64,000 nt of DNA, taken from NCBI GenBank assembly GCA_031291645.1, contig JARLIQ010000028.1, forward strand, positions 1-64,000, in the 5' to 3' direction. The position numbers were made by a program, and so were the translations under genes. Origin of the DNA: Caulobacteraceae bacterium. GTDB lineage: Bacteria > Pseudomonadota > Alphaproteobacteria > Caulobacterales > Caulobacteraceae. Under the pieces are notes generated by a model. The model was not told where the DNA came from. It did no database searches and saw nothing but the letters and a program-made list of their open reading frames with translations. This document shows positions 1 through 64,000 of this stretch, piece by piece. Within the stretch, counting starts at the first letter, position 1. Every line of letters starts with the position of its first letter.

Positions 1-579
1 CGACGCTGTTCCTATCTGGCGCCGCCCGCCGCCGCCCCGCCCGAGGCCGCCGAGGCGGGCCTGCGCCCGCGGCTGAAGCTCACGCCGACGGCCACGGACG
101 AGGAGTTCAAGACCGTCTTCGAGGCCGCCGGCGGCCGCGAGCCGGCCGAACCCGCCGCCGCCGGCGACGGCTGGACCTGGAAGGAGCTGCTCTCCTCGAT
201 GGACGAGGCGCCGCCGAGCGACGAGTCGCTGGCCAGCCTGCTGATCGGCGAGATCGAGGCGATGGGCGTCGACGCCGCCGCCCTTCTGCCGCGCCCGCGC
301 ATCGACGAGATCGCCGCCGCCATCCACGGCGGGGACACGACCAGCGCCGCGGACATCGTCCGACGCCTCGCGCCCGCGGCGATCCGGCGGCTGTCGCGGC
401 GGATGCTGTCGGACCGGCGGATGCGCGCCCAGGCCGAGCGCTATGTGCGGCGCTACCAGGACCTCTGGACCGAGACGGTCAACCGCGGCGACAGCGGCGT
501 CATGGCCGCCGCCCTCCTGGGCTCGGACCAAGGCCGGGCCTACCTGCTGCTGGACGCGGCGCTCGGCGAAGTCGCCTGA
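1..579 (+). CDS. C-terminal part of an unrecognised protein (5' end outside window)
   Basis: The reading frame is open from the first base to a TGA at 577-579, giving 192 codons; the true start lies upstream of the window. The first ~65 residues are Ala/Pro/Glu-rich and look like a linker. From about codon 60 on the sequence is predicted helical, with Asp/Glu- and Arg-rich stretches (LIGEIEAMGVDAAALLPRPR, then RMRAQAERYVRRY). I do not recognise a family. The stop overlaps the start of the epimerase gene (TGATG), so the two are probably translationally coupled. No membrane segment is visible in this part. Confidence 0.7.
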   Translation, partial: RRCSYLAPPAAAPPEAAEAGLRPRLKLTPTATDEEFKTVFEAAGGREPAEPAAAGDGWTWKELLSSMDEAPPSDESLASLLIGEIEAMGVDAAALLPRPRIDEIAAAIHGGDTTSAADIVRRLAPAAIRRLSRRMLSDRRMRAQAERYVRRYQDLWTETVNRGDSGVMAAALLGSDQGRAYLLLDAALGEVA

Positions 580-1559
580 TGGCGGAGCTCAGCGTCCGCG
601 CCGAGCGCTGGCCGATCGCAGGCGCCTTCACCATCGCCCGCGGCTCCAAGACCGAGGCCGAGGTGGTGGTGGTCGAGCTGGCCGACGGCGCGGCCTGCGG
701 CCGGGGCGAGGCCGTGCCCTACAAGCGCTATGGCGAGACCGTCGAGGGCGCGCTGGCCGAGATCGAGGGGCTGCGCGGGGCCCTGGAGGCCGGTTGCGAC
801 GCCGGCCGGCTGCAGGGCCTGATCGGCCCCGGCGCGGCCCGCAACGCGGTCGACTGCGCCCTCTGGGACCTTGAGGCCAAGCGCACGGGCGTGCGCGCCT
901 GGGTCCGCGCCGGCCGCCCGCAACTGCACCCGGTGACCACCGCCTACACCCTGAGCCTGGCCTCGCCCGAGGTCATGGCGGACTCGGCGCGGGCGGCGGC
1001 CCACCGGCCCCTGCTGAAGCTCAAGATCGGCGGCGCGGGCGACCTGGACCGGGTCGCGGCGGTGCGCGAGGCCGCGCCGGCCTCGGCCCTGATCGTCGAC
1101 GCCAACGAGGCCCTGAGTTTCGACGAACTGCGCCGCCTCGCGCCCGACTTCGCCCGGCTGGAGGTGCGGCTGATCGAACAGCCGCTGCGGGCCGGCGAGG
1201 ACGAGGCGCTGGAGGGCTACGCCAGCCCCGTCCCGCTTTGCGCCGACGAGAGCCTGCACACCCGCGCCGAACTGGCCGCCTGCGCCCGCCGCTACGCCGC
1301 GATCAATATCAAGCTCGACAAGACCGGCGGCCTGACCGAGGCCCTGGCGCTGGCGGCAAGCGCGCGGGGGCTCGGCCTGTCGCTGATGGCCGGCTGCATG
1401 GTCTCGACCTCGCTGGCCATGGCGCCGGCGCTGATCATCGCCCAGGACGCGGCCTTCACCGACCTGGACGGGCCGCTGCTGCTGGCCCGCGACCGCGAGC
1501 CGGGTCTGGTGTTCGAAGGCTCCCGCATCCTGCCGCCCTCGCCCGCCCTCTGGGGTTAG
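579..1559 (+). CDS. L-Ala-D/L-Glu-type dipeptide epimerase (enolase superfamily)
   Basis: The 326-residue protein matches the muconate-lactonizing/dipeptide-epimerase branch of the enolase superfamily. The N-terminal capping domain is followed by a barrel carrying the expected motifs: a KLKIGG lysine segment near residue 147, metal ligands in IVDANEA, IEQPL and CADESL, and the opposite catalytic lysine in NIKLDKTGG. These enzymes interconvert L-Ala-D-Glu and L-Ala-L-Glu in murein-peptide recycling. The exact substrate is inferred from family resemblance, and related dipeptides are possible. The start overlaps the preceding stop. The gene ends 4 bp inside the convergent MFS gene. Confidence 0.85.
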   Translation: MAELSVRAERWPIAGAFTIARGSKTEAEVVVVELADGAACGRGEAVPYKRYGETVEGALAEIEGLRGALEAGCDAGRLQGLIGPGAARNAVDCALWDLEAKRTGVRAWVRAGRPQLHPVTTAYTLSLASPEVMADSARAAAHRPLLKLKIGGAGDLDRVAAVREAAPASALIVDANEALSFDELRRLAPDFARLEVRLIEQPLRAGEDEALEGYASPVPLCADESLHTRAELAACARRYAAINIKLDKTGGLTEALALAASARGLGLSLMAGCMVSTSLAMAPALIIAQDAAFTDLDGPLLLARDREPGLVFEGSRILPPSPALWG

Positions 1560-2719
1560 GGCCGGGCGCGCACTCGGCGCAGCGACCAGAGCGCGCCGGC
1601 CAGACCGGCCGCCGCCATGGCGGTCATGGACAGGTAGCCCCGCGTGCCCGCCGCGTCGAACAGCGGCCCCGAGGCCATGGTCGCCAGGCCGGTGAGGACG
1701 CCGTTGGCGACGGAGGAATTGAGGGTCTGAGCGGCCGTGGCGCTCGCCGGCGGGCTGAGCCGCTCGATCAGCCGCAGCGAGCCCAGGAAGGTCGCGGTGA
1801 AGCTCAGCGCGTGCAGCGCCTGGATCGGGAACAGCAGGGCCAGCGGCGGCGAAAAGGCCAGCGCCGTCCAGCGCACGATCGCGCCCAGGCCGCCGATGAC
1901 GACCAGCGCCTCGGGCCCCACGCGCCGCCGCCAGGGTTCGAGGAACCACATGAAGAGCACCTCCGCCCCCACGGCGAAGCCCCAGAGCGCGCCGATCCAG
2001 CCCTCCGCCAGCCCCTGACGCCGCCAGGCGAGGGCCGAGAAGCTGTAGTAGAAGCCGTGCGAGGCCTGGATCAGGCCGTTGGAGACCACCGCCAGGACGA
2101 AGGCGCGGTCGGCCAGCAGTCCGCGCAGCCCGGCCAGGAGATCGGCCTTCCGCCCGGACGGCGCCGGGTGCTCGTGCACCGGGTCGGGCGGCAGGAGCAG
2201 CCGCGCGCCGAGGGCGGCCAGGCTGGCCGCCGTCACCGTCCAGACCAGCACGGCGAGCGACGGCGCGGCCAGGAGGATCAGCCCCATGCCGACATTGCCG
2301 CAGATGTAGGCCATCGAGCCGACGCTGCGCGGCAGGGCGTAGGCGAAGCCGTGCCGGCCGGACCGGCGCAGGGTGATCACGTCGGCGAGCGGCGAGAGCG
2401 CGCCCAGGAAGGTCGTGCCGAGGAACCAGCCGATCAGCCACCACCAGAAGCCGTGCAGCACGGCCATGCTGGCGTAGGCCAGGGCCGAGCCTGCGCCCAG
2501 CCAGATCATCGGCGTGCGCCGCAGCCGAAAGCCGTCGGCCCAGAGGGCGATCGCCGGCCCGAGGACGGTCCGCGCGAACTGGGGCGCGGAGACGATGATG
2601 GCGATCTGGGTCCCGCTGAGCCCCTCCCCGCCCAGCCACACCGGCATGAACGGCAGGCTGGCTCCCGATCCGATGAAGATCGCCGCGTAGAACAGGCCAA
2701 GTCCGACGATCACGGGCAT
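1556..2719 (-). CDS. MFS transporter, MFS_1-like (HcaT/phenylpropionate permease type)
   Basis: This 387-residue membrane protein has about 12 hydrophobic segments. The N-terminus (GLGLFYAAIFIGSGASLPFM) and the loop-2 region FARTVLGPAIALWADGFRLRR fit the MFS_1-like group that includes HcaT and nucleoside/phenylpropionate permeases. The substrate cannot be read from sequence. It converges on the dipeptide epimerase gene with a 4-bp overlap and is followed upstream by a DUF1176 gene on the same strand. Function in peptide or organic acid uptake would be a guess. Confidence 0.8.
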   Translation of the reverse strand: MPVIVGLGLFYAAIFIGSGASLPFMPVWLGGEGLSGTQIAIIVSAPQFARTVLGPAIALWADGFRLRRTPMIWLGAGSALAYASMAVLHGFWWWLIGWFLGTTFLGALSPLADVITLRRSGRHGFAYALPRSVGSMAYICGNVGMGLILLAAPSLAVLVWTVTAASLAALGARLLLPPDPVHEHPAPSGRKADLLAGLRGLLADRAFVLAVVSNGLIQASHGFYYSFSALAWRRQGLAEGWIGALWGFAVGAEVLFMWFLEPWRRRVGPEALVVIGGLGAIVRWTALAFSPPLALLFPIQALHALSFTATFLGSLRLIERLSPPASATAAQTLNSSVANGVLTGLATMASGPLFDAAGTRGYLSMTAMAAAGLAGALWSLRRVRARP

Positions 2720-2766
2720 GACCCGCCCCTAGCAGAGTCGCTCCGTCCCGTCGTCCGGCGCGAGGC

Positions 2767-3819
2767 TCAGCCCGGCGCGCGCACCGCGTGGTAGAGCGAG
2801 GGCCAGTCGTCCGAGACCACCCCCTGGCATTGCCCCATCACCGTCTCGTCGAGCAGGCGGAAGCCCTGGCCGTCCCAGACCCAGGTCGCCGCCTCGCCGC
2901 AGTCGCCGATGCCCCGCGCCTTGGCGAAGGCGGTCAGGGTGCGCGTCTCCGGGTCGTAGTTGATGTTCATCAGCTCGTCGTCGGCGTCGGGATTGTTGGG
3001 CTCGGCGTCGGGCGGGACGATCTCGCGCGCCCCGCGACCGGCCTCGTCGGAGACGAACAGCACCGAGAGCAGGTTGTAGGCCCCGGCCGAACAGGGAACG
3101 CCCCAGAGGATCTGGTGCGCCCCGAGCCGGGCGATGGTCGTGTCCTCGCTCTTGGCGCCGGGATCGTCGCAGTCCTTGAGCTTGGGGTTGTCCAGGATCG
3201 CCTTCGGCGCCCGGGTCGGCAGGCCGGCCTGGGAGATCGCGGGCGCGGCGCGGACCACCGGCGCCGCCGGCGCGGCGGGAACGGCCGAGGCCGGCCTGGC
3301 GCCCTTGGCTGCCAGGGCGGTCACCGTGCCGACCCGGCCCTGGCGGTCGTCGATCCACAAGAGCGCCGCGCTGGAGCCGGCCAGCGACAGGGTGATCGGC
3401 GCCTTGCCGCCCGCCAGGGTGAGCTGGCTTCCGTTGCGCACGGCGGCGATCAAGGCCGCGGCCTGGGCGGGCGAGAGTTCCGCCCGGCGCTCCTCGTCGG
3501 TCCCCGTCGTGGCCACCGCCTGCAGGCCCGGCGGGACATGGCCGTCGACGCTGACGCTCCAGGCCAGGGGCCGCTTGCCGTCGTCGCCGTCCTCGGTCTC
3601 GGTGCGCAGGGTGACGCGCGCGGGCGCGTTCGGCCCGGCCGCCCGCACCAGGCGGACGAAGCCGTGGGTGTCGGCGGCCTCGTCGGTATAGCCGAAGGCC
3701 GTGCAGGTCTTGAGGTTGTCGCACAGCGCCGACCAGCTCTTGAAGCTCTTGGCCTCCTGCGCCGCGGCCGGCGCGGCGAGCGCCAGCATCGCGGCGGCGA
3801 CGACGATTGCCGGTTTCAT
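2767..3819 (-). CDS. DUF1176-family secreted/periplasmic protein
   Basis: The protein has 350 residues from the ATG at 3819, which begins a clear Sec signal peptide (MKPAIVVAAAMLALAAPAAA, cleavage after AAA-QE). An open frame extends to an earlier ATG at 3906, but that would put 29 non-signal residues in front and nearly abut the divergent gene, so the shorter start is chosen. The mature part has the DUF1176 layout: an N-terminal FKSWSALCDNLKTCTAFGY segment with two cysteines, a Pro/Ala linker near 180-210, and a C-terminal half with conserved Cys (KDCDDPG, GVPCSAGAYN, GDCGEAATWVWDG). Members are periplasmic proteins of unknown function. Confidence 0.8.
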   Translation of the reverse strand: MKPAIVVAAAMLALAAPAAAQEAKSFKSWSALCDNLKTCTAFGYTDEAADTHGFVRLVRAAGPNAPARVTLRTETEDGDDGKRPLAWSVSVDGHVPPGLQAVATTGTDEERRAELSPAQAAALIAAVRNGSQLTLAGGKAPITLSLAGSSAALLWIDDRQGRVGTVTALAAKGARPASAVPAAPAAPVVRAAPAISQAGLPTRAPKAILDNPKLKDCDDPGAKSEDTTIARLGAHQILWGVPCSAGAYNLLSVLFVSDEAGRGAREIVPPDAEPNNPDADDELMNINYDPETRTLTAFAKARGIGDCGEAATWVWDGQGFRLLDETVMGQCQGVVSDDWPSLYHAVRAPG

Positions 3820-3908
3820 GGTGATCCGCCCGTTCCGCCCGGCGCCATGACGGCATAGGCTGCCGCCCCGCGCAACCATCCCTTGCGCCGACGACGAGGA
3901 CGCCATCG

Positions 3909-4283
3909 ATGACCGCCCGCCCCAGAGCCCTCGCCGCCCTCGCCGCCGCCTGCGGCTTCCTGGCGGTGGCGGCCGGCGCCTTCGGCGCGCACGGGATCGA
4001 GGACCCGACGGCCAAGAGCCTGCTGCACACCGGCGGCGAGTACGGGCTGATCCATGCGCTGGCGGTGTTCGCGGCCCTGTTCGTCGAGGGCCAGGGCGGG
4101 CGCGGGGCGCGCGTCGCGGCCTGGCTGTTCCTGGTCGGCGGGACGGTGTTCGCCGTCTCGCTCTATCTGCTGGCCCTGACCGGCGTGCGCTGGCTGGGCG
4201 CGATCACCCCGGTCGGCGGCCTTGGCATGCTGGCCGGCTGGCTGGTGCTGGGCTTCGCCGCGGTCAGCGAGCGGGCGCGCTAG
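3909..4283 (+). CDS. DUF423 family inner-membrane protein (YgdD-like)
   Basis: This 124-residue protein has four hydrophobic segments and the DUF423 signature: an N-terminal helix ending GAFGAHG, then a YGLIHALAVF helix, GTVFAVSLYLLALTG, and ITPVGGLGMLAGW. Family members are small inner-membrane proteins of unknown role. The gene is divergent from the DUF1176 gene (89 bp between starts) and its 3' end overlaps the convergent Bcr/CflA gene by 20 bp. Confidence 0.88.
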   Translation: MTARPRALAALAAACGFLAVAAGAFGAHGIEDPTAKSLLHTGGEYGLIHALAVFAALFVEGQGGRGARVAAWLFLVGGTVFAVSLYLLALTGVRWLGAITPVGGLGMLAGWLVLGFAAVSERAR

Positions 4284-5523
4284 GGCCCCTGGGCGTGCGG
4301 GCCTTGGGCGGCAGGGCCATGGTGTAGAGCGCCACGGTCGAGGCGACGATGCAGGCCAGGATCACCGCCGACATCGGCAGGGCGCTCCGGGCGTGGATCG
4401 CGCCGGTCACCCCGGAGGCGACGGCGCCCACGGCGAACTGGGCCGCGCCCATCAGGGCCGAGACCGAGCCGGCGCGCCTGGGGTCGATGTTCAGCCCGCC
4501 GGCGATGGTGTTGGGTCCGATGAGGCCGAAGGTACCCATCAGGAAGAACAGGGGGACCAGCACCCCCCACATGCCGGCGAACCCGGTCGCCGCCGCGCCC
4601 GCCATCAGGACCGCGAACACCAGCGAGACCGGCCGCACCAGGGCGACGATCTGCTCGGGCGTGCGGGTGTGCAGGAGCCGGCCGTTGAGCTGGCTCATGG
4701 CGACCATCCCGAATGCGTTCGCGCCGAAGATCCAGCCGAAGTCGGCGGGCTTGACGCCATAGAGGCCGATCAGCAGCCCCGGCGAGCCGGACACATAGGC
4801 GAACAAGGCCGCGCTGTTCAGCGCGCCGGCCAGCACGAAGCCCACGAGCTGGGGCTGGCGCAGGAGTTCGAGATAGGCCCGGGCGGGATGCTCGCCGCGC
4901 GCCTGGGCCGCCGTCTCGGCCGAACGGCTTTCAGGCAGGGCGAAGAAGGCTGCGACGGCGATCAGCGAGCCGAGCACGGTCAGCACCCAGAAGATGGTCC
5001 GCCAGCCGCCGAAGCCGAGCAGCGCCCCGCCGGCCAGGGGCGCCAGGATGGGCGCCAGGCCCATGACCAGCATCAGCAGCGAGAGCACGCGCGCCGAATC
5101 CCTGTGGCCGAAGCGGTCGCGCACCACCGCGCGGGCGACCACCGTGCCGGCGCAGCCGCCCAGCGCCTGGACGAAGCGGGCGACGATCAGGGCCGGCAGC
5201 GAGGGCGCGAGCGCGCAGGCGATCGAGGCCGCCGCATAGAGGGCCGCGCCGATCAGGATCGGTCCGCGCCGGCCCCAGCGGTCGGAGGCCGGGCCGTAGA
5301 CCAGCTGGCCCAGCGCCAGGCCGGCCAGGAACGAGGCGAGCGTCGCCTGGGCCGCGTCGGGCGAGGCGTGGAAGGCGCGCCCGATCGCCGGCAGGCTGGG
5401 CAGATACATGTCGATCGACAGCGGGGCGTAGGCGGTCAGCACGCCCAGCAGCACCACCAGCCCGACCGGCGCCTTGGCCGGCTTGAACGCTTGCGGCCCC
5501 GCGGCCGACGACACCTGAGACAC
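4264..5523 (-). CDS. Bcr/CflA-type multidrug efflux MFS transporter
   Basis: The protein has 419 residues from a GTG at 5523, chosen because a strong GGAGGG lies 4 bases upstream; the frame remains open to 5709, but that stretch overlaps the divergent hydrolase gene and looks noncoding. Twelve transmembrane segments are visible. The DHA1/Bcr signatures are SIDMYLPSLPAIGRAF at the end of helix 1, LVYGPASDRWGRRGP in loop 2-3, and RFVQALGGCAGTVVARAVVRD with helices 4-5. The family exports drugs such as bicyclomycin by proton antiport, and in some bacteria dipeptides or cysteine. The substrate here is unknown. Confidence 0.87.
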   Translation of the reverse strand: MSQVSSAAGPQAFKPAKAPVGLVVLLGVLTAYAPLSIDMYLPSLPAIGRAFHASPDAAQATLASFLAGLALGQLVYGPASDRWGRRGPILIGAALYAAASIACALAPSLPALIVARFVQALGGCAGTVVARAVVRDRFGHRDSARVLSLLMLVMGLAPILAPLAGGALLGFGGWRTIFWVLTVLGSLIAVAAFFALPESRSAETAAQARGEHPARAYLELLRQPQLVGFVLAGALNSAALFAYVSGSPGLLIGLYGVKPADFGWIFGANAFGMVAMSQLNGRLLHTRTPEQIVALVRPVSLVFAVLMAGAAATGFAGMWGVLVPLFFLMGTFGLIGPNTIAGGLNIDPRRAGSVSALMGAAQFAVGAVASGVTGAIHARSALPMSAVILACIVASTVALYTMALPPKARTPRGPSAPAR

Positions 5524-5656
5524 GAAGCCCTCCAACGCCCCTGGGCTTCTATAGGTTTTCGCCGCCGGGGGAACCGTCCGATGCGGCTTGCCTCGCGCCC
5601 GCCGCCCGGTCAGGGTGACGACCGATAATATAGGCGACCAGCCAGGGGAAATGCTC

Positions 5657-6658
5657 ATGACCGACCACGTGGCCGCGCAGATGCCGCCGGTGCAGTACGC
5701 CCAGGTCAATGGAATCCGGATGGCCTACTACGAAGTCGGGCCGCGCGAGGGCGTGCCCGTCATCTTCTGCCACGGCTTTCCGGAACTGGCCTTCTCCTGG
5801 CGCCACCAGCTCAAGGCGTTCGAGGCGGCCGGCCGCTGGGCCATCGCGCCCGACCAGCGCGGCTATGGCCTGACCGAGCGGCCGGCGGCGGTCGAGGACT
5901 ACGACATCGAGCACCTGACCGGCGACATGGCGGCCCTGCTCGACCACCTGGGCGTCGAGAAGGCGATCTTCTGCGGCCACGACTGGGGCGGCATCGTGGT
6001 CTGGCAGATGCCGCTGCATCACCCGGACCGGGTCGCGGCGGTGATCGGGCTGAACACCCCCTTCATGGCGCGCGCGCCGGTCGATCCGATCGCCATCATG
6101 CGCCAGCGGATGGGCGAGGAGATGTACATCGTCCACTTCCAGAAGCCGGGCGAGGCCGACGCGGTGCTGAACGGCGACGTGGAGAAGGCGATGACCTTTT
6201 TCATGCGCCGGCCGATCGCGGGCCTGCCGCCCTCCGCGGGCCTCTCCAGCGAGCGCAAGCCGGGCGAGGCCTCGACCTTCGCCCTGATCGAGATCCTCAA
6301 GGCCTACGACCCGGCCCACGATCCGCGCGAGACCTTCCTCACCGACGACGAGTTCGCCGCCTTCGTCGAGACCTTCGAGCGCACCGGCTTCACCGGCGGG
6401 ATCAACTGGTACCGCAACATGACCCGCAACTGGGAGCGCTCGGCCGGCGTCGAGGAGAAGGTCAAGGTCCCCTCGCTGATGGTCATGGCCGAGAACGACG
6501 CGGTGCTGCCGCCCTCGGCCGCCGACGGCATGGAGGCCTATGTGCCTGACCTGGAGAAGGCTTTGATCAAGGGATCGGGGCACTGGACGCAACAGGAAGA
6601 GCCAGAGGCGGTCAATAAGACGATCCTCGACTGGCTGGACCGACGGTTTCCGAAGTAA
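5657..6658 (+). CDS. alpha/beta hydrolase, soluble epoxide hydrolase-like
   Basis: The 333-residue protein has the alpha/beta-hydrolase core of the epoxide hydrolase/haloalkane dehalogenase group. HGFPE at 39-43 supplies the oxyanion hole, GHDWGG at 107-112 holds the nucleophilic Asp109, a late ENDAVLP segment carries the acid region, and GSGHWTQQEEP gives the catalytic His. HGFPE with GHDWGG is typical of epoxide hydrolases, which open epoxides to diols. The ATG at 5657 is preferred over 5651 because AGGGGA at 5644-5649 then has normal spacing. The gene lies 10 bp upstream of the iminopeptidase gene, so they are probably cotranscribed. Confidence 0.85.
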   Translation: MTDHVAAQMPPVQYAQVNGIRMAYYEVGPREGVPVIFCHGFPELAFSWRHQLKAFEAAGRWAIAPDQRGYGLTERPAAVEDYDIEHLTGDMAALLDHLGVEKAIFCGHDWGGIVVWQMPLHHPDRVAAVIGLNTPFMARAPVDPIAIMRQRMGEEMYIVHFQKPGEADAVLNGDVEKAMTFFMRRPIAGLPPSAGLSSERKPGEASTFALIEILKAYDPAHDPRETFLTDDEFAAFVETFERTGFTGGINWYRNMTRNWERSAGVEEKVKVPSLMVMAENDAVLPPSAADGMEAYVPDLEKALIKGSGHWTQQEEPEAVNKTILDWLDRRFPK

Positions 6659-6668
6659 GATCGGGATA

Positions 6669-7664
6669 ATGGAACGAACCCACGCGCCCGCCTCCCCCGC
6701 CGTCGCCAACGCTCACCGGCGCACGCTCTATCCGGACAACGAGCCTTTCGCCTCCGGGTGGCTCGCGACCGGGGGGCCGCACGAGATCTATTACGAGGAG
6801 TGCGGGCGGCCGGACGGGCGGCCGGCGGTGATCCTGCACGGCGGGCCCGGCGGGGCGATCAACCCCACCATGCGCCGGTTCTTCGACCCCAGCCGCTGGC
6901 GCATGGCCCTGTTCGACCAGCGCGGCTGCGGCAAGTCGCGGCCCAACGCCTCGCTGGAGGACAACACCACCTGGGCGCTGATCGAGGACATCGAGCGGCT
7001 GCGCGAGCACCTGGGGGTGGAGAAGTGGTGCGTGTTCGGCGGCTCCTGGGGCTCGACCCTGGCGCTGGCCTACGCCATCACCCATCCCGAGCGGGTCTCG
7101 GCCCTGGTGCTGCGCGGCATCTTCCTGGTCTCCGAGCGCGAGCTGCGCTGGTTCTACCAGGACGGCGCCTCGATGATGTTCCCCGACGCCTGGGCCCGGT
7201 TCCTCGACCCCATCCCCGAGGCCGAGCGCGGCGACCTGATGGGCGCCTACCATCGCCGCCTGACCCACCCCGACCGGCGCGTCCAGGCGCGGGCGGCGGC
7301 GGCCTGGAGCCAGTGGGAGGGCGACACCATCTCGATCCGCGGGCCCGAGGCGCGCCCGGCCAAGTTCAACGAGATGGACTTCGCCGTCGCCTTCGCCCGG
7401 ATCGAATGCCACTACTTCGCCAACAAGGGCTTCTTCCCCGAGGACGGCTGGATCCTGAACAACATCGCCAGGATCCAGAACATCCCCGGCTGGATCGTCC
7501 AGGGCCGGTTCGACGTGGTCACCCCGCTGGAGTCGGCCTGGAAGCTGAAGACCGCCTGGCCGCGCGCCCATTTCGAGGTGGTGTGGGACGCCGGCCACGC
7601 CTCGACCGAGCCGGGCGTCGTCGACGGCTTGGTGCGGGCGACGGACAAGGCGCTGGCGCTCTAG
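6669..7664 (+). CDS. pip: proline iminopeptidase (peptidase family S33)
   Basis: The 331-residue protein matches bacterial proline iminopeptidase over its whole length. The N-terminal LYPDNEPFASGWLATGG segment, HGGPGG oxyanion loop, DQRGCGKSRP, GGSWGSTLAL (nucleophilic Ser), QGRFDVVTPL (acid) and DAGHAS (His) are all present in order. It releases N-terminal proline from peptides in the cytoplasm. The gene follows the epoxide-hydrolase-like gene after 10 bp. It ends 28 bp before the convergent PhoD-type gene. Confidence 0.93.
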   Translation: MERTHAPASPAVANAHRRTLYPDNEPFASGWLATGGPHEIYYEECGRPDGRPAVILHGGPGGAINPTMRRFFDPSRWRMALFDQRGCGKSRPNASLEDNTTWALIEDIERLREHLGVEKWCVFGGSWGSTLALAYAITHPERVSALVLRGIFLVSERELRWFYQDGASMMFPDAWARFLDPIPEAERGDLMGAYHRRLTHPDRRVQARAAAAWSQWEGDTISIRGPEARPAKFNEMDFAVAFARIECHYFANKGFFPEDGWILNNIARIQNIPGWIVQGRFDVVTPLESAWKLKTAWPRAHFEVVWDAGHASTEPGVVDGLVRATDKALAL

Positions 7665-7692
7665 GAACCCAACCCCGCCGGAGGGTCTCCCC

Positions 7693-9780
7693 TCACCCCA
7701 CGTCGTACGGAAACGGCGCCCGCCCGGTGAAGGTCGGTCCCAGCAGCTTGGCCGGCGCGCCCGCCGCCTGCGCCGGGACGCTGAAGTGCGCCACGTAGAT
7801 CGGCTCGACCGGCTTGGAATAGTCGGCGTAGGCCTGGGTCTGGTCGAAGGTGACGAAGTCGACCTTGAAGTCCGTCGCCGTCGCCGTGGCCACGCAGACG
7901 CCGTAGGAATCTGAATCCATGTACGGGATGTGGCGCAGCCGGCGGCTCGCCGCGGCGGGCCGCTCGACGTGGTCGGCGCCGGACGCCGTGGCGCAGCGCA
8001 GGGACTCCCGCCAGCCGTAGAGCGCCGTGACGCCCGACCACGGCAGGGGCGCGCGGCCCGCGGCGACCGGCGGCCCGGACACCAGGGCCTCGGCGTCGGT
8101 TCCCGGCGCCTTCGCCTTGAGGAAGGCGCGCAGCACGTCGCCGAAGCTGGCTGAGCTGATCCCCGCGCACACGAACTCCGCCCCGACGGCGCCCGCCCCG
8201 CCGTCGTCCCGGTCGGGGCTGAGCAGGCCGCAGAAATGCATGTGGTGGTCGCCGGACAGCGAGATGTAGTTGGCGACCTGGCTGTCCCGCACGAACTCCA
8301 GCATCTCGCGGCGCTCGCGCGGATAGCCTTCCCAGGAATCGGTCATCACCACCTCGTCGGGCGCGACGGTCTTGCCCTCGAAGTGGAAATCGAAGCTGAG
8401 CGGCGTCTGCGGGACCGAGTTGACGCAGACCTTCCAGAGCGCCTTGGACGCCTGGAGCTGGGCCTTGACCCAGGCCTTCTGGTCCGGCCCGTACATGGTT
8501 CCGACGGGCGCGTTGCGGCGCACGTTGGGGATGCTCATCCCGCGCGTTTCGATCGTCTCGCGCGGATGGCCGTCGTTGGCGGTCCTGCCTGCGTCCATCT
8601 CCTCGACCAGAGGCCGCGGCAAGAGGGCGCGGGGATGGAAGGACAGCTTCAGCCCGACCTCGCCGGGCACGGGGTGCTCGGAGCGGTGGGAGCGGCTGTC
8701 AGTCAGGATGATGTCGAGGTTCCGACCCCACTGGAGACGCCGGCTGATGTTGATCGTCCCGATCGCAGCCAGGTTGTTGGGCTCGGTGCTGCGGTTGAGC
8801 TCGTCGACGGCGCCGAACGGGGCGTCCTCGACCTGGGCGAACCTGAAGTCGCGGGCGGGATTCTCCCGCGGCAGGTCCGACAGCATCGCCGGGATATATT
8901 CGAAATAGGCCTGGTTGGCGGCCACCTTGCGGCGCTGCGTCGGGACGCCCGGAGGCTGGTAGACCGTCATCGACTGCCAATAGTCGTCGGCCATCTCGTG
9001 GTCGTCGAAGATGCAGACGAAGGGCCAGTTCCGGCGCGCCGCGCGCAGCCAGGGGTCGGCGAGATGCCCGCGATAGAGATAGCGGTATTCCTCGACCGTC
9101 TCGGCGTACTGCAGCTGGATCTTGCGGCCGAAGTTCTTGTTGCTCTCGTCCCAGGGCTTGTCCGGGAAGGCGAGCGGGCGCGTCGGAACGCCCATGCTGG
9201 CCGGGAAGATCAGCTCGTAGATGAAGTCGCCGACGAACAGGACGAAGTCGATCCGCGCGTCCGCCCCCTCCCGCTGCTCGCGCTCCAGCAGGTGGCGGTA
9301 GGCGTGATAATAGCCGGTCTGGAAGTTCTGGCACGAGGCCAGCGCGAAGCGGGGCTCGACGTTGGCGGCGGTATCCGGCGCCGTCCGCGTGCGGCCGACC
9401 GGCGAGGCCGCATGGGCCTCGTCGACGAACCGATAGTAGTAGACCGTCGCCGGATCGAGTCCGCTGACCACCACGCGCGCGGTGTGATCGGCCCCCGCCA
9501 GGGCCTTCAGCCGCTTTTCGACGACGACGGTGCTGAAATCGCGCCGCTTGCTGACGTGCAGCACGAGCGGAATGTCGGTCTCGCCGGCGGCGGGTTCGGC
9601 GCGGGTCCACAACACGACGCCATCGGGCGTCGGATCGCCCGAGGCGACGTCCTGGGGATAGCGCCGCGCCCCGGCGTCGGACGCGGCGGCGAAGGCGGCC
9701 GGCCGGAAGGCCGGGCCGGCGGCGACGAAGACGCCGAGCGCGGCCGAAGACGATCTCAGGAAGTCGCGGCGGGTGGCCAT
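7693..9780 (-). CDS. PhoD-type alkaline phosphatase / phosphodiesterase, Tat-exported
   Basis: The 695-residue protein begins with a twin-arginine signal (ATRRDFLRSSSAALGVFVAA). The mature part carries the PhoD fold: a fibronectin-like N-terminal domain (DPTPDGVVLWTRAEP, GLDPATVYYYRF), then the metallophosphatase domain with CQNFQTGYYHAYRHL, DFVLFVGDFIYE, FDDHEMADDYW and ISLSGDHHMHF, which supply the metal ligands. PhoD enzymes release phosphate from phosphodiesters or monoesters in the periplasm or outside the cell. The protein is longer than many PhoDs (~520-600), mostly at the C-terminus. AAGGAGAG precedes the start. A TonB-dependent receptor gene lies immediately upstream in the same direction (55 bp gap), so an operon is likely. 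Confidence 0.88.
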   Translation of the reverse strand: MATRRDFLRSSSAALGVFVAAGPAFRPAAFAAASDAGARRYPQDVASGDPTPDGVVLWTRAEPAAGETDIPLVLHVSKRRDFSTVVVEKRLKALAGADHTARVVVSGLDPATVYYYRFVDEAHAASPVGRTRTAPDTAANVEPRFALASCQNFQTGYYHAYRHLLEREQREGADARIDFVLFVGDFIYELIFPASMGVPTRPLAFPDKPWDESNKNFGRKIQLQYAETVEEYRYLYRGHLADPWLRAARRNWPFVCIFDDHEMADDYWQSMTVYQPPGVPTQRRKVAANQAYFEYIPAMLSDLPRENPARDFRFAQVEDAPFGAVDELNRSTEPNNLAAIGTINISRRLQWGRNLDIILTDSRSHRSEHPVPGEVGLKLSFHPRALLPRPLVEEMDAGRTANDGHPRETIETRGMSIPNVRRNAPVGTMYGPDQKAWVKAQLQASKALWKVCVNSVPQTPLSFDFHFEGKTVAPDEVVMTDSWEGYPRERREMLEFVRDSQVANYISLSGDHHMHFCGLLSPDRDDGGAGAVGAEFVCAGISSASFGDVLRAFLKAKAPGTDAEALVSGPPVAAGRAPLPWSGVTALYGWRESLRCATASGADHVERPAAASRRLRHIPYMDSDSYGVCVATATATDFKVDFVTFDQTQAYADYSKPVEPIYVAHFSVPAQAAGAPAKLLGPTFTGRAPFPYDVG

Positions 9781-9835
9781 CGTCTCTCCTTCAGTTTGGG
9801 GGCCGGGCGACGGGGCGTCGCCCGCTGCGCCTTGT

Positions 9836-11923
9836 TCAGTAGCGGAATGACAGTTCGACCATCGCGCTGGCCGGCGGGGCGGCGTGGATGTAGGCCTGCC
9901 CGCCCGAGGTCACGCCCCGGTTGGCGTAGCGCTGGTCCAGGAGGTTGTGGCCGGACAGGGCGACGCGCCAGTTGCGGAGATTGTAGGCGAGCGAGGCGTT
10001 CAGCAGGGTGTAGGGCTTCTGCAGGATGGAATTGGCCGCGTCATACGCCATCGAGCCGTAGCGGGTGACGTCGCCGGCGACTTCCAATCCCGTGGACGAC
10101 AGGTAGTCGAACCCCATCCCCAGGGAAGACTCGGGGACTTCCTCGATGCGGTTGCCGCTGTAGTTCAGGGCCGATGTCGGATGGAAGTCGAGATAGCGGG
10201 CATTGGTGTAGCCGGCCTTGGCGTAGACCTGCAGCCCGTTCAGCGGCGTCCAGTTGGCCTCGGCCTCGGCCCCGTAGCTGCGGGCGCGGGTCGCGTTGTC
10301 CACCACCGAGAACACCCCGGCCGGCGAGACGCTAAGGATGCTGCGCTGAACCTGTAGGTCGCTCCAGTCGATGTAGAAGACGTCCGCCATCCACTGCAGC
10401 CGGCCGCCGTCCGTCTGGGCCTTGTAGCCGAGTTCGTACTGCCAGGTGTTTTCGGGCTTGTAGCTGGGATTGTTCGGATCCTGCAGCGCGTTGTTGACGA
10501 ACACGGCGCCGGCGCGGAACCCGCGGGTGACCGAGGCGTAGGCCTGGGAATCCCGGTCCGGCAGGTAGGACAGGACGAACTTCGGCTGGACCGTCGCATA
10601 GGTCTGGTCGGAGGCCATGAGCGCCCCCGTCCGGCTGAGGATGTAGTGATAGGCCTGACGCTCATCGGCGATGCGCAGGCCGATGGTCGTCTTCCAGTGG
10701 TCCGACCAGCTGGTCACCGCCTCGCCGAACAGCGCCGCCGATCGGGTGTTCTCGTGCTGGTCCTGATAGACCAGCGAGACGTTGGCCGGGTGGGTCAGGT
10801 TCAAGGTGCTGGTGAAGGCGTCGTTTTCGTTCATCAGGAAGAGGCCCGTGACCCAGTCGGTCGGGCGCCCCAGGACGTTGGCGTCGCCGGCGAAACGGAA
10901 CTCCTGGCTCAGCGTGTCGCGCCGGTCGAACTGGCCGTTGAGCACGGGGGCGACGACCGACGAGAAGGTCAGGAGCCGGGCGGCCTCGGCGAAGGCGGTG
11001 GTCGAGGTGAAGGTGTAGCCGTCGCCTTTGTAGGACAGGGTGACGATCGGCATGGTCAGGTGGCCGTTGCTGCGCCCCACGTCGGGCGCCGGGCTCGAAT
11101 AGGGCGTCCTGGCCGGCGTCAGGTCGTCGGTGTCGCCCAGATAGCGGTCATAGGTCAGCGAGACCTTGAACTTCCACGGCCCGCCTTCCCAGCCGCCCGT
11201 CGCGCGCACCGTCCCGTTCTTGCTCTGGTCCGTGTGGCTGCGGCGCAGGGCGCGGTTGTCGATGTAGCCGTCCGTCTGCTCGCCCCGCGCCGCCAGGCGG
11301 AAGAAGCCGCCCCAGTCGCCCAGCGGTCCGCCCGTGGCGGCCGAAACCCCCATGGTGTTGAAGCTGCCGTAGAAGACGTCGGCCGTCGTCGGCGCCGAAA
11401 CGCTCCCGTCGCGGGGGACGACGTTGATCAGGCCGGCGTTGGTGTTGCGGCCGTAGAGCGTGCCCTGGGGCCCGCGCAGGATCTCGACCTGCTGCAGGTC
11501 GAGCAGGCGGTAGGCGTTGCCGTAGGGGACGATCGTCCCGTCATAGGCGACGTTGAAGTTCTCGTTGTCCGACGTGCCGGTGGCGCCGAGGCCGCGGTAA
11601 ATCAGCCGGTACTGGCCGTCACCGAACTGGGCGACCGCGACGTTGGGCGCGACCTGGCCCAGGTTCTCGATGTTCAACACCTGGGTTCGGACCAGCGCCT
11701 GGCCGCTGAGGACCTCCATGCTGGCGGGAACCGCCAAGGCCGGCTCGGGCCGCTTGAGGGCCGTCACGACCACGGCCTCGACTTCGTCGACCCCGCCCTG
11801 GACCGAGCTCTTGTCCTGGGCCGAACTCGCGCCGGCGCCGAACAAGGCGGCCACGGCCGCGCCGGCCGCCAGCATGCGCCTCGAGATTTGAGGCCGCTCG
11901 CCCCCGTCCGTTCCAACGACCAT
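9836..11923 (-). CDS. TonB-dependent outer-membrane receptor
   Basis: The 695-residue protein has an N-terminal signal region ending near GAGASSAQ, a TonB-box-like VEAVVVTALKR, and a plug domain (ENLGQVAPNVAV, LRGPQGTLYGRNTNAGLINVV). The beta-barrel ends in the aromatic C-terminal motif ELSFRY expected for BAM insertion. Such receptors import siderophores, vitamins, sugars or other ligands using TonB energy. A GGAGGGG ribosome site precedes the ATG. It is transcribed with the PhoD-type gene, so a phosphorylated ligand is one possibility, but this is inference. A twin direct repeat upstream suggests control by the divergent TetR-type regulator. Confidence 0.9.
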   Translation of the reverse strand: MVVGTDGGERPQISRRMLAAGAAVAALFGAGASSAQDKSSVQGGVDEVEAVVVTALKRPEPALAVPASMEVLSGQALVRTQVLNIENLGQVAPNVAVAQFGDGQYRLIYRGLGATGTSDNENFNVAYDGTIVPYGNAYRLLDLQQVEILRGPQGTLYGRNTNAGLINVVPRDGSVSAPTTADVFYGSFNTMGVSAATGGPLGDWGGFFRLAARGEQTDGYIDNRALRRSHTDQSKNGTVRATGGWEGGPWKFKVSLTYDRYLGDTDDLTPARTPYSSPAPDVGRSNGHLTMPIVTLSYKGDGYTFTSTTAFAEAARLLTFSSVVAPVLNGQFDRRDTLSQEFRFAGDANVLGRPTDWVTGLFLMNENDAFTSTLNLTHPANVSLVYQDQHENTRSAALFGEAVTSWSDHWKTTIGLRIADERQAYHYILSRTGALMASDQTYATVQPKFVLSYLPDRDSQAYASVTRGFRAGAVFVNNALQDPNNPSYKPENTWQYELGYKAQTDGGRLQWMADVFYIDWSDLQVQRSILSVSPAGVFSVVDNATRARSYGAEAEANWTPLNGLQVYAKAGYTNARYLDFHPTSALNYSGNRIEEVPESSLGMGFDYLSSTGLEVAGDVTRYGSMAYDAANSILQKPYTLLNASLAYNLRNWRVALSGHNLLDQRYANRGVTSGGQAYIHAAPPASAMVELSFRY

Positions 11924-12249
11924 GACCCCCTCCAGCAGCGGCGCCGGCGCGGCATGCGCTCGGCTAAAATAGTACTAACGTCCAGTTTCCGGCTTCTTTC
12001 GAGCAACCAGGAGAAGCCCGCGCGCGCCTTTGGATCGCCCTCCGGTCGCGCAAAACCGTTCGTTCCGCGGCGATGACTAGCGGAATCGTGTGTCAGATGG
12101 ATGACGAGGCCCGCGCTCCGGCGAGGCTTCCATCGCGCACAAAAATGATACTTACGTCCAGTCTCGGCGCTCGATAGGGTGAGCGGCGTCGGGGAATCGT
12201 TGACGCAGAACGGATCGATGCGGCTCAGGGGGCCGGGACAGGAGCCAGC
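11924..12249. promoter_or_regulatory. divergent control region with a 24-bp direct repeat, two copies (probable operators)
   Basis: This 326-bp gap separates the TonB receptor gene from the divergent TetR-type gene. Two near-identical 24-mers occur at 11966-11989 and 12142-12165, in the same orientation, with 20 of 24 positions identical; the shared core is TACT[A/T]ACGTCCAGT. Each copy contains ACT-N7-AGT half-sites, compatible with a weakly dyadic TetR operator. One copy is ~42 bp from the receptor start and the other ~85 bp from the regulator start. They stand out because the surrounding DNA is GC-rich and the copies begin AAAAT. Confidence 0.6.
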
Positions 12250-13515
12250 GTGGCGCATGGGCGCATGAGGCAGGCCGGCGCGACCGAACGGGGCGGAGCG
12301 GACACCGCCGCCGCTGGCCGCATGGCGCTGGCGGCGGCCGCGCTCTGGCGACGCGACGGGCCGGCCGCAGTGACCTTCGGTGCGGTGGCGGATGAATCCG
12401 GGCTGGCCAAGTCGCTGGTATCCCACCACTTCGCGACGCGCGAGCAGCTCCTGGAAGCGGCCGCGGCGGCCCTCGCCGCCGGCTTCGAGCAGGACCTCGA
12501 CCGGCTCGCGGACCAGCTGGCGAAGCTTCCCAGCGAACTGGCCTGTCCGGAGGAGGTCGCCGCCCTGGTCGTCGAGGCCCTGGCGACGTCGCCGTCGGAC
12601 CTCGGCGCGGGCCTGTTGGAGCTCGTCTCCCTGGGCCTGACCGCTCCAGGCTACCGCGACCTCTTCGTCCGGCTCGCCGCCAGGATCCGCGGCCTGCTTC
12701 CGCAGCGGGCGTTCGCAGCCAACCAGGCCTTCCTCATGGCCTTCGTGCTGGGCGAACTGCTGGGCCATTGCCCGCAGCACGCCGGCGCCGTCGGCCTGGC
12801 CGGCCTGCGCCGGCGCGTCGGCTGGTTCGTCGAGGAGACGCCGTCGGATGAACAGCGGTGGCTGTCCGGCCTGCTGTCGATCGTCCGCGCCCAGGACGCG
12901 CCGGCGCCGGCCGCCCTGCCCGAGGCGCCGATCCCGGCGGCGAAGGGCGCTGTGAGAGGCTCGGCCGCCAAACGGGCTGCGATCGTCGCCGCCACGCTGG
13001 ACATGCTGGCCGAGAGCGACGCGTCCGGGATAACCCACCGCGGCATCGCCGAGCGCGCCGGCCTGCCCCTGGCCGCCACCACCTACCACTTCGAGTCCAA
13101 GCTGGAGATCCTCGAAGCGGCCTACCAGCACATCATCGACGCGGCGCTCGCCGAGGCCCAGCGCATCTATGACGACAGCCTCCAGCGGGGCGACGCCGCC
13201 TTCGAACGGGTCGTCGCCGAGATGCTGACCTTCTACGCCGGCCGGGGGCGGCGCAACACCATCGCCCAGTTCCACCTGGCGCTGTTCGCCTGCCGGACGC
13301 GGGCCCTGGCGGGGTTCGCCTCAAGGGCCCACGACGCCGAGGTCGAACTGCTTCGCGCCCGGGCGCGCGACAGCGGGGTCGTGCTGACGCGCAACCTGGC
13401 CCAGGCGGTGACGTCGGTCGTCGGCGGGATCTTGCTGTTGCGGATGCTGGGCCTGGCGCCGGGCGACGGCGGGCCCCTTCAGATCAGCCCAGCGCCGCGG
13501 CCGACCTCGGAGTAG
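12250..13515 (+). CDS. TetR-family regulator with two tandem TetR DNA-binding domains
   Basis: The 421-residue protein starts at a GTG at 12250 with AGGAG 5 bases upstream. It contains two TetR-type N-terminal helix-turn-helix regions. The first, about residues 22-70, reads FGAVADESGLAKSLVSHHF; the second, about 238-290, reads THRGIAERAGLPLAATTYHF followed by SKLEILEAAYQ. Each is followed by a helical region that could be a ligand/dimerisation domain. The whole therefore resembles two TetR proteins fused head to tail, rather than the usual ~200-residue single-domain regulator. It is divergent from the TonB receptor gene and probably acts on the twin repeats between them. Its 3' end overlaps the convergent rodA gene by 37 bp. 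Confidence 0.85.
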   Translation: MAHGRMRQAGATERGGADTAAAGRMALAAAALWRRDGPAAVTFGAVADESGLAKSLVSHHFATREQLLEAAAAALAAGFEQDLDRLADQLAKLPSELACPEEVAALVVEALATSPSDLGAGLLELVSLGLTAPGYRDLFVRLAARIRGLLPQRAFAANQAFLMAFVLGELLGHCPQHAGAVGLAGLRRRVGWFVEETPSDEQRWLSGLLSIVRAQDAPAPAALPEAPIPAAKGAVRGSAAKRAAIVAATLDMLAESDASGITHRGIAERAGLPLAATTYHFESKLEILEAAYQHIIDAALAEAQRIYDDSLQRGDAAFERVVAEMLTFYAGRGRRNTIAQFHLALFACRTRALAGFASRAHDAEVELLRARARDSGVVLTRNLAQAVTSVVGGILLLRMLGLAPGDGGPLQISPAPRPTSE

Positions 13516-14630
13516 CGGTGCACCCGCACCGACTGGACCAGGCCGAAGCCGACCATCACCGTCACCATCACCGTGCCCCCGTACGAGAGCAGCGGCATCG
13601 GCACGCCCACCACCGGCGCCAGGCCCATGACCATGGCCCCGTTGATCAGCACATAGAGGGCGAAGGTCGCCGTCACCCCGGCCGCGCTGAGCCGGCCGAA
13701 ATGGCTGTGCGAGACGTTGGCGATGCGCAGCGCGATGACGATCACCGCCGCGTAGAGCGCCAGCATCGAGAGGCAGCCCACCAGGCCGAACTCCTCGGCC
13801 AGGGTCGCGAAGATGAAGTCGGTCTGCTTTTCCGGCAGGAAGTTCAGCTGGCTCTGCGAGCCCAGGCCGAAGCCCTTGCCCAGGATTCCGCCCGAGCCCA
13901 GGGCGATCTTGGCCTGGAGGATGTGGTAGCCGGACTTGGAGGGGTCGGTCTCGGGGTGCAGGAAGGTCAGGATCCGGTCGCGCTGGTAGGGCTTGAGCAG
14001 GAACATCACGAACGGCGGCACGGCGGCGACCGCGCCCACGACGCCCGCCACGATGACCCGCAGGCTGAGCCCCGCCAGCATCATCACCGCCCCGCCGGTG
14101 GCGGCCAGCAGGATGGCGGTGCCGAGGTCCGGCTCCTTGGCCACCAGCAGGGCCGGCGCGCCGATCATGGCGGCGGGGATCAGCAGCCTCCACGACCAGC
14201 GCGCCTGCTGGGCCGGCAGGCCGTGGTAGAAGCGGGCCAGGGCCAGCACCAGGCCGATTTTCATGATCTCGGACGGCTGCACCCCCAGGGGCCCGAACTG
14301 CAGCCAGCGCGTGGCGCCCAGCGAGCGGTGGCCCACCACCTCGACCGCCAGCAGCAGCAGAAAGCCCAGGCCGTAGACCGGATAGGCGATGGCGAACCAG
14401 ACCCTCAGGTCCACCACCGCCAGGGCCAGCATCAGGACCAGGCACAGGCCGAAGCGGATCAGGTGCTTGGCCGCCCACGGCTCCCAGGCGCCGCCGGCGA
14501 TCGAATAGAGCATCATCCCGCCGGCCCCGGCGATGAGGCTGAGCATGATGGTCAAGGTCCAGTCGATCTGGCCGAACTTGACGACCAGCCGCTCGCGTTC
14601 GCCGGGACGGGTCAGGGCGCTGGCGGTCAT
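13479..14630 (-). CDS. rodA: peptidoglycan glycosyltransferase RodA (SEDS family)
   Basis: The 383-residue polytopic membrane protein of the SEDS family polymerises lipid II during elongation together with PBP2. Family landmarks are VVGHRSLGATRWLQFGPLGVQPSEIMKIGLVLALARFYH in the middle, VAKEPDLGTAILL with the catalytic-Asp region, and the C-terminal GVPMPLLSYGGTVMVTVMVGFGLVQSVRVHRY. The ATG at 14630 overlaps the mrdA stop as ATGA, so translation is coupled. It is the last gene of the mreB-mreC-mreD-mrdA-rodA unit. The 3' end overlaps the tandem-TetR gene by 37 bp. Confidence 0.95.
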   Translation of the reverse strand: MTASALTRPGERERLVVKFGQIDWTLTIMLSLIAGAGGMMLYSIAGGAWEPWAAKHLIRFGLCLVLMLALAVVDLRVWFAIAYPVYGLGFLLLLAVEVVGHRSLGATRWLQFGPLGVQPSEIMKIGLVLALARFYHGLPAQQARWSWRLLIPAAMIGAPALLVAKEPDLGTAILLAATGGAVMMLAGLSLRVIVAGVVGAVAAVPPFVMFLLKPYQRDRILTFLHPETDPSKSGYHILQAKIALGSGGILGKGFGLGSQSQLNFLPEKQTDFIFATLAEEFGLVGCLSMLALYAAVIVIALRIANVSHSHFGRLSAAGVTATFALYVLINGAMVMGLAPVVGVPMPLLSYGGTVMVTVMVGFGLVQSVRVHRYSEVGRGAGLI

Positions 14631-16603
14631 GCGGTCTTCCCCGGCGCAGCGGGCGCGATGTCGGTGGGCGGCGGCGGTGCGGCGCCCTCGGGACGCTCGC
14701 CCGGCGGGGTCGCCGGCATGGCCGGCATCGGCAGCGGCTTTTCGATCCGCCTGCGCACCTCGGGGTCCTTGAGCAGGGCCACGCGCATGATCTCGCGGGC
14801 CTTGGGCGCGGCGGCCTGGGCGCCGAAGCCGCCGTGCTCGACCAGCACGCTCATGGCGTAGCGCGGATCGTCGAAGGGGGCGAAGGCGATGAACCAGGCG
14901 TGGTCGCGGCCCTCCCAGGCGCCGACCGCGCCGTGCTGGCCATGGCCGCCGGCGTAGGTGTGGGCCTGGGCGGTGCCGGTCTTGCCGGCCATCATCACCG
15001 GCCCGAGCCCGAGGTTGGCCGTGCCCGCGGCCGTGCCGGTGCTCACCACCGCGGCCATGGCGTCGCGGACGAGGTCGATGTGCTCCTTGGCGAAGGGCAG
15101 GTCCGGGACGGCCGCGCCGGAGGGCTGCAGCACCCCGCCGATCGAGTGGATCAGCCGCGGCTGCACCGCCTTGACCCCGTTGGCCAGGCGCGCGGCCTGC
15201 ACGCAGAGCTGGAGCGGATTGACGCTGACGTAGCCTTGGCCGATGCCCACGCTGGGCGTCTCGCCGGGGTGCCAGACCGGGTCGCGGGGGAAGGCCCTGC
15301 GCTTGTAGGCGAGGTCGGGCACGATACCGGCCTTCTGGCCCGGGATGCCGATGTCGAAGATCTGGCCGAGGCCGTACTGGCGGGCCACCGCCGCGATCGC
15401 GTCCGGGCCGCCGATCTGCAGCGCCAGCTGGTAGAAATAGATGTCGCAGGACTTGGCGATCGCGCCCTTCAGGTCCAGGGCGCCGTGGGCCTCGTCGCAG
15501 TGCCAGACCCGCCCGCCCCAGGCCCAGGCCTTGTTGCAGACGTGGACCGTGGACGGGCTGACGCCCCGCTCCAGCGCGGCCAGCGCCACCATGGTCTTGA
15601 ACGTCGAGCCGGGCGGATAGTTGGCGGTCAGCGCCTTGTTGAACAGGGGCTTGTGGTCGTAGGTGGCGAGCGCCTGGTACTCGGCCCCGCTCAGCCCCTT
15701 GACGAACTGGTTGGCGTCGAAGCTGGGGGCCGAATAGAGGCACAGAAGATCGCCCGTGCGGCAGTCCATCATCACCGCCGCGCCGGAATCGGCCCCGAAC
15801 ACCTCAAGCGCCCGGTTCTGGACGTCGGCGTCCAGGGTCAGGACGATCTCCTTGCCGGGGGTGGGCTTGACGTCGCCCATCGGGTCCTCGCGGACCACCC
15901 GCCCCTTGGAGTCGACCTCGACCTTCTGGCCGCCGGGCTTGCCGCGCAGGTCCAGGTCCAGGGCCTTCTCCACCCCCTGCTTGCCGATGCGGAAGCCGGG
16001 GTTGAGCAGGATCGGGTCGGGATTGGGCCCGGCGTTCTTGACGTCGGCGTCGGAGACCTTGGAGACGTAGCCGATCACGTGGGCGAAGGCGCCGCCGAAC
16101 GGATAGACCCTCGCCTCGCCCATGTCGGCCTGGACCCCCGGCAGCTCCGGCGTGCGCACGTTGATGCGCGAGAACTCCTCCCAGGTCAGGTCGTCGGCCA
16201 CCGAGACCGGCACGAACCGCGGCCCGTCGGTGATGTCGCGGCGGATCTGGCGGTAGCGCTCCGGGCTGATGGCGATCAGCTTGGAGACCTCGGCCAGGGT
16301 GACCTCGACGTCGGGGACCTCGTCCTTGAGCAGCAGCAGGCGGAAGTTCGGCCGGTTCGACGCCAGCTCGACCCCGTTGCGGTCGAGGATCCGCCCGCGC
16401 GGCGGCAGCACCAGGCGGAAATTGTACTGGTTGGACGCCGACAGCATCTTGTAGCGGTCGCTCTCGACCACCTGCAGCTGGGCCAGCCGTACGCCCAGCG
16501 CCGCCAGCCCGGCGCCGATCAGCCCGCCCATCACGAAGGCGCGCCGATGGAAGGTGCTCTGGCGCGCGTTGACTTCACTGAAGAAGATGGCCGGTTCGTT
16601 CAT
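14627..16603 (-). CDS. mrdA: penicillin-binding protein 2 (elongation transpeptidase)
   Basis: The 658-residue protein is a class B PBP. An N-terminal cytoplasmic stretch precedes one membrane helix (GGLIGAGLAALGVRLAQLQ), then the pedestal/dimerisation domain (LPPRGRILDRNGVELASN) and the transpeptidase domain. Active-site motifs are PPGSTFKTMVAL (Ser nucleophile), KSCDIYFYQ (SxN-like position) and AGKTGTAQ (KTG). The C-terminal tail is rich in Pro and Ala. The start at 16603 overlaps mreD by ATGA, which decides it over in-frame codons further upstream. It crosslinks septum-independent peptidoglycan with RodA. Confidence 0.95.
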   Translation of the reverse strand: MNEPAIFFSEVNARQSTFHRRAFVMGGLIGAGLAALGVRLAQLQVVESDRYKMLSASNQYNFRLVLPPRGRILDRNGVELASNRPNFRLLLLKDEVPDVEVTLAEVSKLIAISPERYRQIRRDITDGPRFVPVSVADDLTWEEFSRINVRTPELPGVQADMGEARVYPFGGAFAHVIGYVSKVSDADVKNAGPNPDPILLNPGFRIGKQGVEKALDLDLRGKPGGQKVEVDSKGRVVREDPMGDVKPTPGKEIVLTLDADVQNRALEVFGADSGAAVMMDCRTGDLLCLYSAPSFDANQFVKGLSGAEYQALATYDHKPLFNKALTANYPPGSTFKTMVALAALERGVSPSTVHVCNKAWAWGGRVWHCDEAHGALDLKGAIAKSCDIYFYQLALQIGGPDAIAAVARQYGLGQIFDIGIPGQKAGIVPDLAYKRRAFPRDPVWHPGETPSVGIGQGYVSVNPLQLCVQAARLANGVKAVQPRLIHSIGGVLQPSGAAVPDLPFAKEHIDLVRDAMAAVVSTGTAAGTANLGLGPVMMAGKTGTAQAHTYAGGHGQHGAVGAWEGRDHAWFIAFAPFDDPRYAMSVLVEHGGFGAQAAAPKAREIMRVALLKDPEVRRRIEKPLPMPAMPATPPGERPEGAAPPPPTDIAPAAPGKTA

Positions 16604-17118
16604 CGGAAGCGCACGTCGGCATCTTCGAACCGCTCGATCAGGCGGTAGGCGTAGGGATAGAGCGCCAGGCTGGCCAGGCCTTGCCAGACGACGCCCACGA
16701 GGTTGGGCACGACGAAGGAATCCAGGGTGGTCATGATGACGCCGGCGCCCATGGCCACGCTCACCGCGACCACGTACCAGCCGGCCAGCCCCCACCAGCC
16801 CAGGCCGCTCAGCACCCGCCGCACGCTGAGGATCGAGGCGTAGGCGGCCAAAAGGGCCAGCGGCCACAGGCCCACCGGCCCGCCCCAGTAGAAGTCCAGG
16901 AACAGGCCGAGCGCCAGGAGGGCGAAGGGCGAGAGGACCGAGGGGCGGATCACCGCCCAGGCGAAGGCCAGGGGCAGCGGGAAGACCGGTTCGGGCGGCT
17001 GCAGGCCGAAGATGCGCAAGGGGATGGCGAAGACCAGGGTCGCGGCCACGCAGACCAGGCTGGGCAGGCCCAGCCAGCGCCAGGGATCCAGCCTCTGGCT
17101 CGCGGGCATCAGGGTCAT
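16600..17118 (-). CDS. mreD: rod shape-determining membrane protein MreD
   Basis: This 172-residue protein has five to six hydrophobic segments, including PFALLALGLFLDFYWGGPVGLWPLALL with the Asp conserved in MreD. Its identity is supported by position: it lies between mreC and mrdA and both junctions are ATGA overlaps. MreD is an integral part of the elongasome that links MreC to PBP2-RodA. The C-terminus ends ERFEDADVRFR, a soluble tail. Confidence 0.9.
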   Translation of the reverse strand: MTLMPASQRLDPWRWLGLPSLVCVAATLVFAIPLRIFGLQPPEPVFPLPLAFAWAVIRPSVLSPFALLALGLFLDFYWGGPVGLWPLALLAAYASILSVRRVLSGLGWWGLAGWYVVAVSVAMGAGVIMTTLDSFVVPNLVGVVWQGLASLALYPYAYRLIERFEDADVRFR

Positions 17119-18248
17119 GGCGCGGGCGCCGATGACGGACGGACCGGCGGCGCGACGGGCCGATGCGCCGCCGCCGGCTTGACCAGAGCCGTGGGCTTGG
17201 CCGGAGCCCTGGGCTTGGCGCCTGGAGCCGGCTTGGCCCCGGCGACTGGCTTGGCGCCAGAGTCCGGCTTGGCCCCGGAGGCGGGCTTGGCGGCCGGCGC
17301 GGCCTTGGCCGCGGCGGCGGCCTGCAGGCGGGCGGCGATCTCGGCGGCCTCGGCGGGCGACAGCGGCGGCGGCGCGGCCTCGTTCAGCGCCGGCTGGCTG
17401 GCGAGCTGGCTGAAGTCGGTGAACAGCAGGACGCGCACGTAGTCGATCGACCCGTCGTCGCTGTCCAGCCGCACGCGCCAGTCGCCGTCCAGGCCGACCA
17501 CCGCCGTCCCCACCGGCAGGCCGCGCGGCAGGACCCCGCCGTCGCCCGAACTGAGCACCCGGTCGCCGGTCTTCACCGGGTCGGTCCCGCGCATGTAGGA
17601 GAGCTTGGGGTTGGCCCCGCCGTCGCCGGCCAGGATCGCGCGGGCCCCGGTCCGGTCGATCATCACCGGGGTGCGGCTGGCCACGTCGGTCAGGAGCAGC
17701 ACCCGGCTGACCCCCTGGGCGACGCCGACGACGCGGCCGACCAGGCCGTGGTCGCTCATCACCGGGTTGCCGACGGCCACCCCCTTGTCGCGGCCGACGT
17801 CGATCAGCCGGGTGTTGGAGAAGGGGCCGCGCGCGTCGGTGATGGCCTGGCCGGCGACCATGGGGATCGGCGGCTCGGTCCGCAGCCCCAACAGGGCGCG
17901 GAAGCGGGCGTTCTCGTTGGCCAGGGCGATCTCGGCGTCGCGCGTGCGCTCCAGCTCGGTGATCTCGGCATGCAGCCGCCGGTTCTCCGACACGGCGAAG
18001 AAATAGCCCTCGACATAGCCGATCGCGCCGCCGGTCCAGCGCACCGGCGCGGACAGCACCTCGCCGACCGGGTGGGCCACGGTGTCGGCCACGGACTTGG
18101 TCGCGCCATAGGCCTGGGCCTGCAGGGTCTCGCGGCGGTCGCCGAGCAGCAGCGCGACGCCGATGACCGTCGCGACGACCAGCGCGATCGCCGCCGTCCA
18201 GGTCAGCGGGACCTTGAGGTCCTGGAATGGCCCGTCCCTCAGGGACAT
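17115..18248 (-). CDS. mreC: rod shape-determining protein MreC
   Basis: The 377-residue protein has one N-terminal membrane anchor (AAIALVVATVIGVALLLGD), a coiled-coil region about residues 80-110 (ENRRLHAEITELERTRDAEI) and the two-beta-barrel periplasmic domain (ARGPFSNTRLIDVGRDKGV, MSDHGLVGRVVGVAQGVSRVLLLTDVASRTPV, SSGDGGVLPRGLPVGT). The last ~65 residues are a low-complexity tail of repeated Gly-Ala-Lys-Pro units, longer than in E. coli MreC. MreC scaffolds the PBP2-RodA synthase in the periplasm. The stop overlaps the mreD start; a 50-bp gap separates it from mreB. Confidence 0.93.
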   Translation of the reverse strand: MSLRDGPFQDLKVPLTWTAAIALVVATVIGVALLLGDRRETLQAQAYGATKSVADTVAHPVGEVLSAPVRWTGGAIGYVEGYFFAVSENRRLHAEITELERTRDAEIALANENARFRALLGLRTEPPIPMVAGQAITDARGPFSNTRLIDVGRDKGVAVGNPVMSDHGLVGRVVGVAQGVSRVLLLTDVASRTPVMIDRTGARAILAGDGGANPKLSYMRGTDPVKTGDRVLSSGDGGVLPRGLPVGTAVVGLDGDWRVRLDSDDGSIDYVRVLLFTDFSQLASQPALNEAAPPPLSPAEAAEIAARLQAAAAAKAAPAAKPASGAKPDSGAKPVAGAKPAPGAKPRAPAKPTALVKPAAAHRPVAPPVRPSSAPAP

Positions 18249-18298
18249 GCGGCTCGCCTCCGGGCGCTCGGCTGCTCCCGACCTAGCCTAAGGCCGGC

Positions 18299-19342
<1,044 letters not shown>

Positions 19343-19525
19343 TCAGGGCCTTGACGCGTGAGGGTGGCGCCGGGTCGTCGGCGAAAAAACCTTCAAGCCT
19401 GGATAGCGGTTCGCGTCGCGCGCTCCCCGACGCGACACTCAAGGCACCCCTGACCGAAAGGACCGCCCCCTGTGCACCGCGAAAACGCTGATTTCAAGGT
19501 CTTATTGCCGCCTTGCTAAGATGCC

Positions 19526-20416
19526 TCAGGTCAGGGTGGTGAGCAGCACCCCGGCCAGGACCGCGCACCCCGCGAGAATCTGAAGGCCGTGCAGCCTTTC
19601 GCTGAAAAGCCGGCGGCCGGCGACGGCGGCGATGGGCGCCTCGATCACCCCTAGCGCCCGCACCGGGGCGGCCGGCGAGAGGGCCAGGGCCACGAACCAG
19701 CCGGCCGAGGCGCAGGCCCCGCACAGGCCCGCGCCGAGCGATCCGCGCCATCCGGCGACGACCGCCTTCAGCGCGCCGCGGTCCTTCAGCGCCAGGACTC
19801 CCGTCAGCGCCAAGGCTTGCGCGGCCTGGACGATGGCGACGCAGGCCAGGGCCGAGACGATCGGGTGATGCGGCTCCAGCGCCAGGCCGGCGTGGCGGAC
19901 GGCGTTCAGCGAAAAGCCGAAGCAGAGGCCCGAGGCGAGGCCGAACGCCGCGCCCGAGACCGGCTGCGGGCCGCTGGCGTGGCGCGGCCAGGTCAGGGCG
20001 GCCAGGCCCGCCGTGGCGACGACCACCCCCACCCAGGCCAGGGCGCTCAATTGATCGTGAAACCACACTAGGCCGATCACCGCGGCGAGCGGCAACGAGC
20101 TTTGCTGCATGGCCGTGCCGACCGCGAAGCCCGCCCGGCGCATGGCCACCAGCAGCGCGGCGGTGGCCAGCACCTGGCTCAGGGCGCCGGTCATGGCCGC
20201 GCTCCAGAAGGCGGCGGAGAACTGCAGGCGCGCCGCCGGCGTCAGGGCGAAGGCGATCGCCACGAACACCAGCGAGAACGGCAGGCCGAACAGGAAGCGG
20301 ACCAGGGTCGCGCCCCAGGGCCCGGCCGAAGGCATCAGCCCGCGCTGCAACGCATTGCGCGCGACCTGGAACCCCGACGCGAACAGGGTCGCGGGTATCC
20401 ACAGGAGGGGGAACAT
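19526..20416 (-). CDS. EamA/DMT-superfamily permease
   Basis: This 296-residue protein has about ten hydrophobic helices arranged as two repeated five-helix halves, the drug/metabolite transporter pattern. Helix-ending motifs include ATAALLVAMRRAGFAVGTAMQQSSLPLAAVIG in the first half and LALSPAAPVRALGVIEAPIAAVAGRRLFSERL in the second. DMT permeases usually export metabolites or amino acids; the substrate is unknown. There is no clear ribosome site before the ATG at 20416. It lies between the mre operon and an insertion sequence. Confidence 0.85.
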   Translation of the reverse strand: MFPLLWIPATLFASGFQVARNALQRGLMPSAGPWGATLVRFLFGLPFSLVFVAIAFALTPAARLQFSAAFWSAAMTGALSQVLATAALLVAMRRAGFAVGTAMQQSSLPLAAVIGLVWFHDQLSALAWVGVVVATAGLAALTWPRHASGPQPVSGAAFGLASGLCFGFSLNAVRHAGLALEPHHPIVSALACVAIVQAAQALALTGVLALKDRGALKAVVAGWRGSLGAGLCGACASAGWFVALALSPAAPVRALGVIEAPIAAVAGRRLFSERLHGLQILAGCAVLAGVLLTTLT

Positions 20417-20476
20417 GGGAAATCCCGACGAAGGGGAAGGAAGAAGAAGGGCTGAACGCGCGACAAACCACCGCTC

Positions 20477-20496
20477 ATCCCGGCGGAGGCCGGGAT
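20477..20496. repeat. REP-like short hairpin, copy 1
   Basis: The sequence ATCCCGGC, loop GGAG, GCCGGGAT forms a perfect 8-bp stem. Very similar palindromes occur at the IS target site (20541-20548 continued at 22003-22010) and at 22086-22105, so this intergenic stretch holds three related copies. Confidence 0.7.
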
Positions 20497-20552
20497 CCAG
20501 TCCTGTCCAGGAAGCTCAGCGGCTAACGAAAGACCTGGATCCCGGCCTTCGA

Positions 20553-21998
20553 GCCTGTGAAAGAATCTGATTTGGGGCTGGTCGGTTGGTCTGAAGCCGT
20601 AGGGTTTGGTTGTTGGAGGTTGTTGGCTCAGGCGGCCTGGGCTCGGAGGCGGTGAGCGACCATCAGGTTGTTGGCCAGGGCGTGCCAGAGGGCCGCGGCC
20701 TGGACCTTGGCCAGGCCTCTGAGGGTCAACTGGCCGAGGCCTCGGTTCTTGTAGTGGGCGTGGATGCGCTCGATCAGCTTGCGCCGCCTGAAGACGGCGG
20801 CGGCGTCTTCGGTTCGCATCCGGGCTCGCCAGTCCTGCACCGCCGCCGGCTCCTTGGCCCGCTTGGCGAGGCGCCGGGCCAGAGCGATCGGGGTCAGGGT
20901 CTCATCGGGCTTTTCACCGGCCGGCGGCATGTAGACGCTCACCGGCCCATCGGGATGTTGCGCCAGACCCTCCACGTCGGCTCGCGAGGCGTAGCCTTCG
21001 TCTATCAATAGCCGGCGTGGCGTAACGCCGTAACGGCGCGACACCTCATCCACCATGGGCCGGGCCAGGCCCTGGTCGTTGCGCCGGTCGGTGGCCAGCA
21101 CCGTCACCACCAGTCCCTTGTCGGCGATCGCCACGGTCTGAAGGTTATAGCCGGCCCGCACCGACCCGTCGGCGAAGCGCATCCGGCGCGCCTGCGGATC
21201 GCTCAGCGACACCGACGGCGCGCCCTTGGCCTTCTCTTCCATCGGGTGGCTCTTCTCGCGACGCTTCTTCTCTTCGCGCAGCCGCTCCAGCGTCGCGCGG
21301 GCCTTGTCCACCTTGGCCTGGGCCTCCCGCGCCGCCCGGCGTTGGGCCGCCTGACGCCGCTTCGAACTCGCCGCCGGATCGCCGCTCAGTTCCTGCTTCA
21401 GCCGTTCGATCCGCTCGCCCGCCTGACGCTCGATCCGCTCCAGCCGACCCCCCCGGGTGAACGACCCCGACGAAGCCGAAGCCCGCACCTTCGTGCCGTC
21501 CACCGTCAGTTCTTCCAGCGTCACCAGGCCATCGGCCGCCAACACCGTCACGCTCTCCACCAACAGCCGGTCCAGTTCCTCCGCCCAGCCGACCCGAAAA
21601 TCCGACAGCCCGTGGTAGTTCACCGACACCCCGCCCGCCAGCCACCGGTAGGCCAGGTCCTCGCGCACCAGGCGGTCCAACTCCCGCGCCGAGCCCACAC
21701 CCTCCAGCGTCGCGTAAAGCCACAGCGCCAGAAGAACCCGCGGATCGGCCGCAGGACGGCCAGCCACACCCTCCCGCGAACCGATCGCTTCGTAGAACGC
21801 TCCCAGATCCAGGCCCTCCGCGAACCCCCACACCAGCCGCGCGCGATGATCCGCCGGCAACCACGCCTCCAGATCAACCATGTCCCACGAAGGCTGTGAG
21901 CGATCCGCCTCTACATACCGAGCACCACCAGACATCCGTCCCTCCAGACCTACCCGAAGGGAATCACATCGCCGCCAAATCGGGAATCCTTCACAGGC
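20553..21998. mobile_element. complete IS1182-like insertion sequence
   Basis: The element is 1446 bp long with imperfect terminal inverted repeats of about 24 bp, both beginning GCCTGTGAA and sharing GATTTGG further in. It is flanked by a 4-bp target duplication TCGA (20549-20552 and 21999-22002). Joining the flanks around one TCGA restores a perfect 20-bp palindrome with CCCGGCCT and AGGCCGGG arms, so the element has inserted at the exact centre of a REP-like palindrome. It carries one intact transposase gene and looks recent. Confidence 0.85.
20628..21935 (-). CDS. IS1182-family transposase (DDE type)
   Basis: The 435-residue protein has the N-terminal InsH/DUF772 region (DLEAWLPADHRARLVWGF, GRPAADPRVLLALWLYATLEGVGSARELDRL, NYHGLSDFRVGW) and a DDE_Tnp_1-type catalytic domain. 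Candidate acidic residues are in LTVDGTKVRASAS (first Asp) and LLIDEGYAS (second Asp), and the C-terminal RRRKLIERIHAHYKNRGLGQLTLRGL segment carries the terminal Glu. A basic, charged insertion rich in Lys, Arg and Glu (about residues 165-240) separates the first two. The frame is intact, so the element may be active. Confidence 0.9.
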   Translation of the reverse strand: MSGGARYVEADRSQPSWDMVDLEAWLPADHRARLVWGFAEGLDLGAFYEAIGSREGVAGRPAADPRVLLALWLYATLEGVGSARELDRLVREDLAYRWLAGGVSVNYHGLSDFRVGWAEELDRLLVESVTVLAADGLVTLEELTVDGTKVRASASSGSFTRGGRLERIERQAGERIERLKQELSGDPAASSKRRQAAQRRAAREAQAKVDKARATLERLREEKKRREKSHPMEEKAKGAPSVSLSDPQARRMRFADGSVRAGYNLQTVAIADKGLVVTVLATDRRNDQGLARPMVDEVSRRYGVTPRRLLIDEGYASRADVEGLAQHPDGPVSVYMPPAGEKPDETLTPIALARRLAKRAKEPAAVQDWRARMRTEDAAAVFRRRKLIERIHAHYKNRGLGQLTLRGLAKVQAAALWHALANNLMVAHRLRAQAA

Positions 21999-22085
21999 TC
22001 GAAGGCCGGGAGCCAGATCGTAGGGCTCGAACCCCGGGAGAACGCCTCTAGGCCTCCCGACATCGGCCTGTGCTTTGTCATCTGG

Positions 22086-22105
22086 GTCCCGGCCTTCGCC
22101 GGGAC
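22086..22105. repeat. REP-like short hairpin, copy 3
   Basis: GTCCCGGC, loop CTTC, GCCGGGAC forms a perfect 8-bp stem in the gap between the insertion sequence and the DUF917 gene. It belongs to the same family as 20477-20496 and the palindrome split by the insertion sequence. Confidence 0.7.
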
Positions 22106-22164
22106 GAGCGGATGTAAAAGCGGTTCAGTCCAAACCCATCGCGGCCTGGCGCCGATGGCCCTGT

Positions 22165-23286
22165 CTAAGCCGGCAGGGCCTCGGGCTGGCGGGCGGCGTT
22201 GAGCTGTTCGATCGGGACGTAGTCCTCGTCCAGGCCGAACATCCTGGGGCCCAGCACGTCCAGGCTCTCGGGCAGGCGCAGCAGCGGGTCGGCCGCATAG
22301 CCCAGCACCTTCACCCTCTGGCCATAGGCCAGCATCTCGCCGGTCAAGGGCTCGCCGGTCTCCCGGTCGAGCACGCTGATCAGGTCGGGGACGATGGTCA
22401 CCGTCCTGCCGTTCAGCCGGGCGACGGTGAATTCGTTCTGGAAGTCGATGGTGAAGACGTCCGGCCCGTCGCCCAGCGGGCTCATGGTCGCGCGGCCCCA
22501 GTGCCAGCCGTCGCGCATCTCGTGGGTGACGTCGACGATCTTGCCGTCGAACAGGATGGTCGCCAGCCGGCCGTCGCGGCCCAGATAGGCCAGCAGGTCG
22601 CCGAACAGGTCCTCCGAGCGCTCGCGTCCCTGGCGGATCACCCGCCCGATCTGCAGCGTCTGGTCGATGGTGCCGAGCACCGCCGAGGCCTTCATCTGCT
22701 TGCCGCTCATCGGATAGAGGGCGCAGTAGGTCATGGCGCCCAGGGTTCCGGTCACGGCGCGGATCGCGTCCTCGGCGGTGCGGTCGTCGACGGTCTCCAG
22801 GGTGAAGACGTTGCCCAGTTCGTCCATGACGATGCCCGGCGTCGCCTTGACCCCGAAGATGGAGAAGGTGGTCATCTCGATGTGCGGGATGGCGCGGCCG
22901 ACGCCGTCGGCGTCCACCACCGGCACCCCGCTGATCGCCGAGAGGGCCAGCGGGAACATCGAATTGGCCCCGCCGATCTCGGCGCTGATCAGCACGTCGA
23001 CCCGGCGGCCGTAGAAGGCCTCGGCGCGGGCCAGCAGCCTCAGCAGCAGCTTTTCGCTGACCAGGTGCTCGATCAGCACCGGGGGCGCGCCGACGCCGGC
23101 GATGGACAGGACGAAGGCGTCGTCGTCCACCTCGGACGGGTCGACCACCTTGGCCTTGCGCCCGCGCTGCATCTGGGCGCGCAGGAACAGCTCGCCGACA
23201 TAGGGGTCGCCGCCGCCGCCGGTGCCCAGCAGCACCGCGCCGCGGGCCATGTCCTGGATGTCCTGATCGGTCTCGACCGTTCGCAT
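22165..23286 (-). CDS. DUF917 protein (S-methyl-thiohydantoin desulfurase-like)
   Basis: The 373-residue protein matches DUF917, a family now associated with thiohydantoin desulfurase activity. It opens with the glycine-rich LLGTGGGGDPYVGELFLRAQM and continues with VLSIAGVGAPPVLIEHL, ISAEIGGANSMFPLALSAISGVPVVDADGVGRAIPHIEM and a C-terminal domain starting near LGTIDQTLQIGR. It follows the hydantoinase-A-like gene after 41 bp on the same strand, the arrangement usual for this pair. The reaction, removal of sulfur from a thiohydantoin or a related ring step, is inferred from the family and not shown by this sequence. Confidence 0.85.
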   Translation of the reverse strand: MRTVETDQDIQDMARGAVLLGTGGGGDPYVGELFLRAQMQRGRKAKVVDPSEVDDDAFVLSIAGVGAPPVLIEHLVSEKLLLRLLARAEAFYGRRVDVLISAEIGGANSMFPLALSAISGVPVVDADGVGRAIPHIEMTTFSIFGVKATPGIVMDELGNVFTLETVDDRTAEDAIRAVTGTLGAMTYCALYPMSGKQMKASAVLGTIDQTLQIGRVIRQGRERSEDLFGDLLAYLGRDGRLATILFDGKIVDVTHEMRDGWHWGRATMSPLGDGPDVFTIDFQNEFTVARLNGRTVTIVPDLISVLDRETGEPLTGEMLAYGQRVKVLGYAADPLLRLPESLDVLGPRMFGLDEDYVPIEQLNAARQPEALPA

Positions 23287-23327
23287 GACCGCCTGCTGCT
23301 CCCTGGATACTCTGATACGCGCCCGGC

Positions 23328-24893
23328 TCAGGCCAGCGCCGCGACGGGGCCGACGGCCCGAACCTTGATCTGAACGCTGCCGGTCCGCATGTGGGTCATC
23401 GGCAGTTCGATCACCTCCAGCACCTCGACCTCGCTCTCCAGCGCCCCGGAGGCGACCGCCGCGCGGACCGCCTCGGCCTTGGCCTGGGCCAGAGCCGCCT
23501 CGCGGCCGAGGGTCCCGACGTCATAGAGCTTGTCGACCCGGCCGCTGGCCAGGGCGATCGCCGCGCCGACGGCGTTGGCGACCTCGGCGTGCGCCGGGCG
23601 CAGCACCTGGGAGGCGCCGCGCAGGTCGCGCGAGACCAGCACCGAGCCGCCGCCGACCAGCACCAGCGGCATGGGCTTGGGACTGGTCTTCACCTGGTCG
23701 ACCGCGTCCTCGATCTTGGCGTGCATCACGTCCAGCGCCGCCTGGACCAGGGCCTCGGGCAGGTCGGCGACGCGCGAGGGATCGCCGATCACCGCCTGGC
23801 CGGCGCGCACGGCGATGTCGGTCGCGGTCAGGACGGAGCCGCCGAACACCCGCGCCTCGGTCTGCAGCCTGAAGCCGACCGATTGCGGTCCGACGGTCAG
23901 GTGGCCGACGTCGCCCTCGACCCGGCTGCCGCCGCCCAGGCCGATCGACAGCACGTCCGGCATGCGGAAGTTGGTGCGCACCCCGCCGATGGTGTTGGCC
24001 GCCGTGGTCTCGCGCGGGAAGCCGCGGAGCAGGAAGCCGATGTCGGTGGTGGTGCCGCCGATGTCGGCCACGATCGCCTCGTCCAGCCCGGTCAGGAAGG
24101 CCGCGCCGCGGATCGAATTGGTCGGGCCGGCCGAGCAGGTGAGGATCGGGAAGCGCTCGGCGGTCTCGGTCGAGATCAGCGTCCCGTCGTTCTGGCTGAT
24201 GAACACCGGCGCTGCGATGTTCAGATCACGGAAGGCCTGGACCAGCGAGCGGACCACGCTGACCGACAGGTCCGCCAGCGAGGCGTTGATGATCGCCGCG
24301 TTCTCCCGCTCGATCAGGCCCATGCCGCCGACCTGGGCCGACAGGGTGATGCGCGCGTCCGGGATCACCGAGCGGACGACCTTGGCCGCGCGCTCTTCCA
24401 GGTCCGGCCGGATCGGGGCGAAGTTGGCCGAGATCGCCACGGCCTTGAAGCCCTTGTCGCGGGCGTCGATGGCCGCCGCGCGCAGGGCGTCCTCGTCCAG
24501 CGGCGCATAGTCCTTGCCGGTGTAGTAGGAGCCGCCGCCGACCATGTAGATCTCGGACCGCAGCGCGGCCGTCAGGTCGTCGGGCCAGGCCGCCATCGGC
24601 GGCACGCCGTCCGCCTTGGGCAGGGAGGCGCGGAACACCGCCACCGGCGCCAGGTTCGCCCGCTGGACGAAGGCGTTCACGAACTGGGTCGTGCCGATCA
24701 TCACCGCTTCGATGTCGGCCCGGTCCTGTCCCGCCTTGTCCAGGAGGCGCGTGACCGAGTTGATCACGCCCTCCCGCACGTCGGCGCTGGTGAAGGCCTT
24801 GGCCGAAGCCACGACCTCCCGGCCGGCCATCAGCACCGCGTCGGTGTTGGTGCCGCCGACATCGACGCCGAGCCGGAACCTTTGTCTCGTCAT
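23328..24893 (-). CDS. hydantoinase/oxoprolinase subunit A-like protein (short, ~520-residue form)
   Basis: This 521-residue protein has the actin-like ATPase fold of HyuA. The N-terminal RLGVDVGGTNTDAVLM and the internal AIVADIGGTTTDIGFLLRG are the two phosphate loops, and GLGGGSRV and VLVGGGSVLVSRDL complete the nucleotide site. HyuA-type enzymes hydrolyse hydantoin or oxoproline rings with ATP. This is the short version that pairs with a DUF917 protein rather than with a HyuB subunit; no hyuB is present nearby. A GAGGG site precedes the ATG. It is translated just upstream of the DUF917 gene and downstream of a TonB receptor gene. Confidence 0.88.
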   Translation of the reverse strand: MTRQRFRLGVDVGGTNTDAVLMAGREVVASAKAFTSADVREGVINSVTRLLDKAGQDRADIEAVMIGTTQFVNAFVQRANLAPVAVFRASLPKADGVPPMAAWPDDLTAALRSEIYMVGGGSYYTGKDYAPLDEDALRAAAIDARDKGFKAVAISANFAPIRPDLEERAAKVVRSVIPDARITLSAQVGGMGLIERENAAIINASLADLSVSVVRSLVQAFRDLNIAAPVFISQNDGTLISTETAERFPILTCSAGPTNSIRGAAFLTGLDEAIVADIGGTTTDIGFLLRGFPRETTAANTIGGVRTNFRMPDVLSIGLGGGSRVEGDVGHLTVGPQSVGFRLQTEARVFGGSVLTATDIAVRAGQAVIGDPSRVADLPEALVQAALDVMHAKIEDAVDQVKTSPKPMPLVLVGGGSVLVSRDLRGASQVLRPAHAEVANAVGAAIALASGRVDKLYDVGTLGREAALAQAKAEAVRAAVASGALESEVEVLEVIELPMTHMRTGSVQIKVRAVGPVAALA

Positions 24894-24935
24894 GAACGCC
24901 CTCGAACCTGGACTATTGAGGATTGGCGACGGCGA

Positions 24936-27074
24936 TCAGAAGCGGGCCTGGAGCTCGACGCCATAGGTGCGCGGCTCGGCCAGCGATCCGATGTCGTAGG
25001 GCAGGCCCGAGAACGCCTTGGGATTGTAGTCCTCGTAGTAGCGCACGTTGGTGATGTTCTTGGCCCACAGATAGAGGCCATAGCCGCCGTGCGTCACCCC
25101 GACCCGCCCGTTGACCAGGTCGAGCGGCTTTTGGACGTCGGCGTTGTCGATCTGCCAGTACTTTCGGTCCTGGTGCTCGTAGTCGACGCGGATCATGCCG
25201 TCCCAGCCGTCGGCCACCTCGTGGGTGTACTGGAAGCCGAGGTTCAGCTTCCACGGCACGGTCTTGGGCGTCTTGTGGCCCACGTCCGAGGGGAACAGGC
25301 TCGAGCGGACGATGTCCGAATTGGTGGTGCCGAGGGCGCCGAACAGGTTCAGGCCGTGGACCGGATTGGCCTCGGCCTCCAGCTCCACGCCCCACAGGTG
25401 CACGGCGTCGAGGTTGGCGATGATCTGCGAGGCGGTCAGGGCGTCGACGAAGAAGAACTGGAAGTTATGGTCGTCGGCGTAGAACACGTCGCCGTTCAGG
25501 ATCAGCCGCTTGTCGAACCACTGGGTCTTGATGCCGGCCTCGTAGTTGGTCAGCGTCTCGGCCTTGAACTCGGGGATGCTCACGCCCGGGGCGTTGTAGC
25601 CGCCGGACCGGAAGCCGGTCGAATAGGTGGCGTAGACCAGGGCTTGCGGATCGATGTGGTAGGTCAGGGTGACCTTGGGCTGCGGGTTGCTGAAGGTCTT
25701 GGTCCGCACCAGGCCGGAGTTGACGTCGAGCTGGCGGCGCTGGTCGGCGTCGTAGCGCAAGGCGCCGGTCACGGTCAGCTGCGAGGTGATGTCGTAGTCG
25801 GCCTGGCCGAAGATGGCGCCCGCCTGGTTCCGGTCGCTCTCGGACTTGTCGATGATCCGGATCGAGGGATCGTTGAACTGCGAGGGCGAGTGGTTCAGGT
25901 CGAAGAAGCCGCGGGTCAGCAGGCTGCGGTCCTCGTGGACGTAGTAGGCGCCGACGATCCAGCGGAAGCGGCCCGTGGACGGCGAGGTCAGGCGCAGCTC
26001 CTCGCTGACCGTCTTGTCGTTCAGGTTCTGGCCCTGGCCGAGCGGGCCGTAGCCGAACAGGCCGCTGGGATTGTTCACCGGGTTGGTGAAGTCCAGGTCC
26101 CCGCGATAGTCCTCGCGCAGGTTGGTGTAGCCGGTGATGCTGGTCAGCGTCAGGTCGCTCAGCTTGGCGTCGATCTTCAGCGTGCCGTCGGCGATGAAGC
26201 CCTTGGTCTGGCCGAGGAAGTCGCTGGTCGGCGACTGGATGTCGTTCGCATTGCCGCTGAACACGGCGCTGTCCCAGGTCGCCCCGCCCTTGAAGGCGTT
26301 GTAGCCGCCGCGCAGGTCCACCGTCACCTTGTCGGTCGGATAGGCCAGCAGCCGGGCGCGCAGGCTGTCGTCGTACTTCACCTGGTCGACGTTCTTGCCG
26401 ACGTAGGTGTTCTCGATCCGCCCGCCGTCGCCCTTCACGTCGGCGGCGACGCGGAACAGCAGCTTGTCGGCGACGATCGGGCCGGACACGCTGGCGATGC
26501 CGCTGGCGTAGTTCCCGTTGCCATAGTCCAGCTGGCCGTAGCCCTGGAAGGTGTTCGACGGCGCCTTGGTGTTGATGATCATCGCCCCGCCGATGGCGTT
26601 GCGGCCGTAGAGGCCGCCTTGCGGGCCGCGCAGGACTTCGACCTGGTCGACGTCGAACAGGTCCATCAGCGCCTGCTTCTGGTTGTTCTGCGGCACCCCG
26701 TCCACGACGATCGACAGCGGCGAGTCGGCGTTGTTGATCTCGGCCACGCCGCGGATCACCACGAACGAGTTCAGGAAGGTGAAGGAGTGGTCCATCGACA
26801 CGTTCGGCACCAGGCCCAGGGCGTCCTGGGTGGTGTGGACATTGGCGGTGGTCAGCTGGGCCCCGGACAGGGCGGTGACCTGGATCGGCACCTGCTGGAT
26901 GTTCTCGGACCGCTTCTGGGCCGTCACCACCACCTCGCCCAGGGTCTCAGCCCCTGCGGCGGCGGCCGGCGCGGCCGGCGCGGTCTCGGCCAGGGCCGGC
27001 GTTCCCGCCAGGCCCGCGAAGCATCCCGCCGCGGTGGTCGCCAGCAGCGTCTTCAGCACGCTCATCTTTCGCAC
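24936..27074 (-). CDS. TonB-dependent outer-membrane receptor (hydantoinase cluster)
   Basis: The protein has 712 residues from a GTG at 27074, chosen because GAGGGG lies 8 bases upstream; an ATG at 27065 in the same frame is the alternative. A signal peptide (LLATTAAGCFAGLAGTPALA) precedes a TonB-box-like LGEVVVTAQKRSENIQQVP and a plug with LRGPQGGLYGRNAIGGAMIINT. The barrel ends in YGVELQARF, a terminal Phe signature. It is 42 bp upstream of the hydantoinase gene on the same strand, so it probably imports the compound that those enzymes degrade. Confidence 0.9.
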   Translation of the reverse strand: MRKMSVLKTLLATTAAGCFAGLAGTPALAETAPAAPAAAAGAETLGEVVVTAQKRSENIQQVPIQVTALSGAQLTTANVHTTQDALGLVPNVSMDHSFTFLNSFVVIRGVAEINNADSPLSIVVDGVPQNNQKQALMDLFDVDQVEVLRGPQGGLYGRNAIGGAMIINTKAPSNTFQGYGQLDYGNGNYASGIASVSGPIVADKLLFRVAADVKGDGGRIENTYVGKNVDQVKYDDSLRARLLAYPTDKVTVDLRGGYNAFKGGATWDSAVFSGNANDIQSPTSDFLGQTKGFIADGTLKIDAKLSDLTLTSITGYTNLREDYRGDLDFTNPVNNPSGLFGYGPLGQGQNLNDKTVSEELRLTSPSTGRFRWIVGAYYVHEDRSLLTRGFFDLNHSPSQFNDPSIRIIDKSESDRNQAGAIFGQADYDITSQLTVTGALRYDADQRRQLDVNSGLVRTKTFSNPQPKVTLTYHIDPQALVYATYSTGFRSGGYNAPGVSIPEFKAETLTNYEAGIKTQWFDKRLILNGDVFYADDHNFQFFFVDALTASQIIANLDAVHLWGVELEAEANPVHGLNLFGALGTTNSDIVRSSLFPSDVGHKTPKTVPWKLNLGFQYTHEVADGWDGMIRVDYEHQDRKYWQIDNADVQKPLDLVNGRVGVTHGGYGLYLWAKNITNVRYYEDYNPKAFSGLPYDIGSLAEPRTYGVELQARF

Positions 27075-27191
27075 GATCGATTCCCCTCTGCGCGTCCGGC
27101 AATCCCCTTCCGGACCCGGACGATTAGCGGCGCGCAAGGCGCGCCGATCAACGCGCGAGACGGGTGGCGGCCGGGCCTAGTCGAGTAGCGC

Positions 27192-29924
27192 TCAGCCTGG
27201 ATCGCGCGGCGGGGCCGTCATCCGCGCGGCGGCGGCCACGGCGTCGCGGCGGCTGGTGATGCCCAGCTTGGCGAAGATCCGCTTCATGTGGAACTTGATG
27301 GTGTTCTCGGTCAGGCCGAGGCGCCGGGCGATCAGCTTGTTCGAGGCGCCGTCCCGCAGATAGGCCACGATCTGGGCCTCGCGCTCGTTCAGGGCGTTGA
27401 CCTCGCGGCGGCCGAGGGCCAGGGCGCGCAGCACCGCGTCGGCGTGGCGGCGGGCCGGGACCGGCGCGGCCTCGTCGTCGGCGACCGCCTGGACCAGGGC
27501 CCGGACCGCATCGCCTTCCTCGGCGAAGACCGCCGTCGCCTGCTCGGGCGCGGCAGCGATCAGGGCGGCTTCCATCTGGGCGCGGGCGTCCGCCGTCTCG
27601 CCCTGGGCGGCGCGTGCGAGCGCCTTGAGGATGCGGCCCTTGACCTGGGTGCGCAGCCGCCCGCCGTGTTCGCCGGCGGCGACCAGGGCCTCGGCCTCGG
27701 CCAGCGCCGCGTCCGGCCGCTCGTCTGCGAGGGCCCAGAGCGCCAGGGCGGTCGCGGCCGCGTCGGCGAGCCGCCAGGGCTGCCGTGCGGCGGCCGCGCG
27801 GCTGGCCTGGACCTGGGCGATGGCCGCGCGGGCCTGGGCCGTCTCGCCGGCGCGGATCAGCCAGGCGGCCCGGACCGCGTCCAGCAGCGCCTCGGCGTGG
27901 CGCACGCCCATCGCCCGGATGCGCGCCCCGGCCCGTTCGACGAACCGGTCGAGCTCGGCCGCGCCGCCGCGCCGGTAGGCCACCTCGGCCATCACCGGAT
28001 GGGCGATGGCGTAGGGCTCGAACCAGGTCTCGGCCTCGCCGAGCTGTTCCAGCCCCTCGCGCAGGCCCTCGGCAGCGTCCTCGACGAAGCGGCGCTCGTA
28101 GTCGCTGGCCGCGCCCGCCAGCCTGGCCATGGCTAGCATCGGCAGGTCGCTGGCCAGGTCGCCCAGCCTGAACCGCCGCATGGTCGCGGCCAGGTCGGCG
28201 GCGCGGCGGTAGGCGCCCTCGGCCAGGGCCAGGAAGGACTCGTGGTTCGGCAGCCAGAAGTCGGCGAACCGCGTGACGCCGCTGCCCGCATAGATCGCCT
28301 TGCTGCGCGCCAGGGCCTCGCGCGAGGCGGCCAGCTCGCCGCGCTGCTCGAGGATGACGATCATGATGTTCTCGCTCCAGGCCCACATCAGCGCGTCGTC
28401 CGGCGCGCTGGCCCGGATCGCCGCGGTCAGCGGCGCGTCGTCGACCTCAGGCCCGTCGATATAGCCGCCGATCAGCAGCTCCAGCGCGCGGGCCTCGACC
28501 TGGAAGGCGGCGGTATGGCCGTGCGGGTCGAGCGCGAAGTCGCCGGTCTCCGCGCGCACGGCCTCCAGCATTGCCCGACCTACGAGGAAGAAGCCGGACT
28601 TGAAGGCGACCAGCGCCGCCATCAGCCGCAGCCTCGGGTGGGCCGCGACCTGCTCGGGCGACAGGCCGCGCAGGATCGCGCGCAGCTCGCCGATCCCGGC
28701 GTCGAGGAAGACGTGCAGCGGCCGCAGGTCGGCGAGGAGCCGGGTCAGGAAGGCCGGGTCGGCCGCCGCCTGGGCGTGGGCGACGGCGTCCGGATAGCGG
28801 CGCGTCTGTTCGAACCACAGGGCCGCGCGGCGGTGCAGCTCGTGGGCGTGGGCGGCGGACAACTCGGCCCGGCCGCGGGCGTAGTCGACCAGCAGCGGGT
28901 GGATGCGGTAGCTCGGCTCGGCGGGATCGGCCCCACGTTCGACGAGTCCTGGCAGGGCGGCGCCCAGCTGGTCGAGCAGCAGGCCGCTGTCCTCGCGCCC
29001 GCGGACGTGGTCGACCAGGGCCGGCTCGACCTCGCTGAAGATCGACAGGTCGACCAGCAGCCGCTGGTGTTCGGGCTCCAGGGTGGCGAACACCTGCTCG
29101 GCCAGATAGTCGGCGACGTCGCCCGAGCGGCCGCTGAAGAGGGCCGAGAGGCCGTCCGCCCCGCCGGTCCGCTCGCGCCAGAGCCGGAACAGTTCGACCG
29201 CCACCGGCCAGCCCTCGGTCCGCTCCGCGATCACCGCCAGGTCCGGGCTGTCGGCGTCCAGCGCCAGAAGGGCGGTGATCTCGTCCGGCCCAAAGCGCAG
29301 TTCGGCGGTGTCGATGGTCCGCACCGCGCCCTGGGCGATCAGGGCGGAGACCGCCAGCCGTGGCTTGCGCCGTGCGCTCAGGGCGACGTGGACCCGTTCG
29401 GGGGCGGTCTCGACCAGAGCCTGGATCAGGGCGTTGGTCGCCGCCGTCTCGGCCCGGTCGAAGCCGTCGACGATCAGCACCACGTCGGTCTCGGCGAGCT
29501 CCAGCGCCAGGAGGATGGCGTCGAGCGCTATGGCCGGATCGGCGTCCAGGCTGTCCAGAAGGCCGGTCGCGGTCATGTCGACGCCGGCCCGGTGCAGGGC
29601 GCTCGCCAGCATGTGCAGGAAGGCGGACGGCTCGCGCTCGCGCTCGACCGCGGAATACCAGGCGACCTTGATCCCCGCGGCCAGCAGCCGCTCGCGCCAT
29701 TGGGCCAGGGCGGTGGTCTTGCCGGCGCCGGGCGGACCGACGAGCTGGGTCAGCCGGCCGGCCCGGGCGACGTCCAGCGAGCGCAGCACCAGGGTCCGCT
29801 CGATCTGGCGGGTTCGGGTGCGGCCGGGGGCGAGGCGGGCGGTCTCCAGCGGACTGCGGCGCCGCGCGGTGGCCGCCGTCGTCTCCGGTCCGGTGGTCGG
29901 CTTTTCGGGAGCCCCCTGGTCCAT
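27192..29924 (-). CDS. MalT-like LuxR-family ATP-dependent regulator (LAL type)
   Basis: The 910-residue protein has the architecture of MalT/LAL regulators. An N-terminal STAND/AAA-like ATPase starts with LTQLVGPPGAGKTTALAQW (Walker A, about residues 60-75) and has TDVVLIVDGFDRAE (Walker B, about 150). The middle is a long alpha-helical, TPR-like region. The C-terminal LuxR helix-turn-helix reads LNEREAQIVAYLRDGASNKLIARRLGLTENTIKFHMKRIFAKLG. Such proteins bind a ligand, oligomerise with ATP and activate transcription. A strong AAGGAGG precedes the ATG. Position next to the receptor-hydantoinase genes suggests it controls that cluster. Confidence 0.9.
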   Translation of the reverse strand: MDQGAPEKPTTGPETTAATARRRSPLETARLAPGRTRTRQIERTLVLRSLDVARAGRLTQLVGPPGAGKTTALAQWRERLLAAGIKVAWYSAVEREREPSAFLHMLASALHRAGVDMTATGLLDSLDADPAIALDAILLALELAETDVVLIVDGFDRAETAATNALIQALVETAPERVHVALSARRKPRLAVSALIAQGAVRTIDTAELRFGPDEITALLALDADSPDLAVIAERTEGWPVAVELFRLWRERTGGADGLSALFSGRSGDVADYLAEQVFATLEPEHQRLLVDLSIFSEVEPALVDHVRGREDSGLLLDQLGAALPGLVERGADPAEPSYRIHPLLVDYARGRAELSAAHAHELHRRAALWFEQTRRYPDAVAHAQAAADPAFLTRLLADLRPLHVFLDAGIGELRAILRGLSPEQVAAHPRLRLMAALVAFKSGFFLVGRAMLEAVRAETGDFALDPHGHTAAFQVEARALELLIGGYIDGPEVDDAPLTAAIRASAPDDALMWAWSENIMIVILEQRGELAASREALARSKAIYAGSGVTRFADFWLPNHESFLALAEGAYRRAADLAATMRRFRLGDLASDLPMLAMARLAGAASDYERRFVEDAAEGLREGLEQLGEAETWFEPYAIAHPVMAEVAYRRGGAAELDRFVERAGARIRAMGVRHAEALLDAVRAAWLIRAGETAQARAAIAQVQASRAAAARQPWRLADAAATALALWALADERPDAALAEAEALVAAGEHGGRLRTQVKGRILKALARAAQGETADARAQMEAALIAAAPEQATAVFAEEGDAVRALVQAVADDEAAPVPARRHADAVLRALALGRREVNALNEREAQIVAYLRDGASNKLIARRLGLTENTIKFHMKRIFAKLGITSRRDAVAAAARMTAPPRDPG

Positions 29925-30006
29925 GACCCTCCTTAGGGGAGCGAGCGCATCCGGCTCAAGGTTCCCAGGGTTGTAGCCGGTGGGCGTGTGGTCGCAGGCG
30001 CGGGGC

Positions 30007-31230
30007 TCAGGCCAGGGCGTTCTTGCACAATTCGCCCTCCCTGATGATCACCGCGAGACGGGCCGGATCCTCCAGCACCGCGATGTCGGCCAGGGGGTCG
30101 CCGTCGACCACCAGGATGTCGGCCAGGGCGCCGTCGGCGATCACGCCCAGTTCGCCGTCCTTCTTCAGGATGGCGGCGTTGACCGAGGTGGCCTGCTTCA
30201 GGATCTCGATCGGCTCGCAGACCTGGCGGCGCAGCGAGAATTCGCTCGACTGCAGCGGCATCAGCTCGCCCAGCAGGTCGGTGCCGAAGCCGATCTTCGC
30301 GCCGGCCTGGCGCAGGTGGTCGATGGCGGTCAGGGCGTGGCGCTCGACCTCGGCCAGCTTGTCCAGCGAGGCCTGCGGCAGGCCGAGCCTGGCGCCGGAC
30401 CGCTTGATCCCGTCCATGATCGCCAGGGTCGGCACGGCGAAGGCGTCGTGCGCCGCGATCTCGCGGGCGCCGTCGGCTTCGAGCAGGGTGGCGTGCTCGA
30501 TGGTCCGAACGCCATTGCGCACACAGCGGATCGCCGCCTCGTTGGTGTGGGCGTGGGCCATGACGTAGGCCCGGCGGGTGGCCGCCTCCTCGACCGCGAC
30601 CCGGATCTCCGCCTCGCAGAACTGGTTCATCCAGATCGGATCGCTCGGCGACAGCACCCCGCCGGAGACGAACAGCTTGATCTGGCTGGCGCCCTGGCGG
30701 AGCTGTTCGCGCACCAGCTTGCGCATCTCGTCCGGCCCGTCGGCGATGACCGACAGCGAGCCGCAGTAGCCGCAGGCGCAGCCGTCGAAATGGTCCGGCG
30801 CGCGCATGTCGCCGTGGCCGCCGGTCTGGCTGAGCGCCAGGCCGGGGTAGAACAGCCGCGGCCCCTTGATCAGCCGCAGGCGCAGGCCGGCCGCCAGGGC
30901 CGCGTCGCCCCCCGCCGCGTCGCGCAGGCTGGTGAAGCCGCGCATCAAGGCGTCCTCCAGGATGCGCCGGGCGTGCAGGGCGCGAAGGGCGGGCGCCTGC
31001 CGGTCGATGGTCGCCGGATTGAGGTCCGAGCCATAGGCGTGGAAGTGGGCGTCGATCAGGCCGGGCATGACGAAGCGCCCGCCGAGGTCCAGCACCGGCG
31101 CGTCCGAGCCCGCGAACGGCCTGTCGGACACCTCGCGGATGCGGTCGCCCTCGACGAAGACGAAGGCCCGCTCGCGCACCACGTCCGAGACGCCGTCGAA
31201 CAGGCGGCCATTGGCCAGGATCAGCGCCAT
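30007..31230 (-). CDS. metal-dependent amidohydrolase (imidazolonepropionase/prolidase-like)
   Basis: The 407-residue protein starts at 31230 (MALILANGRLFDGV), with GCGAGG upstream; an ATG 45 bases earlier would add a non-homologous tail. Metal-site motifs are complete: GLIDAHFHAYG (HxH), QIKLFVSGG (bridging Lys), YVMAHAHTNEA and RTIEHATLLEA (His ligands), and IGFGTDLLGE (Asp). The C-terminal beta-sandwich returns with ADILVVDGDPLADI. Related enzymes hydrolyse dipeptides such as Xaa-Pro, imides or hydantoin-derived amides. An unusual Cys triplet, DGCACGYCGS, lies near residue 150. It belongs to the same strand block as the hydantoinase cluster. Confidence 0.85.
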   Translation of the reverse strand: MALILANGRLFDGVSDVVRERAFVFVEGDRIREVSDRPFAGSDAPVLDLGGRFVMPGLIDAHFHAYGSDLNPATIDRQAPALRALHARRILEDALMRGFTSLRDAAGGDAALAAGLRLRLIKGPRLFYPGLALSQTGGHGDMRAPDHFDGCACGYCGSLSVIADGPDEMRKLVREQLRQGASQIKLFVSGGVLSPSDPIWMNQFCEAEIRVAVEEAATRRAYVMAHAHTNEAAIRCVRNGVRTIEHATLLEADGAREIAAHDAFAVPTLAIMDGIKRSGARLGLPQASLDKLAEVERHALTAIDHLRQAGAKIGFGTDLLGELMPLQSSEFSLRRQVCEPIEILKQATSVNAAILKKDGELGVIADGALADILVVDGDPLADIAVLEDPARLAVIIREGELCKNALA

Positions 31231-31357
31231 TCGGAAAAGCCTCGCACCGCCCTGCGTACGGCCGCTCCAGCGCACGGCTTGGGTCAGCAGACCACGGGCG
31301 CCCGGACCCGCGAAAGCCCGCGGAGTGTGGCGGCGGCGGAAATTGGAGTAGCGGGCC

Positions 31358-32602
31358 TCAGCCGGCGGGTGGGCGGATCTCGCCCGCGGCCAGGCGCATC
31401 AGCAGCAGGGCCGAGAGCTGGGCCCGCTCGACCAGGCTGTCCGTGATCAGGAACTCGTCGCGCGAATGGATCGCCCCGCCGCGGGCGCCCAGGGTGTCGA
31501 CCACCGCCAGCCCCGCCTCGGCCAGGTTGTTGCCGTCGCAGCAGCCGCCCGTCGCCCGCCAGCCGATCGCCTGGCCGAGGTCCGCGCCGCAGCGGCGCAT
31601 GGCCTCGAACAGGGCCCGCGTCGCCGCGTCGAACGGCTTGGGCGGACGGGTGAAGCGGCCGTGCAGCTCCAGGGCCAGATCGCGGCGCGCGCCGACCTCG
31701 GCGGCCAGCCGAGCCAGCTCGGCCTCGATCCAGTGGCGGTCCTCATGGCTCGCGACCCGCGCCTCGAGCCGGCAGAGGGCGAGGTCCGGCACGACGTTGG
31801 TCGGCCCGCCGCCTTCGATCCGCGCGACGTTGACGCTCAGGCCCTCGCGCGCGCCGTTCAGGGCCGCGGCCAGGACCGCGAAATCCGCGGCGGCGACGAT
31901 GGCGTTGCGCCCGGCCTCGGGATTGCGTCCGGCGTGGGCCGAGACGCCCCGCGCGACCAGGGTGAAGGCCGCCAGCCCCTTGCGGGCGCCGGCCAGGAGG
32001 CCCTCGGGCGTGGTCGCGGGCTCGTACACCAGGCCGAGCTGGGCCCGCGACGCGGCTTCGGCCAGCAGAGGACCGGAGCCGAGCGAGGAGACCTCTTCGT
32101 CGGCGTTGATCACCACCTGGTAGCCCAGCCGCCCGGCCCACGGGCTGGCCTCCAGGGCTTCGAGCGCGGCGAGCATGATCATCAGCCCGCCCTTCATGTC
32201 CGCGACGCCCGGGCCGTTGATCACGCCCGGCCCGGTCCAGCGCACCGCCTGGAACGGGTCGTCGGCGGGAAAGACGGTGTCCATGTGGCCGACCAGCAGC
32301 ACCTGCAGCGCCGCCTCCGGACGGACCGCCAGGCGCAGGTTGCGGCCGCGCCGCAGGGGCGTCAGGCGTCCCTCGGCGTCGATCGCCTCGGCCGGCGCGG
32401 GCTCGATCAGGCCCGGCTCGGCGCCCAGCCGGGCGAAGGCCGCCGCAAGCGCCCCGGCCATCCGCTCCAGGCCGGGAAGGTTGGTCGAGCCGCTGTTGAT
32501 CCGCGACCAGCCGATCACGGTCTCGATCATCTCGTCCCGGCGGCCCGCGATCGGCGCCAGGGCGCCGGCTTCCTCGCGGCTGATGGTGTCGGTGAGGGGC
32601 AT
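31358..32602 (-). CDS. M20-family metallopeptidase (carboxypeptidase G2/glutamate carboxypeptidase-like)
   Basis: The protein has 414 residues from the ATG at 32602. The zinc ligands of M20 enzymes are visible in order: LVGHMDTVFPADD (His, Asp), VADMKGGLMIML (Asp), INADEEVSSLGSGP (catalytic and metal Glu), LVYEPATT and GGAIHSRDEF (final His). No signal peptide is evident at this start, so it should act in the cytoplasm. Members cleave C-terminal Glu, acyl or carbamoyl groups from amino acids. Near a hydantoinase and a DUF917 gene, hydrolysis of an N-carbamoyl or N-acyl amino acid is plausible but not proven. Confidence 0.85.
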   Translation of the reverse strand: MPLTDTISREEAGALAPIAGRRDEMIETVIGWSRINSGSTNLPGLERMAGALAAAFARLGAEPGLIEPAPAEAIDAEGRLTPLRRGRNLRLAVRPEAALQVLLVGHMDTVFPADDPFQAVRWTGPGVINGPGVADMKGGLMIMLAALEALEASPWAGRLGYQVVINADEEVSSLGSGPLLAEAASRAQLGLVYEPATTPEGLLAGARKGLAAFTLVARGVSAHAGRNPEAGRNAIVAAADFAVLAAALNGAREGLSVNVARIEGGGPTNVVPDLALCRLEARVASHEDRHWIEAELARLAAEVGARRDLALELHGRFTRPPKPFDAATRALFEAMRRCGADLGQAIGWRATGGCCDGNNLAEAGLAVVDTLGARGGAIHSRDEFLITDSLVERAQLSALLLMRLAAGEIRPPAG

Positions 32603-32907
32603 GGCGCGGTTCCGGTTCGCGTCCAGCTTCCCGTATTCCGGCAAGAATGTCCGCTCGAATGCCGCTGCGGGGGCCAAAGCCCCTGCGGGCGGGGAGCGCC
32701 CGGACGAAAGAATATGCGGCGGCGAAAGACCGGGGGCGCCGTGCGGCGGGCCGCGCCGAAGGCGCTCCGCCCGTGGCTCGAGACAGGACGGCTCCATGCG
32801 CGCCCGCACCGCCCTGTTTGAGGCGGCAAAGGTCGGGCCGCGACCATCTCCGGCTTTTTATGTAGGAAATCTTTGTAGTTTAGCTTCATATATGCCATAG
32901 CGGCCGG
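32603..32907. other. 305-bp intergenic region between M20 and MarR genes
   Basis: This divergent gap is GC-rich except for an AT-rich stretch at about 32857-32895, just upstream of the MarR gene. That stretch has a TGTAG direct repeat (32861-32865 and 32874-32878) and is a plausible MarR operator/promoter, but no clean dyad or -10/-35 pair could be assigned. No RNA gene was recognised. Confidence 0.4.
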
Positions 32908-33366
32908 ATGAAGCCGGAAGCCGCCGATTCTGAAAGCGCCGACCTCGACGCCGCCGCCCTGGCCGCGGAGCTTCACATAGTGGCCGGTGCGCTTAAGCGG
33001 CGCCTCCGCGAGCAAGGCGACCTCGGCGACCTGACGTCAGCCCAAAAGTCCGTGCTCCTGCGGCTGGAACGCGACGGGCCGGCGACCGGGAGCGCGTTGG
33101 CGCGGGCCGAGGCCATGCGGCCGCAATCGATGGGCGCGATCATCGCGGCCCTGGAGGCGGCCGGCTATGTGGCGGGCGCGCCCGATCCTTCGGATGGGCG
33201 CCAGACCATCATCTCGCTCACCGATCATTTCCGTACCTGGGTGGCCGCGGCGCGTGCGGCCCGGAAGGACTGGCTGCTTCGCGCCTTGCAGGCGCGACTG
33301 ACGGCGCAGGAACAGCGTCAGCTCGCCGGCGCCGTGGACCTCCTCAAACGCCTCCTCGACTCCTAG
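32908..33366 (+). CDS. MarR-family transcriptional regulator
   Basis: This 152-residue protein has a winged helix-turn-helix of the MarR type: LTSAQKSVLLRLERDGPATGSALARAEAMRPQSMGAIIAALEAAGYV, followed by the wing DPSDGRQTIISLT. It starts an apparent operon with the isochorismatase-fold gene (18 bp gap) and the DHA2 exporter gene (4-bp overlap). MarR proteins usually repress such an adjacent efflux operon and respond to small aromatic ligands. The ribosome site before the ATG is weak. Confidence 0.88.
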   Translation: MKPEAADSESADLDAAALAAELHIVAGALKRRLREQGDLGDLTSAQKSVLLRLERDGPATGSALARAEAMRPQSMGAIIAALEAAGYVAGAPDPSDGRQTIISLTDHFRTWVAAARAARKDWLLRALQARLTAQEQRQLAGAVDLLKRLLDS

Positions 33367-33384
33367 CGACCACAGGGCCCACCC

Positions 33385-33942
33385 ATGACCGTCACCACGC
33401 TCGACCCGAAGACCGCGCTCGTCGTCATCGACCTGCAGAAGGGCATCATCGGCTTTCCGACCGTCCATCCCATCGCCGGCGTCCTGGCCTCCGCCGCGGC
33501 CCTGGCCGCCGCGTTCCGTCGCCGCGGCCTGCCGGTGGTGCTGGTCAATGTCACGGGCGTCGCGCCGGGCCGGACCGAACAAGGCCACAGCCTGGAAGGC
33601 CTGCCGGCGGATTGGGCTGATCTCGCGCCCGAGCTGAACACCCAGCCCGACGACCTGCTGGTGACCAAGAAGACGTGGGGCGCCTTCACCAACACCGACC
33701 TGGCGGCGCGGCTGAAGGCTCTTGGCGTAACCCAACTGGTGCTCGCCGGCGTCGCCACCAGCTTCGGCGTGGAGTCGACCGCCCGCCATGCCTATGAACT
33801 GGGGTTCAACGTCACCCTGGCGCTCGACGCCATGACGGATCTGAGCCTTGAGGCGCACGACAACAGCGTCGAGCGGATATTTCCGCGACTGGGCGAAACG
33901 GGTTCCACCCAGGACATCATCGACCTCCTCGATCGCGTATGA
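33385..33942 (+). CDS. isochorismatase-fold protein with Gly in the nucleophile position
   Basis: The 185-residue protein has the isochorismatase-like fold. Asp16 in VVIDLQKGI and Lys95/96 in VTKKTWGAF match the conserved acid and base, and VLAGVATSFGVESTAR provides the third position. In cysteine hydrolases this last motif has Cys; here residue 128 is Gly, as in true isochorismatases such as EntB. A cysteine-dependent nicotinamidase or amidase reaction is therefore unlikely. It sits in an operon with a MarR regulator and an exporter, overlapping the latter by ATGA. Substrate unknown. Confidence 0.82.
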   Translation: MTVTTLDPKTALVVIDLQKGIIGFPTVHPIAGVLASAAALAAAFRRRGLPVVLVNVTGVAPGRTEQGHSLEGLPADWADLAPELNTQPDDLLVTKKTWGAFTNTDLAARLKALGVTQLVLAGVATSFGVESTARHAYELGFNVTLALDAMTDLSLEAHDNSVERIFPRLGETGSTQDIIDLLDRV

Positions 33943-35405
33943 GTTCGCCATCGAAGGACAGCGGCCCGGCGCCGGCCGCTGGCGTCGACCGAGCCGATCG
34001 GCTCGGTCCCGACGTCTGGAAAGTGGTCTGCGTTGCGGCCATCGGCTCCTTCATGGCGCAGCTCGACGCCACGGTCGTCAATGTGTCTCTCGCCAGCCTT
34101 GCGGCCGATCTGCACGTCAGCCTTTCGGCGATCCAGTGGGTGACGAGCGGCTATCTGCTGGCGCTGGCCTTGATGCTCCCGCTGAACGGCTGGCTCGTCG
34201 ACCGCATCGGCGCCAAGGCCCTCTATCTCTGGTGCTTCGCGGCCTTCACCCTCTCGTCGGCCCTGTGCGGCCTGGCCTGGTCCGCCAATTCGCTGATTGT
34301 CTTCCGTGTCCTCCAGGGCATGAGCGGCGGACTGCTGGCGCCCATGACCCAGATGATGATCGCCCGCGTCGCCGGCAAACATATGGCGCAGGTGGTCGGC
34401 GTCGCCGCCCTGCCGGTCCTGCTGGCGCCGCTCCTGGGCCCCGTCGTCGCCGGCGCCATCCTCCAGTTCGCGTCCTGGCGCTGGCTCTTCCTCATCAACC
34501 TGCCGGTCGGCGTCCTGGCGCTGGCGCTGGCGGCGGCGTTCCTGCCCAGCGGTCGGGAGGAGACCCGGTCGCGCGGCCTCGACCTGCTCGGGTTGGCCCT
34601 CTTGTCGCCGGGGCTGGTGCTGTTCCTCTACGGTTCGGACCATCTGGGGAAGCGGATCGGCGTCGCGGCCCTGGCCGCCTCGATCGTCATGTTCGCGCTG
34701 TTCTACCGGACGGCGCGGGCCAAGGGCGACGCGGCGCTGATCGACCTTCGGCTGCTCAAGGGCAAGGTGTTCTCCGCCTCGATCGCCGTCATGTTCATGG
34801 CCAACGGCATTTCCTTCGCCGGCCAGATGCTGATTCCGATCTATCTGGTCCGCGCCTGCGGCCTGTCGCCAAGCCGGACCGGCTGGCTGCTGGCGCCGCT
34901 GGGGTTGGGCATGATGTGCACCTATCCCTTCATGGGCCGTCTCACCAAGTGGTTCGGCGTCCGCAAGCTCGCAGCCTGCGGCGCGCTCCTGGCCCTGGCC
35001 GGGACCCTGCCGTTCATCGTCCTGGCCCGGCACGGCCTCGTCGTCGCCGTCCTGGCCGCGAGCCTCTTCATTCGCGGTGTTGGCCTCAGCGCGATCGGCG
35101 TTCCGTCGATGTCCTCGGCCTATGCGTCGGTGGCGCGCCGGGACCTGCCGATGGCGACGACCGCCATGAACATCGTTCAGCGCCTGGGCGGCCCGACCTT
35201 GACGACGCTCTGCGCGACCTTCCTTGGATGGCGCCTGTCGGCGACGCCCGATACGGCGCCCATCTCAGGCGCCTTCAGTGCGGCGTTCGTCCTGCTCTGC
35301 GCGCTGCACGCTCTGCTGTTCCTCGCCACCCTTCGGCTGCCCTGGCTGGTTCCTGTCGCAGGACCCGCGCCGCCATCGCCGCCGATGGACCGGGAGCCCG
35401 CCTAA
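33939..35405 (+). CDS. DHA2-family (EmrB/QacA-type) MFS drug exporter
   Basis: The 488-residue protein has 14 hydrophobic segments. Helix 1 reads VCVAAIGSFMAQLDATVVNVSLASLAADL, the classic DHA2 motif D1 region, then IQWVTSGYLLALALMLPLNGWLVDRIGAKALYL and the helix 4-5 motif FRVLQGMSGGLLAPMTQMMI. The family exports drugs and dyes by proton antiport. The start overlaps the isochorismatase-fold gene by 4 bp. Control by the upstream MarR protein is likely. Confidence 0.9.
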   Translation: MSSPSKDSGPAPAAGVDRADRLGPDVWKVVCVAAIGSFMAQLDATVVNVSLASLAADLHVSLSAIQWVTSGYLLALALMLPLNGWLVDRIGAKALYLWCFAAFTLSSALCGLAWSANSLIVFRVLQGMSGGLLAPMTQMMIARVAGKHMAQVVGVAALPVLLAPLLGPVVAGAILQFASWRWLFLINLPVGVLALALAAAFLPSGREETRSRGLDLLGLALLSPGLVLFLYGSDHLGKRIGVAALAASIVMFALFYRTARAKGDAALIDLRLLKGKVFSASIAVMFMANGISFAGQMLIPIYLVRACGLSPSRTGWLLAPLGLGMMCTYPFMGRLTKWFGVRKLAACGALLALAGTLPFIVLARHGLVVAVLAASLFIRGVGLSAIGVPSMSSAYASVARRDLPMATTAMNIVQRLGGPTLTTLCATFLGWRLSATPDTAPISGAFSAAFVLLCALHALLFLATLRLPWLVPVAGPAPPSPPMDREPA

Positions 35406-35489
35406 AGACGATCAGGCCGCGGCCGCCGGACCCGTGCGCATCGCCGACGCCCCCACGCCCGGTCCGGCGTGGGGGAATCCGGGCCAGTC

Positions 35490-36398
35490 TCAGGCCGCCT
35501 TCGCCTGAGGACGGGTCGTGCTGCTGCGGCCGTCGACCGAGACCGGCACGTCGCCGTCGATCGTCACTCGGCGCATCACCCGGGTCTGGTCGCCGTAGTC
35601 GTCAAGCGCGCGGTGCTGGGTCGCGCGGTTGTCCCAGACGGCCACGTCGCCCGCCCGCCAGCGCCAGCGGACCGTGTTCTCGAGCCGGGTCACATAGCCT
35701 TGCAGCAGCGAGAACAGGTGATTGGAGGCCTCGGTCCCGTAGCCCTTCAGCCGGCGCACGAAATGGCCCAGCACCAGGGTGCGCTCGCCGGTTTCCGGAT
35801 GCACCCGCACCACCGGGTGGTCGGTCTCGTAGACCGTCGAGACGAAGACCTCGCGGTAGCGGCGGGCCGCCTCGTCCGAGACGTCCGGCTTGGCGCCGGC
35901 GTAGTCGTAGAGGTTGGAGTGGGTGGCCCAGAGGTTGTCGGCCAGGGTCTTCAACTCGTCCGGCAGGTCGAGGTAGGCCTGGGCGGTGTTGGCCCAGACC
36001 GTGTCGCCGCCGATCTCCGGAGAGATCACCGCGCGCAGCACCGAAGCCTGCGGATAGGCCTGGGCGAAGGTCACGTCGGTGTGCCAGCTCGACGCGCGGC
36101 CGCGCGCGCCGTCGAGTTCGAGGATGTAGCGGCTGCCTTCCAGCACCGGCACCGTCGGGTGGGCGACCGGGGCGCCCAGGAGGGCGGCGAAGCCTTCCTG
36201 GTCCGCGTCGCTCAGGTGTTCCTGGCCGCGGAAGAAGATGACCTTGTGCTTGAGCAGCGCCTGGCGGATCGCCAGCACGGTCGGCTCGGACAGGTCGGGC
36301 GACAGGCGCACGCCCTCGATTTCCGCCCCGATCCGTCCGGCGACCGGCTGGATGGCCAGCTCGACGTCGAGGGCGCTCAGATGTCCGTCAGCACTCAT
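35490..36398 (-). CDS. TauD/TfdA-family 2-oxoglutarate/Fe(II) dioxygenase
   Basis: This 302-residue protein has the Fe(II) ligands of the TauD family: [14 protein letters not shown] (His-X-Asp) and [25 protein letters not shown] (distal His and the 2-oxoglutarate-binding Arg). [16 protein letters not shown] and the N-terminal [18 protein letters not shown] are also family features. Members hydroxylate taurine, alkyl sulfates or phenoxyacetates so that sulfite, sulfate or phenol is released. Substrate unknown. The AAAGGA upstream of the ATG is a normal ribosome site. A GPH-type permease gene lies upstream on the same strand with a 70-bp gap. Confidence 0.88.
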
Positions 36399-36468
36399 GG
36401 GTTTGGTCCTTTCTCGGTGCCCCGCAGGGCGGTTCTGGCCCGTCGGGGGCCGGTCTTCGGGGAGGCGG

Positions 36469-37866
36469 TCACTCGGCGGGCGCCGGCGCGGGCGACAGGC
36501 CGTCGCGCGCGTCGAGGCCGCGACGGACCTCGGCGTGGCGCTGTTCGTCGAAGGGAAAGCCCGCGATCAGGGCGGCGGAGGCGATGTGCGAGAGGGCGGG
36601 GCCGAGGGCGAACACCAGCTTCAGCCCCAGGAGGGCCTCGGGCGTGTTGACCGCTCCGGGCCGGAAGCCGAGCCAGGCGACCAGGGGCAGGGCGAGCCCC
36701 ACGGCGGCGGCCGTGGCGGCCTTGCCGGACAGGCTGAACGCCGAGAACAGCAGGCCCGTGCGCTCCTGGCCGCTCTCCAGCCGCTGGCGGTCGGCCAGGT
36801 CGGCCACGATCGAGCGCAGCATCAGGTTGCCCGAACCCTGGGACAGGCCCTGGGCGATGGTCAGGGCCAGCAGCGGGCCGAACTGGCCGGGGCTGATGAA
36901 CACCAGGCCGAGGTTGATCGCCGCCTGGACCAGTTCGGCGGCCACCACCGTGCGGTTCTTGCCCAGCCGGTAGCCGACCCTCAGCCAGATCGGCCCGGCG
37001 AAGACTCCGAACACGAACTGCAGCAGGAACAGCAGGCTGCCCCACCTTGGCAGGCCCATGTAGGTCACGACGAAGAAGACGAACAGCGAGGCGCGGATGG
37101 TCTGGCCCAGGGTGACCGCGAAGTCAGACCCCAGCACCCGCAGGAGCAGCCGGTCGCCGGCCACCAGGCGCAGGGTCGAGCCGATCGACGGGCGCGGCCC
37201 CGCAGCCGGCCGCGCCGGCGGCTCGCGCAGGGCGAACAGGCCGCCGATCAGGCCCGGCGCCAGAGAGACCAGGATGAAGCCGCCCATGGCCGCGACCTTG
37301 GCCCGCGCCTGGCCGTGGCCCAGCTGGTCGATCAGGGCGGGGATGACCAGCACCAGCAAAAGGCCGGCGGCGGCCATGGTCTGGACGTAGGTGATGATGC
37401 GGCTGCGCTCGTGGTAGCGCGCCGACAGGTCCCCGCTCCAGGCCGAGACCGGGATCTGGATCATGGTCCAGCCGAGGTAGAAGACGAACAGCCCGAGGCC
37501 GAGGTAGAGCGGGCCCGGCCGCGCCGGGGGAAAGAACAGCGCTGCGGCGGCCAGGCCGAACAGCACCGCGCCGCCCGCGATCCAGGGCCGGCGGCGGCCG
37601 AACCGTGTCCGGGTGCGGTCGGACAGCAGCCCGATCAGCGGATCGGACGCCGCGTCCCACAGCCGGCCGACCATGAACACCAGGCCGACGACCGTCAGGC
37701 CCAGCCCGGCCTCCTGCGCGTAATAGGCCGGCAGATAGACCGCCAGCGGCAGGCCCGCCCCGGCGATCGGCAGGGTGATCAGGGAGAAGGCGAGCAGCCG
37801 CCAGGCGGGGACGCGCGCTTCGACCGCGGTCGCGGCGGTCCGATATGGCGCCGACTGTCCTGGCAT
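36469..37866 (-). CDS. GPH/MelB-type MFS transporter
   Basis: This 465-residue protein has 12 membrane segments and the MelB-type features [48 protein letters not shown], including the conserved Asp-rich helix 2 and the loop-2 [12 protein letters not shown] symporters usually move glycosides, pentosides or hexuronides with Na+ or H+. It is probably cotranscribed with the dioxygenase gene and divergent from a TonB receptor gene, so the three may handle one substrate. This is inference. Confidence 0.87.
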
Positions 37867-38328
37867 CGCGGGTCCCTGGCTGGCGCGCCCCCAACGGGCC
37901 GCTGGACCAGAACGTTGCGGAGGCGGGCCTGGCGGGACAATTCAGAAAAGCTGATATTCCCATCAAAATAATAGATATTGAGCGCGCACAACCGTGTCCC
38001 AACCGGTCGCCAGCACGGATCCAGCGACGCTGCATCCGATGGCGGGGTCTGAAAACATCAACACTGGCAAAGGTTTGGCCTGCTTAAAGCGGTGAGGCCA
38101 GCCTTGGGCGTGTCGGTCGCCGGCGCCCGATCGAGTCCACCGCCGCGACTTAATCCTATTTAATTCATGGGTATTATAGAAAAACTAGGGTGTGAAAATC
38201 GCCCAGGCCGCTAATGGCCTTGGCCGTCGCCTTTGCGGCGCTGGGGTTCGATCGGGGCGAGGGCCGCTCCGAACGTGGTCGGGGGCGCGGGGCGGTGAAA
38301 GAAACTCTCATGAAAGACGCCTCCCATC
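37867..38328. promoter_or_regulatory. 462-bp divergent intergenic region with a shared motif in inverted orientation
   Basis: The gap separates the GPH permease gene from a TonB receptor gene. Two AT-rich islands stand out, at about 37940-37980 and 38150-38190. They contain related 11-mers: TTGATGGGAAT on the minus strand (37956-37966) and TTCATGGGTAT on the plus strand (38164-38174), so each faces the gene it precedes. This could be a regulator site or promoter element for the divergent genes. No RNA gene or coding frame was found. Confidence 0.35.
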
Positions 38329-40743
38329 ATGCTCAACCAGCCTCTCGCTACGGCCGTCCGGCCTTCGGCTCCCCTTCATGGTTCCAGGCCGGCTAGCGCC
38401 CGGTTCGCCCTGCGCGCGGCGATGCTGTGCGGCGCGACGGCGCTTTCCACCCTGGCCTGGGCCAACGGCGCGGCGGCGGCGGAAGGCCCCGCCGCGGCCG
38501 GCGCGGGCGTCGGATCGGCCGCCGCGGGCGACGCGGCCGTCGAGGAGATCGTGGTCACCGCCCGTCACCGCTCGGAAGATTCCCAGAAGGTGCCGGCGGC
38601 CCTGGCGGTGGTCGGCGGCCAGTTCCTGGCCAGGACCAACACCACCAACATCGCCCAGGTCGCCCAGTTCGTGCCGAGCATGCAGTTCTCCTTCGTCAAC
38701 GCGCGCAACGCCAACATCAACATCCGCGGCCTGGGCAACAACATCGGCCTGGCCAGCGACGGCATCGATCCGGGCGTCGGCTTCTACGTCGACCAAGTCT
38801 ATTACGACCGGCCGGCGACGGCGACGTTCGACCTGGTGGACATCGACCACGTCGAGGTGCTGCGCGGCCCGCAAGGCACACTGTTCGGCAAGAACAGCAC
38901 CGCTGGCGCGATCGCCATCACCACGTCCAGTCCGACCACGACGCCCAAGGCGACGGCGGAGATCAGCGGCGGGAACTACGGCTACTTCCAGGCCAAGGCC
39001 TCGATCTCGGGCCCCATCGTCGGCGACATCCTCTCCGCCCGCCTGTCGGTGGCCACGACCACGCGCGAGGGCCTGCTGACGAACGTCGGCGACGGCGGAA
39101 ACCGGGTCAACGCCTACCGGAACCAGACCTACCGCGGTCAGATCCTCTACACGCCCACGGCCGACTTCAAGCTGAGGGTCATCGCCGACTACAGCAAGCA
39201 GGACACCAACTGCTGCGACCTGGTGCTGGCCGGCATCGTCACCCCCCCGAACGGCAAGAACTTCGTCGCCTACGCCGAGCACTTCGGCTACACGCCGGTG
39301 GTCAATCCGTTCAGCCGCCAGGCCGACACCAACTCCCAGATTCAGGCGCGCCAGGAGACCGGCGGCATTTCGGCCGAAGCCGACTGGAGCTTGCCCAAGG
39401 CGACCCTGACCTCGATCACCGCCTGGCGCTTCTGGAACTGGTGGCCGGCGAACGATTCCGACTACACCCCGCTGTCGATCCTCACCCGCTCGCAGAACGG
39501 CGACTACCAGAACCAGTTCAGCCAGGAGTTCCGGATCGCCTCGTCGGGCAGCAACCTGATCGACTACGTCGGCGGGCTTTATTTCTTCCGCGAGCAGATC
39601 AACGCGGTCGGCGAGCAGCAGTACGGCAATGCGGCGACCTACTTCCTGCTCAGCCCGGCGCTGCCGTCCCTGGTGGCCAACGGCTACACCCTGAACTACA
39701 CGGGCAGCTTCGACACCACCAGCGTGGCCGCCTTCGGACAGGCGACCTGGCATGTGACCTCGCGCCTGAACCTGACCGGCGGGCTGCGCTACACCTATGA
39801 CCACAAGGATGGCCGGTTCAACCAGGTCGCCTCCGGCGGAACGCCGCTGACGGGTGTGCTGGCCGGCTATGCGAAGTACCGGGCGGCGCTGGGGTCTTCG
39901 ACCGCCTTCAGCGTGACCGACAACAAGGGCGATCTGTCCGGCCTGGCGAACGTCTCCTACCAGGTGACGGACGACGTGCTCGGCTATGTGAACTACGCCC
40001 GCGGCTACAAGTCCGGCGGGCTGAACCTGACCCAGCTGCCGACGGGCGTGAACCCGGTCGTGGCCCCGGAATCGATCGACAGCGTCGAGGCCGGGCTCAA
40101 GACGCGGCTGTTCGACCGCCGCGTGACGCTGAACGCCGACGTCTTCTGGGAAAAGGACGAGAACTACCAGGCCAATATCTACGACACGACCTACGCCAAA
40201 CAGTACCTGTCCAACGTGCCGGAGGTGCGCTCCGAGGGCGTCGAGGTCGACGTGCAGGCCCAGCCGACCGAGCACCTGTCGCTCTATGGGTCCGGGACCT
40301 GGGACGACGCCGTCTATGCCAAGTATCCCAAGGCGCCCTGCGGCCTGGAGAAGATCACCCAGGGCGTCTGCAACCTCAGCGGCGCGGCGCTGGCGGGCGT
40401 GCCCCGCTGGTCGGCGTCGGCGGGCGGCGAATACGACTATCCGCTCGCCCTCGGCGCGCGCGAGACCGAGGCCTACGTCGGCGTGGACTACACCTTCCGC
40501 TCGTCGGTCTACTCGTCGGCCACGGACTCCATCTATTCCAAGCTGCCGTCCCTCAGCCTGGTCAACGCGCGGCTGGGCGTACGCGCCGCGGACCAGCGCT
40601 GGGACGCCTACCTGTGGGCCAAGAACCTGGGCAACGTGAAGTACTTCACCTTCATCAGCGCGGGCGCCGGCAACACCGGACAACTCGTGGCCCAGCTCGG
40701 CGATCCGCAGACCTGGGGCGCGACGCTCCGGGTCCATTACTGA
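38329..40743 (+). CDS. TonB-dependent outer-membrane receptor
   Basis: The 804-residue protein has a long N-terminus with a probable signal segment (AAMLCGATALSTLAWANGAAA), then EEIVVTARHRSEDSQKVPAAL and a plug with LGNNIGLASDGIDPGVGFYVDQVYY and LRGPQGTLFGKNSTAGAIAITT. The barrel ends TWGATLRVHY. The ATG at 38329 is the first start after an in-frame TGA at 38311; there is no strong ribosome site. An arylsulfotransferase-like gene follows after 25 bp on the same strand. The ligand is unknown; sulfated organic compounds are a possibility given that neighbour. Confidence 0.9.
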   Translation: MLNQPLATAVRPSAPLHGSRPASARFALRAAMLCGATALSTLAWANGAAAAEGPAAAGAGVGSAAAGDAAVEEIVVTARHRSEDSQKVPAALAVVGGQFLARTNTTNIAQVAQFVPSMQFSFVNARNANINIRGLGNNIGLASDGIDPGVGFYVDQVYYDRPATATFDLVDIDHVEVLRGPQGTLFGKNSTAGAIAITTSSPTTTPKATAEISGGNYGYFQAKASISGPIVGDILSARLSVATTTREGLLTNVGDGGNRVNAYRNQTYRGQILYTPTADFKLRVIADYSKQDTNCCDLVLAGIVTPPNGKNFVAYAEHFGYTPVVNPFSRQADTNSQIQARQETGGISAEADWSLPKATLTSITAWRFWNWWPANDSDYTPLSILTRSQNGDYQNQFSQEFRIASSGSNLIDYVGGLYFFREQINAVGEQQYGNAATYFLLSPALPSLVANGYTLNYTGSFDTTSVAAFGQATWHVTSRLNLTGGLRYTYDHKDGRFNQVASGGTPLTGVLAGYAKYRAALGSSTAFSVTDNKGDLSGLANVSYQVTDDVLGYVNYARGYKSGGLNLTQLPTGVNPVVAPESIDSVEAGLKTRLFDRRVTLNADVFWEKDENYQANIYDTTYAKQYLSNVPEVRSEGVEVDVQAQPTEHLSLYGSGTWDDAVYAKYPKAPCGLEKITQGVCNLSGAALAGVPRWSASAGGEYDYPLALGARETEAYVGVDYTFRSSVYSSATDSIYSKLPSLSLVNARLGVRAADQRWDAYLWAKNLGNVKYFTFISAGAGNTGQLVAQLGDPQTWGATLRVHY

Positions 40744-40768
40744 TCGGCGAAGGCAGGAGCGTCCCATC

Positions 40769-42163
40769 ATGATCCGCCTTCATCGCGCGGGGCCCTTGCG
40801 GGTCCTGGGACTGGCCGGCCTCGCGGCCGCCAGTCTCGCCGCCGCCGCCGTCGCCGAGCCGAGCGCCTATCCGACCGGCGTCACCCGCTACGACCCCGCG
40901 CAGGCCTACAACGGCTTCGTGCTGTTCGCCGGCCCTGACCAGAAGACCCATCTGATCGACATGGATGGCCACGAGGTCCACACCTGGGACCATCAGGGTT
41001 TCCCCAGCGTGCTGCTCGATCCCGCCCTGGCCGGCGGCGATAAGGGCCACGTGCTGGTCCAGCTCGAGGCCGGCGCCAGCAAGGGCACCGGCGCGGTGCC
41101 CGGCGCGGCGATCTTCGACAACAAGACGATCGGCGAGCTGGACTGGAGCGGCAAGACGGTCTGGAGCTGGGGCGAGCAGGCGCCCGGCGGGGCGGCGAGG
41201 CAGCACCACGACCTGCGCCGCCTGCCCGACGGAAACACCCTGGTGCTGGTCAATGTCCTGCATCCGGTCGCCGGCTTTTCCCTGCCGCAGATCCTCGACG
41301 ACGCCATCTACGAGGTGACGCCCAAGGGCGAGATCGTCTGGCGCTGGCTGGCCTCGGACCACCTGGACGAGTTCGGCTTCACGCCGGAACAGCTGGCCCT
41401 GGTCAAGGCCTCGGGCTCGCCGGACTACCTGCACCTCAACGACATGGCGCCGCTCGGGGCCAATCATTGGGCCGAGGCCGGGGACGTGCGGTTCGCCGCG
41501 GACAACATCATCGTCGACTCCCGCAACGCCAACTTCGTCATCATCATCGACAAGAAGACCGGCAAGGTGGTCTGGCGGCTGGGTCCGAACTTCGCACCGG
41601 GCGAGACCCTGCCCACCGCCGGCGGCGGCGCGCCGAAGTTCCCCCATCCGGTGGAGCAGATCAGCGGCCAGCACGACGCCCACATGATCCCCGAGGGCCT
41701 GCCGGGCGCGGGCGACATCCTGCTGTTCGACAACGAAGGCCCGGCCGGCTATCCGCCCGCGGCGCTGGGCGTCAACGCCGGCTCGCGGGTGCTGGAGATC
41801 GATCCCCCGACCCAGGCGGTGGTCTGGCAGTACTCGGCCGAGGACAGCGGGTCGGCCGGCTGGACCTTCTATTCGTCCTTCATCAGCAGCGCCCGGCGGC
41901 TGCCCAACGGCAACACCCTGATCGACGAGGGGATGAACGGACGGATATTCCAGGTCACGCCCGACCACAGGATCGTCTGGGAATACGTCAGCCCCTACGT
42001 CGCCAAGGCGCCGATCGGCGGGTTCGGTCGGGAGGTGACCAGCAACTGGATCTACCGCGCCCAGCCCGTGCCCTACGCCTGGGTCCCCGACGGGACGCCG
42101 CACGCCGAGACCCCGGTCAGCTCGCCCGATCCGGCCGGCTTCCATGTTCCTGGCGCGCCGTAG
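40769..42163 (+). CDS. arylsulfotransferase-family (ASST-like) protein, exported
   Basis: The 464-residue protein starts with a signal peptide (RVLGLAGLAAASLAAAAVA-EP). The mature part has beta-propeller features of the PQQ/ASST type, with repeated blades such as VHTWDHQGFPSVLL, ARQHHDLRRLPDGNTLVLVN, YEVTPKGEIVWRW, LPNGNTLIDEGMNGRIFQVTPDHRIVWEY. Histidine-containing motifs HHDLRRLPDGNT and QHDAHMIP recall the active-site region of arylsulfate sulfotransferase, which moves sulfate between phenols in the periplasm. AGGAG lies upstream of the ATG. It forms an operon with the preceding TonB receptor gene. Confidence 0.8.
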   Translation: MIRLHRAGPLRVLGLAGLAAASLAAAAVAEPSAYPTGVTRYDPAQAYNGFVLFAGPDQKTHLIDMDGHEVHTWDHQGFPSVLLDPALAGGDKGHVLVQLEAGASKGTGAVPGAAIFDNKTIGELDWSGKTVWSWGEQAPGGAARQHHDLRRLPDGNTLVLVNVLHPVAGFSLPQILDDAIYEVTPKGEIVWRWLASDHLDEFGFTPEQLALVKASGSPDYLHLNDMAPLGANHWAEAGDVRFAADNIIVDSRNANFVIIIDKKTGKVVWRLGPNFAPGETLPTAGGGAPKFPHPVEQISGQHDAHMIPEGLPGAGDILLFDNEGPAGYPPAALGVNAGSRVLEIDPPTQAVVWQYSAEDSGSAGWTFYSSFISSARRLPNGNTLIDEGMNGRIFQVTPDHRIVWEYVSPYVAKAPIGGFGREVTSNWIYRAQPVPYAWVPDGTPHAETPVSSPDPAGFHVPGAP

Positions 42164-42228
42164 AGCGGACCTACGGAAAAGTGCGAAGCGGTTTTCCGCC
42201 CCGCAACCCGCTCTGACCTTTAGGAACC

Positions 42229-42273
42229 GATCACGATGAATTTGGATTGGTCCAATCCAAATTCATCGTGATC
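42229..42273. repeat. 45-bp near-perfect palindrome (22-bp arms, 1-nt centre)
   Basis: Arms beginning GATCACGATGAATTTGG pair perfectly with the inverted copy ending CCAAATTCATCGTGATC, with a single T at the centre. There is no U-run, so it is not a standard terminator. It lies between the arylsulfotransferase-like stop and the convergent hutU stop, and could end transcription from either side as RNA. The flank (42164-42228, with GTGCGAAGCGGTTTTCCG) resembles a dispersed alphaproteobacterial intergenic repeat, from memory. Confidence 0.75.
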
Positions 42274-42283
42274 TAGGGGCGCG

Positions 42284-43954
42284 TCACCCGCCGAGAATGC
42301 CCGGCAGGTTCAGGCCGTGCTCGCGGGCGCAGTCGAGGGCGATGGGATAGCCGGCGTCGGCGTGGCGCATGACGCCGGTGGCGGGGTCGTTCCACAGCAC
42401 CCGCTCGATCCGCCGCGCGGCGGCCTCGGTGCCGTCGCAGACGATGACCATGCCGGCGTGCTGGGAAAAGCCCATGCCCACCCCGCCGCCGTGGTGCAGC
42501 GAGACCCAGGTGGCGCCCGAGGCGGTGTTCAGGAGGGCGTTCAGCAGTGGCCAGTCGGACACTGCGTCCGAGCCGTCCCGCATCGCCTCGGTCTCGCGGT
42601 TGGGCGAGGCGACCGAGCCTGAATCGAGGTGGTCGCGGCCGATCACGACCGGGGCGGCCAACTCGCCGCTCGCGACCATCTCGTTGAACGCCAGGCCCAG
42701 CCGGTGCCGGTCGCCCAGGCCCACCCAGCAGATCCGCGCCGGCAGGCCCTGGAACCGGATCTTCTCGGCCGCCATGTCGAGCCAGTTGTGCAGGTGGGGG
42801 TTGTCCGGGATCAGTTCCTTGACCTTGGCGTCGGTCTTGGCGATGTCGGCCGGATCGCCCGACAGGGCGACCCAGCGGAACGGTCCTATGCCCCGGCAGA
42901 ACAGCGGGCGGATGTAGGCCGGCACGAAGCCGGGGAAGTCGAAGGCGTTCGCCACCCCCGCCTCCTTGGCCATCTGGCGGATGTTGTTGCCATAGTCGAC
43001 GGTCGGCACCCCGGCGGCCTGGAAGTCGAGCATGGCCTGGACGTGCACGGCCATCGAGGCGCGGGCGGCCGCCTCGACGGACTTGGGGTCCTGGTCACGG
43101 GCGCCGCGCCAGCGCTCCAGGCTCCAGCCGGCGGGCAGGTAGCCGTTGACCGGATCGTGGGCCGAGGTCTGGTCGGTCAGAAGGTCCGGCCGCACGCCGC
43201 GCCTGAACAGCGCCGGCAGCACCTCGGCGGCGTTGCCCAGAAGGCCGACCGAGACCGGCGCCTTGTCGGCGCAGGCCCGTTGGATGATCGCCAGCGCCTC
43301 GTCCAGGTCGTCCGTCGACCGGTCGAGGTAGCCGGTTCGCAGCCGCATCTCGATGCGGGAGGCCTCGCACTCGACGGCCAGGCAGGACGCGCCCGCCATC
43401 ACCGCCGCCAGCGGCTGGGCGCCGCCCATCCCGCCCAGGCCGGCGGTCAGCAGCCAGCGGCCGGACAGGTCGCCGCCGTAGTGCTGGTGGCCCATCTCGA
43501 CGAAGGTCTCGTAGGTGCCCTGAACGATGCCCTGGGCGCCGATGTAGATCCACGAGCCCGCGGTCATCTGGCCGTACATGGCCAGGCCCTTGCGGTCGAG
43601 CTCGTTGAAATGATCCCAGGTCGCCCAGCGCGGCACGAGGTTGGAGTTGGCGATCAAGACGCGCGGCGCGTCCGGATGGGTGCGGAACACCCCGACAGGC
43701 TTGCCCGACTGGACCAGCAGGGTCTCGTCGTCCTCCAGCCGGCGCAGGGTCTCGACGATCTTGTCGTAGCTCTCCCAGTCGCGCGCCGCCCGGCCAATGC
43801 CGCCGTAGACCACCAGCTCCTCCGGCCGCTCGGCGACGTCGGGGTGCAGGTTATTCATCAGCATACGGAGCGGCGCTTCGGTCAGCCAGCTCTTGGCGGT
43901 GCGTTCGGGGCCGGTGGCGGGGCGGATGACGCGGGTGGGATCGAGACGGGTCAT
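42284..43954 (-). CDS. hutU: urocanate hydratase (urocanase)
   Basis: The 556-residue protein is a full-length urocanase. It has [36 protein letters not shown], the NAD-binding [32 protein letters not shown] and [15 protein letters not shown], and a C-terminal [22 protein letters not shown]. It converts urocanate to imidazolonepropionate with NAD as prosthetic group. The ATG at 43954 starts the conserved [10 protein letters not shown] sequence. It is the last hut gene on the minus strand, separated from hutG by 198 bp that hold a repeat element. Confidence 0.96.
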
Positions 43955-43985
43955 GGGCGGATCAGTCCAGGTTGGCTTCAACGAG

Positions 43986-44132
43986 CCCCTCCCCCTTGCG
44001 GGGAGGGGTTGGGGTGGGGGTGTCGGCTGGGCGTTTCCGGGGATCGAACGGCGTTTCAGCGCGTGGGTGCGAGGACGGCCAGCACGGCGCTGACACCCCC
44101 GCCCCCTGCCCCCTCCCCGCAGGGGGGAGGGG
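43986..44132. repeat. composite C/G-rich repeat with hairpin ends, copy A
   Basis: The element lies between hutG and hutU. It has hairpin-forming ends, CCCTCCCCC-TTGC-GGGGAGGGG on one side and CCCCTCCCCGCAGGGGGGAGGGG on the other, around a unique middle. A second element at 61874-62013 has the same layout in the opposite orientation; both share GAAACGCC, one variable base, AGCCGACACCCCCACCCC (read on the minus strand here). The two copies are a mobile-type intergenic repeat. Confidence 0.75.
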
Positions 44133-44152
44133 ATTTGGCGCTGTATCCGTCA

Positions 44153-44974
44153 TCACCGGGCGAAGGCGAGGCAGCCGGCGAGGACCTGGCGAAGGGCCGC
44201 GCGCATGGGGGCGGCGCGGACGGGCTCGTAGGGGGCGGGCCAGGTGTCCTCGGTCGGCGGCCCGGCCGGCTCGTCCATGTAGCCGCGGCAGGCCAGCTCC
44301 ATCTGGATGGCGTGGACGCCGTCCTGCGGCCGGCCGTAGCGGCGGGTGGTCCAGCCTCCCTTGAACCGGCCGTCGGTGACGCGGGACAAGCCGCTGGCGT
44401 CGCAGGCCGTCTCGACCGCCGCGGCCAGCGCGGGGTCGCAGCTCGCGCCGCTGTTGGTCCCGAGGTTGAAGTTGGACAGCTCGCCCTCGAACAGGCGCGG
44501 GACGCGCGAGCGGATCGAATGGGCTTCGTACAGGACGACGCGGTCGTGCGCGGCGCGCAGCCGGTCGACCTCGGCCCGCAGGGCGTCGTGATAGGGGGTG
44601 AAATAGCGCGCCCGGCGATCGGCGATCTCGGCCTCGTCCGGGGCCTGGCCGTCCTTGTACAGATCTTCCCCGTCGAAGCTGGTCAGGGGGCAGAGGTCGG
44701 TGGTCGCCTGGCCGGGATAGAGGGAGGCGCCGGACGGGTCGCGGTTGACGTCGATCACCGTGCGACTGACCGCCGTCCGCACCGTCGTTGCGCCCATCTC
44801 GGCGGCGAAGTCGTACAGCCGGTGGACCCACCAGTCGGCGTCCTTGCGCCCCAGCCACGGCGAGACCAGCCGCGCCTCGATCTCGCCCGGGATTTCGGTC
44901 CCGGTGTGCGGAAAGCTGACGATCAGCGGCGCCGCGCCCCGACGCACCTGCAGCCAGCCGGGCGGTCGGGTCAT
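44153..44974 (-). CDS. hutG: N-formylglutamate deformylase
   Basis: The 273-residue protein has the N-formylglutamate amidohydrolase motifs [14 protein letters not shown] (metal His), [28 protein letters not shown] and [28 protein letters not shown] with a second metal His. It hydrolyses formylglutamate to glutamate and formate in the last step of this histidine route. The start overlaps the hutH stop by ATGA. Confidence 0.93.
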
Positions 44975-46506
44975 GCGACGGCTCCCGGCAGGTCGATGGC
45001 CGCGGCCGCCTCGATCACCGCGCCGGTGCGCACAAGGCCGGTGGCGGCCTCGATATCGGGGTGCAGGTGGCGGTCGTTCTCCAGTCTGGGCGACTTGGCG
45101 CGCAGGGCGGCGCGGACGGCTTGGAGCGCGTCGCTGGACGTCAGGGGGCTGTGGAAATCGCAGCCCTGGGCGGCGGTGAGCAGTTCGATGCCGATGACGG
45201 CCGCCGCGTTCCTGGCCATGGGCGCGAGCCGCCGCGCGCCGTGGGCGGCCATGGAGACGTGGTCCTCCTGGTTGGCCGAGGTCGGGATGGAATCGACGCT
45301 GGCCGGATAGGCGGACTGCTTGTTCTCCGAGACCAGCGCCGCCGCCGTCACCTGCGGGATCATGAAGCCGGAGTTCAGCCCCGGCCTGGGGGTCAGGAAG
45401 GCCGGCAGGCCCGACAGCGCCGGGTCGACCAGCATGGCGATCCGCCGCTCGGCCAGGGAGCCGATCTCGCACAGGGTCAGCGCGATCATGTCGGCGGCGA
45501 AGGCCACCGGCTCGGCGTGGAAGTTGCCGCCGGACAGGGCCTCGTCGGTATCGGCGAAGATCAGCGGGTTGTCCGAGACCCCGTTGGCCTCGTCGGCCAG
45601 GGTGGCGGCGGCCTGGCGCAGTACGGTCAGGCACGCGCCCATCACCTGGGGCTGGCAGCGCAGGCAATAGGGGTCCTGGACCCGCTCGTCGTTCTTCAGG
45701 TGGCTGGCGCGGATGGCCGAGCCGGCCATCAGGGCGCGCAGGGCCGCGGCGGTCTCGATCTGTCCGGCGTGGCGGCGCAGCTCGTGGATGCGCGGGTCGA
45801 ACGGCGTGTCCGAACCCTTGGCCGCCTCGGTCGAGAGCGCTCCGGTGACCAGGGCCGACCGGAACAGCACGTCCGCCTCGAACAGGCCGGCCAGGGCGTT
45901 GGCGGTCGAGAACTGGGTGCCGTTGAGCAGGGCCAGGCCCTCCTTGGGCCCGAGCGTCAGGGGCGCGAGGCCGGCCCGGGCCAGGGCCGCCTCGGCCGGC
46001 AGGCGCTCGCCCGCCAGGTCGATCCAGCCGACCCCGATCATCGCCGCGGCCATGTGCGCGAGCGGCGCGAGGTCGCCCGACGCCCCGACCGAGCCCTGGG
46101 CGGGCGTCACGGGCGCCAGGCCCCGCTCGAGCATCGCTTCCAGCATCGCCACGGTGGCGGGGCGCACGCCCGAGGCGCCCTGGCCGAGGCTGGCCAGCTT
46201 CAGCGCCATCATCAGGCGCACGACGGCGGCCGGCGCCGGATCGCCCGTTCCCGCGGCATGGGACAGCACGATGTTGCGCTGCAGGGTCTCCAGGTCGGCG
46301 GCGTCGATGCGCACGCTGGCCAGGCGGCCGAAGCCTGTGTTGATGCCGTAGACCGGCTCGCCCTTGGCCAGGATGCGCTCGATCGCGGCCGCGCTTTCGG
46401 AGATCACCGGGCCGGACAGGGCGTCGAGGCGCGCCCCCGCGCCGCGCCACACCGCGCGCCATTCGGCCAGGCTCACCGCGCCCGGGATCAAGGTCAGCAT
46501 CGTCAT
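44971..46506 (-). CDS. hutH: histidine ammonia-lyase
   Basis: The 511-residue protein is a full-length histidine ammonia-lyase. The Ala-Ser-Gly that forms the MIO cofactor is in [15 protein letters not shown]. Other landmarks are [21 protein letters not shown] and [15 protein letters not shown]-like sequence near NFHAEPVAF. It deaminates histidine to urocanate. The ATG at 46506 is chosen because it overlaps the hutI stop by ATGA; an ATG six bases later is possible. The gene continues into hutG by the same type of overlap. Confidence 0.96.
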
Positions 46507-47708
46507 CGTCCGCTCCACACACGCGCATGGAGCGGATTGAACCCCATGCGATAAACAAGTTCCGCCGGCCGCTCGACGTCCCAGATGGCGAGGTCGCAGG
46601 CCTTGCCGGCCTCCAGCGTCCCGATCTCGGCGAGCAGGCCCAGCGCACGCGCCGCCTCGCGCGTCACGCCGGCCAGGCACTCGTCCACCGTCAGGCGGAA
46701 CAGGGTCGCGGCCATGTTCATCGTCAGCAGCAGGGAGGTCAGCGGCGAGGTGCCGGGGTTGCAGTCGGTGGCCAGCGCCATCGCGACCCCATGGGCGCGC
46801 AGGGCCGCGATCGGCGGCGCCTGGGTCTCGCGCACGAAATAGTAGGCGCCGGGCAGGAGGGTCGCGACGGTCCCGGCCGCGGCCATGGCCTCGATCCCGG
46901 CCGCGTCCAGATACTCCAGATGGTCGGCCGAGAGGGCGCCGAAGCCGGCGGCGAGGGCCGCGCCGTGCTGGTTGGAGAGCTGCTCGGCGTGCAGCTTGAC
47001 CGGCAGGCCGTTGGCCCTGGCCGCCTCGAACACGCGGCGGGTCTGGGCGGGGGTGAAGCCGATGGTCTCGCAGAAGGCGTCGACCGCGTCGGCCAAGCCC
47101 TCGGCGGCGGCTGCCGGGATGATCTCGCGGCAGACCAGGTCGATGTAGCCGTCCGCGTCGCCGGCGAACTCGGGCGGCAGGGCGTGGGCGGCCAGCAGCG
47201 TGGCGCGGATCCGCACCGGCCGCCGGGCGGACAGGTCGCGGGCGGCGCGCAGCGACTTCAGCTCGTCCGCGCTCGACAGGCCATAGCCGGACTTGACCTC
47301 GACGGTCGTCGCGCCCTCGGCGATCAGGGCGTCCAGCCGGGGCAGGGCGGTCTCGACCAGCTGGGCCTGGCTCGCCGCGCGCGTCGCGCGCATGGTCGAG
47401 ACGATGCCGCCGCCGGCGCGGGCGATCTCCTCGTAGGATGCTCCGGCCAGCCGCTGTTCGAACTCGCCGGCGCGGTCGCCGCCGTAGATCAGGTGGGTGT
47501 GGGGGTCGATCAGGCCGGGCGTGATCCAGCGGCCTTCGCAGTCGACGGTCTCGGCCGCCTCGAAGGCCGGCGCTTCATCGGCCGATCCCGCATAGGCGAT
47601 GCGGCCGTCCAGCGCCGCCACGACCCCGGCCTCGACGAGCCCCAGCCCCGGCCGGCCGGCGGCGAGCGTGGCCAGGCGAGCGTTGGTCCAGAGCCGGTCG
47701 CAGCGCAT
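46503..47708 (-). CDS. hutI: imidazolonepropionase
   Basis: The 401-residue amidohydrolase has [18 protein letters not shown] (HxH metal site), [36 protein letters not shown] and DCNPGTSPL, all typical of imidazolonepropionase. It hydrolyses imidazolonepropionate to formimidoylglutamate. The ATG at 47708 ([13 protein letters not shown]) is preferred; the frame is open further upstream through the operator region, which is unlikely to be coding. It is the first gene of the minus-strand hut operon and 85 bp from the divergent hutF start. Confidence 0.95.
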
Positions 47709-47755
47709 GCGCGGGTCCTTGGGCGAGGCGTCGGCGGCCTTGCGACCGCATCCAT

Positions 47756-47769
47756 TATGTATATACATA
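47756..47769. promoter_or_regulatory. probable HutC operator between hutI and hutF
   Basis: The 14-bp sequence TATGTATATACATA is a perfect palindrome and contains TGTATATACA, close to the known HutC/GntR half-site pattern TGTNNNNACA. It is AT-rich inside a GC-rich window. It is 48 bp upstream of the hutI start and 24 bp upstream of the hutF start, so one bound repressor could block both divergent units until urocanate accumulates. Confidence 0.8.
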
Positions 47770-47793
47770 TTGCCAGCACGGAGGTCTTGTCCA

Positions 47794-49194
47794 GTGTCAG
47801 CCGCGGTGAAAATCGACCCCTCCCGATCGGACGGCGAAGGCCGTCTCTGGTTCGAACGGGCGTTGCTGGAGACCGGCTGGGCGGAGGCCGTGCGGCTGAC
47901 CCTGGCCGGCGGGCGCATCGCGGCGGCCCAGGCCGGGGTGCGGCCCGAAGCGGAGGACGAGCGGTGTGGGATCGCCGTTCCAGGTCTCTGCAACCTGCAC
48001 AGCCACGCCTTCCAGCGCGGCATGGCGGGTCTGGCCGAGACCCGCGGGCCGGCCGGCGACGACTTCTGGACCTGGCGCGAGGTGATGTACCGCTTCCTGG
48101 CCGGCCTGACGCCGGAGGCGACCCAGGCGATCGCGGCGCTCGCCTACGCCGAGATGCTGGAGGCCGGCTTCACCCGCGTGGGCGAGTTCCACTATCTGCA
48201 CCACGCGCCGGACGGGCGGGCCTACGACGACCCGGCCGAGCTCGCCGCGCGGATCGCGGCGGCGGCGGGGCAGACGGGGATCGGCCTGACCCTGCTGCCG
48301 GTCTTCTACGCCCATTCCGGTTTTGGCGGCGCGCCGTCCAGCGCGGCCCAGCGGCGGTTCGTCAACGACCTCGACGGCTTCGCCCGCCTGCTGGAGGCGA
48401 GCCGCGCGGCGACCGCCGGCCTCGAGGGCGCGGTGGTGGGCCTCGCGCCCCACAGCCTGCGGGCGGCGACGCCGGACGAGCTTGCCGCGCTGGTCCCGCT
48501 GGCGCAGGGCGGCCCGATCCATATCCACATCGCCGAGCAGACGCGCGAGGTCGAGGACTGCGTTGCCTGGTCGGGCCGCCGGCCGGTCGAATGGTTGCTG
48601 GACGCCGCGCCGGTCGACGCCCGCTGGTGCCTGGTGCATGCGACCCACATGACGCCGGAGGAGACCTTGCGCCTGGCGGCGAGCGGCGCTGTCGCCGGTC
48701 TCTGCCCGATCACCGAGGCCAACCTGGGCGACGGCCTGTTCCCGGCCGGCGCGTTCCTGGCCGCCGGCGGCGCCTTCGGCATAGGCTCGGACTCCAACGT
48801 GCTGATCGACGCCGCCGAGGAACTACGGACCCTGGAATACGGCCAGCGGCTGACGCGGCGCGGCCGCAACCTCCTGGCCGCCGCGGAGGGCGCCTCGACC
48901 GGAGCCGGTCTCTGGCGCGGGGCGCTGGCGGGCGGGGCCCAGGCGCTGGGCGCGCCGGCCGGCGGCCTTCGCGCCGGCGGTCCGGCCGATATCGTCAGTC
49001 TAAGGAGCGACCATCCGGCCCTGGCCGCGCGCGCCGGCGATGCGGTGCTCGACAGCCTGGTCTTCGCGGGCGGCCGCGGCGCGATCGACGGCGTCTGGCG
49101 CGCCGGCCGCAAACGTGTCAGCGACGGACGCCACCACCAGGGCGAGGCCATCCGCGCCCGCTACGGCCAGGTGCTGCGGGAGCTTCTGGCTTGA
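47794..49194 (+). CDS. hutF: formimidoylglutamate deiminase
   Basis: The protein has 466 residues from a GTG at 47794, supported by GGAGG 9 bases upstream. Amidohydrolase motifs are [61 protein letters not shown] and [25 protein letters not shown]. These match HutF, which converts formimidoylglutamate to formylglutamate and ammonia. The presence of HutF together with HutG defines the five-step histidine pathway. Its stop overlaps the hutC start (TTGA). Confidence 0.95.
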
Positions 49195-49913
49195 GCCTCA
49201 CCGACACCGCGTCGCTGCACCAGCGCATCCGGGCCGACATCGAGGCGCGCATCCTCGGCGGCGACTGGCCGCCGGGCCATCGGTTGCCGGTCGAGGCCGA
49301 GCTGATGACCCAGTACGGCTGTTCGCGCATGACGGTGAACAAGGCGGTCTCGGCCCTCGCCGACGCCGGCCTGATCGTGCGCCGCCGCAGGGCCGGCTCG
49401 TTCGTCGCCCGCCCGCGCATCCACTCGGCCGTGCTCGACATCCCCGACATCCAGTCCGAGATCACCGCGCGCGGCGAGGCCTACGCCTTCCGCCTGCTGT
49501 CGGTGCGCCGCCGCGCGCCCGCGCGGGGCGACGCCGACGAGGCTGAGCTTGCCGGCGGCGGTGCGCTCCTGGCGCTGCGCGGCGCGCACCTGGCCTCGGG
49601 GCGGCCCTTCGCGCTGGAGGAGCGGCTGATCAGCCTGCGCGCGGCGCCCGCCGCCGCAGAGGCGGACTTCGCCCTCGTCTCGCCCGGCGCCTGGCTCCTG
49701 GAGCACGTGGCCTGGACCGAGGCGGAAAACCGGATCAGCGCGATCAACGCCGATGGCCCGGTCGCCGAGGCCCTGGCGCTCGACCCGGGCGCCGCCTGCC
49801 TCGTGGTCCGGCGCCGCACCTGGCGCGCCGGCGAGCGGATCACCAACGTGCGACTGGTCTTCCCGGGCGAGGCCTACGAACTGGTCGCGCGCTTCGGGCC
49901 TGGACAAGCGTAG
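49191..49913 (+). CDS. hutC: HutC, GntR-family histidine utilisation repressor
   Basis: The protein has 240 residues from a TTG at 49191, which overlaps the hutF stop and has GGGAG 8 bases upstream. The winged helix-turn-helix reads LPVEAELMTQYGCSRMTVNKAVSALADAGLIVRRRRAGSFVA. The C-terminal UTRA ligand-binding domain follows, with EERLISLRAAPAAAEADF and TNVRLVFPGEAYELVARF. HutC binds urocanate and releases the hut operators. It is coupled to hutF and is therefore autoregulated through the palindrome at 47756-47769. Confidence 0.92.
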   Translation: MSLTDTASLHQRIRADIEARILGGDWPPGHRLPVEAELMTQYGCSRMTVNKAVSALADAGLIVRRRRAGSFVARPRIHSAVLDIPDIQSEITARGEAYAFRLLSVRRRAPARGDADEAELAGGGALLALRGAHLASGRPFALEERLISLRAAPAAAEADFALVSPGAWLLEHVAWTEAENRISAINADGPVAEALALDPGAACLVVRRRTWRAGERITNVRLVFPGEAYELVARFGPGQA

Positions 49914-49918
49914 ACGGA

Positions 49919-50209
49919 TCAGTCGAACAGGCCTTCGAGCCGCCGCGCGCCGTGGATCACCCGGACGATCTCGACCCTGTCGTTCTGGACGCGGTACAGC
50001 GCCAGATAGTCGCCGATGACGAGCATGCGCGCCTCCGGCGCTATTTCGGGGCGGGCCGGTCCAAGGTGGGGATGCTCGGCCAGGTCCTGGCATCGGCCGA
50101 CGATGAGATCGATGAGCAGGTCGGCCGCGGCGGGATTGTCGAGCGCCACGTGCAGCCAGATGTCATCGAGATCGGCGCTGGCCTGCGCAGTCCGGGTGAC
50201 GCGGCTCAC
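49919..50209 (-). CDS. parE: ParE/RelE-superfamily toxin
   Basis: This 96-residue protein has the ParE fold signature: RTAQASADLDDIWLHVALDNPAAADLLIDLIVGRCQDLAEHPHLGPARPEI, then LVIGDYLALYRVQNDRVEIVRVIHGARR. ParE toxins inhibit DNA gyrase and cause growth arrest. The start is a GTG at 50209, 3 bp after the antitoxin stop, so the antitoxin is translated first. The gene ends 5 bp from the convergent hutC stop. Confidence 0.87.
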   Translation of the reverse strand: MSRVTRTAQASADLDDIWLHVALDNPAAADLLIDLIVGRCQDLAEHPHLGPARPEIAPEARMLVIGDYLALYRVQNDRVEIVRVIHGARRLEGLFD

Positions 50210-50212
50210 GGG

Positions 50213-50494
50213 TCAGCGGTCGGTGGCCTGCCGGGCGGCAAGCCGCTCGCGACCTCGGCGCTTGATGTCCTCGGCGTCCAGCGGCGCGCTCTCGCCGCTA
50301 CCTGTCCCGTCCCGCCAGAGCCGGCGCAGCTCTTCGATCGCGACGGCCCGGCCTTGGCGAGCCTGTTTCCAGGCGCGGAGGGCGTCGCGGATGACTTCGC
50401 TGGTGGACGCATAGTCGCCGGCCGCGATGGCCTCTCGGATGTCGGCGGCGAACTCGGGCGTCAGCGCGATGCTCAGCTTTTCGACCGTGGCCAC
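50213..50494 (-). CDS. parD: ParD-type antitoxin
   Basis: This 93-residue protein has the ribbon-helix-helix start EKLSIALTPEFAADIREAIAAGDYASTSEVIRDALRAWKQARQ, followed by a flexible C-terminus (RLWRDGTGSGESAPLDAEDIKRRGRERLAARQ) that would wrap the ParE toxin. It starts at a GTG with GGGAGG 5 bases upstream. The RHH domain should bind the dyad at 50509-50527 and repress the pair. Confidence 0.88.
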   Translation of the reverse strand: MATVEKLSIALTPEFAADIREAIAAGDYASTSEVIRDALRAWKQARQGRAVAIEELRRLWRDGTGSGESAPLDAEDIKRRGRERLAARQATDR

Positions 50495-50508
50495 GGCGGC
50501 CTCCCTGT

Positions 50509-50527
50509 GGTGCTACTGAGTAATACC
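50509..50527. promoter_or_regulatory. dyad operator upstream of parD
   Basis: The 19-bp sequence has the symmetric form GGT-N2-TACT-N-AGTA-N2-ACC, 14 bp upstream of the parD start. A short, symmetric TACT/AGTA site next to a ribbon-helix-helix antitoxin gene is the usual autoregulatory arrangement. It is inferred from symmetry only. Confidence 0.6.
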
Positions 50528-50657
50528 ATGTGCGCCTTGCGATGTCAGGCGTCCAGGTTCGAGGCGGACGCGGCGTGCCTTCCGGAACCTCCGCCCTTGC
50601 GCCTGCGGCCCGGTTTGGAGTACGAGCTTGCCTGAAACGCAGGACCACGCGGCGGAA

Positions 50658-50801
50658 ATGACCTCCCGAGTCGACGCTTCTGAAATGCGCGGCCAAGCCC
50701 TCCAGGGCCTGGGCGGCGCTTTCGCGCGCGTTTCGAAAACCATGACCATTGCCATGATGATTACCCCCTGCCGGCCAGGAGCGGGGCGAACGCCGATTTA
50801 G
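50658..50801 (+). CDS. predicted leader peptide of an amino-acid attenuator (two possible starts)
   Basis: A short frame ends at TAG 50799-50801. The shortest form begins at the ATG at 50742 and encodes MTIAMMITPCRPGAGRTPI; in-frame ATGs at 50685 and 50658 give 38 and 47 residues. The stretch TMTIAMMIT holds three Thr, three Met and two Ile codons in nine, a control-codon cluster. It is followed within 30 bases by terminator-type hairpins and then by two small genes. No strong ribosome site precedes any of the three starts, so the true start is uncertain. The codon mix suggests sensing of Thr/Ile/Met charging. Confidence 0.55.
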   Translation: MTSRVDASEMRGQALQGLGGAFARVSKTMTIAMMITPCRPGAGRTPI

Positions 50802-50827
50802 GCGCGCCAGCGGATCGCAAGATCTGG

Positions 50828-50858
50828 AACCCCGCTCCCGAAAGGCGCGGGGTTTTTT
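50828..50858 (+). terminator. intrinsic terminator/attenuator with competing antiterminator
   Basis: AACCCCGC (50828-50835) pairs with GCGGGGTT (50847-50854) across an 11-nt loop and is followed by a run of T (50853-50858), a standard intrinsic terminator. GGAGCGGGG at 50778-50786, inside the leader frame, is fully complementary to CCCCGCTCC at 50830-50838, so an antiterminator can form instead. CCCCC at 50764-50768 can pair with GGGG at 50783-50786 and would sequester that strand. The three alternatives match segments 1:2, 2:3 and 3:4 of ribosome-mediated attenuators. Confidence 0.8.
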
Positions 50859-50905
50859 GTTGCGCCCGCGCCGCCATCCCTTCCCTGCAAGTCACGAGGA
50901 CGCCA

Positions 50906-51268
50906 GTGCCCAACCCCCTTTCCTTCGACAACGCCGCCGTCGCCTCAGCCACGCGACAGTTCGCCAACCGGCTCGGCGCCGACCGCCGCTTCGACAGCGT
51001 CGAGCGCATCGAGGTCACGCTCAGCGGCCGCGGCCCGATCGAGCGGCTGTTCGCGGTCGAGGCCGCGCTGCTGGCCCACTGGCCCGAGGGCCTACGCCGC
51101 CCGCCCCACGACCTGGTCTCCTCGACCGGCGAGCTGTCGCCGGCGGACGAGCAGGCCGGCCTGACGCTCCGCGCGTTCGATCCCGAGGGCGCGGTGGTGC
51201 TGCGGGAGGTCTACGACATCGGCGCCGCCGGAAAGCCGCTCAAAGCCGCCGCGCCGACCCATGGCTGA
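50906..51268 (+). CDS. small unrecognised protein, possibly LeuA/CimA-type allosteric-domain-like
   Basis: This 120-residue protein starts at a GTG with GAGGA 5 bases upstream. It is soluble, with an alpha/beta pattern: FDSVERIEVTLSGRGPIERLFAVEAALLAHWPEGL, then AGLTLRAFDPEGAVVLREVYDIGAAG. The G-x-GP-x3-(L/A) turn and later beta strands loosely recall the C-terminal dimerisation domain of isopropylmalate/citramalate synthases, but I could not confirm this. It is the first gene behind the attenuator and overlaps the ACT-domain gene by 8 bp, so both are cotranslated. Confidence 0.7.
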   Translation: MPNPLSFDNAAVASATRQFANRLGADRRFDSVERIEVTLSGRGPIERLFAVEAALLAHWPEGLRRPPHDLVSSTGELSPADEQAGLTLRAFDPEGAVVLREVYDIGAAGKPLKAAAPTHG

Positions 51269-51560
51269 CGGCGTCTATCCCGCGCCGGCGGAGGCGCCGC
51301 TTACGGTCGAGACCGCCCGGCTGTTCCTGGTCGACACCCTGGATGCGCCCGACGCGCTCTTGAAGGTGCTGTCGGTGTTCGCGGTCCAGCAGGTGGCCCT
51401 GGCCACGGTCGATTTCGCCGCCGCCGCCGACGGCGGCCAGGTGCGCATCGAGGCGCGCCGGCTGAGCGCCGAGCGGGCCCAGCATCTGTCCGAGCGGCTG
51501 CGATCCGTCCCGGTGGTGCGCGGCGTCTCGGTCGGCTGGCGAATGCGGACCGCAAGCTAG
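51261..51560 (+). CDS. stand-alone ACT-domain protein, acetolactate-synthase small-subunit-like
   Basis: This 99-residue protein fits a single ACT domain: beta strand ETARLFLVDTLDAPDALLKVLSVFAVQQVALATVDFAAA, then GGQVRIEARRLSAERAQHLSERLRSVPVVRGVSVGW. The pattern is closest to IlvM/IlvN small subunits of acetolactate synthase, which bind branched-chain amino acids. No large catalytic subunit is encoded beside it. The gene overlaps the preceding small gene by 8 bp and the convergent MarR-GNAT gene by 4 bp. It could regulate a distant enzyme or the partner protein. Confidence 0.75.
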   Translation: MADGVYPAPAEAPLTVETARLFLVDTLDAPDALLKVLSVFAVQQVALATVDFAAAADGGQVRIEARRLSAERAQHLSERLRSVPVVRGVSVGWRMRTAS

Positions 51561-52468
51561 AACCTGAGGCGCCAGGTCTCCTCCGCGACATGGGCGCCCA
51601 TGTCGGGATGGGGTTGGCTCTCGACCAGCTGGAACCCCTGGGCGGCGTAGATGGCCCGTGCGGCGGTCAGCAGGCTCCGGGTCCACAGGCTCACCCCGCC
51701 GTAGCCGCACGTCCGGGCGAAGTCCACGCACTCGCGCACCAGGCGCCGGCCGAGGCCCAGCCCGCGGGCCGCCGGCTCGACCAGCAGGAGGCGAAGCTTG
51801 GCCTCGTCGCCCTCGCCCTTGACCAGGAAGACCGAACCCAGCCGCTGGCCGCCGCGCTCGGCGATCCAGCACTGCTCGCGCGCCGGATCGAAATCCTCGA
51901 TGAAGTCGGCGGCGATCCGCGCGACCAGGGCCTCGAACCGCTCGTCCCAGCCGTATTCCCGGGCGTAGAGCGTCCCGTGCCGTTCGATCACCCAGCCCAT
52001 GTCGCCGACCCGGTGCGGGCGCAGGATCACCGCGTCGGCCGGCTCGGCCTGCAGCAGCCGCTCCACCTCGGCCATGGCCGTGGTCAGCAGCTCGCGCTCC
52101 GGCGCCGACAGGGCGGCGATCATCCCCTCTACCGCACCCTCGGCCGCCAGGCGCAGCGCCTGATAGGCCCGCCGGCCGTCGTCGGTGAGGGCGAGGGCGA
52201 CGCTGCGGCCATCCTCGGCCGAGGGGGCGCGGCTGGTCAGGCCCTCGCGCTCGAACCGCTTGAGGATGCGGCTGAGGTAGCCGGCGTCGAGGCCAGTGCG
52301 GGCGGCGACCGCCTTGGGCGCGACGCCGTCCGGCGCCTGGGCGATCTCATAAAGGACGCGCATCTCGGCTAGGCTGAACGGCTCGCCCAGGTGGGCCTCG
52401 TCCAGGGCGCCGATCTGGCAGGTGTAGAAGCGGTTGAAGCGGCGGATGGCCGCGACGGTCTCGGACAT
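51557..52468 (-). CDS. MarR-GNAT fusion: transcription regulator with acetyltransferase domain
   Basis: The protein has 303 residues from the ATG at 52468, which has GAGG 6 bases upstream. Residues ~1-140 form a MarR winged helix (LAEMRVLYEIAQAPDGVAPKAVAARTGLDAGYLSRILKRFEREGL, wing SAEDGRSVALALT). Residues ~155-303 are a GNAT acetyltransferase with the acetyl-CoA loop VEPAARGLGLGRRLVRECVDFAR and the end region LLTAARAIYAAQGFQLVE. Such fusions are a known domain combination. The target of acetylation and of DNA binding is unknown. Confidence 0.9.
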   Translation of the reverse strand: MSETVAAIRRFNRFYTCQIGALDEAHLGEPFSLAEMRVLYEIAQAPDGVAPKAVAARTGLDAGYLSRILKRFEREGLTSRAPSAEDGRSVALALTDDGRRAYQALRLAAEGAVEGMIAALSAPERELLTTAMAEVERLLQAEPADAVILRPHRVGDMGWVIERHGTLYAREYGWDERFEALVARIAADFIEDFDPAREQCWIAERGGQRLGSVFLVKGEGDEAKLRLLLVEPAARGLGLGRRLVRECVDFARTCGYGGVSLWTRSLLTAARAIYAAQGFQLVESQPHPDMGAHVAEETWRLRF

Positions 52469-52543
52469 GCTGGGCCTCGCGAAGGCTCCAGCTCGCCGCA
52501 TTTGCTTGACGCAGTCAACTACTTTGACGGGGCGGAAGCCGCC

Positions 52544-52975
52544 TCAGTTGGCCCCGACCGCCCGGCGCATCGGCGCGCCCCGGTCCTCGGTCGCCGCGTC
52601 CAGCTGGTCCAGGTGGGTCTCGATCCGCTCGATCTCGGCGGCGATGTGGGCGCGCTGGGCGTCCAGCCGGGCGGCCTTGTCCTTCAGCTTGGCCAGGGCC
52701 TTCTGCGCCTGGGTGCGGCCCTGGTCGGCGCTGTCGTAGTCGTTCAGCAGTTCGCGGATCTCCTCCAGGCTCAGCGCCGCGCGCCGGCCCCAGGAGATCA
52801 CCTGCACCCGGTTGAAGTCCGCGCGCGAGTAATGGCGCGTCTTCTGGGCGCCCCGGCGCGGGGTGATCAGGCCCTTCTCCTCGTAGAAGCGCAGGGCGCG
52901 GGGGCTGAGCGAGAAATGGGCGCACAGCTCGCCGATCAGGTAGGACGAGGAGATCTTCAGATCGTTCGGTCGCAT
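52544..52975 (-). CDS. MerR-family transcriptional regulator
   Basis: The protein has 143 residues from the ATG at 52975 (MRPNDLKISSSYLIGEL). The helix-turn-helix is YLIGELCAHFSLSPRALRFYEEKGLITPRRGAQKTRHYSRADFNRVQVI, followed by a coiled coil (GRTQAQKALAKLKDKAARLDAQRAHIAAEIERIETHLDQL). It lacks the cysteines of metal-sensing MerR proteins, so an organic effector or stress signal is more likely. It is divergent from the XRE-type regulator gene (155 bp between starts). Confidence 0.87.
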   Translation of the reverse strand: MRPNDLKISSSYLIGELCAHFSLSPRALRFYEEKGLITPRRGAQKTRHYSRADFNRVQVISWGRRAALSLEEIRELLNDYDSADQGRTQAQKALAKLKDKAARLDAQRAHIAAEIERIETHLDQLDAATEDRGAPMRRAVGAN

Positions 52976-53083
52976 GGGCGTCGGGCCTCGGGTTCGCAAG
53001 GTTTTCGGCGCGCTAGCGCCTTCACCCACCATGCGCCTCACCCTGCGAGAGGCCAATTGCGTCCTGGCGCAAAAGCGGCTTTG

Positions 53084-53105
53084 TTGTGAAATCAGACTTT
53101 CACAA
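53084..53105. promoter_or_regulatory. inverted repeat upstream of the XRE-type regulator gene
   Basis: TTGTGAAA (53084-53091) and TTTCACAA (53098-53105) form a perfect 8-bp dyad around TCAGAC. A second smaller dyad, GCAA-N9-TTGC, lies at 53111-53127, just upstream of the regulator start. These are probable operators for the XRE-type regulator and/or the divergent MerR gene. Confidence 0.55.
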
Positions 53106-53130
53106 CTCATGCAAAGAGTGAAATTGCGAA

Positions 53131-54552
53131 ATGGCTGGAAAGCTGTTCATCGGTCCGCGGGTGCGCCGCCTGCGCGAGGCGCGGGGCTGGACGCTGGACG
53201 GGTGCGCCGCACGGCTCGGCCTGTCGATCAGCTACCTCTCGCAGATCGAGACCAACCTGCGGCCGGTCACCGCGCGGGTGCTGATCTCTCTGATGCGGGT
53301 GTTCGAGGTCGATGCGGCCACCTTCGACGCGGACGACGAGGACCGGCTGATCGCCGACCTGCGCGAGGCCACGGCCGAGGGGGCCGGCGGCGATCCGCCC
53401 TCGCTGGTCGAACTCAAGCAGGTCGCGGCCGGCGCCCCCGCCTTCGCGCGCCAGTACCTGCGCCTGCACCACGCCTACCGGCGGCTGGACGAGCGGCTGA
53501 AGGCGACCGAGGCGGCGGTGGCCCTGGACGAGGGCGCGGCGGCCAGCGCCATGCTGCCCTACGAGGAGGTCCGCGACTTCTTCCACTACCGCAACAACTA
53601 CGTCCACGAGCTGGACCTGGCGGCCGAGCGGCTGGCGGGCGAATGCGGCGTCGGCGAAGGCGCCAGCCCGGACGGCGCCCTCATCGCCTACCTGGCCGAG
53701 CGGTGCGGCGTGCGCACGGTGATCGGGGCGGGCCTGGGCGGGGTGCTGCGGCGGTTCGACCCGGCCAGCGGCGTCCTGACCCTGGACGGGAACCAGCCGG
53801 CCGAGACCCGCACCTTCCAGCTCGCCTACCAGCTGGTGGCGAACGAGCTGCGCGGCATCGTCGACGCCGAGCTGGCCTCGGCGGGCTTCCGCACCGACGC
53901 GGCGCGCGACGTCGGCCGGGTCGGCCTCGGCAACTACGCGGCGGGGGCGCTGCTGATGCCCTACGTCCGTTTCCGGCAGGCGGCGCAGGACCTGCGCCAC
54001 GACGTCGAGCGGCTGCAGTCCCGCTTCCACGCCAGCTTTGAGCAGGTCTGCCACCGGCTCAGCACCCTGCAGCGGCCGACGCTCAGGGGCCTGCCGTTCT
54101 ATTTCGTGCGGGTGGACCTGGCCGGCAACATCACCAAGCGGCACAGCGCCACGCGCCTGCAGTTCGCCCGCTTCGGCGGCGGTTGCCCCTTGTGGAACGT
54201 GCACGAGGCCTTCGGCCAGCCGGGCCGCATCCTGGCCCAGGTCGCCGAGATGCCCGACGGGGTGCGCTACCTCTGCGTGGCCAAGGGCATCGTCAAGCCG
54301 TCGGGCGCCTATACCGAGCCGGAGCGGCGCTACGCCATCGGCCTGGGCTGCGAGGTCGGCCACGCCGCCCAGGTGGTCTATTCGCGCGGGGTGAACCTGG
54401 ATGGGCCCTCGACCCCGATCGGCGTCACCTGCCGCATCTGCGAGCGCGACGACTGCCCCCAGCGGGCCTTCCCGCCGATCGACCGCCCGCTCAGGGTTCC
54501 GGCCAACGAGCGGGCCATCGTGCCCTATGTGATCGAGGACGCGCGGCGCTAG
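53131..54552 (+). CDS. XRE-family regulator with ImmA/IrrE-like and DUF2083 domains (ScfR/RamB type)
   Basis: The 473-residue protein has an N-terminal Cro/CI helix-turn-helix (RVRRLREARGWTLDGCAARLGLSISYLSQIETNLRPVTARVLISLMRVF). The middle is an ImmA/IrrE-like region around ALIAYLAERCGVRTVIGAGL, and the C-terminal half is a DUF2083-type domain with GVTCRICERDDCPQRAFPPIDRPL. This layout is that of short-chain fatty-acyl regulators (ScfR, RamB), which control propionyl- or acetyl-CoA-linked catabolism. There is no strong ribosome site. The gene is convergent with the enoyl-CoA hydratase gene. Confidence 0.85.
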   Translation: MAGKLFIGPRVRRLREARGWTLDGCAARLGLSISYLSQIETNLRPVTARVLISLMRVFEVDAATFDADDEDRLIADLREATAEGAGGDPPSLVELKQVAAGAPAFARQYLRLHHAYRRLDERLKATEAAVALDEGAAASAMLPYEEVRDFFHYRNNYVHELDLAAERLAGECGVGEGASPDGALIAYLAERCGVRTVIGAGLGGVLRRFDPASGVLTLDGNQPAETRTFQLAYQLVANELRGIVDAELASAGFRTDAARDVGRVGLGNYAAGALLMPYVRFRQAAQDLRHDVERLQSRFHASFEQVCHRLSTLQRPTLRGLPFYFVRVDLAGNITKRHSATRLQFARFGGGCPLWNVHEAFGQPGRILAQVAEMPDGVRYLCVAKGIVKPSGAYTEPERRYAIGLGCEVGHAAQVVYSRGVNLDGPSTPIGVTCRICERDDCPQRAFPPIDRPLRVPANERAIVPYVIEDARR

Positions 54553-54603
54553 CTGTGGGCCGTCACGTCAGCGCCCTGATCATCAACTGACGCAGGCGCC
54601 CGC

Positions 54604-55413
54604 TCACACCGGCGAATAGGGGTCGAACTGCGGCCGGCGCTTCTCCCTCAGCGCGGCCAGGCCCTCGCGCGCCTCCTCGCCGGCGAAGCCGAGGAACTCC
54701 AGCGCCAGGGAGGCGTCGAAGGTGGGTCCCGCCATCCGCATCCAGTTGTTGAGCGACAGCTTGGTCCAGCGCAGGGCGCTGGGCGCGATGGCGGCGAGAC
54801 GCTTGCACACCCCGCGCGCGGTCTCCACCACCTTGTCGTCGTCGGCGCACAGAGCGATCAGGCCGATCCGCTCGGCCTCCTCGCCGGTCAGGGGGTCGCA
54901 CAGCATCAGGTAGTATTTGGCCTTGGCCATGCCGCAGAGCAGGGGCCAGACGATCGCCGCGTGGTCGCCCGCCGCGACGCCGAGCCTTGTGTGCCCGTCG
55001 ACGATCCGCGCCGTGCGCCCGGCGACCGAGACGTCCGCCAGCATCGCCGCGGCCAGGCCGGCCCCCACCGCCGGCCCCTCGATCGCCGAGACCACGGGCT
55101 TGGAGAAGTTCAGCATGTTGTAGACGAGGTCGCGCGCCTCCCGCCAGGTGCGCAGCCGCGCCTGCGGATCGGTGGTCAGGGCGGCGATCATGTCGAAGTC
55201 GCCGCCGGCCGAAAACGCCCCGCCCTCGCCGCGCAGCAGCACGCAGGAGACCTCCGGGTCGGCGTCGATGTCGCGCCAGACCTCGGCCAGCTCGCGGTGC
55301 TTGACCGCGTCCAGCGCATTGGTGCGGCCGGGCGTGTCGAAGATGATCTCGAGCGTGCGCGGCTCGCTGCGGGCGAACTTCAGGCCTTGGTAGGCGGCGT
55401 AGCGGTCGGTCAT
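54604..55413 (-). CDS. enoyl-CoA hydratase/isomerase (crotonase) family protein
   Basis: The 269-residue protein has the crotonase fold: [13 protein letters not shown] and [23 protein letters not shown] with the oxyanion-hole strand, then [23 protein letters not shown]. The catalytic Glu positions of hydratases are not clear here ([20 protein letters not shown]), so it may be an isomerase or a lyase-type member. It most likely acts on an acyl-CoA in degradation of aromatic or fatty compounds. The start is preceded by AGGAAA. It faces the ScfR/RamB-type regulator gene with a 51-bp gap. Confidence 0.85.
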
Positions 55414-55532
55414 CGGGCGTTTCCTGGCCTGTTCTTGTCGGGGCGCCGATCCTCATCGAAGCGGGCCGGCTTGGCCATCGGTTTGCGCGAGCAATGCTGG
55501 CGCCGGGGCCCCGCGCGCGGTAGAGCGAGGCG

Positions 55533-56678
55533 ATGCGCGCGCAGATCGATCCCTTCTACGCCATCGGCGTCAGCCATCTCGCCCACGAGCTGAAGAGCCA
55601 GGGCGCCTCGATCATCCACATGGAGTTCGGCCAGCCCTCGACCGGCGCGCCGAAGGCGGCCATCGCCGTGGCCCACAAGGTGCTCGACACCGACGGCCTG
55701 GGCTATTGGGAGAGCCCGGCGCTCAAGACCCGGATCGCGCGTCACTACGCCGAGACCTATGGCGTCGCGGTCGATCCGGCCCAGCTGATCCTGACCTGCG
55801 GCGCCTCGCCGGCCCTGCTGCTGGCGCTGGCCTCAAGCTTCGACCCCGGCGACCGGGTGGCCCTGGCCCGGCCGGGCTATGTGGCCTACCGCAATACGCT
55901 CAAGGCGCTGCACATGGTCCCGGTGGAGATCGCCTGCGGGCCGGAGAGCCGCTTCCAGCTCACCGCCGCCCACCTGGCCGCGCTCGATCCCGCGCCGGCC
56001 GGGGTGATCGTCGCCAGCCCCGCCAATCCCACCGGCACCATCATCGAGCCGGCCGAGATGGCCGCCATCGCCGAGGTTTGCCGCCGGCGCGGGATCCGGA
56101 TCATCTCCGACGAGATCTACCACGGCCTCAGCTACGTCGAGCCGGCCCGCTCGATGCTGGAGTTCGAGCCGAACGCCCTGGTGGTCAACAGCTTCTCCAA
56201 ATACTTCAGCATGGTCGGCTGGCGGCTCGGCTGGCTGCTTTCGCCGATGGACCACGTCCACCGGGCCCGCGCCTATGTCAGCAACCTGTTCCTGACCGCG
56301 CCCTCGCTCAGCCAGCACGCCGCGCTCGCGGCCATGGACGCGCGCGAGGAGCTGGAGGGCCATGTGGAGGTCTACCGTCGCAACCGGGCGCTCCTGCTCG
56401 AAGCCCTGCCGAAACTGGGGCTGAGGGCCATCGCCCCGCCGGACGGCGCCTTCTACATCTACGCCGACATCGGCCACCTGACGGACGACAGCCTGGCCTT
56501 CTGCAAGCAGCTCCTGCGCGATACAGGGGTGGCGACGGCGCCCGGCGTCGACTTCGACCCCGTCGAGGGCCGTCATTTCATCCGGATAAGCTTCGCGGTC
56601 TCCACGCCCGAGGTGGAGGAGGCGCTGCGGCGGCTGGAGCCCTGGTTCGCGGCCCAGACCGCGGCCGCCGTCGGATAA
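55533..56678 (+). CDS. class I/II pyridoxal-phosphate aminotransferase
   Basis: The 381-residue protein is a fold-I aminotransferase. SPANPTGTIIEPAEM, ISDEIYHGLSY (Asp/Tyr near the cofactor) and NSFSKYFSMVGWRLGWL, with the Schiff-base Lys, are the main motifs; FIRISFAVSTPEVEEAL ends the small domain and carries the substrate-binding Arg. It resembles aspartate/aromatic aminotransferases, but the amino donor cannot be fixed. GAGG lies upstream of the ATG. The alkyl sulfatase gene follows after 28 bp. Confidence 0.9.
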   Translation: MRAQIDPFYAIGVSHLAHELKSQGASIIHMEFGQPSTGAPKAAIAVAHKVLDTDGLGYWESPALKTRIARHYAETYGVAVDPAQLILTCGASPALLLALASSFDPGDRVALARPGYVAYRNTLKALHMVPVEIACGPESRFQLTAAHLAALDPAPAGVIVASPANPTGTIIEPAEMAAIAEVCRRRGIRIISDEIYHGLSYVEPARSMLEFEPNALVVNSFSKYFSMVGWRLGWLLSPMDHVHRARAYVSNLFLTAPSLSQHAALAAMDAREELEGHVEVYRRNRALLLEALPKLGLRAIAPPDGAFYIYADIGHLTDDSLAFCKQLLRDTGVATAPGVDFDPVEGRHFIRISFAVSTPEVEEALRRLEPWFAAQTAAAVG

Positions 56679-56706
56679 GAGCGAAAGCAACAAGGGGAGG
56701 AACGCC

Positions 56707-58566
56707 ATGGAGACGCTGAAGGACGCCCGCCGGCGCGTGGCCGAGGACGACCGCAAGGACTTCGACTTCGCCAGCCGCGGCTTCATCGCCACGCGAACCG
56801 ATCCCGTGATCCGCCGGCCGGACGGACGCCCCGCCTTCGACCTGTCGGCCTACGGCTTCCTCCAGGCCGAGGCGCCCGACACCGCCAACCCCAGCCTCTG
56901 GCGCCAGGCCCAGATCCTGACCCAGCACGGCCTGTTCAAGGTCTGCGACCGCATCTGGCAGGTGCGCGGCTTCGACGTCTCGACCGTCACCTTCATCGAC
57001 GCCGGCGAGGGCTGGATCGTGGTCGATCCCCTGACCACGGTCGAGGTCGCCCGCGCGGCGCTGGAGCTGGTGGGCGAGCACGTGGCCGAAAAGCCCGTCC
57101 TGGCGGTGGTCTATTCGCACAGCCACGTCGATCACTATGGCGGCGTGGGCGGGGTGGCGACCGCGGCCGACGCGGCGGCGGGCAAGGTCAAGGTGATCGC
57201 GCCGGAAGGCTTCCTGGAGCACGCGGTCTCGGAGAACATCATCGCCGGTCCGGCCATGCTGCGCCGCGCCCGCTTCCAGTTCGGCCACACCCTGCCGTGT
57301 TGCGCGGACGGGGAGATGACCTCGGGCCTGGGGCCGCGGCCGTCGATGGGGACCCTCTCGCTGATCGCCCCGACCGACCTCGTCACGCGCACCGGCCAGG
57401 AGATCACCGTCGGCGATGTGACCATGGTCTTCCAGCTGACGCCCGGGACCGAGGCGCCGGCGGAGATGAACTTCCACCTGCCGCAGTTCCGCGCCGTGTT
57501 CATGGCCGAGAACGCCAACCTGACCATGCACAACCTGCTGCCGGCGCGTGGCGCGCTGGTGCGCGACGCCAAGGCCTGGGCCGACTATCTGACCCAGTCC
57601 ATCCGGCTGTTCGGCGAGGCGAGCGAGGTGATGTTCGCCGCCCACGGCATTCCGCGCTTCGGCCAGGCGGAGATCACCGCCTTCCTGACCAGCCACCGCG
57701 ACGCCTACAAGTTCCTGCACGACCAGACGGTTCGGCTGATGAACTCGGGGCTGACGGCCAGCGAGATCGCCGAGGTGCTGGCCTTGCCCGAGGTGCTGGC
57801 CAAGCAGTGGTTCAACCGCGGCTACTACGGCACGATGAGCCATAACGCCAAGGCGGTCTATCAGCGCTACCTCGGCTGGTACGACGCCAACCCGGCCAAC
57901 CTCAACCCCCTGCCGCCCGAGCCGGCGGCCAAGAAGTACGTCGAGGCCATGGGCGGCGGCGAGGCGGTGCTGGCCACGGCGCGCAAGGCCGAGGCCGACG
58001 GCGAGCTGCGCTGGGCGGCCATGCTGCTCAACCACCTGGTCTTCGCCGACGAGACCAATACGGCCGCGCGCGAGCTGCTGGCCGGGGTCTACACTCGCAT
58101 GGCCTACGAATCCGAGGCCGGCACCTGGCGCAACATCTACCTGACGGGGGCCCAGGAGCTGCGCTCGGGCGTGGTCCAGGCGCCGCCCGGCGGTTTCAGC
58201 CCGGACGTGCTGGCCGCCACCACCACCGCCATGCTGCTCGACTTCGCCGCCGTGCGGGTCAATCCGGGCAAGGCGGCGGCGCGGGCCTTCAAGATCAACC
58301 TGGAACTCACCGACCGGGGCGAGCGGCACCTGATCTCGGTGCAGAACGGGGTCATGGTGCATGAGGAGGGGATCGAGGACGCGGACGCCGGCGCGAGCGT
58401 GCGCATGCCCCGCCCGCTGCTGCTGATGACCCTGCTGGCCGGCCTGCCCCATGCCGGGGCGTTGGAGTCCGGCGACATCAAGGTCGACGGCGACGCCTCG
58501 CTCTACGGCGCCCTGGTCGACCTGATCGAGCCGCTGACCCCCAACTTTCCGATCGTGACGCCATAG
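56707..58566 (+). CDS. alkyl sulfatase, SdsA1-like metallo-beta-lactamase fold
   Basis: The 619-residue protein has the type III alkyl sulfatase layout. The metallo-beta-lactamase domain carries YSHSHVDHYGGVGG (HxHxDH), VIAPEGFLEHAVSENI, AEMNFHLPQFRAVFMAENANLTMHNLLPARGALVRD, and a late FAAHGIPRFG. The C-terminal half contains a dimerisation/sterol-carrier-like domain (LTDRGERHLISVQNGVM, MTLLAGLP). The enzyme cleaves sulfate from primary alkyl sulfates such as SDS. No clear signal peptide is present, in contrast to exported SdsA1. GGAGG lies upstream of the ATG. Confidence 0.9.
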   Translation: METLKDARRRVAEDDRKDFDFASRGFIATRTDPVIRRPDGRPAFDLSAYGFLQAEAPDTANPSLWRQAQILTQHGLFKVCDRIWQVRGFDVSTVTFIDAGEGWIVVDPLTTVEVARAALELVGEHVAEKPVLAVVYSHSHVDHYGGVGGVATAADAAAGKVKVIAPEGFLEHAVSENIIAGPAMLRRARFQFGHTLPCCADGEMTSGLGPRPSMGTLSLIAPTDLVTRTGQEITVGDVTMVFQLTPGTEAPAEMNFHLPQFRAVFMAENANLTMHNLLPARGALVRDAKAWADYLTQSIRLFGEASEVMFAAHGIPRFGQAEITAFLTSHRDAYKFLHDQTVRLMNSGLTASEIAEVLALPEVLAKQWFNRGYYGTMSHNAKAVYQRYLGWYDANPANLNPLPPEPAAKKYVEAMGGGEAVLATARKAEADGELRWAAMLLNHLVFADETNTAARELLAGVYTRMAYESEAGTWRNIYLTGAQELRSGVVQAPPGGFSPDVLAATTTAMLLDFAAVRVNPGKAAARAFKINLELTDRGERHLISVQNGVMVHEEGIEDADAGASVRMPRPLLLMTLLAGLPHAGALESGDIKVDGDASLYGALVDLIEPLTPNFPIVTP

Positions 58567-58661
58567 GCGCGACGCAGGGCGTTCTTGGGCTAGAGTTGGC
58601 GACAGCGTGAGCCCCGCGCGAGGTGCGCGCGGGCGCTCGACGCCAAGGGAGATGAAACGCC

Positions 58662-59717
58662 ATGACGGACGCTCAAAGCGCCGCGGAAGCCATCCTCGAG
58701 CCCGATCTGCCGATCGTCGACCCGCACCACCACCTGTGGGACCGGATCGCGGCGCCCGCGGACCCCTCGGTCCCGCCCAGGCACGGGTTCGAGTACGTCA
58801 CCCGCCTTCGGCCGCGTTACCTGTTCCACGATCTGCTGGCCGACGTGGGCAGCGGGCACAATGTGCGGGCGACGGTCTTCGTCCAGTGCGGCGCCATGCA
58901 CCGGGCGGACGGGCCCGAGGCGCTGAAGCCGGTCGGCGAGACCGAGTTCGTCAACGGCGTCGCGGCGATGAGCGCGAGCGGAATCTACGGCCCGTTCCGC
59001 GCCTGCGCCGGCATTGTCGGCACGGCCAACCTGGAGCTGGGCGATGCGGTGTCGGCGGTGCTGGAGGCGCACATCGCCGCCGGCGGCGACCGTTTCCGCG
59101 GCATCCGCCAGAGCGCTTCCTACGACGCCGACCCGGACGTCCTGGGGCCGCTGGCGCGCCTGGGACCCGGGCTCTTCATGTCGTCCAAGTTCCGCGAGGG
59201 CTTCGCCAGGCTGGCGCCCCACGGCCTGTCGTTCGACATCTGGGCGCTGGAGCCGCAACTGCCCGAGGTGATCGACCTGGCCCGCGCCTTCCCCGAGACC
59301 CACATGGTGCTCGACCACGTCGGCACCCCGCTCGGAATCGGCGCCTACGCCGGCCGTCGGCAGGAGCGGTTCGGGGTCTGGCGCGACAACATCCGCAAGC
59401 TGGCCGAATGCCCGAACGTCGTGGTCAAGCTCGGCGGCCTGGCCATGGTCTTCCCGGGCTTCCCCTCGTTCATGTCCGACCCGCCCGCCTCGTCCGAACA
59501 GCTCGCGGCGGAGTGGAGGCCCTACGTCGAGACCTGCATCGAGGCCTTCGGCGTCAACCGCTGCATGTTCGAGAGCAACTTCCCCGTGGACCTGTGCAGT
59601 TGCAGCTACGCGACCCTGTGGAACGCCTTCAAGCGCATCGCGGCCAGCTGTTCGGCGGACGAGAAGACGGCCCTGTTCAGCGGCACGGCGACCCGGTTCT
59701 ACCGGCTTCACCTCTGA
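58662..59717 (+). CDS. amidohydrolase 2 family protein (PDC-hydrolase-like)
   Basis: The 351-residue protein is a TIM-barrel amidohydrolase of the Amidohydro_2 type. The N-terminal LPIVDPHHHLWDRI provides the HxH, and ETHMVLDHVGTP, PNVVVKLGGLAMVF and CMFESNFPVDLCSCSYATLWNAFKRI fit the 2-pyrone-4,6-dicarboxylate hydrolase/lactonase branch. These open lactones or decarboxylate aromatic-derived acids. GGGAGA precedes the ATG. It follows the alkyl sulfatase gene after 95 bp on the same strand. Confidence 0.87.
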   Translation: MTDAQSAAEAILEPDLPIVDPHHHLWDRIAAPADPSVPPRHGFEYVTRLRPRYLFHDLLADVGSGHNVRATVFVQCGAMHRADGPEALKPVGETEFVNGVAAMSASGIYGPFRACAGIVGTANLELGDAVSAVLEAHIAAGGDRFRGIRQSASYDADPDVLGPLARLGPGLFMSSKFREGFARLAPHGLSFDIWALEPQLPEVIDLARAFPETHMVLDHVGTPLGIGAYAGRRQERFGVWRDNIRKLAECPNVVVKLGGLAMVFPGFPSFMSDPPASSEQLAAEWRPYVETCIEAFGVNRCMFESNFPVDLCSCSYATLWNAFKRIAASCSADEKTALFSGTATRFYRLHL

Positions 59718-59814
59718 CCCTCCCTTTGGGGAGGACGAGGGGCTCAAGGCGCAGTCCGCGGTCGCCGCGCCGGATCCCGGCTCCGAATTCTCCGTTCTCG
59801 GACGAGTTGCGTGA

Positions 59815-60345
59815 TCAGGCCGGAACGTAGGTCAACCTGATCGCGTCCTCGCCGATCAAATCGTTGGCTACAAGGCGGAGCGGCGGCCGGGGGCCGGCGA
59901 AGAATGGCGCGCCGTGACCGAGCACGAGGGGGCGGAAGTACAGTCGATACTCGTCGATAAGGCCCAGGTCGGTCAGGCTTCGCGCCAGGTCCGGTCCGGC
60001 GACGTCGATCTCCCCGACGAGCCGGGCCTTGAGCTCGCGCAGCACGGTCCCGACGTCGTTCTGGACCAGCGTGGCGTTGGGGCCGACGGACTTCAGCGAG
60101 CGCGATACGACCCACTTCGGCTGGTTGCGCCAGGCCGCCGCGAAGTCGAGCTCGTCCGCGTCCCACTCGGGCAGGTCTTCGTCCCAATACCGCATGATCT
60201 CGTAGGTGCGGCGACCGTACACACAGCCGGCCAGGTCGCGCACGTGCTCCACGAAGTGACGAAAGAGCGCGGGGCCCGGCCGCATTTCCAGGTGGTCGAC
60301 ATAGCCGTCCAGGGACTGGCTCAATCCGAAGATGAGCTTCGCCAT
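59815..60345 (-). CDS. RibD-C/dihydrofolate-reductase-like protein
   Basis: The 176-residue protein matches the RibD C-terminal domain family: MAKLIFGLSQSLDGYVDH, VYGRRTYEIMRYW, PKWVVSRSL and EIDVAGPDLARSLTDLGLIDEYRLYFRPLVLGHGAPFF. Such proteins bind NADPH and are related to dihydrofolate reductase; their physiological substrate is usually unknown. The ATG at 60345 starts the conserved MAKLIFGLS. It is convergent with the amidohydrolase gene. Confidence 0.87.
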   Translation of the reverse strand: MAKLIFGLSQSLDGYVDHLEMRPGPALFRHFVEHVRDLAGCVYGRRTYEIMRYWDEDLPEWDADELDFAAAWRNQPKWVVSRSLKSVGPNATLVQNDVGTVLRELKARLVGEIDVAGPDLARSLTDLGLIDEYRLYFRPLVLGHGAPFFAGPRPPLRLVANDLIGEDAIRLTYVPA

Positions 60346-60440
60346 GCCGCGAAATCTCCACCCAGGGGCGTCCAGGATAGCCTGGGCCGCCGCTGCGCGA
60401 AAGCGAGGCCGCGCGCGGACGTGTCCGGCGGCGGCGCTTG

Positions 60441-60474
60441 AGCCCCTGTACGGGGAATTCCCCGTACAGGGGCT
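60441..60474. repeat. perfect 34-bp palindrome, probable terminator hairpin
   Basis: The sequence is a perfect palindrome with AGCCCCTGTACGGGGAA as the half-site and no central spacer. It begins 5 bp after the acyl-CoA dehydrogenase stop codon on the minus strand and is 96 bp upstream of the next gene on that strand. As RNA it would form a long stem, consistent with a transcript end, though there is no clear U-run. Confidence 0.8.
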
Positions 60475-60479
60475 TCCGC

Positions 60480-61715
60480 TCAGAGCAGATCCCCGCCGGC
60501 GGCCAGGGCGGTGGTGCCGTGCTGCTGGTAGGCCTTGATCACGTTGCGCCCGACGGTCCAGCGGTGCACCTCGTCCGGCCCGTCGACCAGGCGCTGCGAG
60601 CGGATATGGGTGTACCAGCTGGCCAGCGGCGTATCGCGGCTGTAGCCGAGGGCGCCGTGCAGCTGGATCGCCGTGTCGACCACCTTGTGCACCATGTGGG
60701 CCAGGAAGACCTTGGCGATCGAGTTCTCCTGGCGCATGTCCAGGCCGTGTTCGGCCTTGTAGGCGATGTGCAACAGCATCAGCCGGGCCATGTAGAGCTC
60801 GCTGGCGCAGTCGGCGAGCATGAACTGCACCGCCTGCCGCTCCGACAGCAGCTTGCCGAAGGTCGAGCGCTTGGTCACGTGCTCGGCGGCCATGTCCAGC
60901 GCCCGCTGGGCCATGGCGATGTTGTGCATGCCGTGGCGCAGCCGGCCGTAGGCGAGGCGATGCTGGCCCATGTTGAAGCCGCCGCCCTCGCCGCCCACCA
61001 GGTTCTCGGCCGGGACCACCAGGTCCTTGATCTCGATCTCGGAATGGCCGCCGCCCATGATGTGCGAGAGCGGGCCTTCCAGCGCCATGGTCGGGATGTC
61101 CCGCTTGATCCGGTAGCCGGGGTTGGGCAGCTCGACGATGAAGGTCGAATAGCGCTGGTGGCGCGGGGCGTCGGGGTCGGTCATGGCCATGACCAGGGCC
61201 AGGTCCGCGGCGCTGGCGGCCGACGAGAACCACTTCTCGCCGTTCAGCACATAGTTCTCGTTGCCGTCCTTGACCGCCCGCGTCTGCATGCCGGTGGCGT
61301 CGGCGCCGGCCGCCTTCTCGGTCATCGAGTAGCAGACCCGCTTCTCGCCGTTCAGCAGCGGTTTGAGGAACTTCTCCTTCTGATGGTCCGTGCCGTGGGC
61401 CAGCAGGGTCAGGATGGTGGCGTCGTCCGGCCCCTGGCTGTTCATCGACAGGGCGCCCAGGTGGCTCTGGCCCAGCTCCATCTGCACCAGGGCGTTGGCG
61501 AGGGGGCCCAGGCCCATGCCGCCGTGCTCCTTGGGGATGAAGGGCAGCCACAGGCCACGGGCCCGCGCCTTGCCGCGCAGCTCGGCCAGCAGCTCCTTGT
61601 AGTCGCGGCCCGCCTCCAGCTCCTTTTCCGCCGGGATGCATTCGTCCTGCACCCATTGGCGCACGGTCTCGCGGATGGCCTTGGCCTCCGCCGGAATCTC
61701 GAAATCGATGGCCAT
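60480..61715 (-). CDS. acyl-CoA dehydrogenase
   Basis: The 411-residue flavoprotein has the ACAD pattern: IPKEHGGMGLGPLANALVQMELGQSHLGALSMNS, CYSMTEKAAGADATGMQTRAV, NGEKWFSSAASAADLALVMA, then LALEGPLSHIMGGGHSEIEIKDLVVPAENL and the C-terminal helical QLHGALGYSRDTPLASWYTHIRSQRLVDGPDEVHRWTVGRNVIKAY. It inserts a double bond into an acyl-CoA using FAD. The substrate class is not defined by this sequence. A perfect palindrome follows the stop. Confidence 0.93.
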   Translation of the reverse strand: MAIDFEIPAEAKAIRETVRQWVQDECIPAEKELEAGRDYKELLAELRGKARARGLWLPFIPKEHGGMGLGPLANALVQMELGQSHLGALSMNSQGPDDATILTLLAHGTDHQKEKFLKPLLNGEKRVCYSMTEKAAGADATGMQTRAVKDGNENYVLNGEKWFSSAASAADLALVMAMTDPDAPRHQRYSTFIVELPNPGYRIKRDIPTMALEGPLSHIMGGGHSEIEIKDLVVPAENLVGGEGGGFNMGQHRLAYGRLRHGMHNIAMAQRALDMAAEHVTKRSTFGKLLSERQAVQFMLADCASELYMARLMLLHIAYKAEHGLDMRQENSIAKVFLAHMVHKVVDTAIQLHGALGYSRDTPLASWYTHIRSQRLVDGPDEVHRWTVGRNVIKAYQQHGTTALAAGGDLL

Positions 61716-62018
61716 GCCGCAGCGCTCCCTCGGATGTCGCCCGGGTCGTGCGCCCGAACGATTGTTTGAGAGGCGATGCTAGAGGACGGGGGCGGCGAAG
61801 GCCAAGGGGCGATGGCCGAAAACGCGAAATCCCCGGCCCGCGCCGCCGCCGAGCCGGGATACGCAATACCGAAGCCCCTCCCCCTCGCGGGGAGGGGTTG
61901 GGGTGGGGCGCCGCGCTGGAATGGAAGATTTGGAACGGGCGACCGGGACGATGCTCGAAACGCCGAGCCGACACCCCCACCCCCTGCCCCCTCCCCGCAA
62001 GGGGGAGGGGGGGCGGTG
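61716..62018. repeat. 303-bp gap holding composite repeat copy B (61874-62013)
   Basis: The gap between the acyl-CoA dehydrogenase start and the dioxygenase stop holds the second composite repeat. Its ends are CCCCTCCCCCTCGCGGGGAG-type hairpins and its middle has GAAACGCCGAGCCGACACCC, the same core that is present in reverse orientation at 43986-44132. No gene was recognised in the rest of the gap. Confidence 0.75.
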
Positions 62019-63098
62019 TTAGGAGAGCAGCCGCGGCACCGCCGCGACGCCGATGTGGAAGTTGCCGCGATCGTCGGTCTTGGACGAACGATGGGCCGAG
62101 CGGTCCTGCACGACGCTGTTCTTGCCGAAGCCGGGGATCACCGGCCGCGCGCCGTTGCGCTTCAGCCAGAGACGCAGCAGGTGGCGGCGGCGTTGCGGCT
62201 CGGCGAAGTCCTTGAACTCGGTGCGCGAGTGCAGGGCGGCGTAGTTCGACAGCCACTGGATGTCGCCGGGACGGAAGTCCATCTCGATCGCCATGCCGGG
62301 TTCGTAGGTGATCTCGTCGAACAGCTTGAGCACCTCGACCTGCTCGGGCGTCAGCCGCGGCGCCTCCGGATACTCCTGGGCGGTGAAGATGTAGAGCGCG
62401 CCCGCGTACATGCTGAACACGCCGTCGGTCAGGTCGATGATCGGCGAGGTGTAGGTGTTGGCCGGGGACTCATGGTCCTGGCGGCGCCAGTCCCAGTGGA
62501 ACGGCTCGAGCAGCAGAGGGGCGAGGTCGGGCCGGCGGCGCAGGATCTCGTTGTAGATCTCCGCGCCCGAGACCAGGCACGAGGCGCCGCCTTCCTTGGC
62601 GGGCCGCAGGCACATCAGGGCGACGATGTCCGAGCTGTCCGAGTGGAACACCAGCTTGTCGCGGACCTTGGACGAGAGGGCGGTCGGATCGTCCATCGTC
62701 TTGTCCGAGGTGGCGTAGACGTGGTCCAGGAGGTCGCCCATCTCGTTCTGGCGCATGGGCTCGCCCATGTGCAGGCCGAGGATGAAGTAGATCGCCGCCG
62801 ACAGGGCGTCGGAATAGAGGTGGGTGCGCAGGCCTCGCACCAGCACGAAGCCGCGGCCGGTGTCGACGTCGCGGCCCCATTCGGCCACCGCTTCGGCGCA
62901 GGTGGTCACCGGATAGTCCGCCGCGGTCACGAACCGCATGTCCGGGTCGTCCTCGACGAACTTGGCGCCCAGCTTTTCCAGCTCGGCCACCTGGGCCTCG
63001 GACAGGCGATAGATCCAGTCCTGCTTCTTGATCAGCTGGTCGCCGCGCCAGGCGGCGGCGGTGGTGACGGGCTTGAGGGTCGGTACGGCTATGTTCAT
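62019..63098 (-). CDS. TauD/TfdA-like 2-oxoglutarate dioxygenase
   Basis: The protein has 359 residues from the ATG at 63098 (MNIAVPTLKPVT). The Fe(II) ligands are in KLVFHSDSSDIVALMCL (His-X-Asp) and SNYAALHSRTEFKDFAEPQRRRHLLRLWL, which also holds the co-substrate Arg. It belongs to the TfdA-like branch and differs from the first dioxygenase at 35490-36398. Substrate unknown. It is on the same strand as, and downstream of, a LysR gene, which may control it. Confidence 0.85.
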   Translation of the reverse strand: MNIAVPTLKPVTTAAAWRGDQLIKKQDWIYRLSEAQVAELEKLGAKFVEDDPDMRFVTAADYPVTTCAEAVAEWGRDVDTGRGFVLVRGLRTHLYSDALSAAIYFILGLHMGEPMRQNEMGDLLDHVYATSDKTMDDPTALSSKVRDKLVFHSDSSDIVALMCLRPAKEGGASCLVSGAEIYNEILRRRPDLAPLLLEPFHWDWRRQDHESPANTYTSPIIDLTDGVFSMYAGALYIFTAQEYPEAPRLTPEQVEVLKLFDEITYEPGMAIEMDFRPGDIQWLSNYAALHSRTEFKDFAEPQRRRHLLRLWLKRNGARPVIPGFGKNSVVQDRSAHRSSKTDDRGNFHIGVAAVPRLLS

Positions 63099-63229
63099 CG
63101 TCCGGCGGGGTCCCTTGGACGCTGGCGCGCAAGGAAGACCGCCAGCCTGGATACCGGATACCAAATCGTCGCAAAATCATCTTGCACGACGGCGAAGCAA
63201 AACTTTCGCCCGCGGCGTCGGGGCCCGGC

Positions 63230-64000
63230 CTACGCCGCCGGGACGGGCGCCCCCGCCCATCCGAGGTCACGGCCGATCGCCTCGGCCGCGCCGCGAGCCT
63301 CGCCCGCGCCCGGCAACCCGGCGCGCAGGCTGGCCAGGAACGGGCTGGCCGCCACCAGCTCGCGCGCCCGCGGGGCGAATTGGAAGCCGACCTCGCGCAC
63401 GGCCTCGAAGCCGGCCAGGCGCGGACGGCGAAGGTCCGGATGGCGATAGCTGTTCGGCATCACCGTCAGGCCCAGTCCCGCGCAGACCAGGGCCAGCACC
63501 TTGTCGTCGTTGGCGCTGCGATAGGCGAACTCGGGCCGCACGTTGTGGGCGGTGAAGAACCGGCTGGTCTCCGACAGCGCCTCGCACTGGCGGCGCACGA
63601 TCATGGTCTCGGCCGCCAGTTCCTCCGGCTCGACCGCCTCGGCCTCGGCCAGGCGGTGGGTGCGGGCCAGCGCCAGGGCGTAGCCCTCGGTGAACAGCGG
63701 CTCCTGCTCGAACCGCCCGCCGGCCTGCATCAGGGTCAGGGCCACGTCGATCCGGCCCTGGTCCAGGAGGTTGGCCAGCTCCCGCGCCGAGCCGTCCAGG
63801 ATCTCGATGCGTTCGGGCGCGCCGGCCTCCTGGTGGCGGCGCACCGGCTCGGCGACCAGCGCCGTCGGGACGGTGGCCAGCAGGCCCACCCGCAGCAGCC
63901 GGGGCCGCTGGAGGCCGGACACCTCCTCGATCGCCTGGTTGAACTCGTGGACGATCCGCCGCGCGCGGACCAGGAACCGGCTGCCGGCGTCGGTCAGGTG
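63230..64000 (-). CDS. LysR-family regulator, C-terminal part (N-terminus outside window)
   Basis: The frame is open to the right end of the window (256 codons). It opens with LTDAGSRFLVRARRIVHEFNQAIEEV, the end of the LysR DNA-binding domain linker helix, and continues with the periplasmic-binding-like effector domain (RVGLLATVPTALVAEPVRRHQ, ILDGSARELANLLDQGRIDVALTL, LVCAGLGLTVMPNSYRH). It runs in the same direction as the dioxygenase gene, 131 bp away, so it may regulate that gene. The helix-turn-helix itself lies beyond the window. Confidence 0.88.
   Translation of the reverse strand, partial: HLTDAGSRFLVRARRIVHEFNQAIEEVSGLQRPRLLRVGLLATVPTALVAEPVRRHQEAGAPERIEILDGSARELANLLDQGRIDVALTLMQAGGRFEQEPLFTEGYALALARTHRLAEAEAVEPEELAAETMIVRRQCEALSETSRFFTAHNVRPEFAYRSANDDKVLALVCAGLGLTVMPNSYRHPDLRRPRLAGFEAVREVGFQFAPRARELVAASPFLASLRAGLPGAGEARGAAEAIGRDLGWAGAPVPAA

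Follow-up and report, generated by a model that had tools for sequence, protein, structure and literature searches.

The enzymes that hydrolyze cyclic dipeptides, which are abundant microbial and food products, remain unclear according to a 2013 study of 15 peptidases and many strains (PMC3852281). A paper on caprolactamase (PMC6061476) notes that, of the genes annotated as 5-oxoprolinase, many may instead encode caprolactamase or a cyclic dipeptide hydrolase. A survey (PMC11055893) reports that cyclodipeptide-oxidase clusters lacking a synthase are enriched in DUF917, with dipeptide ABC importers and peptidases; its authors interpreted the DUF917 proteins as hydantoinases and took purine metabolism into consideration. 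In Clostridioides difficile, CDR20291_1615-1617 encode a probable permease, a DUF917 protein, and a hydantoinase, for which no function is given in the passage of PMC12915319 that names them. In the collection of papers that we searched for cyclic-dipeptide hydrolases, we found no gene assignment to HyuA–DUF917, and a search on thiohydantoin desulfurases returned nothing useful. Here, we analyzed a 64,000-nucleotide stretch of DNA from a Caulobacteraceae bacterium (the window), in which a short HyuA and a DUF917 protein are encoded within a six-gene cluster that might, we tentatively propose, take up and open a small cyclic amide.

Gene content of the cluster

The six genes lie on the minus strand between 22165 and 32602, all with open frames separated by gaps of 41-82 bases, except that the gap before the TonB receptor is ~126 bases if the later receptor start proposed below is right. 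These frames, the shared strand, and Pfam matches far above cut-off bear out the six-gene grouping made in an earlier note on this DNA. Chance does not account for the grouping, since the same gene set, the M20 gene excepted, recurs across orders and classes. An insertion sequence (IS) transposase gene (DUF772/DDE_Tnp_1_6, Pfam matches above cut-off; 20628-21935, minus strand) adjoins the 3' end of the cluster and falls outside the pathway. Elsewhere in the window, an arylsulfotransferase-family (ASST) protein (40769-42163) is encoded beside another TonB receptor (38329-40743).

The last gene (22165-23286, minus strand) encodes the 373-residue DUF917, or S-Me-THD–like, protein, which matches S-Me-THD_N and S-Me-THD_C with 165.3 and 188.2 bits, respectively (Pfam cut-offs of 27 each). 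The earlier note had this protein desulfurize thiohydantoins. However, it scores only 69.7 bits against a cut-off of 440 on the thiohydantoin desulfurase model and 64.7 against 450 on the S-methyl one, and we rejected this identity on these curated model scores. Its predicted structure (mean pLDDT of 91.3) matches 2O3I, a solved structure from the same family, with a Z score of 40.1 and 24% identity. In an alignment of 63 out of 128 length-filtered proteins, E73, E103, N108, D127, R131, E172, R176, N284, and E285 are invariant, and there is no invariant His or Cys. A HyuB-like fold was considered and rejected, as 2O3I alone rose above noise in Foldseek and VIA-align, an absence that is not proof. 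We propose that DUF917 is the partner of HyuA in ring opening.

The adjacent gene (23328-24893, minus strand) encodes a HyuA with clear Hydant_A_N (119.6 bits, cut-off 25.2) and Hydantoinase_A (115.5 bits, cut-off 22.9) domains. At 521 residues, it is without the C-terminal length of the HyuB-partnered HyuA in the compared loci, which have 681-730 residues, and a Pfam scan detected no Hydantoinase_B domain in any of the six cluster genes. The named residues of its motifs DxGGTNTD (11-18), GTT (67-69), DxGGTxxDxG (277-286), and GGG (320-322 and 414-416) are invariant in a 30-row alignment (30 of 83 proteins passing a length filter). Its scores are 91.9 bits to 6YRA and 93.3 bits on the caprolactamase alpha model, whose cut-off is 1000. 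From these sequence features, we propose that HyuA might be an ATP-dependent amide-activating subunit.

The TonB-dependent receptor (minus strand, 24936-~27065, open frame to 27137) has plug and barrel domains and probably starts at 27065 (M25) rather than 27137, because a signal-peptide–like stretch begins at residue 25. It shows 40-50% identity and at least 475 bits to the receptors found beside HyuA–DUF917 in 14/17 nearest loci (plus L019), compared to at most 32% identity over partial pieces and at most 203 bits for other receptors in the compared loci. The cluster receptor thus appears to be a separate subfamily, dedicated to HyuA–DUF917 loci. Upstream of it, the 910-residue regulator (27192-29924, minus strand) matches GerE, AAA_16, and, more weakly, TPR_MalT. 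On the MalT model NF003420, it scores 195.4 bits (cut-off 537), with the best stretch spanning residues 29-841. It is therefore predicted to have a MalT-like architecture (ATPase, TPR, and LuxR-type DNA-binding domain) without being MalT.

The amidohydrolase (30007-31275, minus strand, 422 residues) matches Amidohydro_1 with 135.5 bits (Pfam cut-off 25) and is of the Sgx9260b/c prolidase kind, with 339.8 bits to 3FEQ/3N2C, 322.9 bits to 3MKV, and 43-44% identity to these solved prolidases. The metal ligands H77, H79, K200, H241, H261, and D333 are all retained, as is the oxyanion H154; what the binuclear metal ligands, the bridging Lys, and the oxyanion His do in prolidases is described in PMC10781821. 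For the nearest characterized relatives, Xaa-Pro dipeptidase activity is reported in PMC11511702. The Tyr that binds the carboxylate in prolidases is, however, His243 in the window protein, and a His occupies this site in 15/15 amidohydrolases linked to HyuA–DUF917; among 20 unlinked relatives, there are 10 Tyr, 9 His, and 1 Leu (L030, with its longer open frame, was left out of alignment A2). Because of this change, strict Xaa-Pro activity is not to be assumed and Xaa-Pro is a guess. Since the solved relatives 9KOV, 2QS8, and 8IHQ also have a His at this site, it is compatible with amide hydrolysis. Relatives of the amidohydrolase are also found without any HyuA. Contig C65 of the same genome (L126, ~9471-10703 and ~18118-19329) carries two more amidohydrolases of the family (45% and 52% identity), one with Tyr and one with His at the carboxylate site; a TonB receptor is present there, and HyuA and DUF917 are absent.

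The M20 metallopeptidase (31358-32602, minus strand, 414 residues) matches Peptidase_M20 with 77.6 bits (Pfam cut-off 24.6) and, as its best model, PRK07338 with 552 bits (cut-off 357). We preferred the start at 32602 over a longer open frame to 32809, because the PRK07338 model begins there. No signal peptide was seen in the protein on inspection by eye, and its nearest characterized relative is carboxypeptidase G2 (92.7 bits). Removal of a carbamoyl group, the role given to it in the earlier note, is not supported, as it scores 32.1 bits on the hydantoinase/carbamoylase model TIGR01879, under the cut-off of 204. Nor could it be upheld as part of a conserved cluster: a search at E 1e-8 found no M20 relatives in the related HyuA–DUF917 loci, so we rejected it as a core member. 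The M20 peptidase is, as judged by this distribution, accessory and does not accompany the remaining cluster genes.

Conservation and diversity of related loci

Related loci were taken as 80 of the 137 relatives from one scan of species genomes. The core set, consisting of short HyuA, DUF917, receptor, MalT-like regulator, and amidohydrolase, recurs in Sphingomonadales, Burkholderiales, and Gammaproteobacteria. Across the 17 nearest loci (L023-L039), where DUF917 is 55-72% identical to that in the window, the amidohydrolase, MalT-like regulator, and receptor subfamily are each found in 14/17. A broader receptor count of 15/17 results from also taking in a distant receptor in L033. The amidohydrolase is missing from three of these loci, two being short contigs (L025 and L039) and one a real absence (L028). 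Gene orders differ among the near loci, a pattern that favors selection on the set over plain inheritance of a single block. A single origin of the amidohydrolase linkage was rejected, since the tree needs three label changes and not one.

Additional genes are found in several near loci. Those of Sphingosinicella also carry M14, M20, and M19 dipeptidase-family genes, where the M20 is nearest to dipeptidase-type models, yet under their cut-offs. An ornithine-cyclodeaminase–family gene is present in L028-L030, L032, and L033, and its product in L030 is near pyrroline-2-carboxylate reductase models, again under cut-offs. In L029, L030, and L032, a HyuA–HyuB–amidohydrolase run faces HyuA–DUF917, with the ornithine-cyclodeaminase–family gene close by, and the amidohydrolase open frame overlaps HyuB by 4, 364, and 4 bases, respectively. 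An amidohydrolase is also near HyuA–HyuB in 2/12 other amidohydrolase loci (L136 and L137), from the same family of genomes. This association suggests that HyuA–DUF917 and HyuA–HyuB feed the same kind of enzyme. By genome name, two of the nearest loci (L024 and L030) come from Sphingosinicella microcystinivorans and Paucibacter toxinivorans, species known for degrading cyanotoxins.

The surroundings of more distant HyuA–DUF917 loci are different. Most of the distant loci (48/61) have three or all four of the oligopeptide-type ABC components that we looked for, compared to 3/40 control stretches, taken in 20 of these genomes as the opening 20 kb of contigs 1 and 2 (some contigs being shorter). 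When only loci of at least 15 kb are considered, such an importer is present in 36/39, compared to 3/32 controls. One of the three importer-positive control stretches itself has a HyuA match. Models for Opp/Dpp-type importers are also named for nickel, opines, and glutathione, so their presence is not peptide-specific proof. None of the 61 distant loci has the amidohydrolase, the window receptor subfamily, or the window MalT type, and a LuxR-type regulator is found in 28/61. Importer and regulator therefore change, while the HyuA–DUF917 pair stays. Permeases of the NCS1 family, a nucleobase/hydantoin type, are encoded in cousin clusters, one of which is in the window genome; according to its Pfam description, the family transports nucleobases and allantoin as well. 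The cousin in the window genome, a second short HyuA–DUF917 pair (contig C114:2890-5526, L003), is followed immediately by an NCS1-type permease and preceded by a TonB receptor, and its DUF917 is ~40% identical to the window copy. Contig C90 (9011-9353, L020) holds a DUF917 remnant that matches in two short segments and has no detected HyuA neighbor; it is perhaps a decayed third copy.

We also looked for cyclodipeptide oxidases as neighbors of the pair in the genomes of 50 of 56 chosen loci (L032, L038, L057, L088, L090, and L100 were left out). Forty-three of the 50 genomes have none. DUF917 and short HyuA are absent from the stretches read at the 7/7 oxidase loci of the others, so this neighbor was rejected, and the result counts against a cyclic dipeptide as the substrate. 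Within these oxidase loci (L148-L154, in seven genomes), a HyuA–HyuB pair is present in 2/7, and M20 and amidohydrolase relatives (28-31% identity) in 2/7.

Origin of the cluster

DUF917 is patchily distributed around the window genome. Any match at all was found in 8/299 genomes sampled from the family, window genome included, and none in the 4/4 other genomes sampled from the genus. A class-wide sample at E 1e-30 gave 30/385 genomes, again including the window genome, and every copy but that in the window is at most 46% identical. Identity to Sphingomonadales proteins reaches 72% for DUF917 and 76% for HyuA, and the window DUF917 groups with Sphingomonadales in a tree (98/99). This patchy presence, the tree placement, and the IS transposase adjoining the cluster suggest horizontal acquisition as the simplest reading.

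Proposed function

The locus joins a conserved, linked set of genes with intact ATP and metal motifs, and its wider family has a peptide-type importer neighborhood. The general idea put forward in the earlier note, a single unit that takes up a substrate, opens its ring, and then cleaves an amide, is supported. We tentatively favor, at a little under an even chance, a horizontally acquired unit that imports a small cyclic amide and uses ATP to open it, the likeliest such amide being a cyclic dipeptide (2,5-diketopiperazine). In the scheme that we infer, as to substrate, catalytic steps, their order, and the direction of regulation, the TonB receptor would import the cyclic amide through the outer membrane. 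Cytoplasmic HyuA would then spend ATP to activate a ring amide, and DUF917, replacing HyuB, would complete hydrolysis to a linear dipeptide. The prolidase-type amidohydrolase would then cleave this dipeptide, possibly assisted by the M20 peptidase, and the MalT-like protein would sense substrate or product and turn the genes on. The chemical argument for cyclo(Xaa-Pro) is based on the mechanism of ATP-dependent oxoprolinases. In cyclo(Xaa-Pro), an N-H is present only on the Pro-CO-NH-Xaa amide, so opening would give Xaa-Pro, which would be, by analogy, the kind of dipeptide cut by the amidohydrolase's nearest characterized relatives.

We favor a cyclic dipeptide because of the oligopeptide importers in the wider family, the several kinds of peptidases in part of the near family, the prolidase-like amidohydrolase, and the associations reported in the PMC11055893 survey, and a peptide-like ring seems likelier than a hydantoin. 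Several features speak against it: the His at the carboxylate site, the absence of the amidohydrolase from all 61 distant loci, the occurrence of its relatives apart from HyuA, the NCS1 permeases of cousin clusters, and the fact that Opp/Dpp-type importers are not peptide only. The family names of HyuA and DUF917 would fit hydantoin catabolism, where the pair would open 5-substituted hydantoins to N-carbamoyl amino acids, to be decarbamoylated by the amidohydrolase, the M20, or a carbamoylase encoded elsewhere. The same NCS1 permeases and the hydantoinase-like reading of DUF917 in PMC11055893 favor this, and one carbamoylase-family gene above cut-off on contig C47 of the same genome makes such breakdown possible. 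We nevertheless consider it unlikely, since the cluster M20 fails the carbamoylase model, no carbamoylase was recognized among the conserved neighbors scanned, and the relatives are surrounded mainly by oligopeptide-type importer and dipeptidase-family genes.

Another candidate, which we hold to be rather improbable, is the opening of a different lactam or N-blocked peptide, such as pyroglutamyl peptides, others that bear a lactam, or fragments derived from larger cyclic peptides. The HyuA relatives include caprolactamase and 5-oxoprolinase, the M20 is carboxypeptidase G2–like, and the neighborhoods are rich in peptidases; yet HyuA is far below the caprolactamase cut-off, and the cluster lacks the HyuB required by caprolactamase and 5-oxoprolinase. 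Breakdown of thiohydantoins, put forward in the earlier note, or of ergothioneine, to which that note drew a comparison, is very improbable. DUF917 does belong to the broad Pfam S-Me-THD families, and a HutH-type lyase is encoded 12 kb from the cluster (45100-46473), but this link through the hut locus is one of proximity only. No second PF00221 protein was found in the genome, and ergothionase is presumably a member of PF00221. The desulfurase scores weigh against thiohydantoins not only for the window DUF917 but also for its C114 paralog (126.8 bits against 450, and 113.6 against 440).

Returning to the cyclic dipeptide, if this reading is true, HyuA–DUF917 would be candidate cyclic-dipeptide hydrolase genes, and a new name would be required for many DUF917 proteins whose current names refer to thiohydantoins. 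More doubtful, though possible, is a wider generalization in which short HyuA and DUF917 form a widespread ATP-driven cyclic-dipeptide hydrolase of bacteria and haloarchaea, with DUF917 as an unrelated second kind of partner replacing HyuB, and the window holds an outer-membrane–receptor form of a modular island that keeps the ring-opening pair and exchanges its importer from host to host.

Comparison with known systems

The cluster resembles several described systems in part. S-methyl thiohydantoin and thiohydantoin desulfurases (NF058532 and NF058529, respectively) share its two DUF917 domains (PF06032 and PF20906), but the window protein is far under both equivalog cut-offs and sits beside a short HyuA. 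The synthase-lacking oxidase clusters of PMC11055893 are similar in their reported DUF917 genes, dipeptide importers, and peptidases; in contrast, no oxidase was found among the window cluster genes scanned, and 0/7 oxidase loci have the HyuA–DUF917 pair. C. difficile CDR20291_1615-1617 comprises permease, DUF917, and hydantoinase genes that adjoin by locus number, with the receptor, MalT, and amidohydrolase going unmentioned in that passage of PMC12915319. The Sgx9260b and Sgx9260c prolidases (3MKV and 3FEQ/3N2C), of the amidohydrolase superfamily, have the metal ligands and oxyanion His in common with the window amidohydrolase and differ from the linked amidohydrolases by the carboxylate-binding Tyr. 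Finally, the HyuA–HyuB enzymes (ATP-dependent hydantoinase, 5-oxoprolinase, and caprolactamase) share the HyuA N-terminal and ATPase domains and the glycine-rich motifs, but their HyuA has ~690 residues compared to ~520 in the window, where DUF917 takes the place of HyuB.

Follow-up and report, generated by a model that had tools for sequence, protein, structure and literature searches.

Attenuators are usually regarded as switches for biosynthetic enzymes. The window analysed here, a stretch of 64,000 nucleotides from a Caulobacteraceae bacterium, contains an attenuator-like leader followed by two small genes and no adjacent catalytic gene: ORF1 (50906 to 51268, plus strand, GTG start, 120 aa) and ORF2 (51261 to 51560, plus strand, 99 aa), which overlap by 8 nt. 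This arrangement raises two questions: whether the leader is a genuine ribosome-mediated switch, and what such a switch would control.

The leader frame (47 codons, plus strand, 50658 to 50801) runs from an ATG at 50658 to a TAG at 50799-50801 and was read to end in TMTIAMMITPCRPGAGRTPI before the stop codon; in a longer version, the C-terminal part of the 47-codon peptide is MTIAMMITPCRPGAGRTPI, again up to the stop. The start at 50658 is plausible, since an in-frame ATG giving an open leader of 41-51 codons was present at 24 of 24 loci, extra copies included, whereas the other two frames were open equally far in only 8 of 48 cases. The part of the leader that can be aligned between genomes starts at ATG 50742, with the putative sensor codons ATG ACC ATT GCC ATG ATG ATT ACC (M T I A M M I T; 50742 to 50765, plus strand). 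Upstream of the leader a putative promoter, TTGCGC-N14-GGAGTA (50597 to 50622, plus strand), was recognized; by a loose consensus picked by eye, this motif occurs at 6 of 19 loci, one of them that of the window, whereas shuffled sequences would be expected to give 0.14 and gave 2 at most.

The cluster of Met, Thr and Ile codons pointed out in the preliminary description was confirmed. Sensor positions were taken as those at which a ribosome, if stalled, would not cover region 2 (see below); in 17 non-redundant leaders these positions hold 31 Ile, 30 Thr and 26 Met codons out of 121, or 72% I/T/M, the background codon shares being 3.8%, 4.3% and 1.5%, respectively. The Ile codons at these positions are ATT in 29 of 31 cases, compared with one ATT and 80 ATC in the genes of the window (Fisher p 2e-23), and such rare codons suit a sensor role. 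Part of the reason for AT-rich codons here could be that they prevent the RNA from folding, and there may be internal starts among the Met codons. One Caulobacter subgroup has the cluster reduced to one or two Ile codons and one Thr codon. A short leader with a conserved frame and an I/T/M cluster, predicted to be translated, was thus found in 18 genomes. Judging from the codons, Ile is likely to be the main signal, Thr has about an even chance of being sensed, and a role for Met is doubtful.

Region 2, GGAGCGGGG (50778 to 50786, plus strand), lies inside the leader frame and is the candidate antiterminator partner of region 3. Its exact 9-bp complement, CCCCGCTCC (region 3, 50830-50838), forms the left arm of a predicted intrinsic terminator (50828 to 50858, plus strand), the right arm of which, GGCGCGGGG (region 4, 50844-50852), is followed by six T residues at 50853-50858. 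Both the terminator with its T-run and the complementary stretch inside the leader were therefore present as first described. The three alternative pairings proposed at the same time, 1:2, 2:3 and 3:4, were also recovered: the MFE fold of 50735-50870 (z -2.4) contains the 1:2 pause or protector hairpin (50764 to 50784, plus strand) together with the 3:4 hairpin, and the 2:3 duplex reaches -21.5 kcal/mol, versus -12.5 +/- 2.9 kcal/mol for base-shuffled leaders, 0.7% of which were equally strong. The predicted antiterminator (2:3) and terminator (3:4) are mutually exclusive.

The same elements were followed in other loci. The 2:3 duplex falls within the best 5% of shuffles at 12 of 21 loci and outside it at the remaining 9. 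In an alignment of 14 genomes, 81% of the cells of the 2:3 antiterminator were paired, against 31-58% in slid versions, and no compensatory change or covariation supporting this pairing was found in that alignment. A GATC-GCAA-GATC hairpin (50813 to 50824, plus strand) lies between regions 2 and 3, with 96% of its cells paired; for the terminator and GATC hairpin together the value was 93.8% (slid controls, 41-54%), and three pairs showed changes on both sides. The distance from the leader stop to region 3 is 26-49 nt in the 18 genomes, mostly 29-34 nt.

Other foldings were seen around the terminator. A long outer stem, pairing 50800-50820 with 50859-50877, encloses the terminator and uses bases past the T-run, so that it can form only in read-through RNA; its cognate arms gave -20.7 kcal/mol, versus -17.1 kcal/mol for arms swapped between genomes (p 1e-5). 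A hairpin sequestering the Shine-Dalgarno (SD) sequence before ORF1 was also looked for; its folding was no better than that of shuffles and was weak in the window. An anti-SD GGUCC stands opposite the ORF1 SD AGGACC in most relatives (L163, 3629-3680, and its relatives), which would hint at translational control.

Ribosome-mediated attenuation at this locus is very likely on these grounds. The ribosome footprint is of known size, and it was used with the leader coordinates to derive the stall geometry: a ribosome stalled at 50757-50765 would free 50778-50786, and a ribosome at the stop codon would cover part of it. When charged tRNA-Ile, tRNA-Thr and tRNA-Met are ample, the ribosome would reach the stop at 50799 and cover region 2, and the 3:4 terminator would form. 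When these tRNAs are short, the ribosome would stall at the ATG ATG ATT ACC cluster, region 2 would pair with region 3, and RNA polymerase would read through into ORF1 and ORF2.

The claim that only regulatory-type proteins follow the switch held for both genes, and the assignment of ORF1 could be sharpened. ORF2 is predicted to be a stand-alone ACT domain resembling the small subunit of acetohydroxyacid synthase (AHAS): its profile matched PDB 2f1f (E. coli IlvH) with E 2.7e-5, and its model (pLDDT 85.3) has an ACT fold, with a best Z of 13.7 to a plant AHAS regulatory subunit. The AHAS small subunits IlvM, IlvN and IlvH share with ORF2 this fold and a detectable profile similarity; unlike them, ORF2 stays below the family cut-offs (15.2 of 27 bits for Pfam ACT_5, and no match in NCBIfam), has no large subunit adjacent and lacks the RG-[YF] signature, which was absent from 16 of 16 ORF2 rows and present in every IlvM and IlvN row. 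The two E. coli reference rows of the signature alignment (EcIlvH and EcIlvM) were excluded from the tree and profile comparisons.

For ORF1 the AlphaFold model (pLDDT 78.7) points to a stand-alone ASB-like domain. The fold matched the ASB of L-serine dehydratases (Z 11.5, rmsd 3.7, 112 residues aligned; Z 11.3, rmsd 2.7, 107 aligned) and that of M. tuberculosis phosphoglycerate dehydrogenase (PGDH; Z 9.0, rmsd 3.3, 109 aligned), the first unrelated row having Z 7.5, and the Foldseek E value was 3.5e-5. At the sequence level, the ORF1 profile found 2iaf in the PDB (E 0.0014) and also retrieves the SdaA genes of relatives; ORF1 itself remained below the Pfam SDH_beta cut-off (13.1 of 26 bits, E 0.12; best relative, E 1e-4). 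ORF1 has the fold and a short sequence stretch in common with the ASB of Fe-S L-serine dehydratase and type I PGDH, but it is a stand-alone protein of 120 aa, with a catalytic domain neither attached nor adjacent. An assignment as another ACT domain was rejected, ORF1 having no profile similarity to ACT proteins and an ASB fold; a by-eye guess of a LeuA-type regulatory domain was supported neither by Pfam nor by the fold search. In other genomes the ORF1 slot is occupied by a protein of the ACT kind, which is a homologue of ORF2 (hhalign 97%) and bears no relation to the ASB-type ORF1.

Analysis of 148 genomes of the order gave a strong match to the ORF2 profile (E at most 1e-24) in 18, all of them Caulobacteraceae and belonging to six genera, among them Caulobacter and Phenylobacterium; ORF2 as a lone query had given no match in the first scan of the genome contigs. 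Named loci with the operon include those of Phenylobacterium sp. Root700, P. aquaticum and Caulobacter sp. CCUG 60055. Each of the 18 genomes has the leader frame, the GATC-loop-GATC hairpin and the terminator just ahead of its ACT gene; conservation in relatives, on which the preliminary description had staked its reading beforehand, was thus observed. Because the frame, the terminator and the pairing recur in 17 other genomes, the arrangement is beyond chance. A class-wide sample of 289 genomes contained one weaker ORF2-profile match elsewhere (1e-11), and in G172, of another family, a solitary ACT gene lacks such a leader. One genome (G055) carries two near-copies of the operon (L039 and L040), the second incomplete where it runs past the contig end; no IlvN was seen in this genome.

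The gene neighbourhoods vary among the lineages read, and the leader is therefore the constant neighbour. The window has a ParD-ParE type toxin-antitoxin pair directly upstream of the leader (49919-50494, minus strand), preceded at 46503-49913 by histidine-utilisation-like genes (enzyme names assigned by eye) and a GntR/UTRA regulator of HutC type; downstream, at 51557-52501, a MarR-type DNA-binding domain is fused to a GNAT acetyltransferase. Close Caulobacter copies of the ACT-ACT type, the only type compared, gave dN/dS values of 0.02-0.40 after exclusion of two values over 2 that came from misaligned lengths, indicating that ACT-ACT-type proteins are under purifying selection. No description of the operon was found in the part of the literature searched, and this conserved combination of a switch with small proteins is apparently undescribed so far.

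The origin of the switch was approached with a covariance model built from these leaders and run over the 148 genomes. All 21 matches above 60 bits precede genes of the ORF1/ORF2 type, many of them by construction, having been used to train the model. Three of the 21 are extra loci: two Caulobacter genomes (G056 and G070) have a second attenuator, with a leader ending in ALLLTVLITAWP.GTGRTRAS and a stop codon, which precedes an ASB-like gene alone, and a third genome (G047) has an extra attenuator before an ACT-type ORF1. The next matches, at 51-39 bits, are independent of the training and lie nearly all in other families, with one in the Caulobacteraceae; 9 of 11 inspected stand directly before ilvD or ilvC, and most of the loci read through contain an operon (ilvD-)ilvC-ilvG-ilvM-(isopropylmalate/citramalate synthase-like). 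At the other two (G007:C88 and G131:C1:3337592) no ilv gene lies directly downstream, the match in G007:C88 lying where an aminotransferase (ilvE-like) gene ends. The window's own genome (G000) gave one strong match, which is this locus, and two weaker ones.

Since the RNA model of these leaders also finds leaders before ilv operons, we infer that the switch in the window is an ilv-type attenuator, now standing before regulatory domains alone, without catalytic genes. The leaders of the ilvD-ilvC-ilvG-ilvM operons in other Caulobacterales are recognised by the same RNA model and resemble it in leader codons and spacing as well as in region 2 and the terminator; they differ in being Leu/Val-rich (those read before ilvD or ilvC are rich in Leu, Val and Ile, for example one ending in LLLLVLVLLITSSITGVA and a stop codon), in lacking, where they were read, a clear GATC hairpin, and in preceding enzymes. 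A true IlvM (over 75 bits) and the small operon never occurred together in one genome; this mutual exclusion is only suggestive (hypergeometric 0.05), the genomes being related to each other.

Known leaders of enteric bacteria follow the same plan: the enterobacterial thr and ilvGMEDA leaders have Thr and Ile codons and then a pairing region inside the leader, and their operons encode enzymes. The window leader is distinct from the enterobacterial thr leader, scoring 13.7 bits against the 55-bit cut-off of Thr_leader (Rfam RF00506), and no Rfam leader passed its gathering threshold (Leu_leader, 17.1 of 50 bits). The ilvBN attenuator of Caulobacter crescentus (Tarleton 1994; described in PMC4117421) resembles the present one in its leader peptide with branched-chain codons, its terminator, the bacterial family and the logic; it differs by its leader and by controlling both the catalytic and the regulatory AHAS genes.

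An enzyme on which the two proteins might act was looked for in the window's own genome. The preliminary description had suggested an AHAS large subunit lacking its small subunit, which was not borne out: only one AHAS exceeds the family cut-off (G000:C104:14902-16593), it adjoins IlvN, and it is preceded by a separate attenuator, of a type known from C. crescentus (PMC4117421), whose leader reads MRKALLVLIRRPTTV up to the stop codon, so that an orphan AHAS catalytic subunit was rejected as partner. The match of this genome's SerA to the PGDH family is full-length. L-serine dehydratase SdaA (PF03315) was not found in this assembly (97% complete) and was present in 16 of the 18 genomes searched; the idea that ORF1 supplies the regulatory half which a local serine dehydratase lacks was therefore rejected. 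In this search, which covered AHAS, SerA and SdaA, no enzyme was seen to be short of such domains.

The leader, the alternative pairings, the terminator, their conservation, the predicted domain folds and the absence of adjacent catalytic genes can all be read from sequence comparison, and the best explanation is probably that two genes for stand-alone domains of allosteric type, ASB-like in ORF1 and ACT in ORF2, form an operon under the control of an ilv-type ribosome-mediated attenuator. An ordinary terminator, with the upstream frame untranslated and the pairing fortuitous in GC-rich DNA, is very improbable: GC-rich repeats of the kind GCGGGG/CCCCGC abound and the duplexes of several relatives are unexceptional against shuffles, but the reading frame, the sensor codons and the spacing from stop to terminator are conserved in 18 genomes, and the same architecture recurs before ilvD and ilvC. 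The locus could also be what is left of an ancestral ilvD-C-G-M operon, the enzymes having moved or been lost and the proteins now doing little. The presence of a homologous attenuator ahead of ilvDCGM, both in other families and in a single Caulobacteraceae genus, the separate occurrence of the small operon and true IlvM, and the loss from ORF2 of the RG-[YF] signature of IlvM and IlvN agree with such a remnant; the low dN/dS of the Caulobacter copies, conservation in six genera, the second attenuated copy with an ASB-like gene in two Caulobacter genomes, and an ASB-like ORF1 not seen in the ilvDCGM operons read make it unlikely.

Two further alternatives concern the function of the proteins. 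Whether they regulate an amino-acid enzyme in trans is about an even question, judged from their predicted folds; the two domains would be small-molecule binders that tune an enzyme of the Thr, Ile or branched-chain pathway, one example being additional regulatory subunits of AHAS type that the cell produces only when starved. That last role is one specific form of the best explanation: the pair would be produced during Ile/Thr starvation, join the canonical AHAS (IlvB) as additional regulatory subunits and relieve its feedback inhibition by valine and leucine. ORF2 is nearest to AHAS small subunits, the genome has a single AHAS, IlvBN, under its own attenuator, and the attenuator of the window is kin to those of ilv operons; yet the missing RG-[YF] signature and the failure of ORF2 at the AHAS family cut-offs, as well as an ORF1 that is ASB-like and not AHAS-related, leave this role doubtful. 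A split ASB-ACT module that targets L-serine dehydratase or PGDH, or descends from one of them, and that links serine/threonine use to Ile supply would explain why the best matches of ORF1 are the ASB domains of SdaA and PGDH and why the gene order equals the domain order of type I PGDH, ASB and then ACT (PMC6300728). It is improbable in view of the full-length family match of the genome's own SerA, the failure to find SdaA in that genome, the ACT domain in the ORF1 slot of other genomes, and an ORF2 sequence closer to AHAS-type ACT.

In many genomes of Caulobacter and Phenylobacterium the attenuator has been retained with nothing but stand-alone regulatory domains to control, and the first gene behind it is exchangeable, encoding an ASB-like or an ACT protein depending on the genome. 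We propose tentatively, at somewhat less than even confidence, that free-standing ASB and ACT modules, exchangeable between genomes and each placed behind an ilv-derived attenuator, are induced by starvation and reset the feedback of an amino-acid enzyme in trans. If it is true that these proteins reset enzyme feedback in starvation, they would constitute an inducible layer of allosteric subunits, a regulation of regulators alone.
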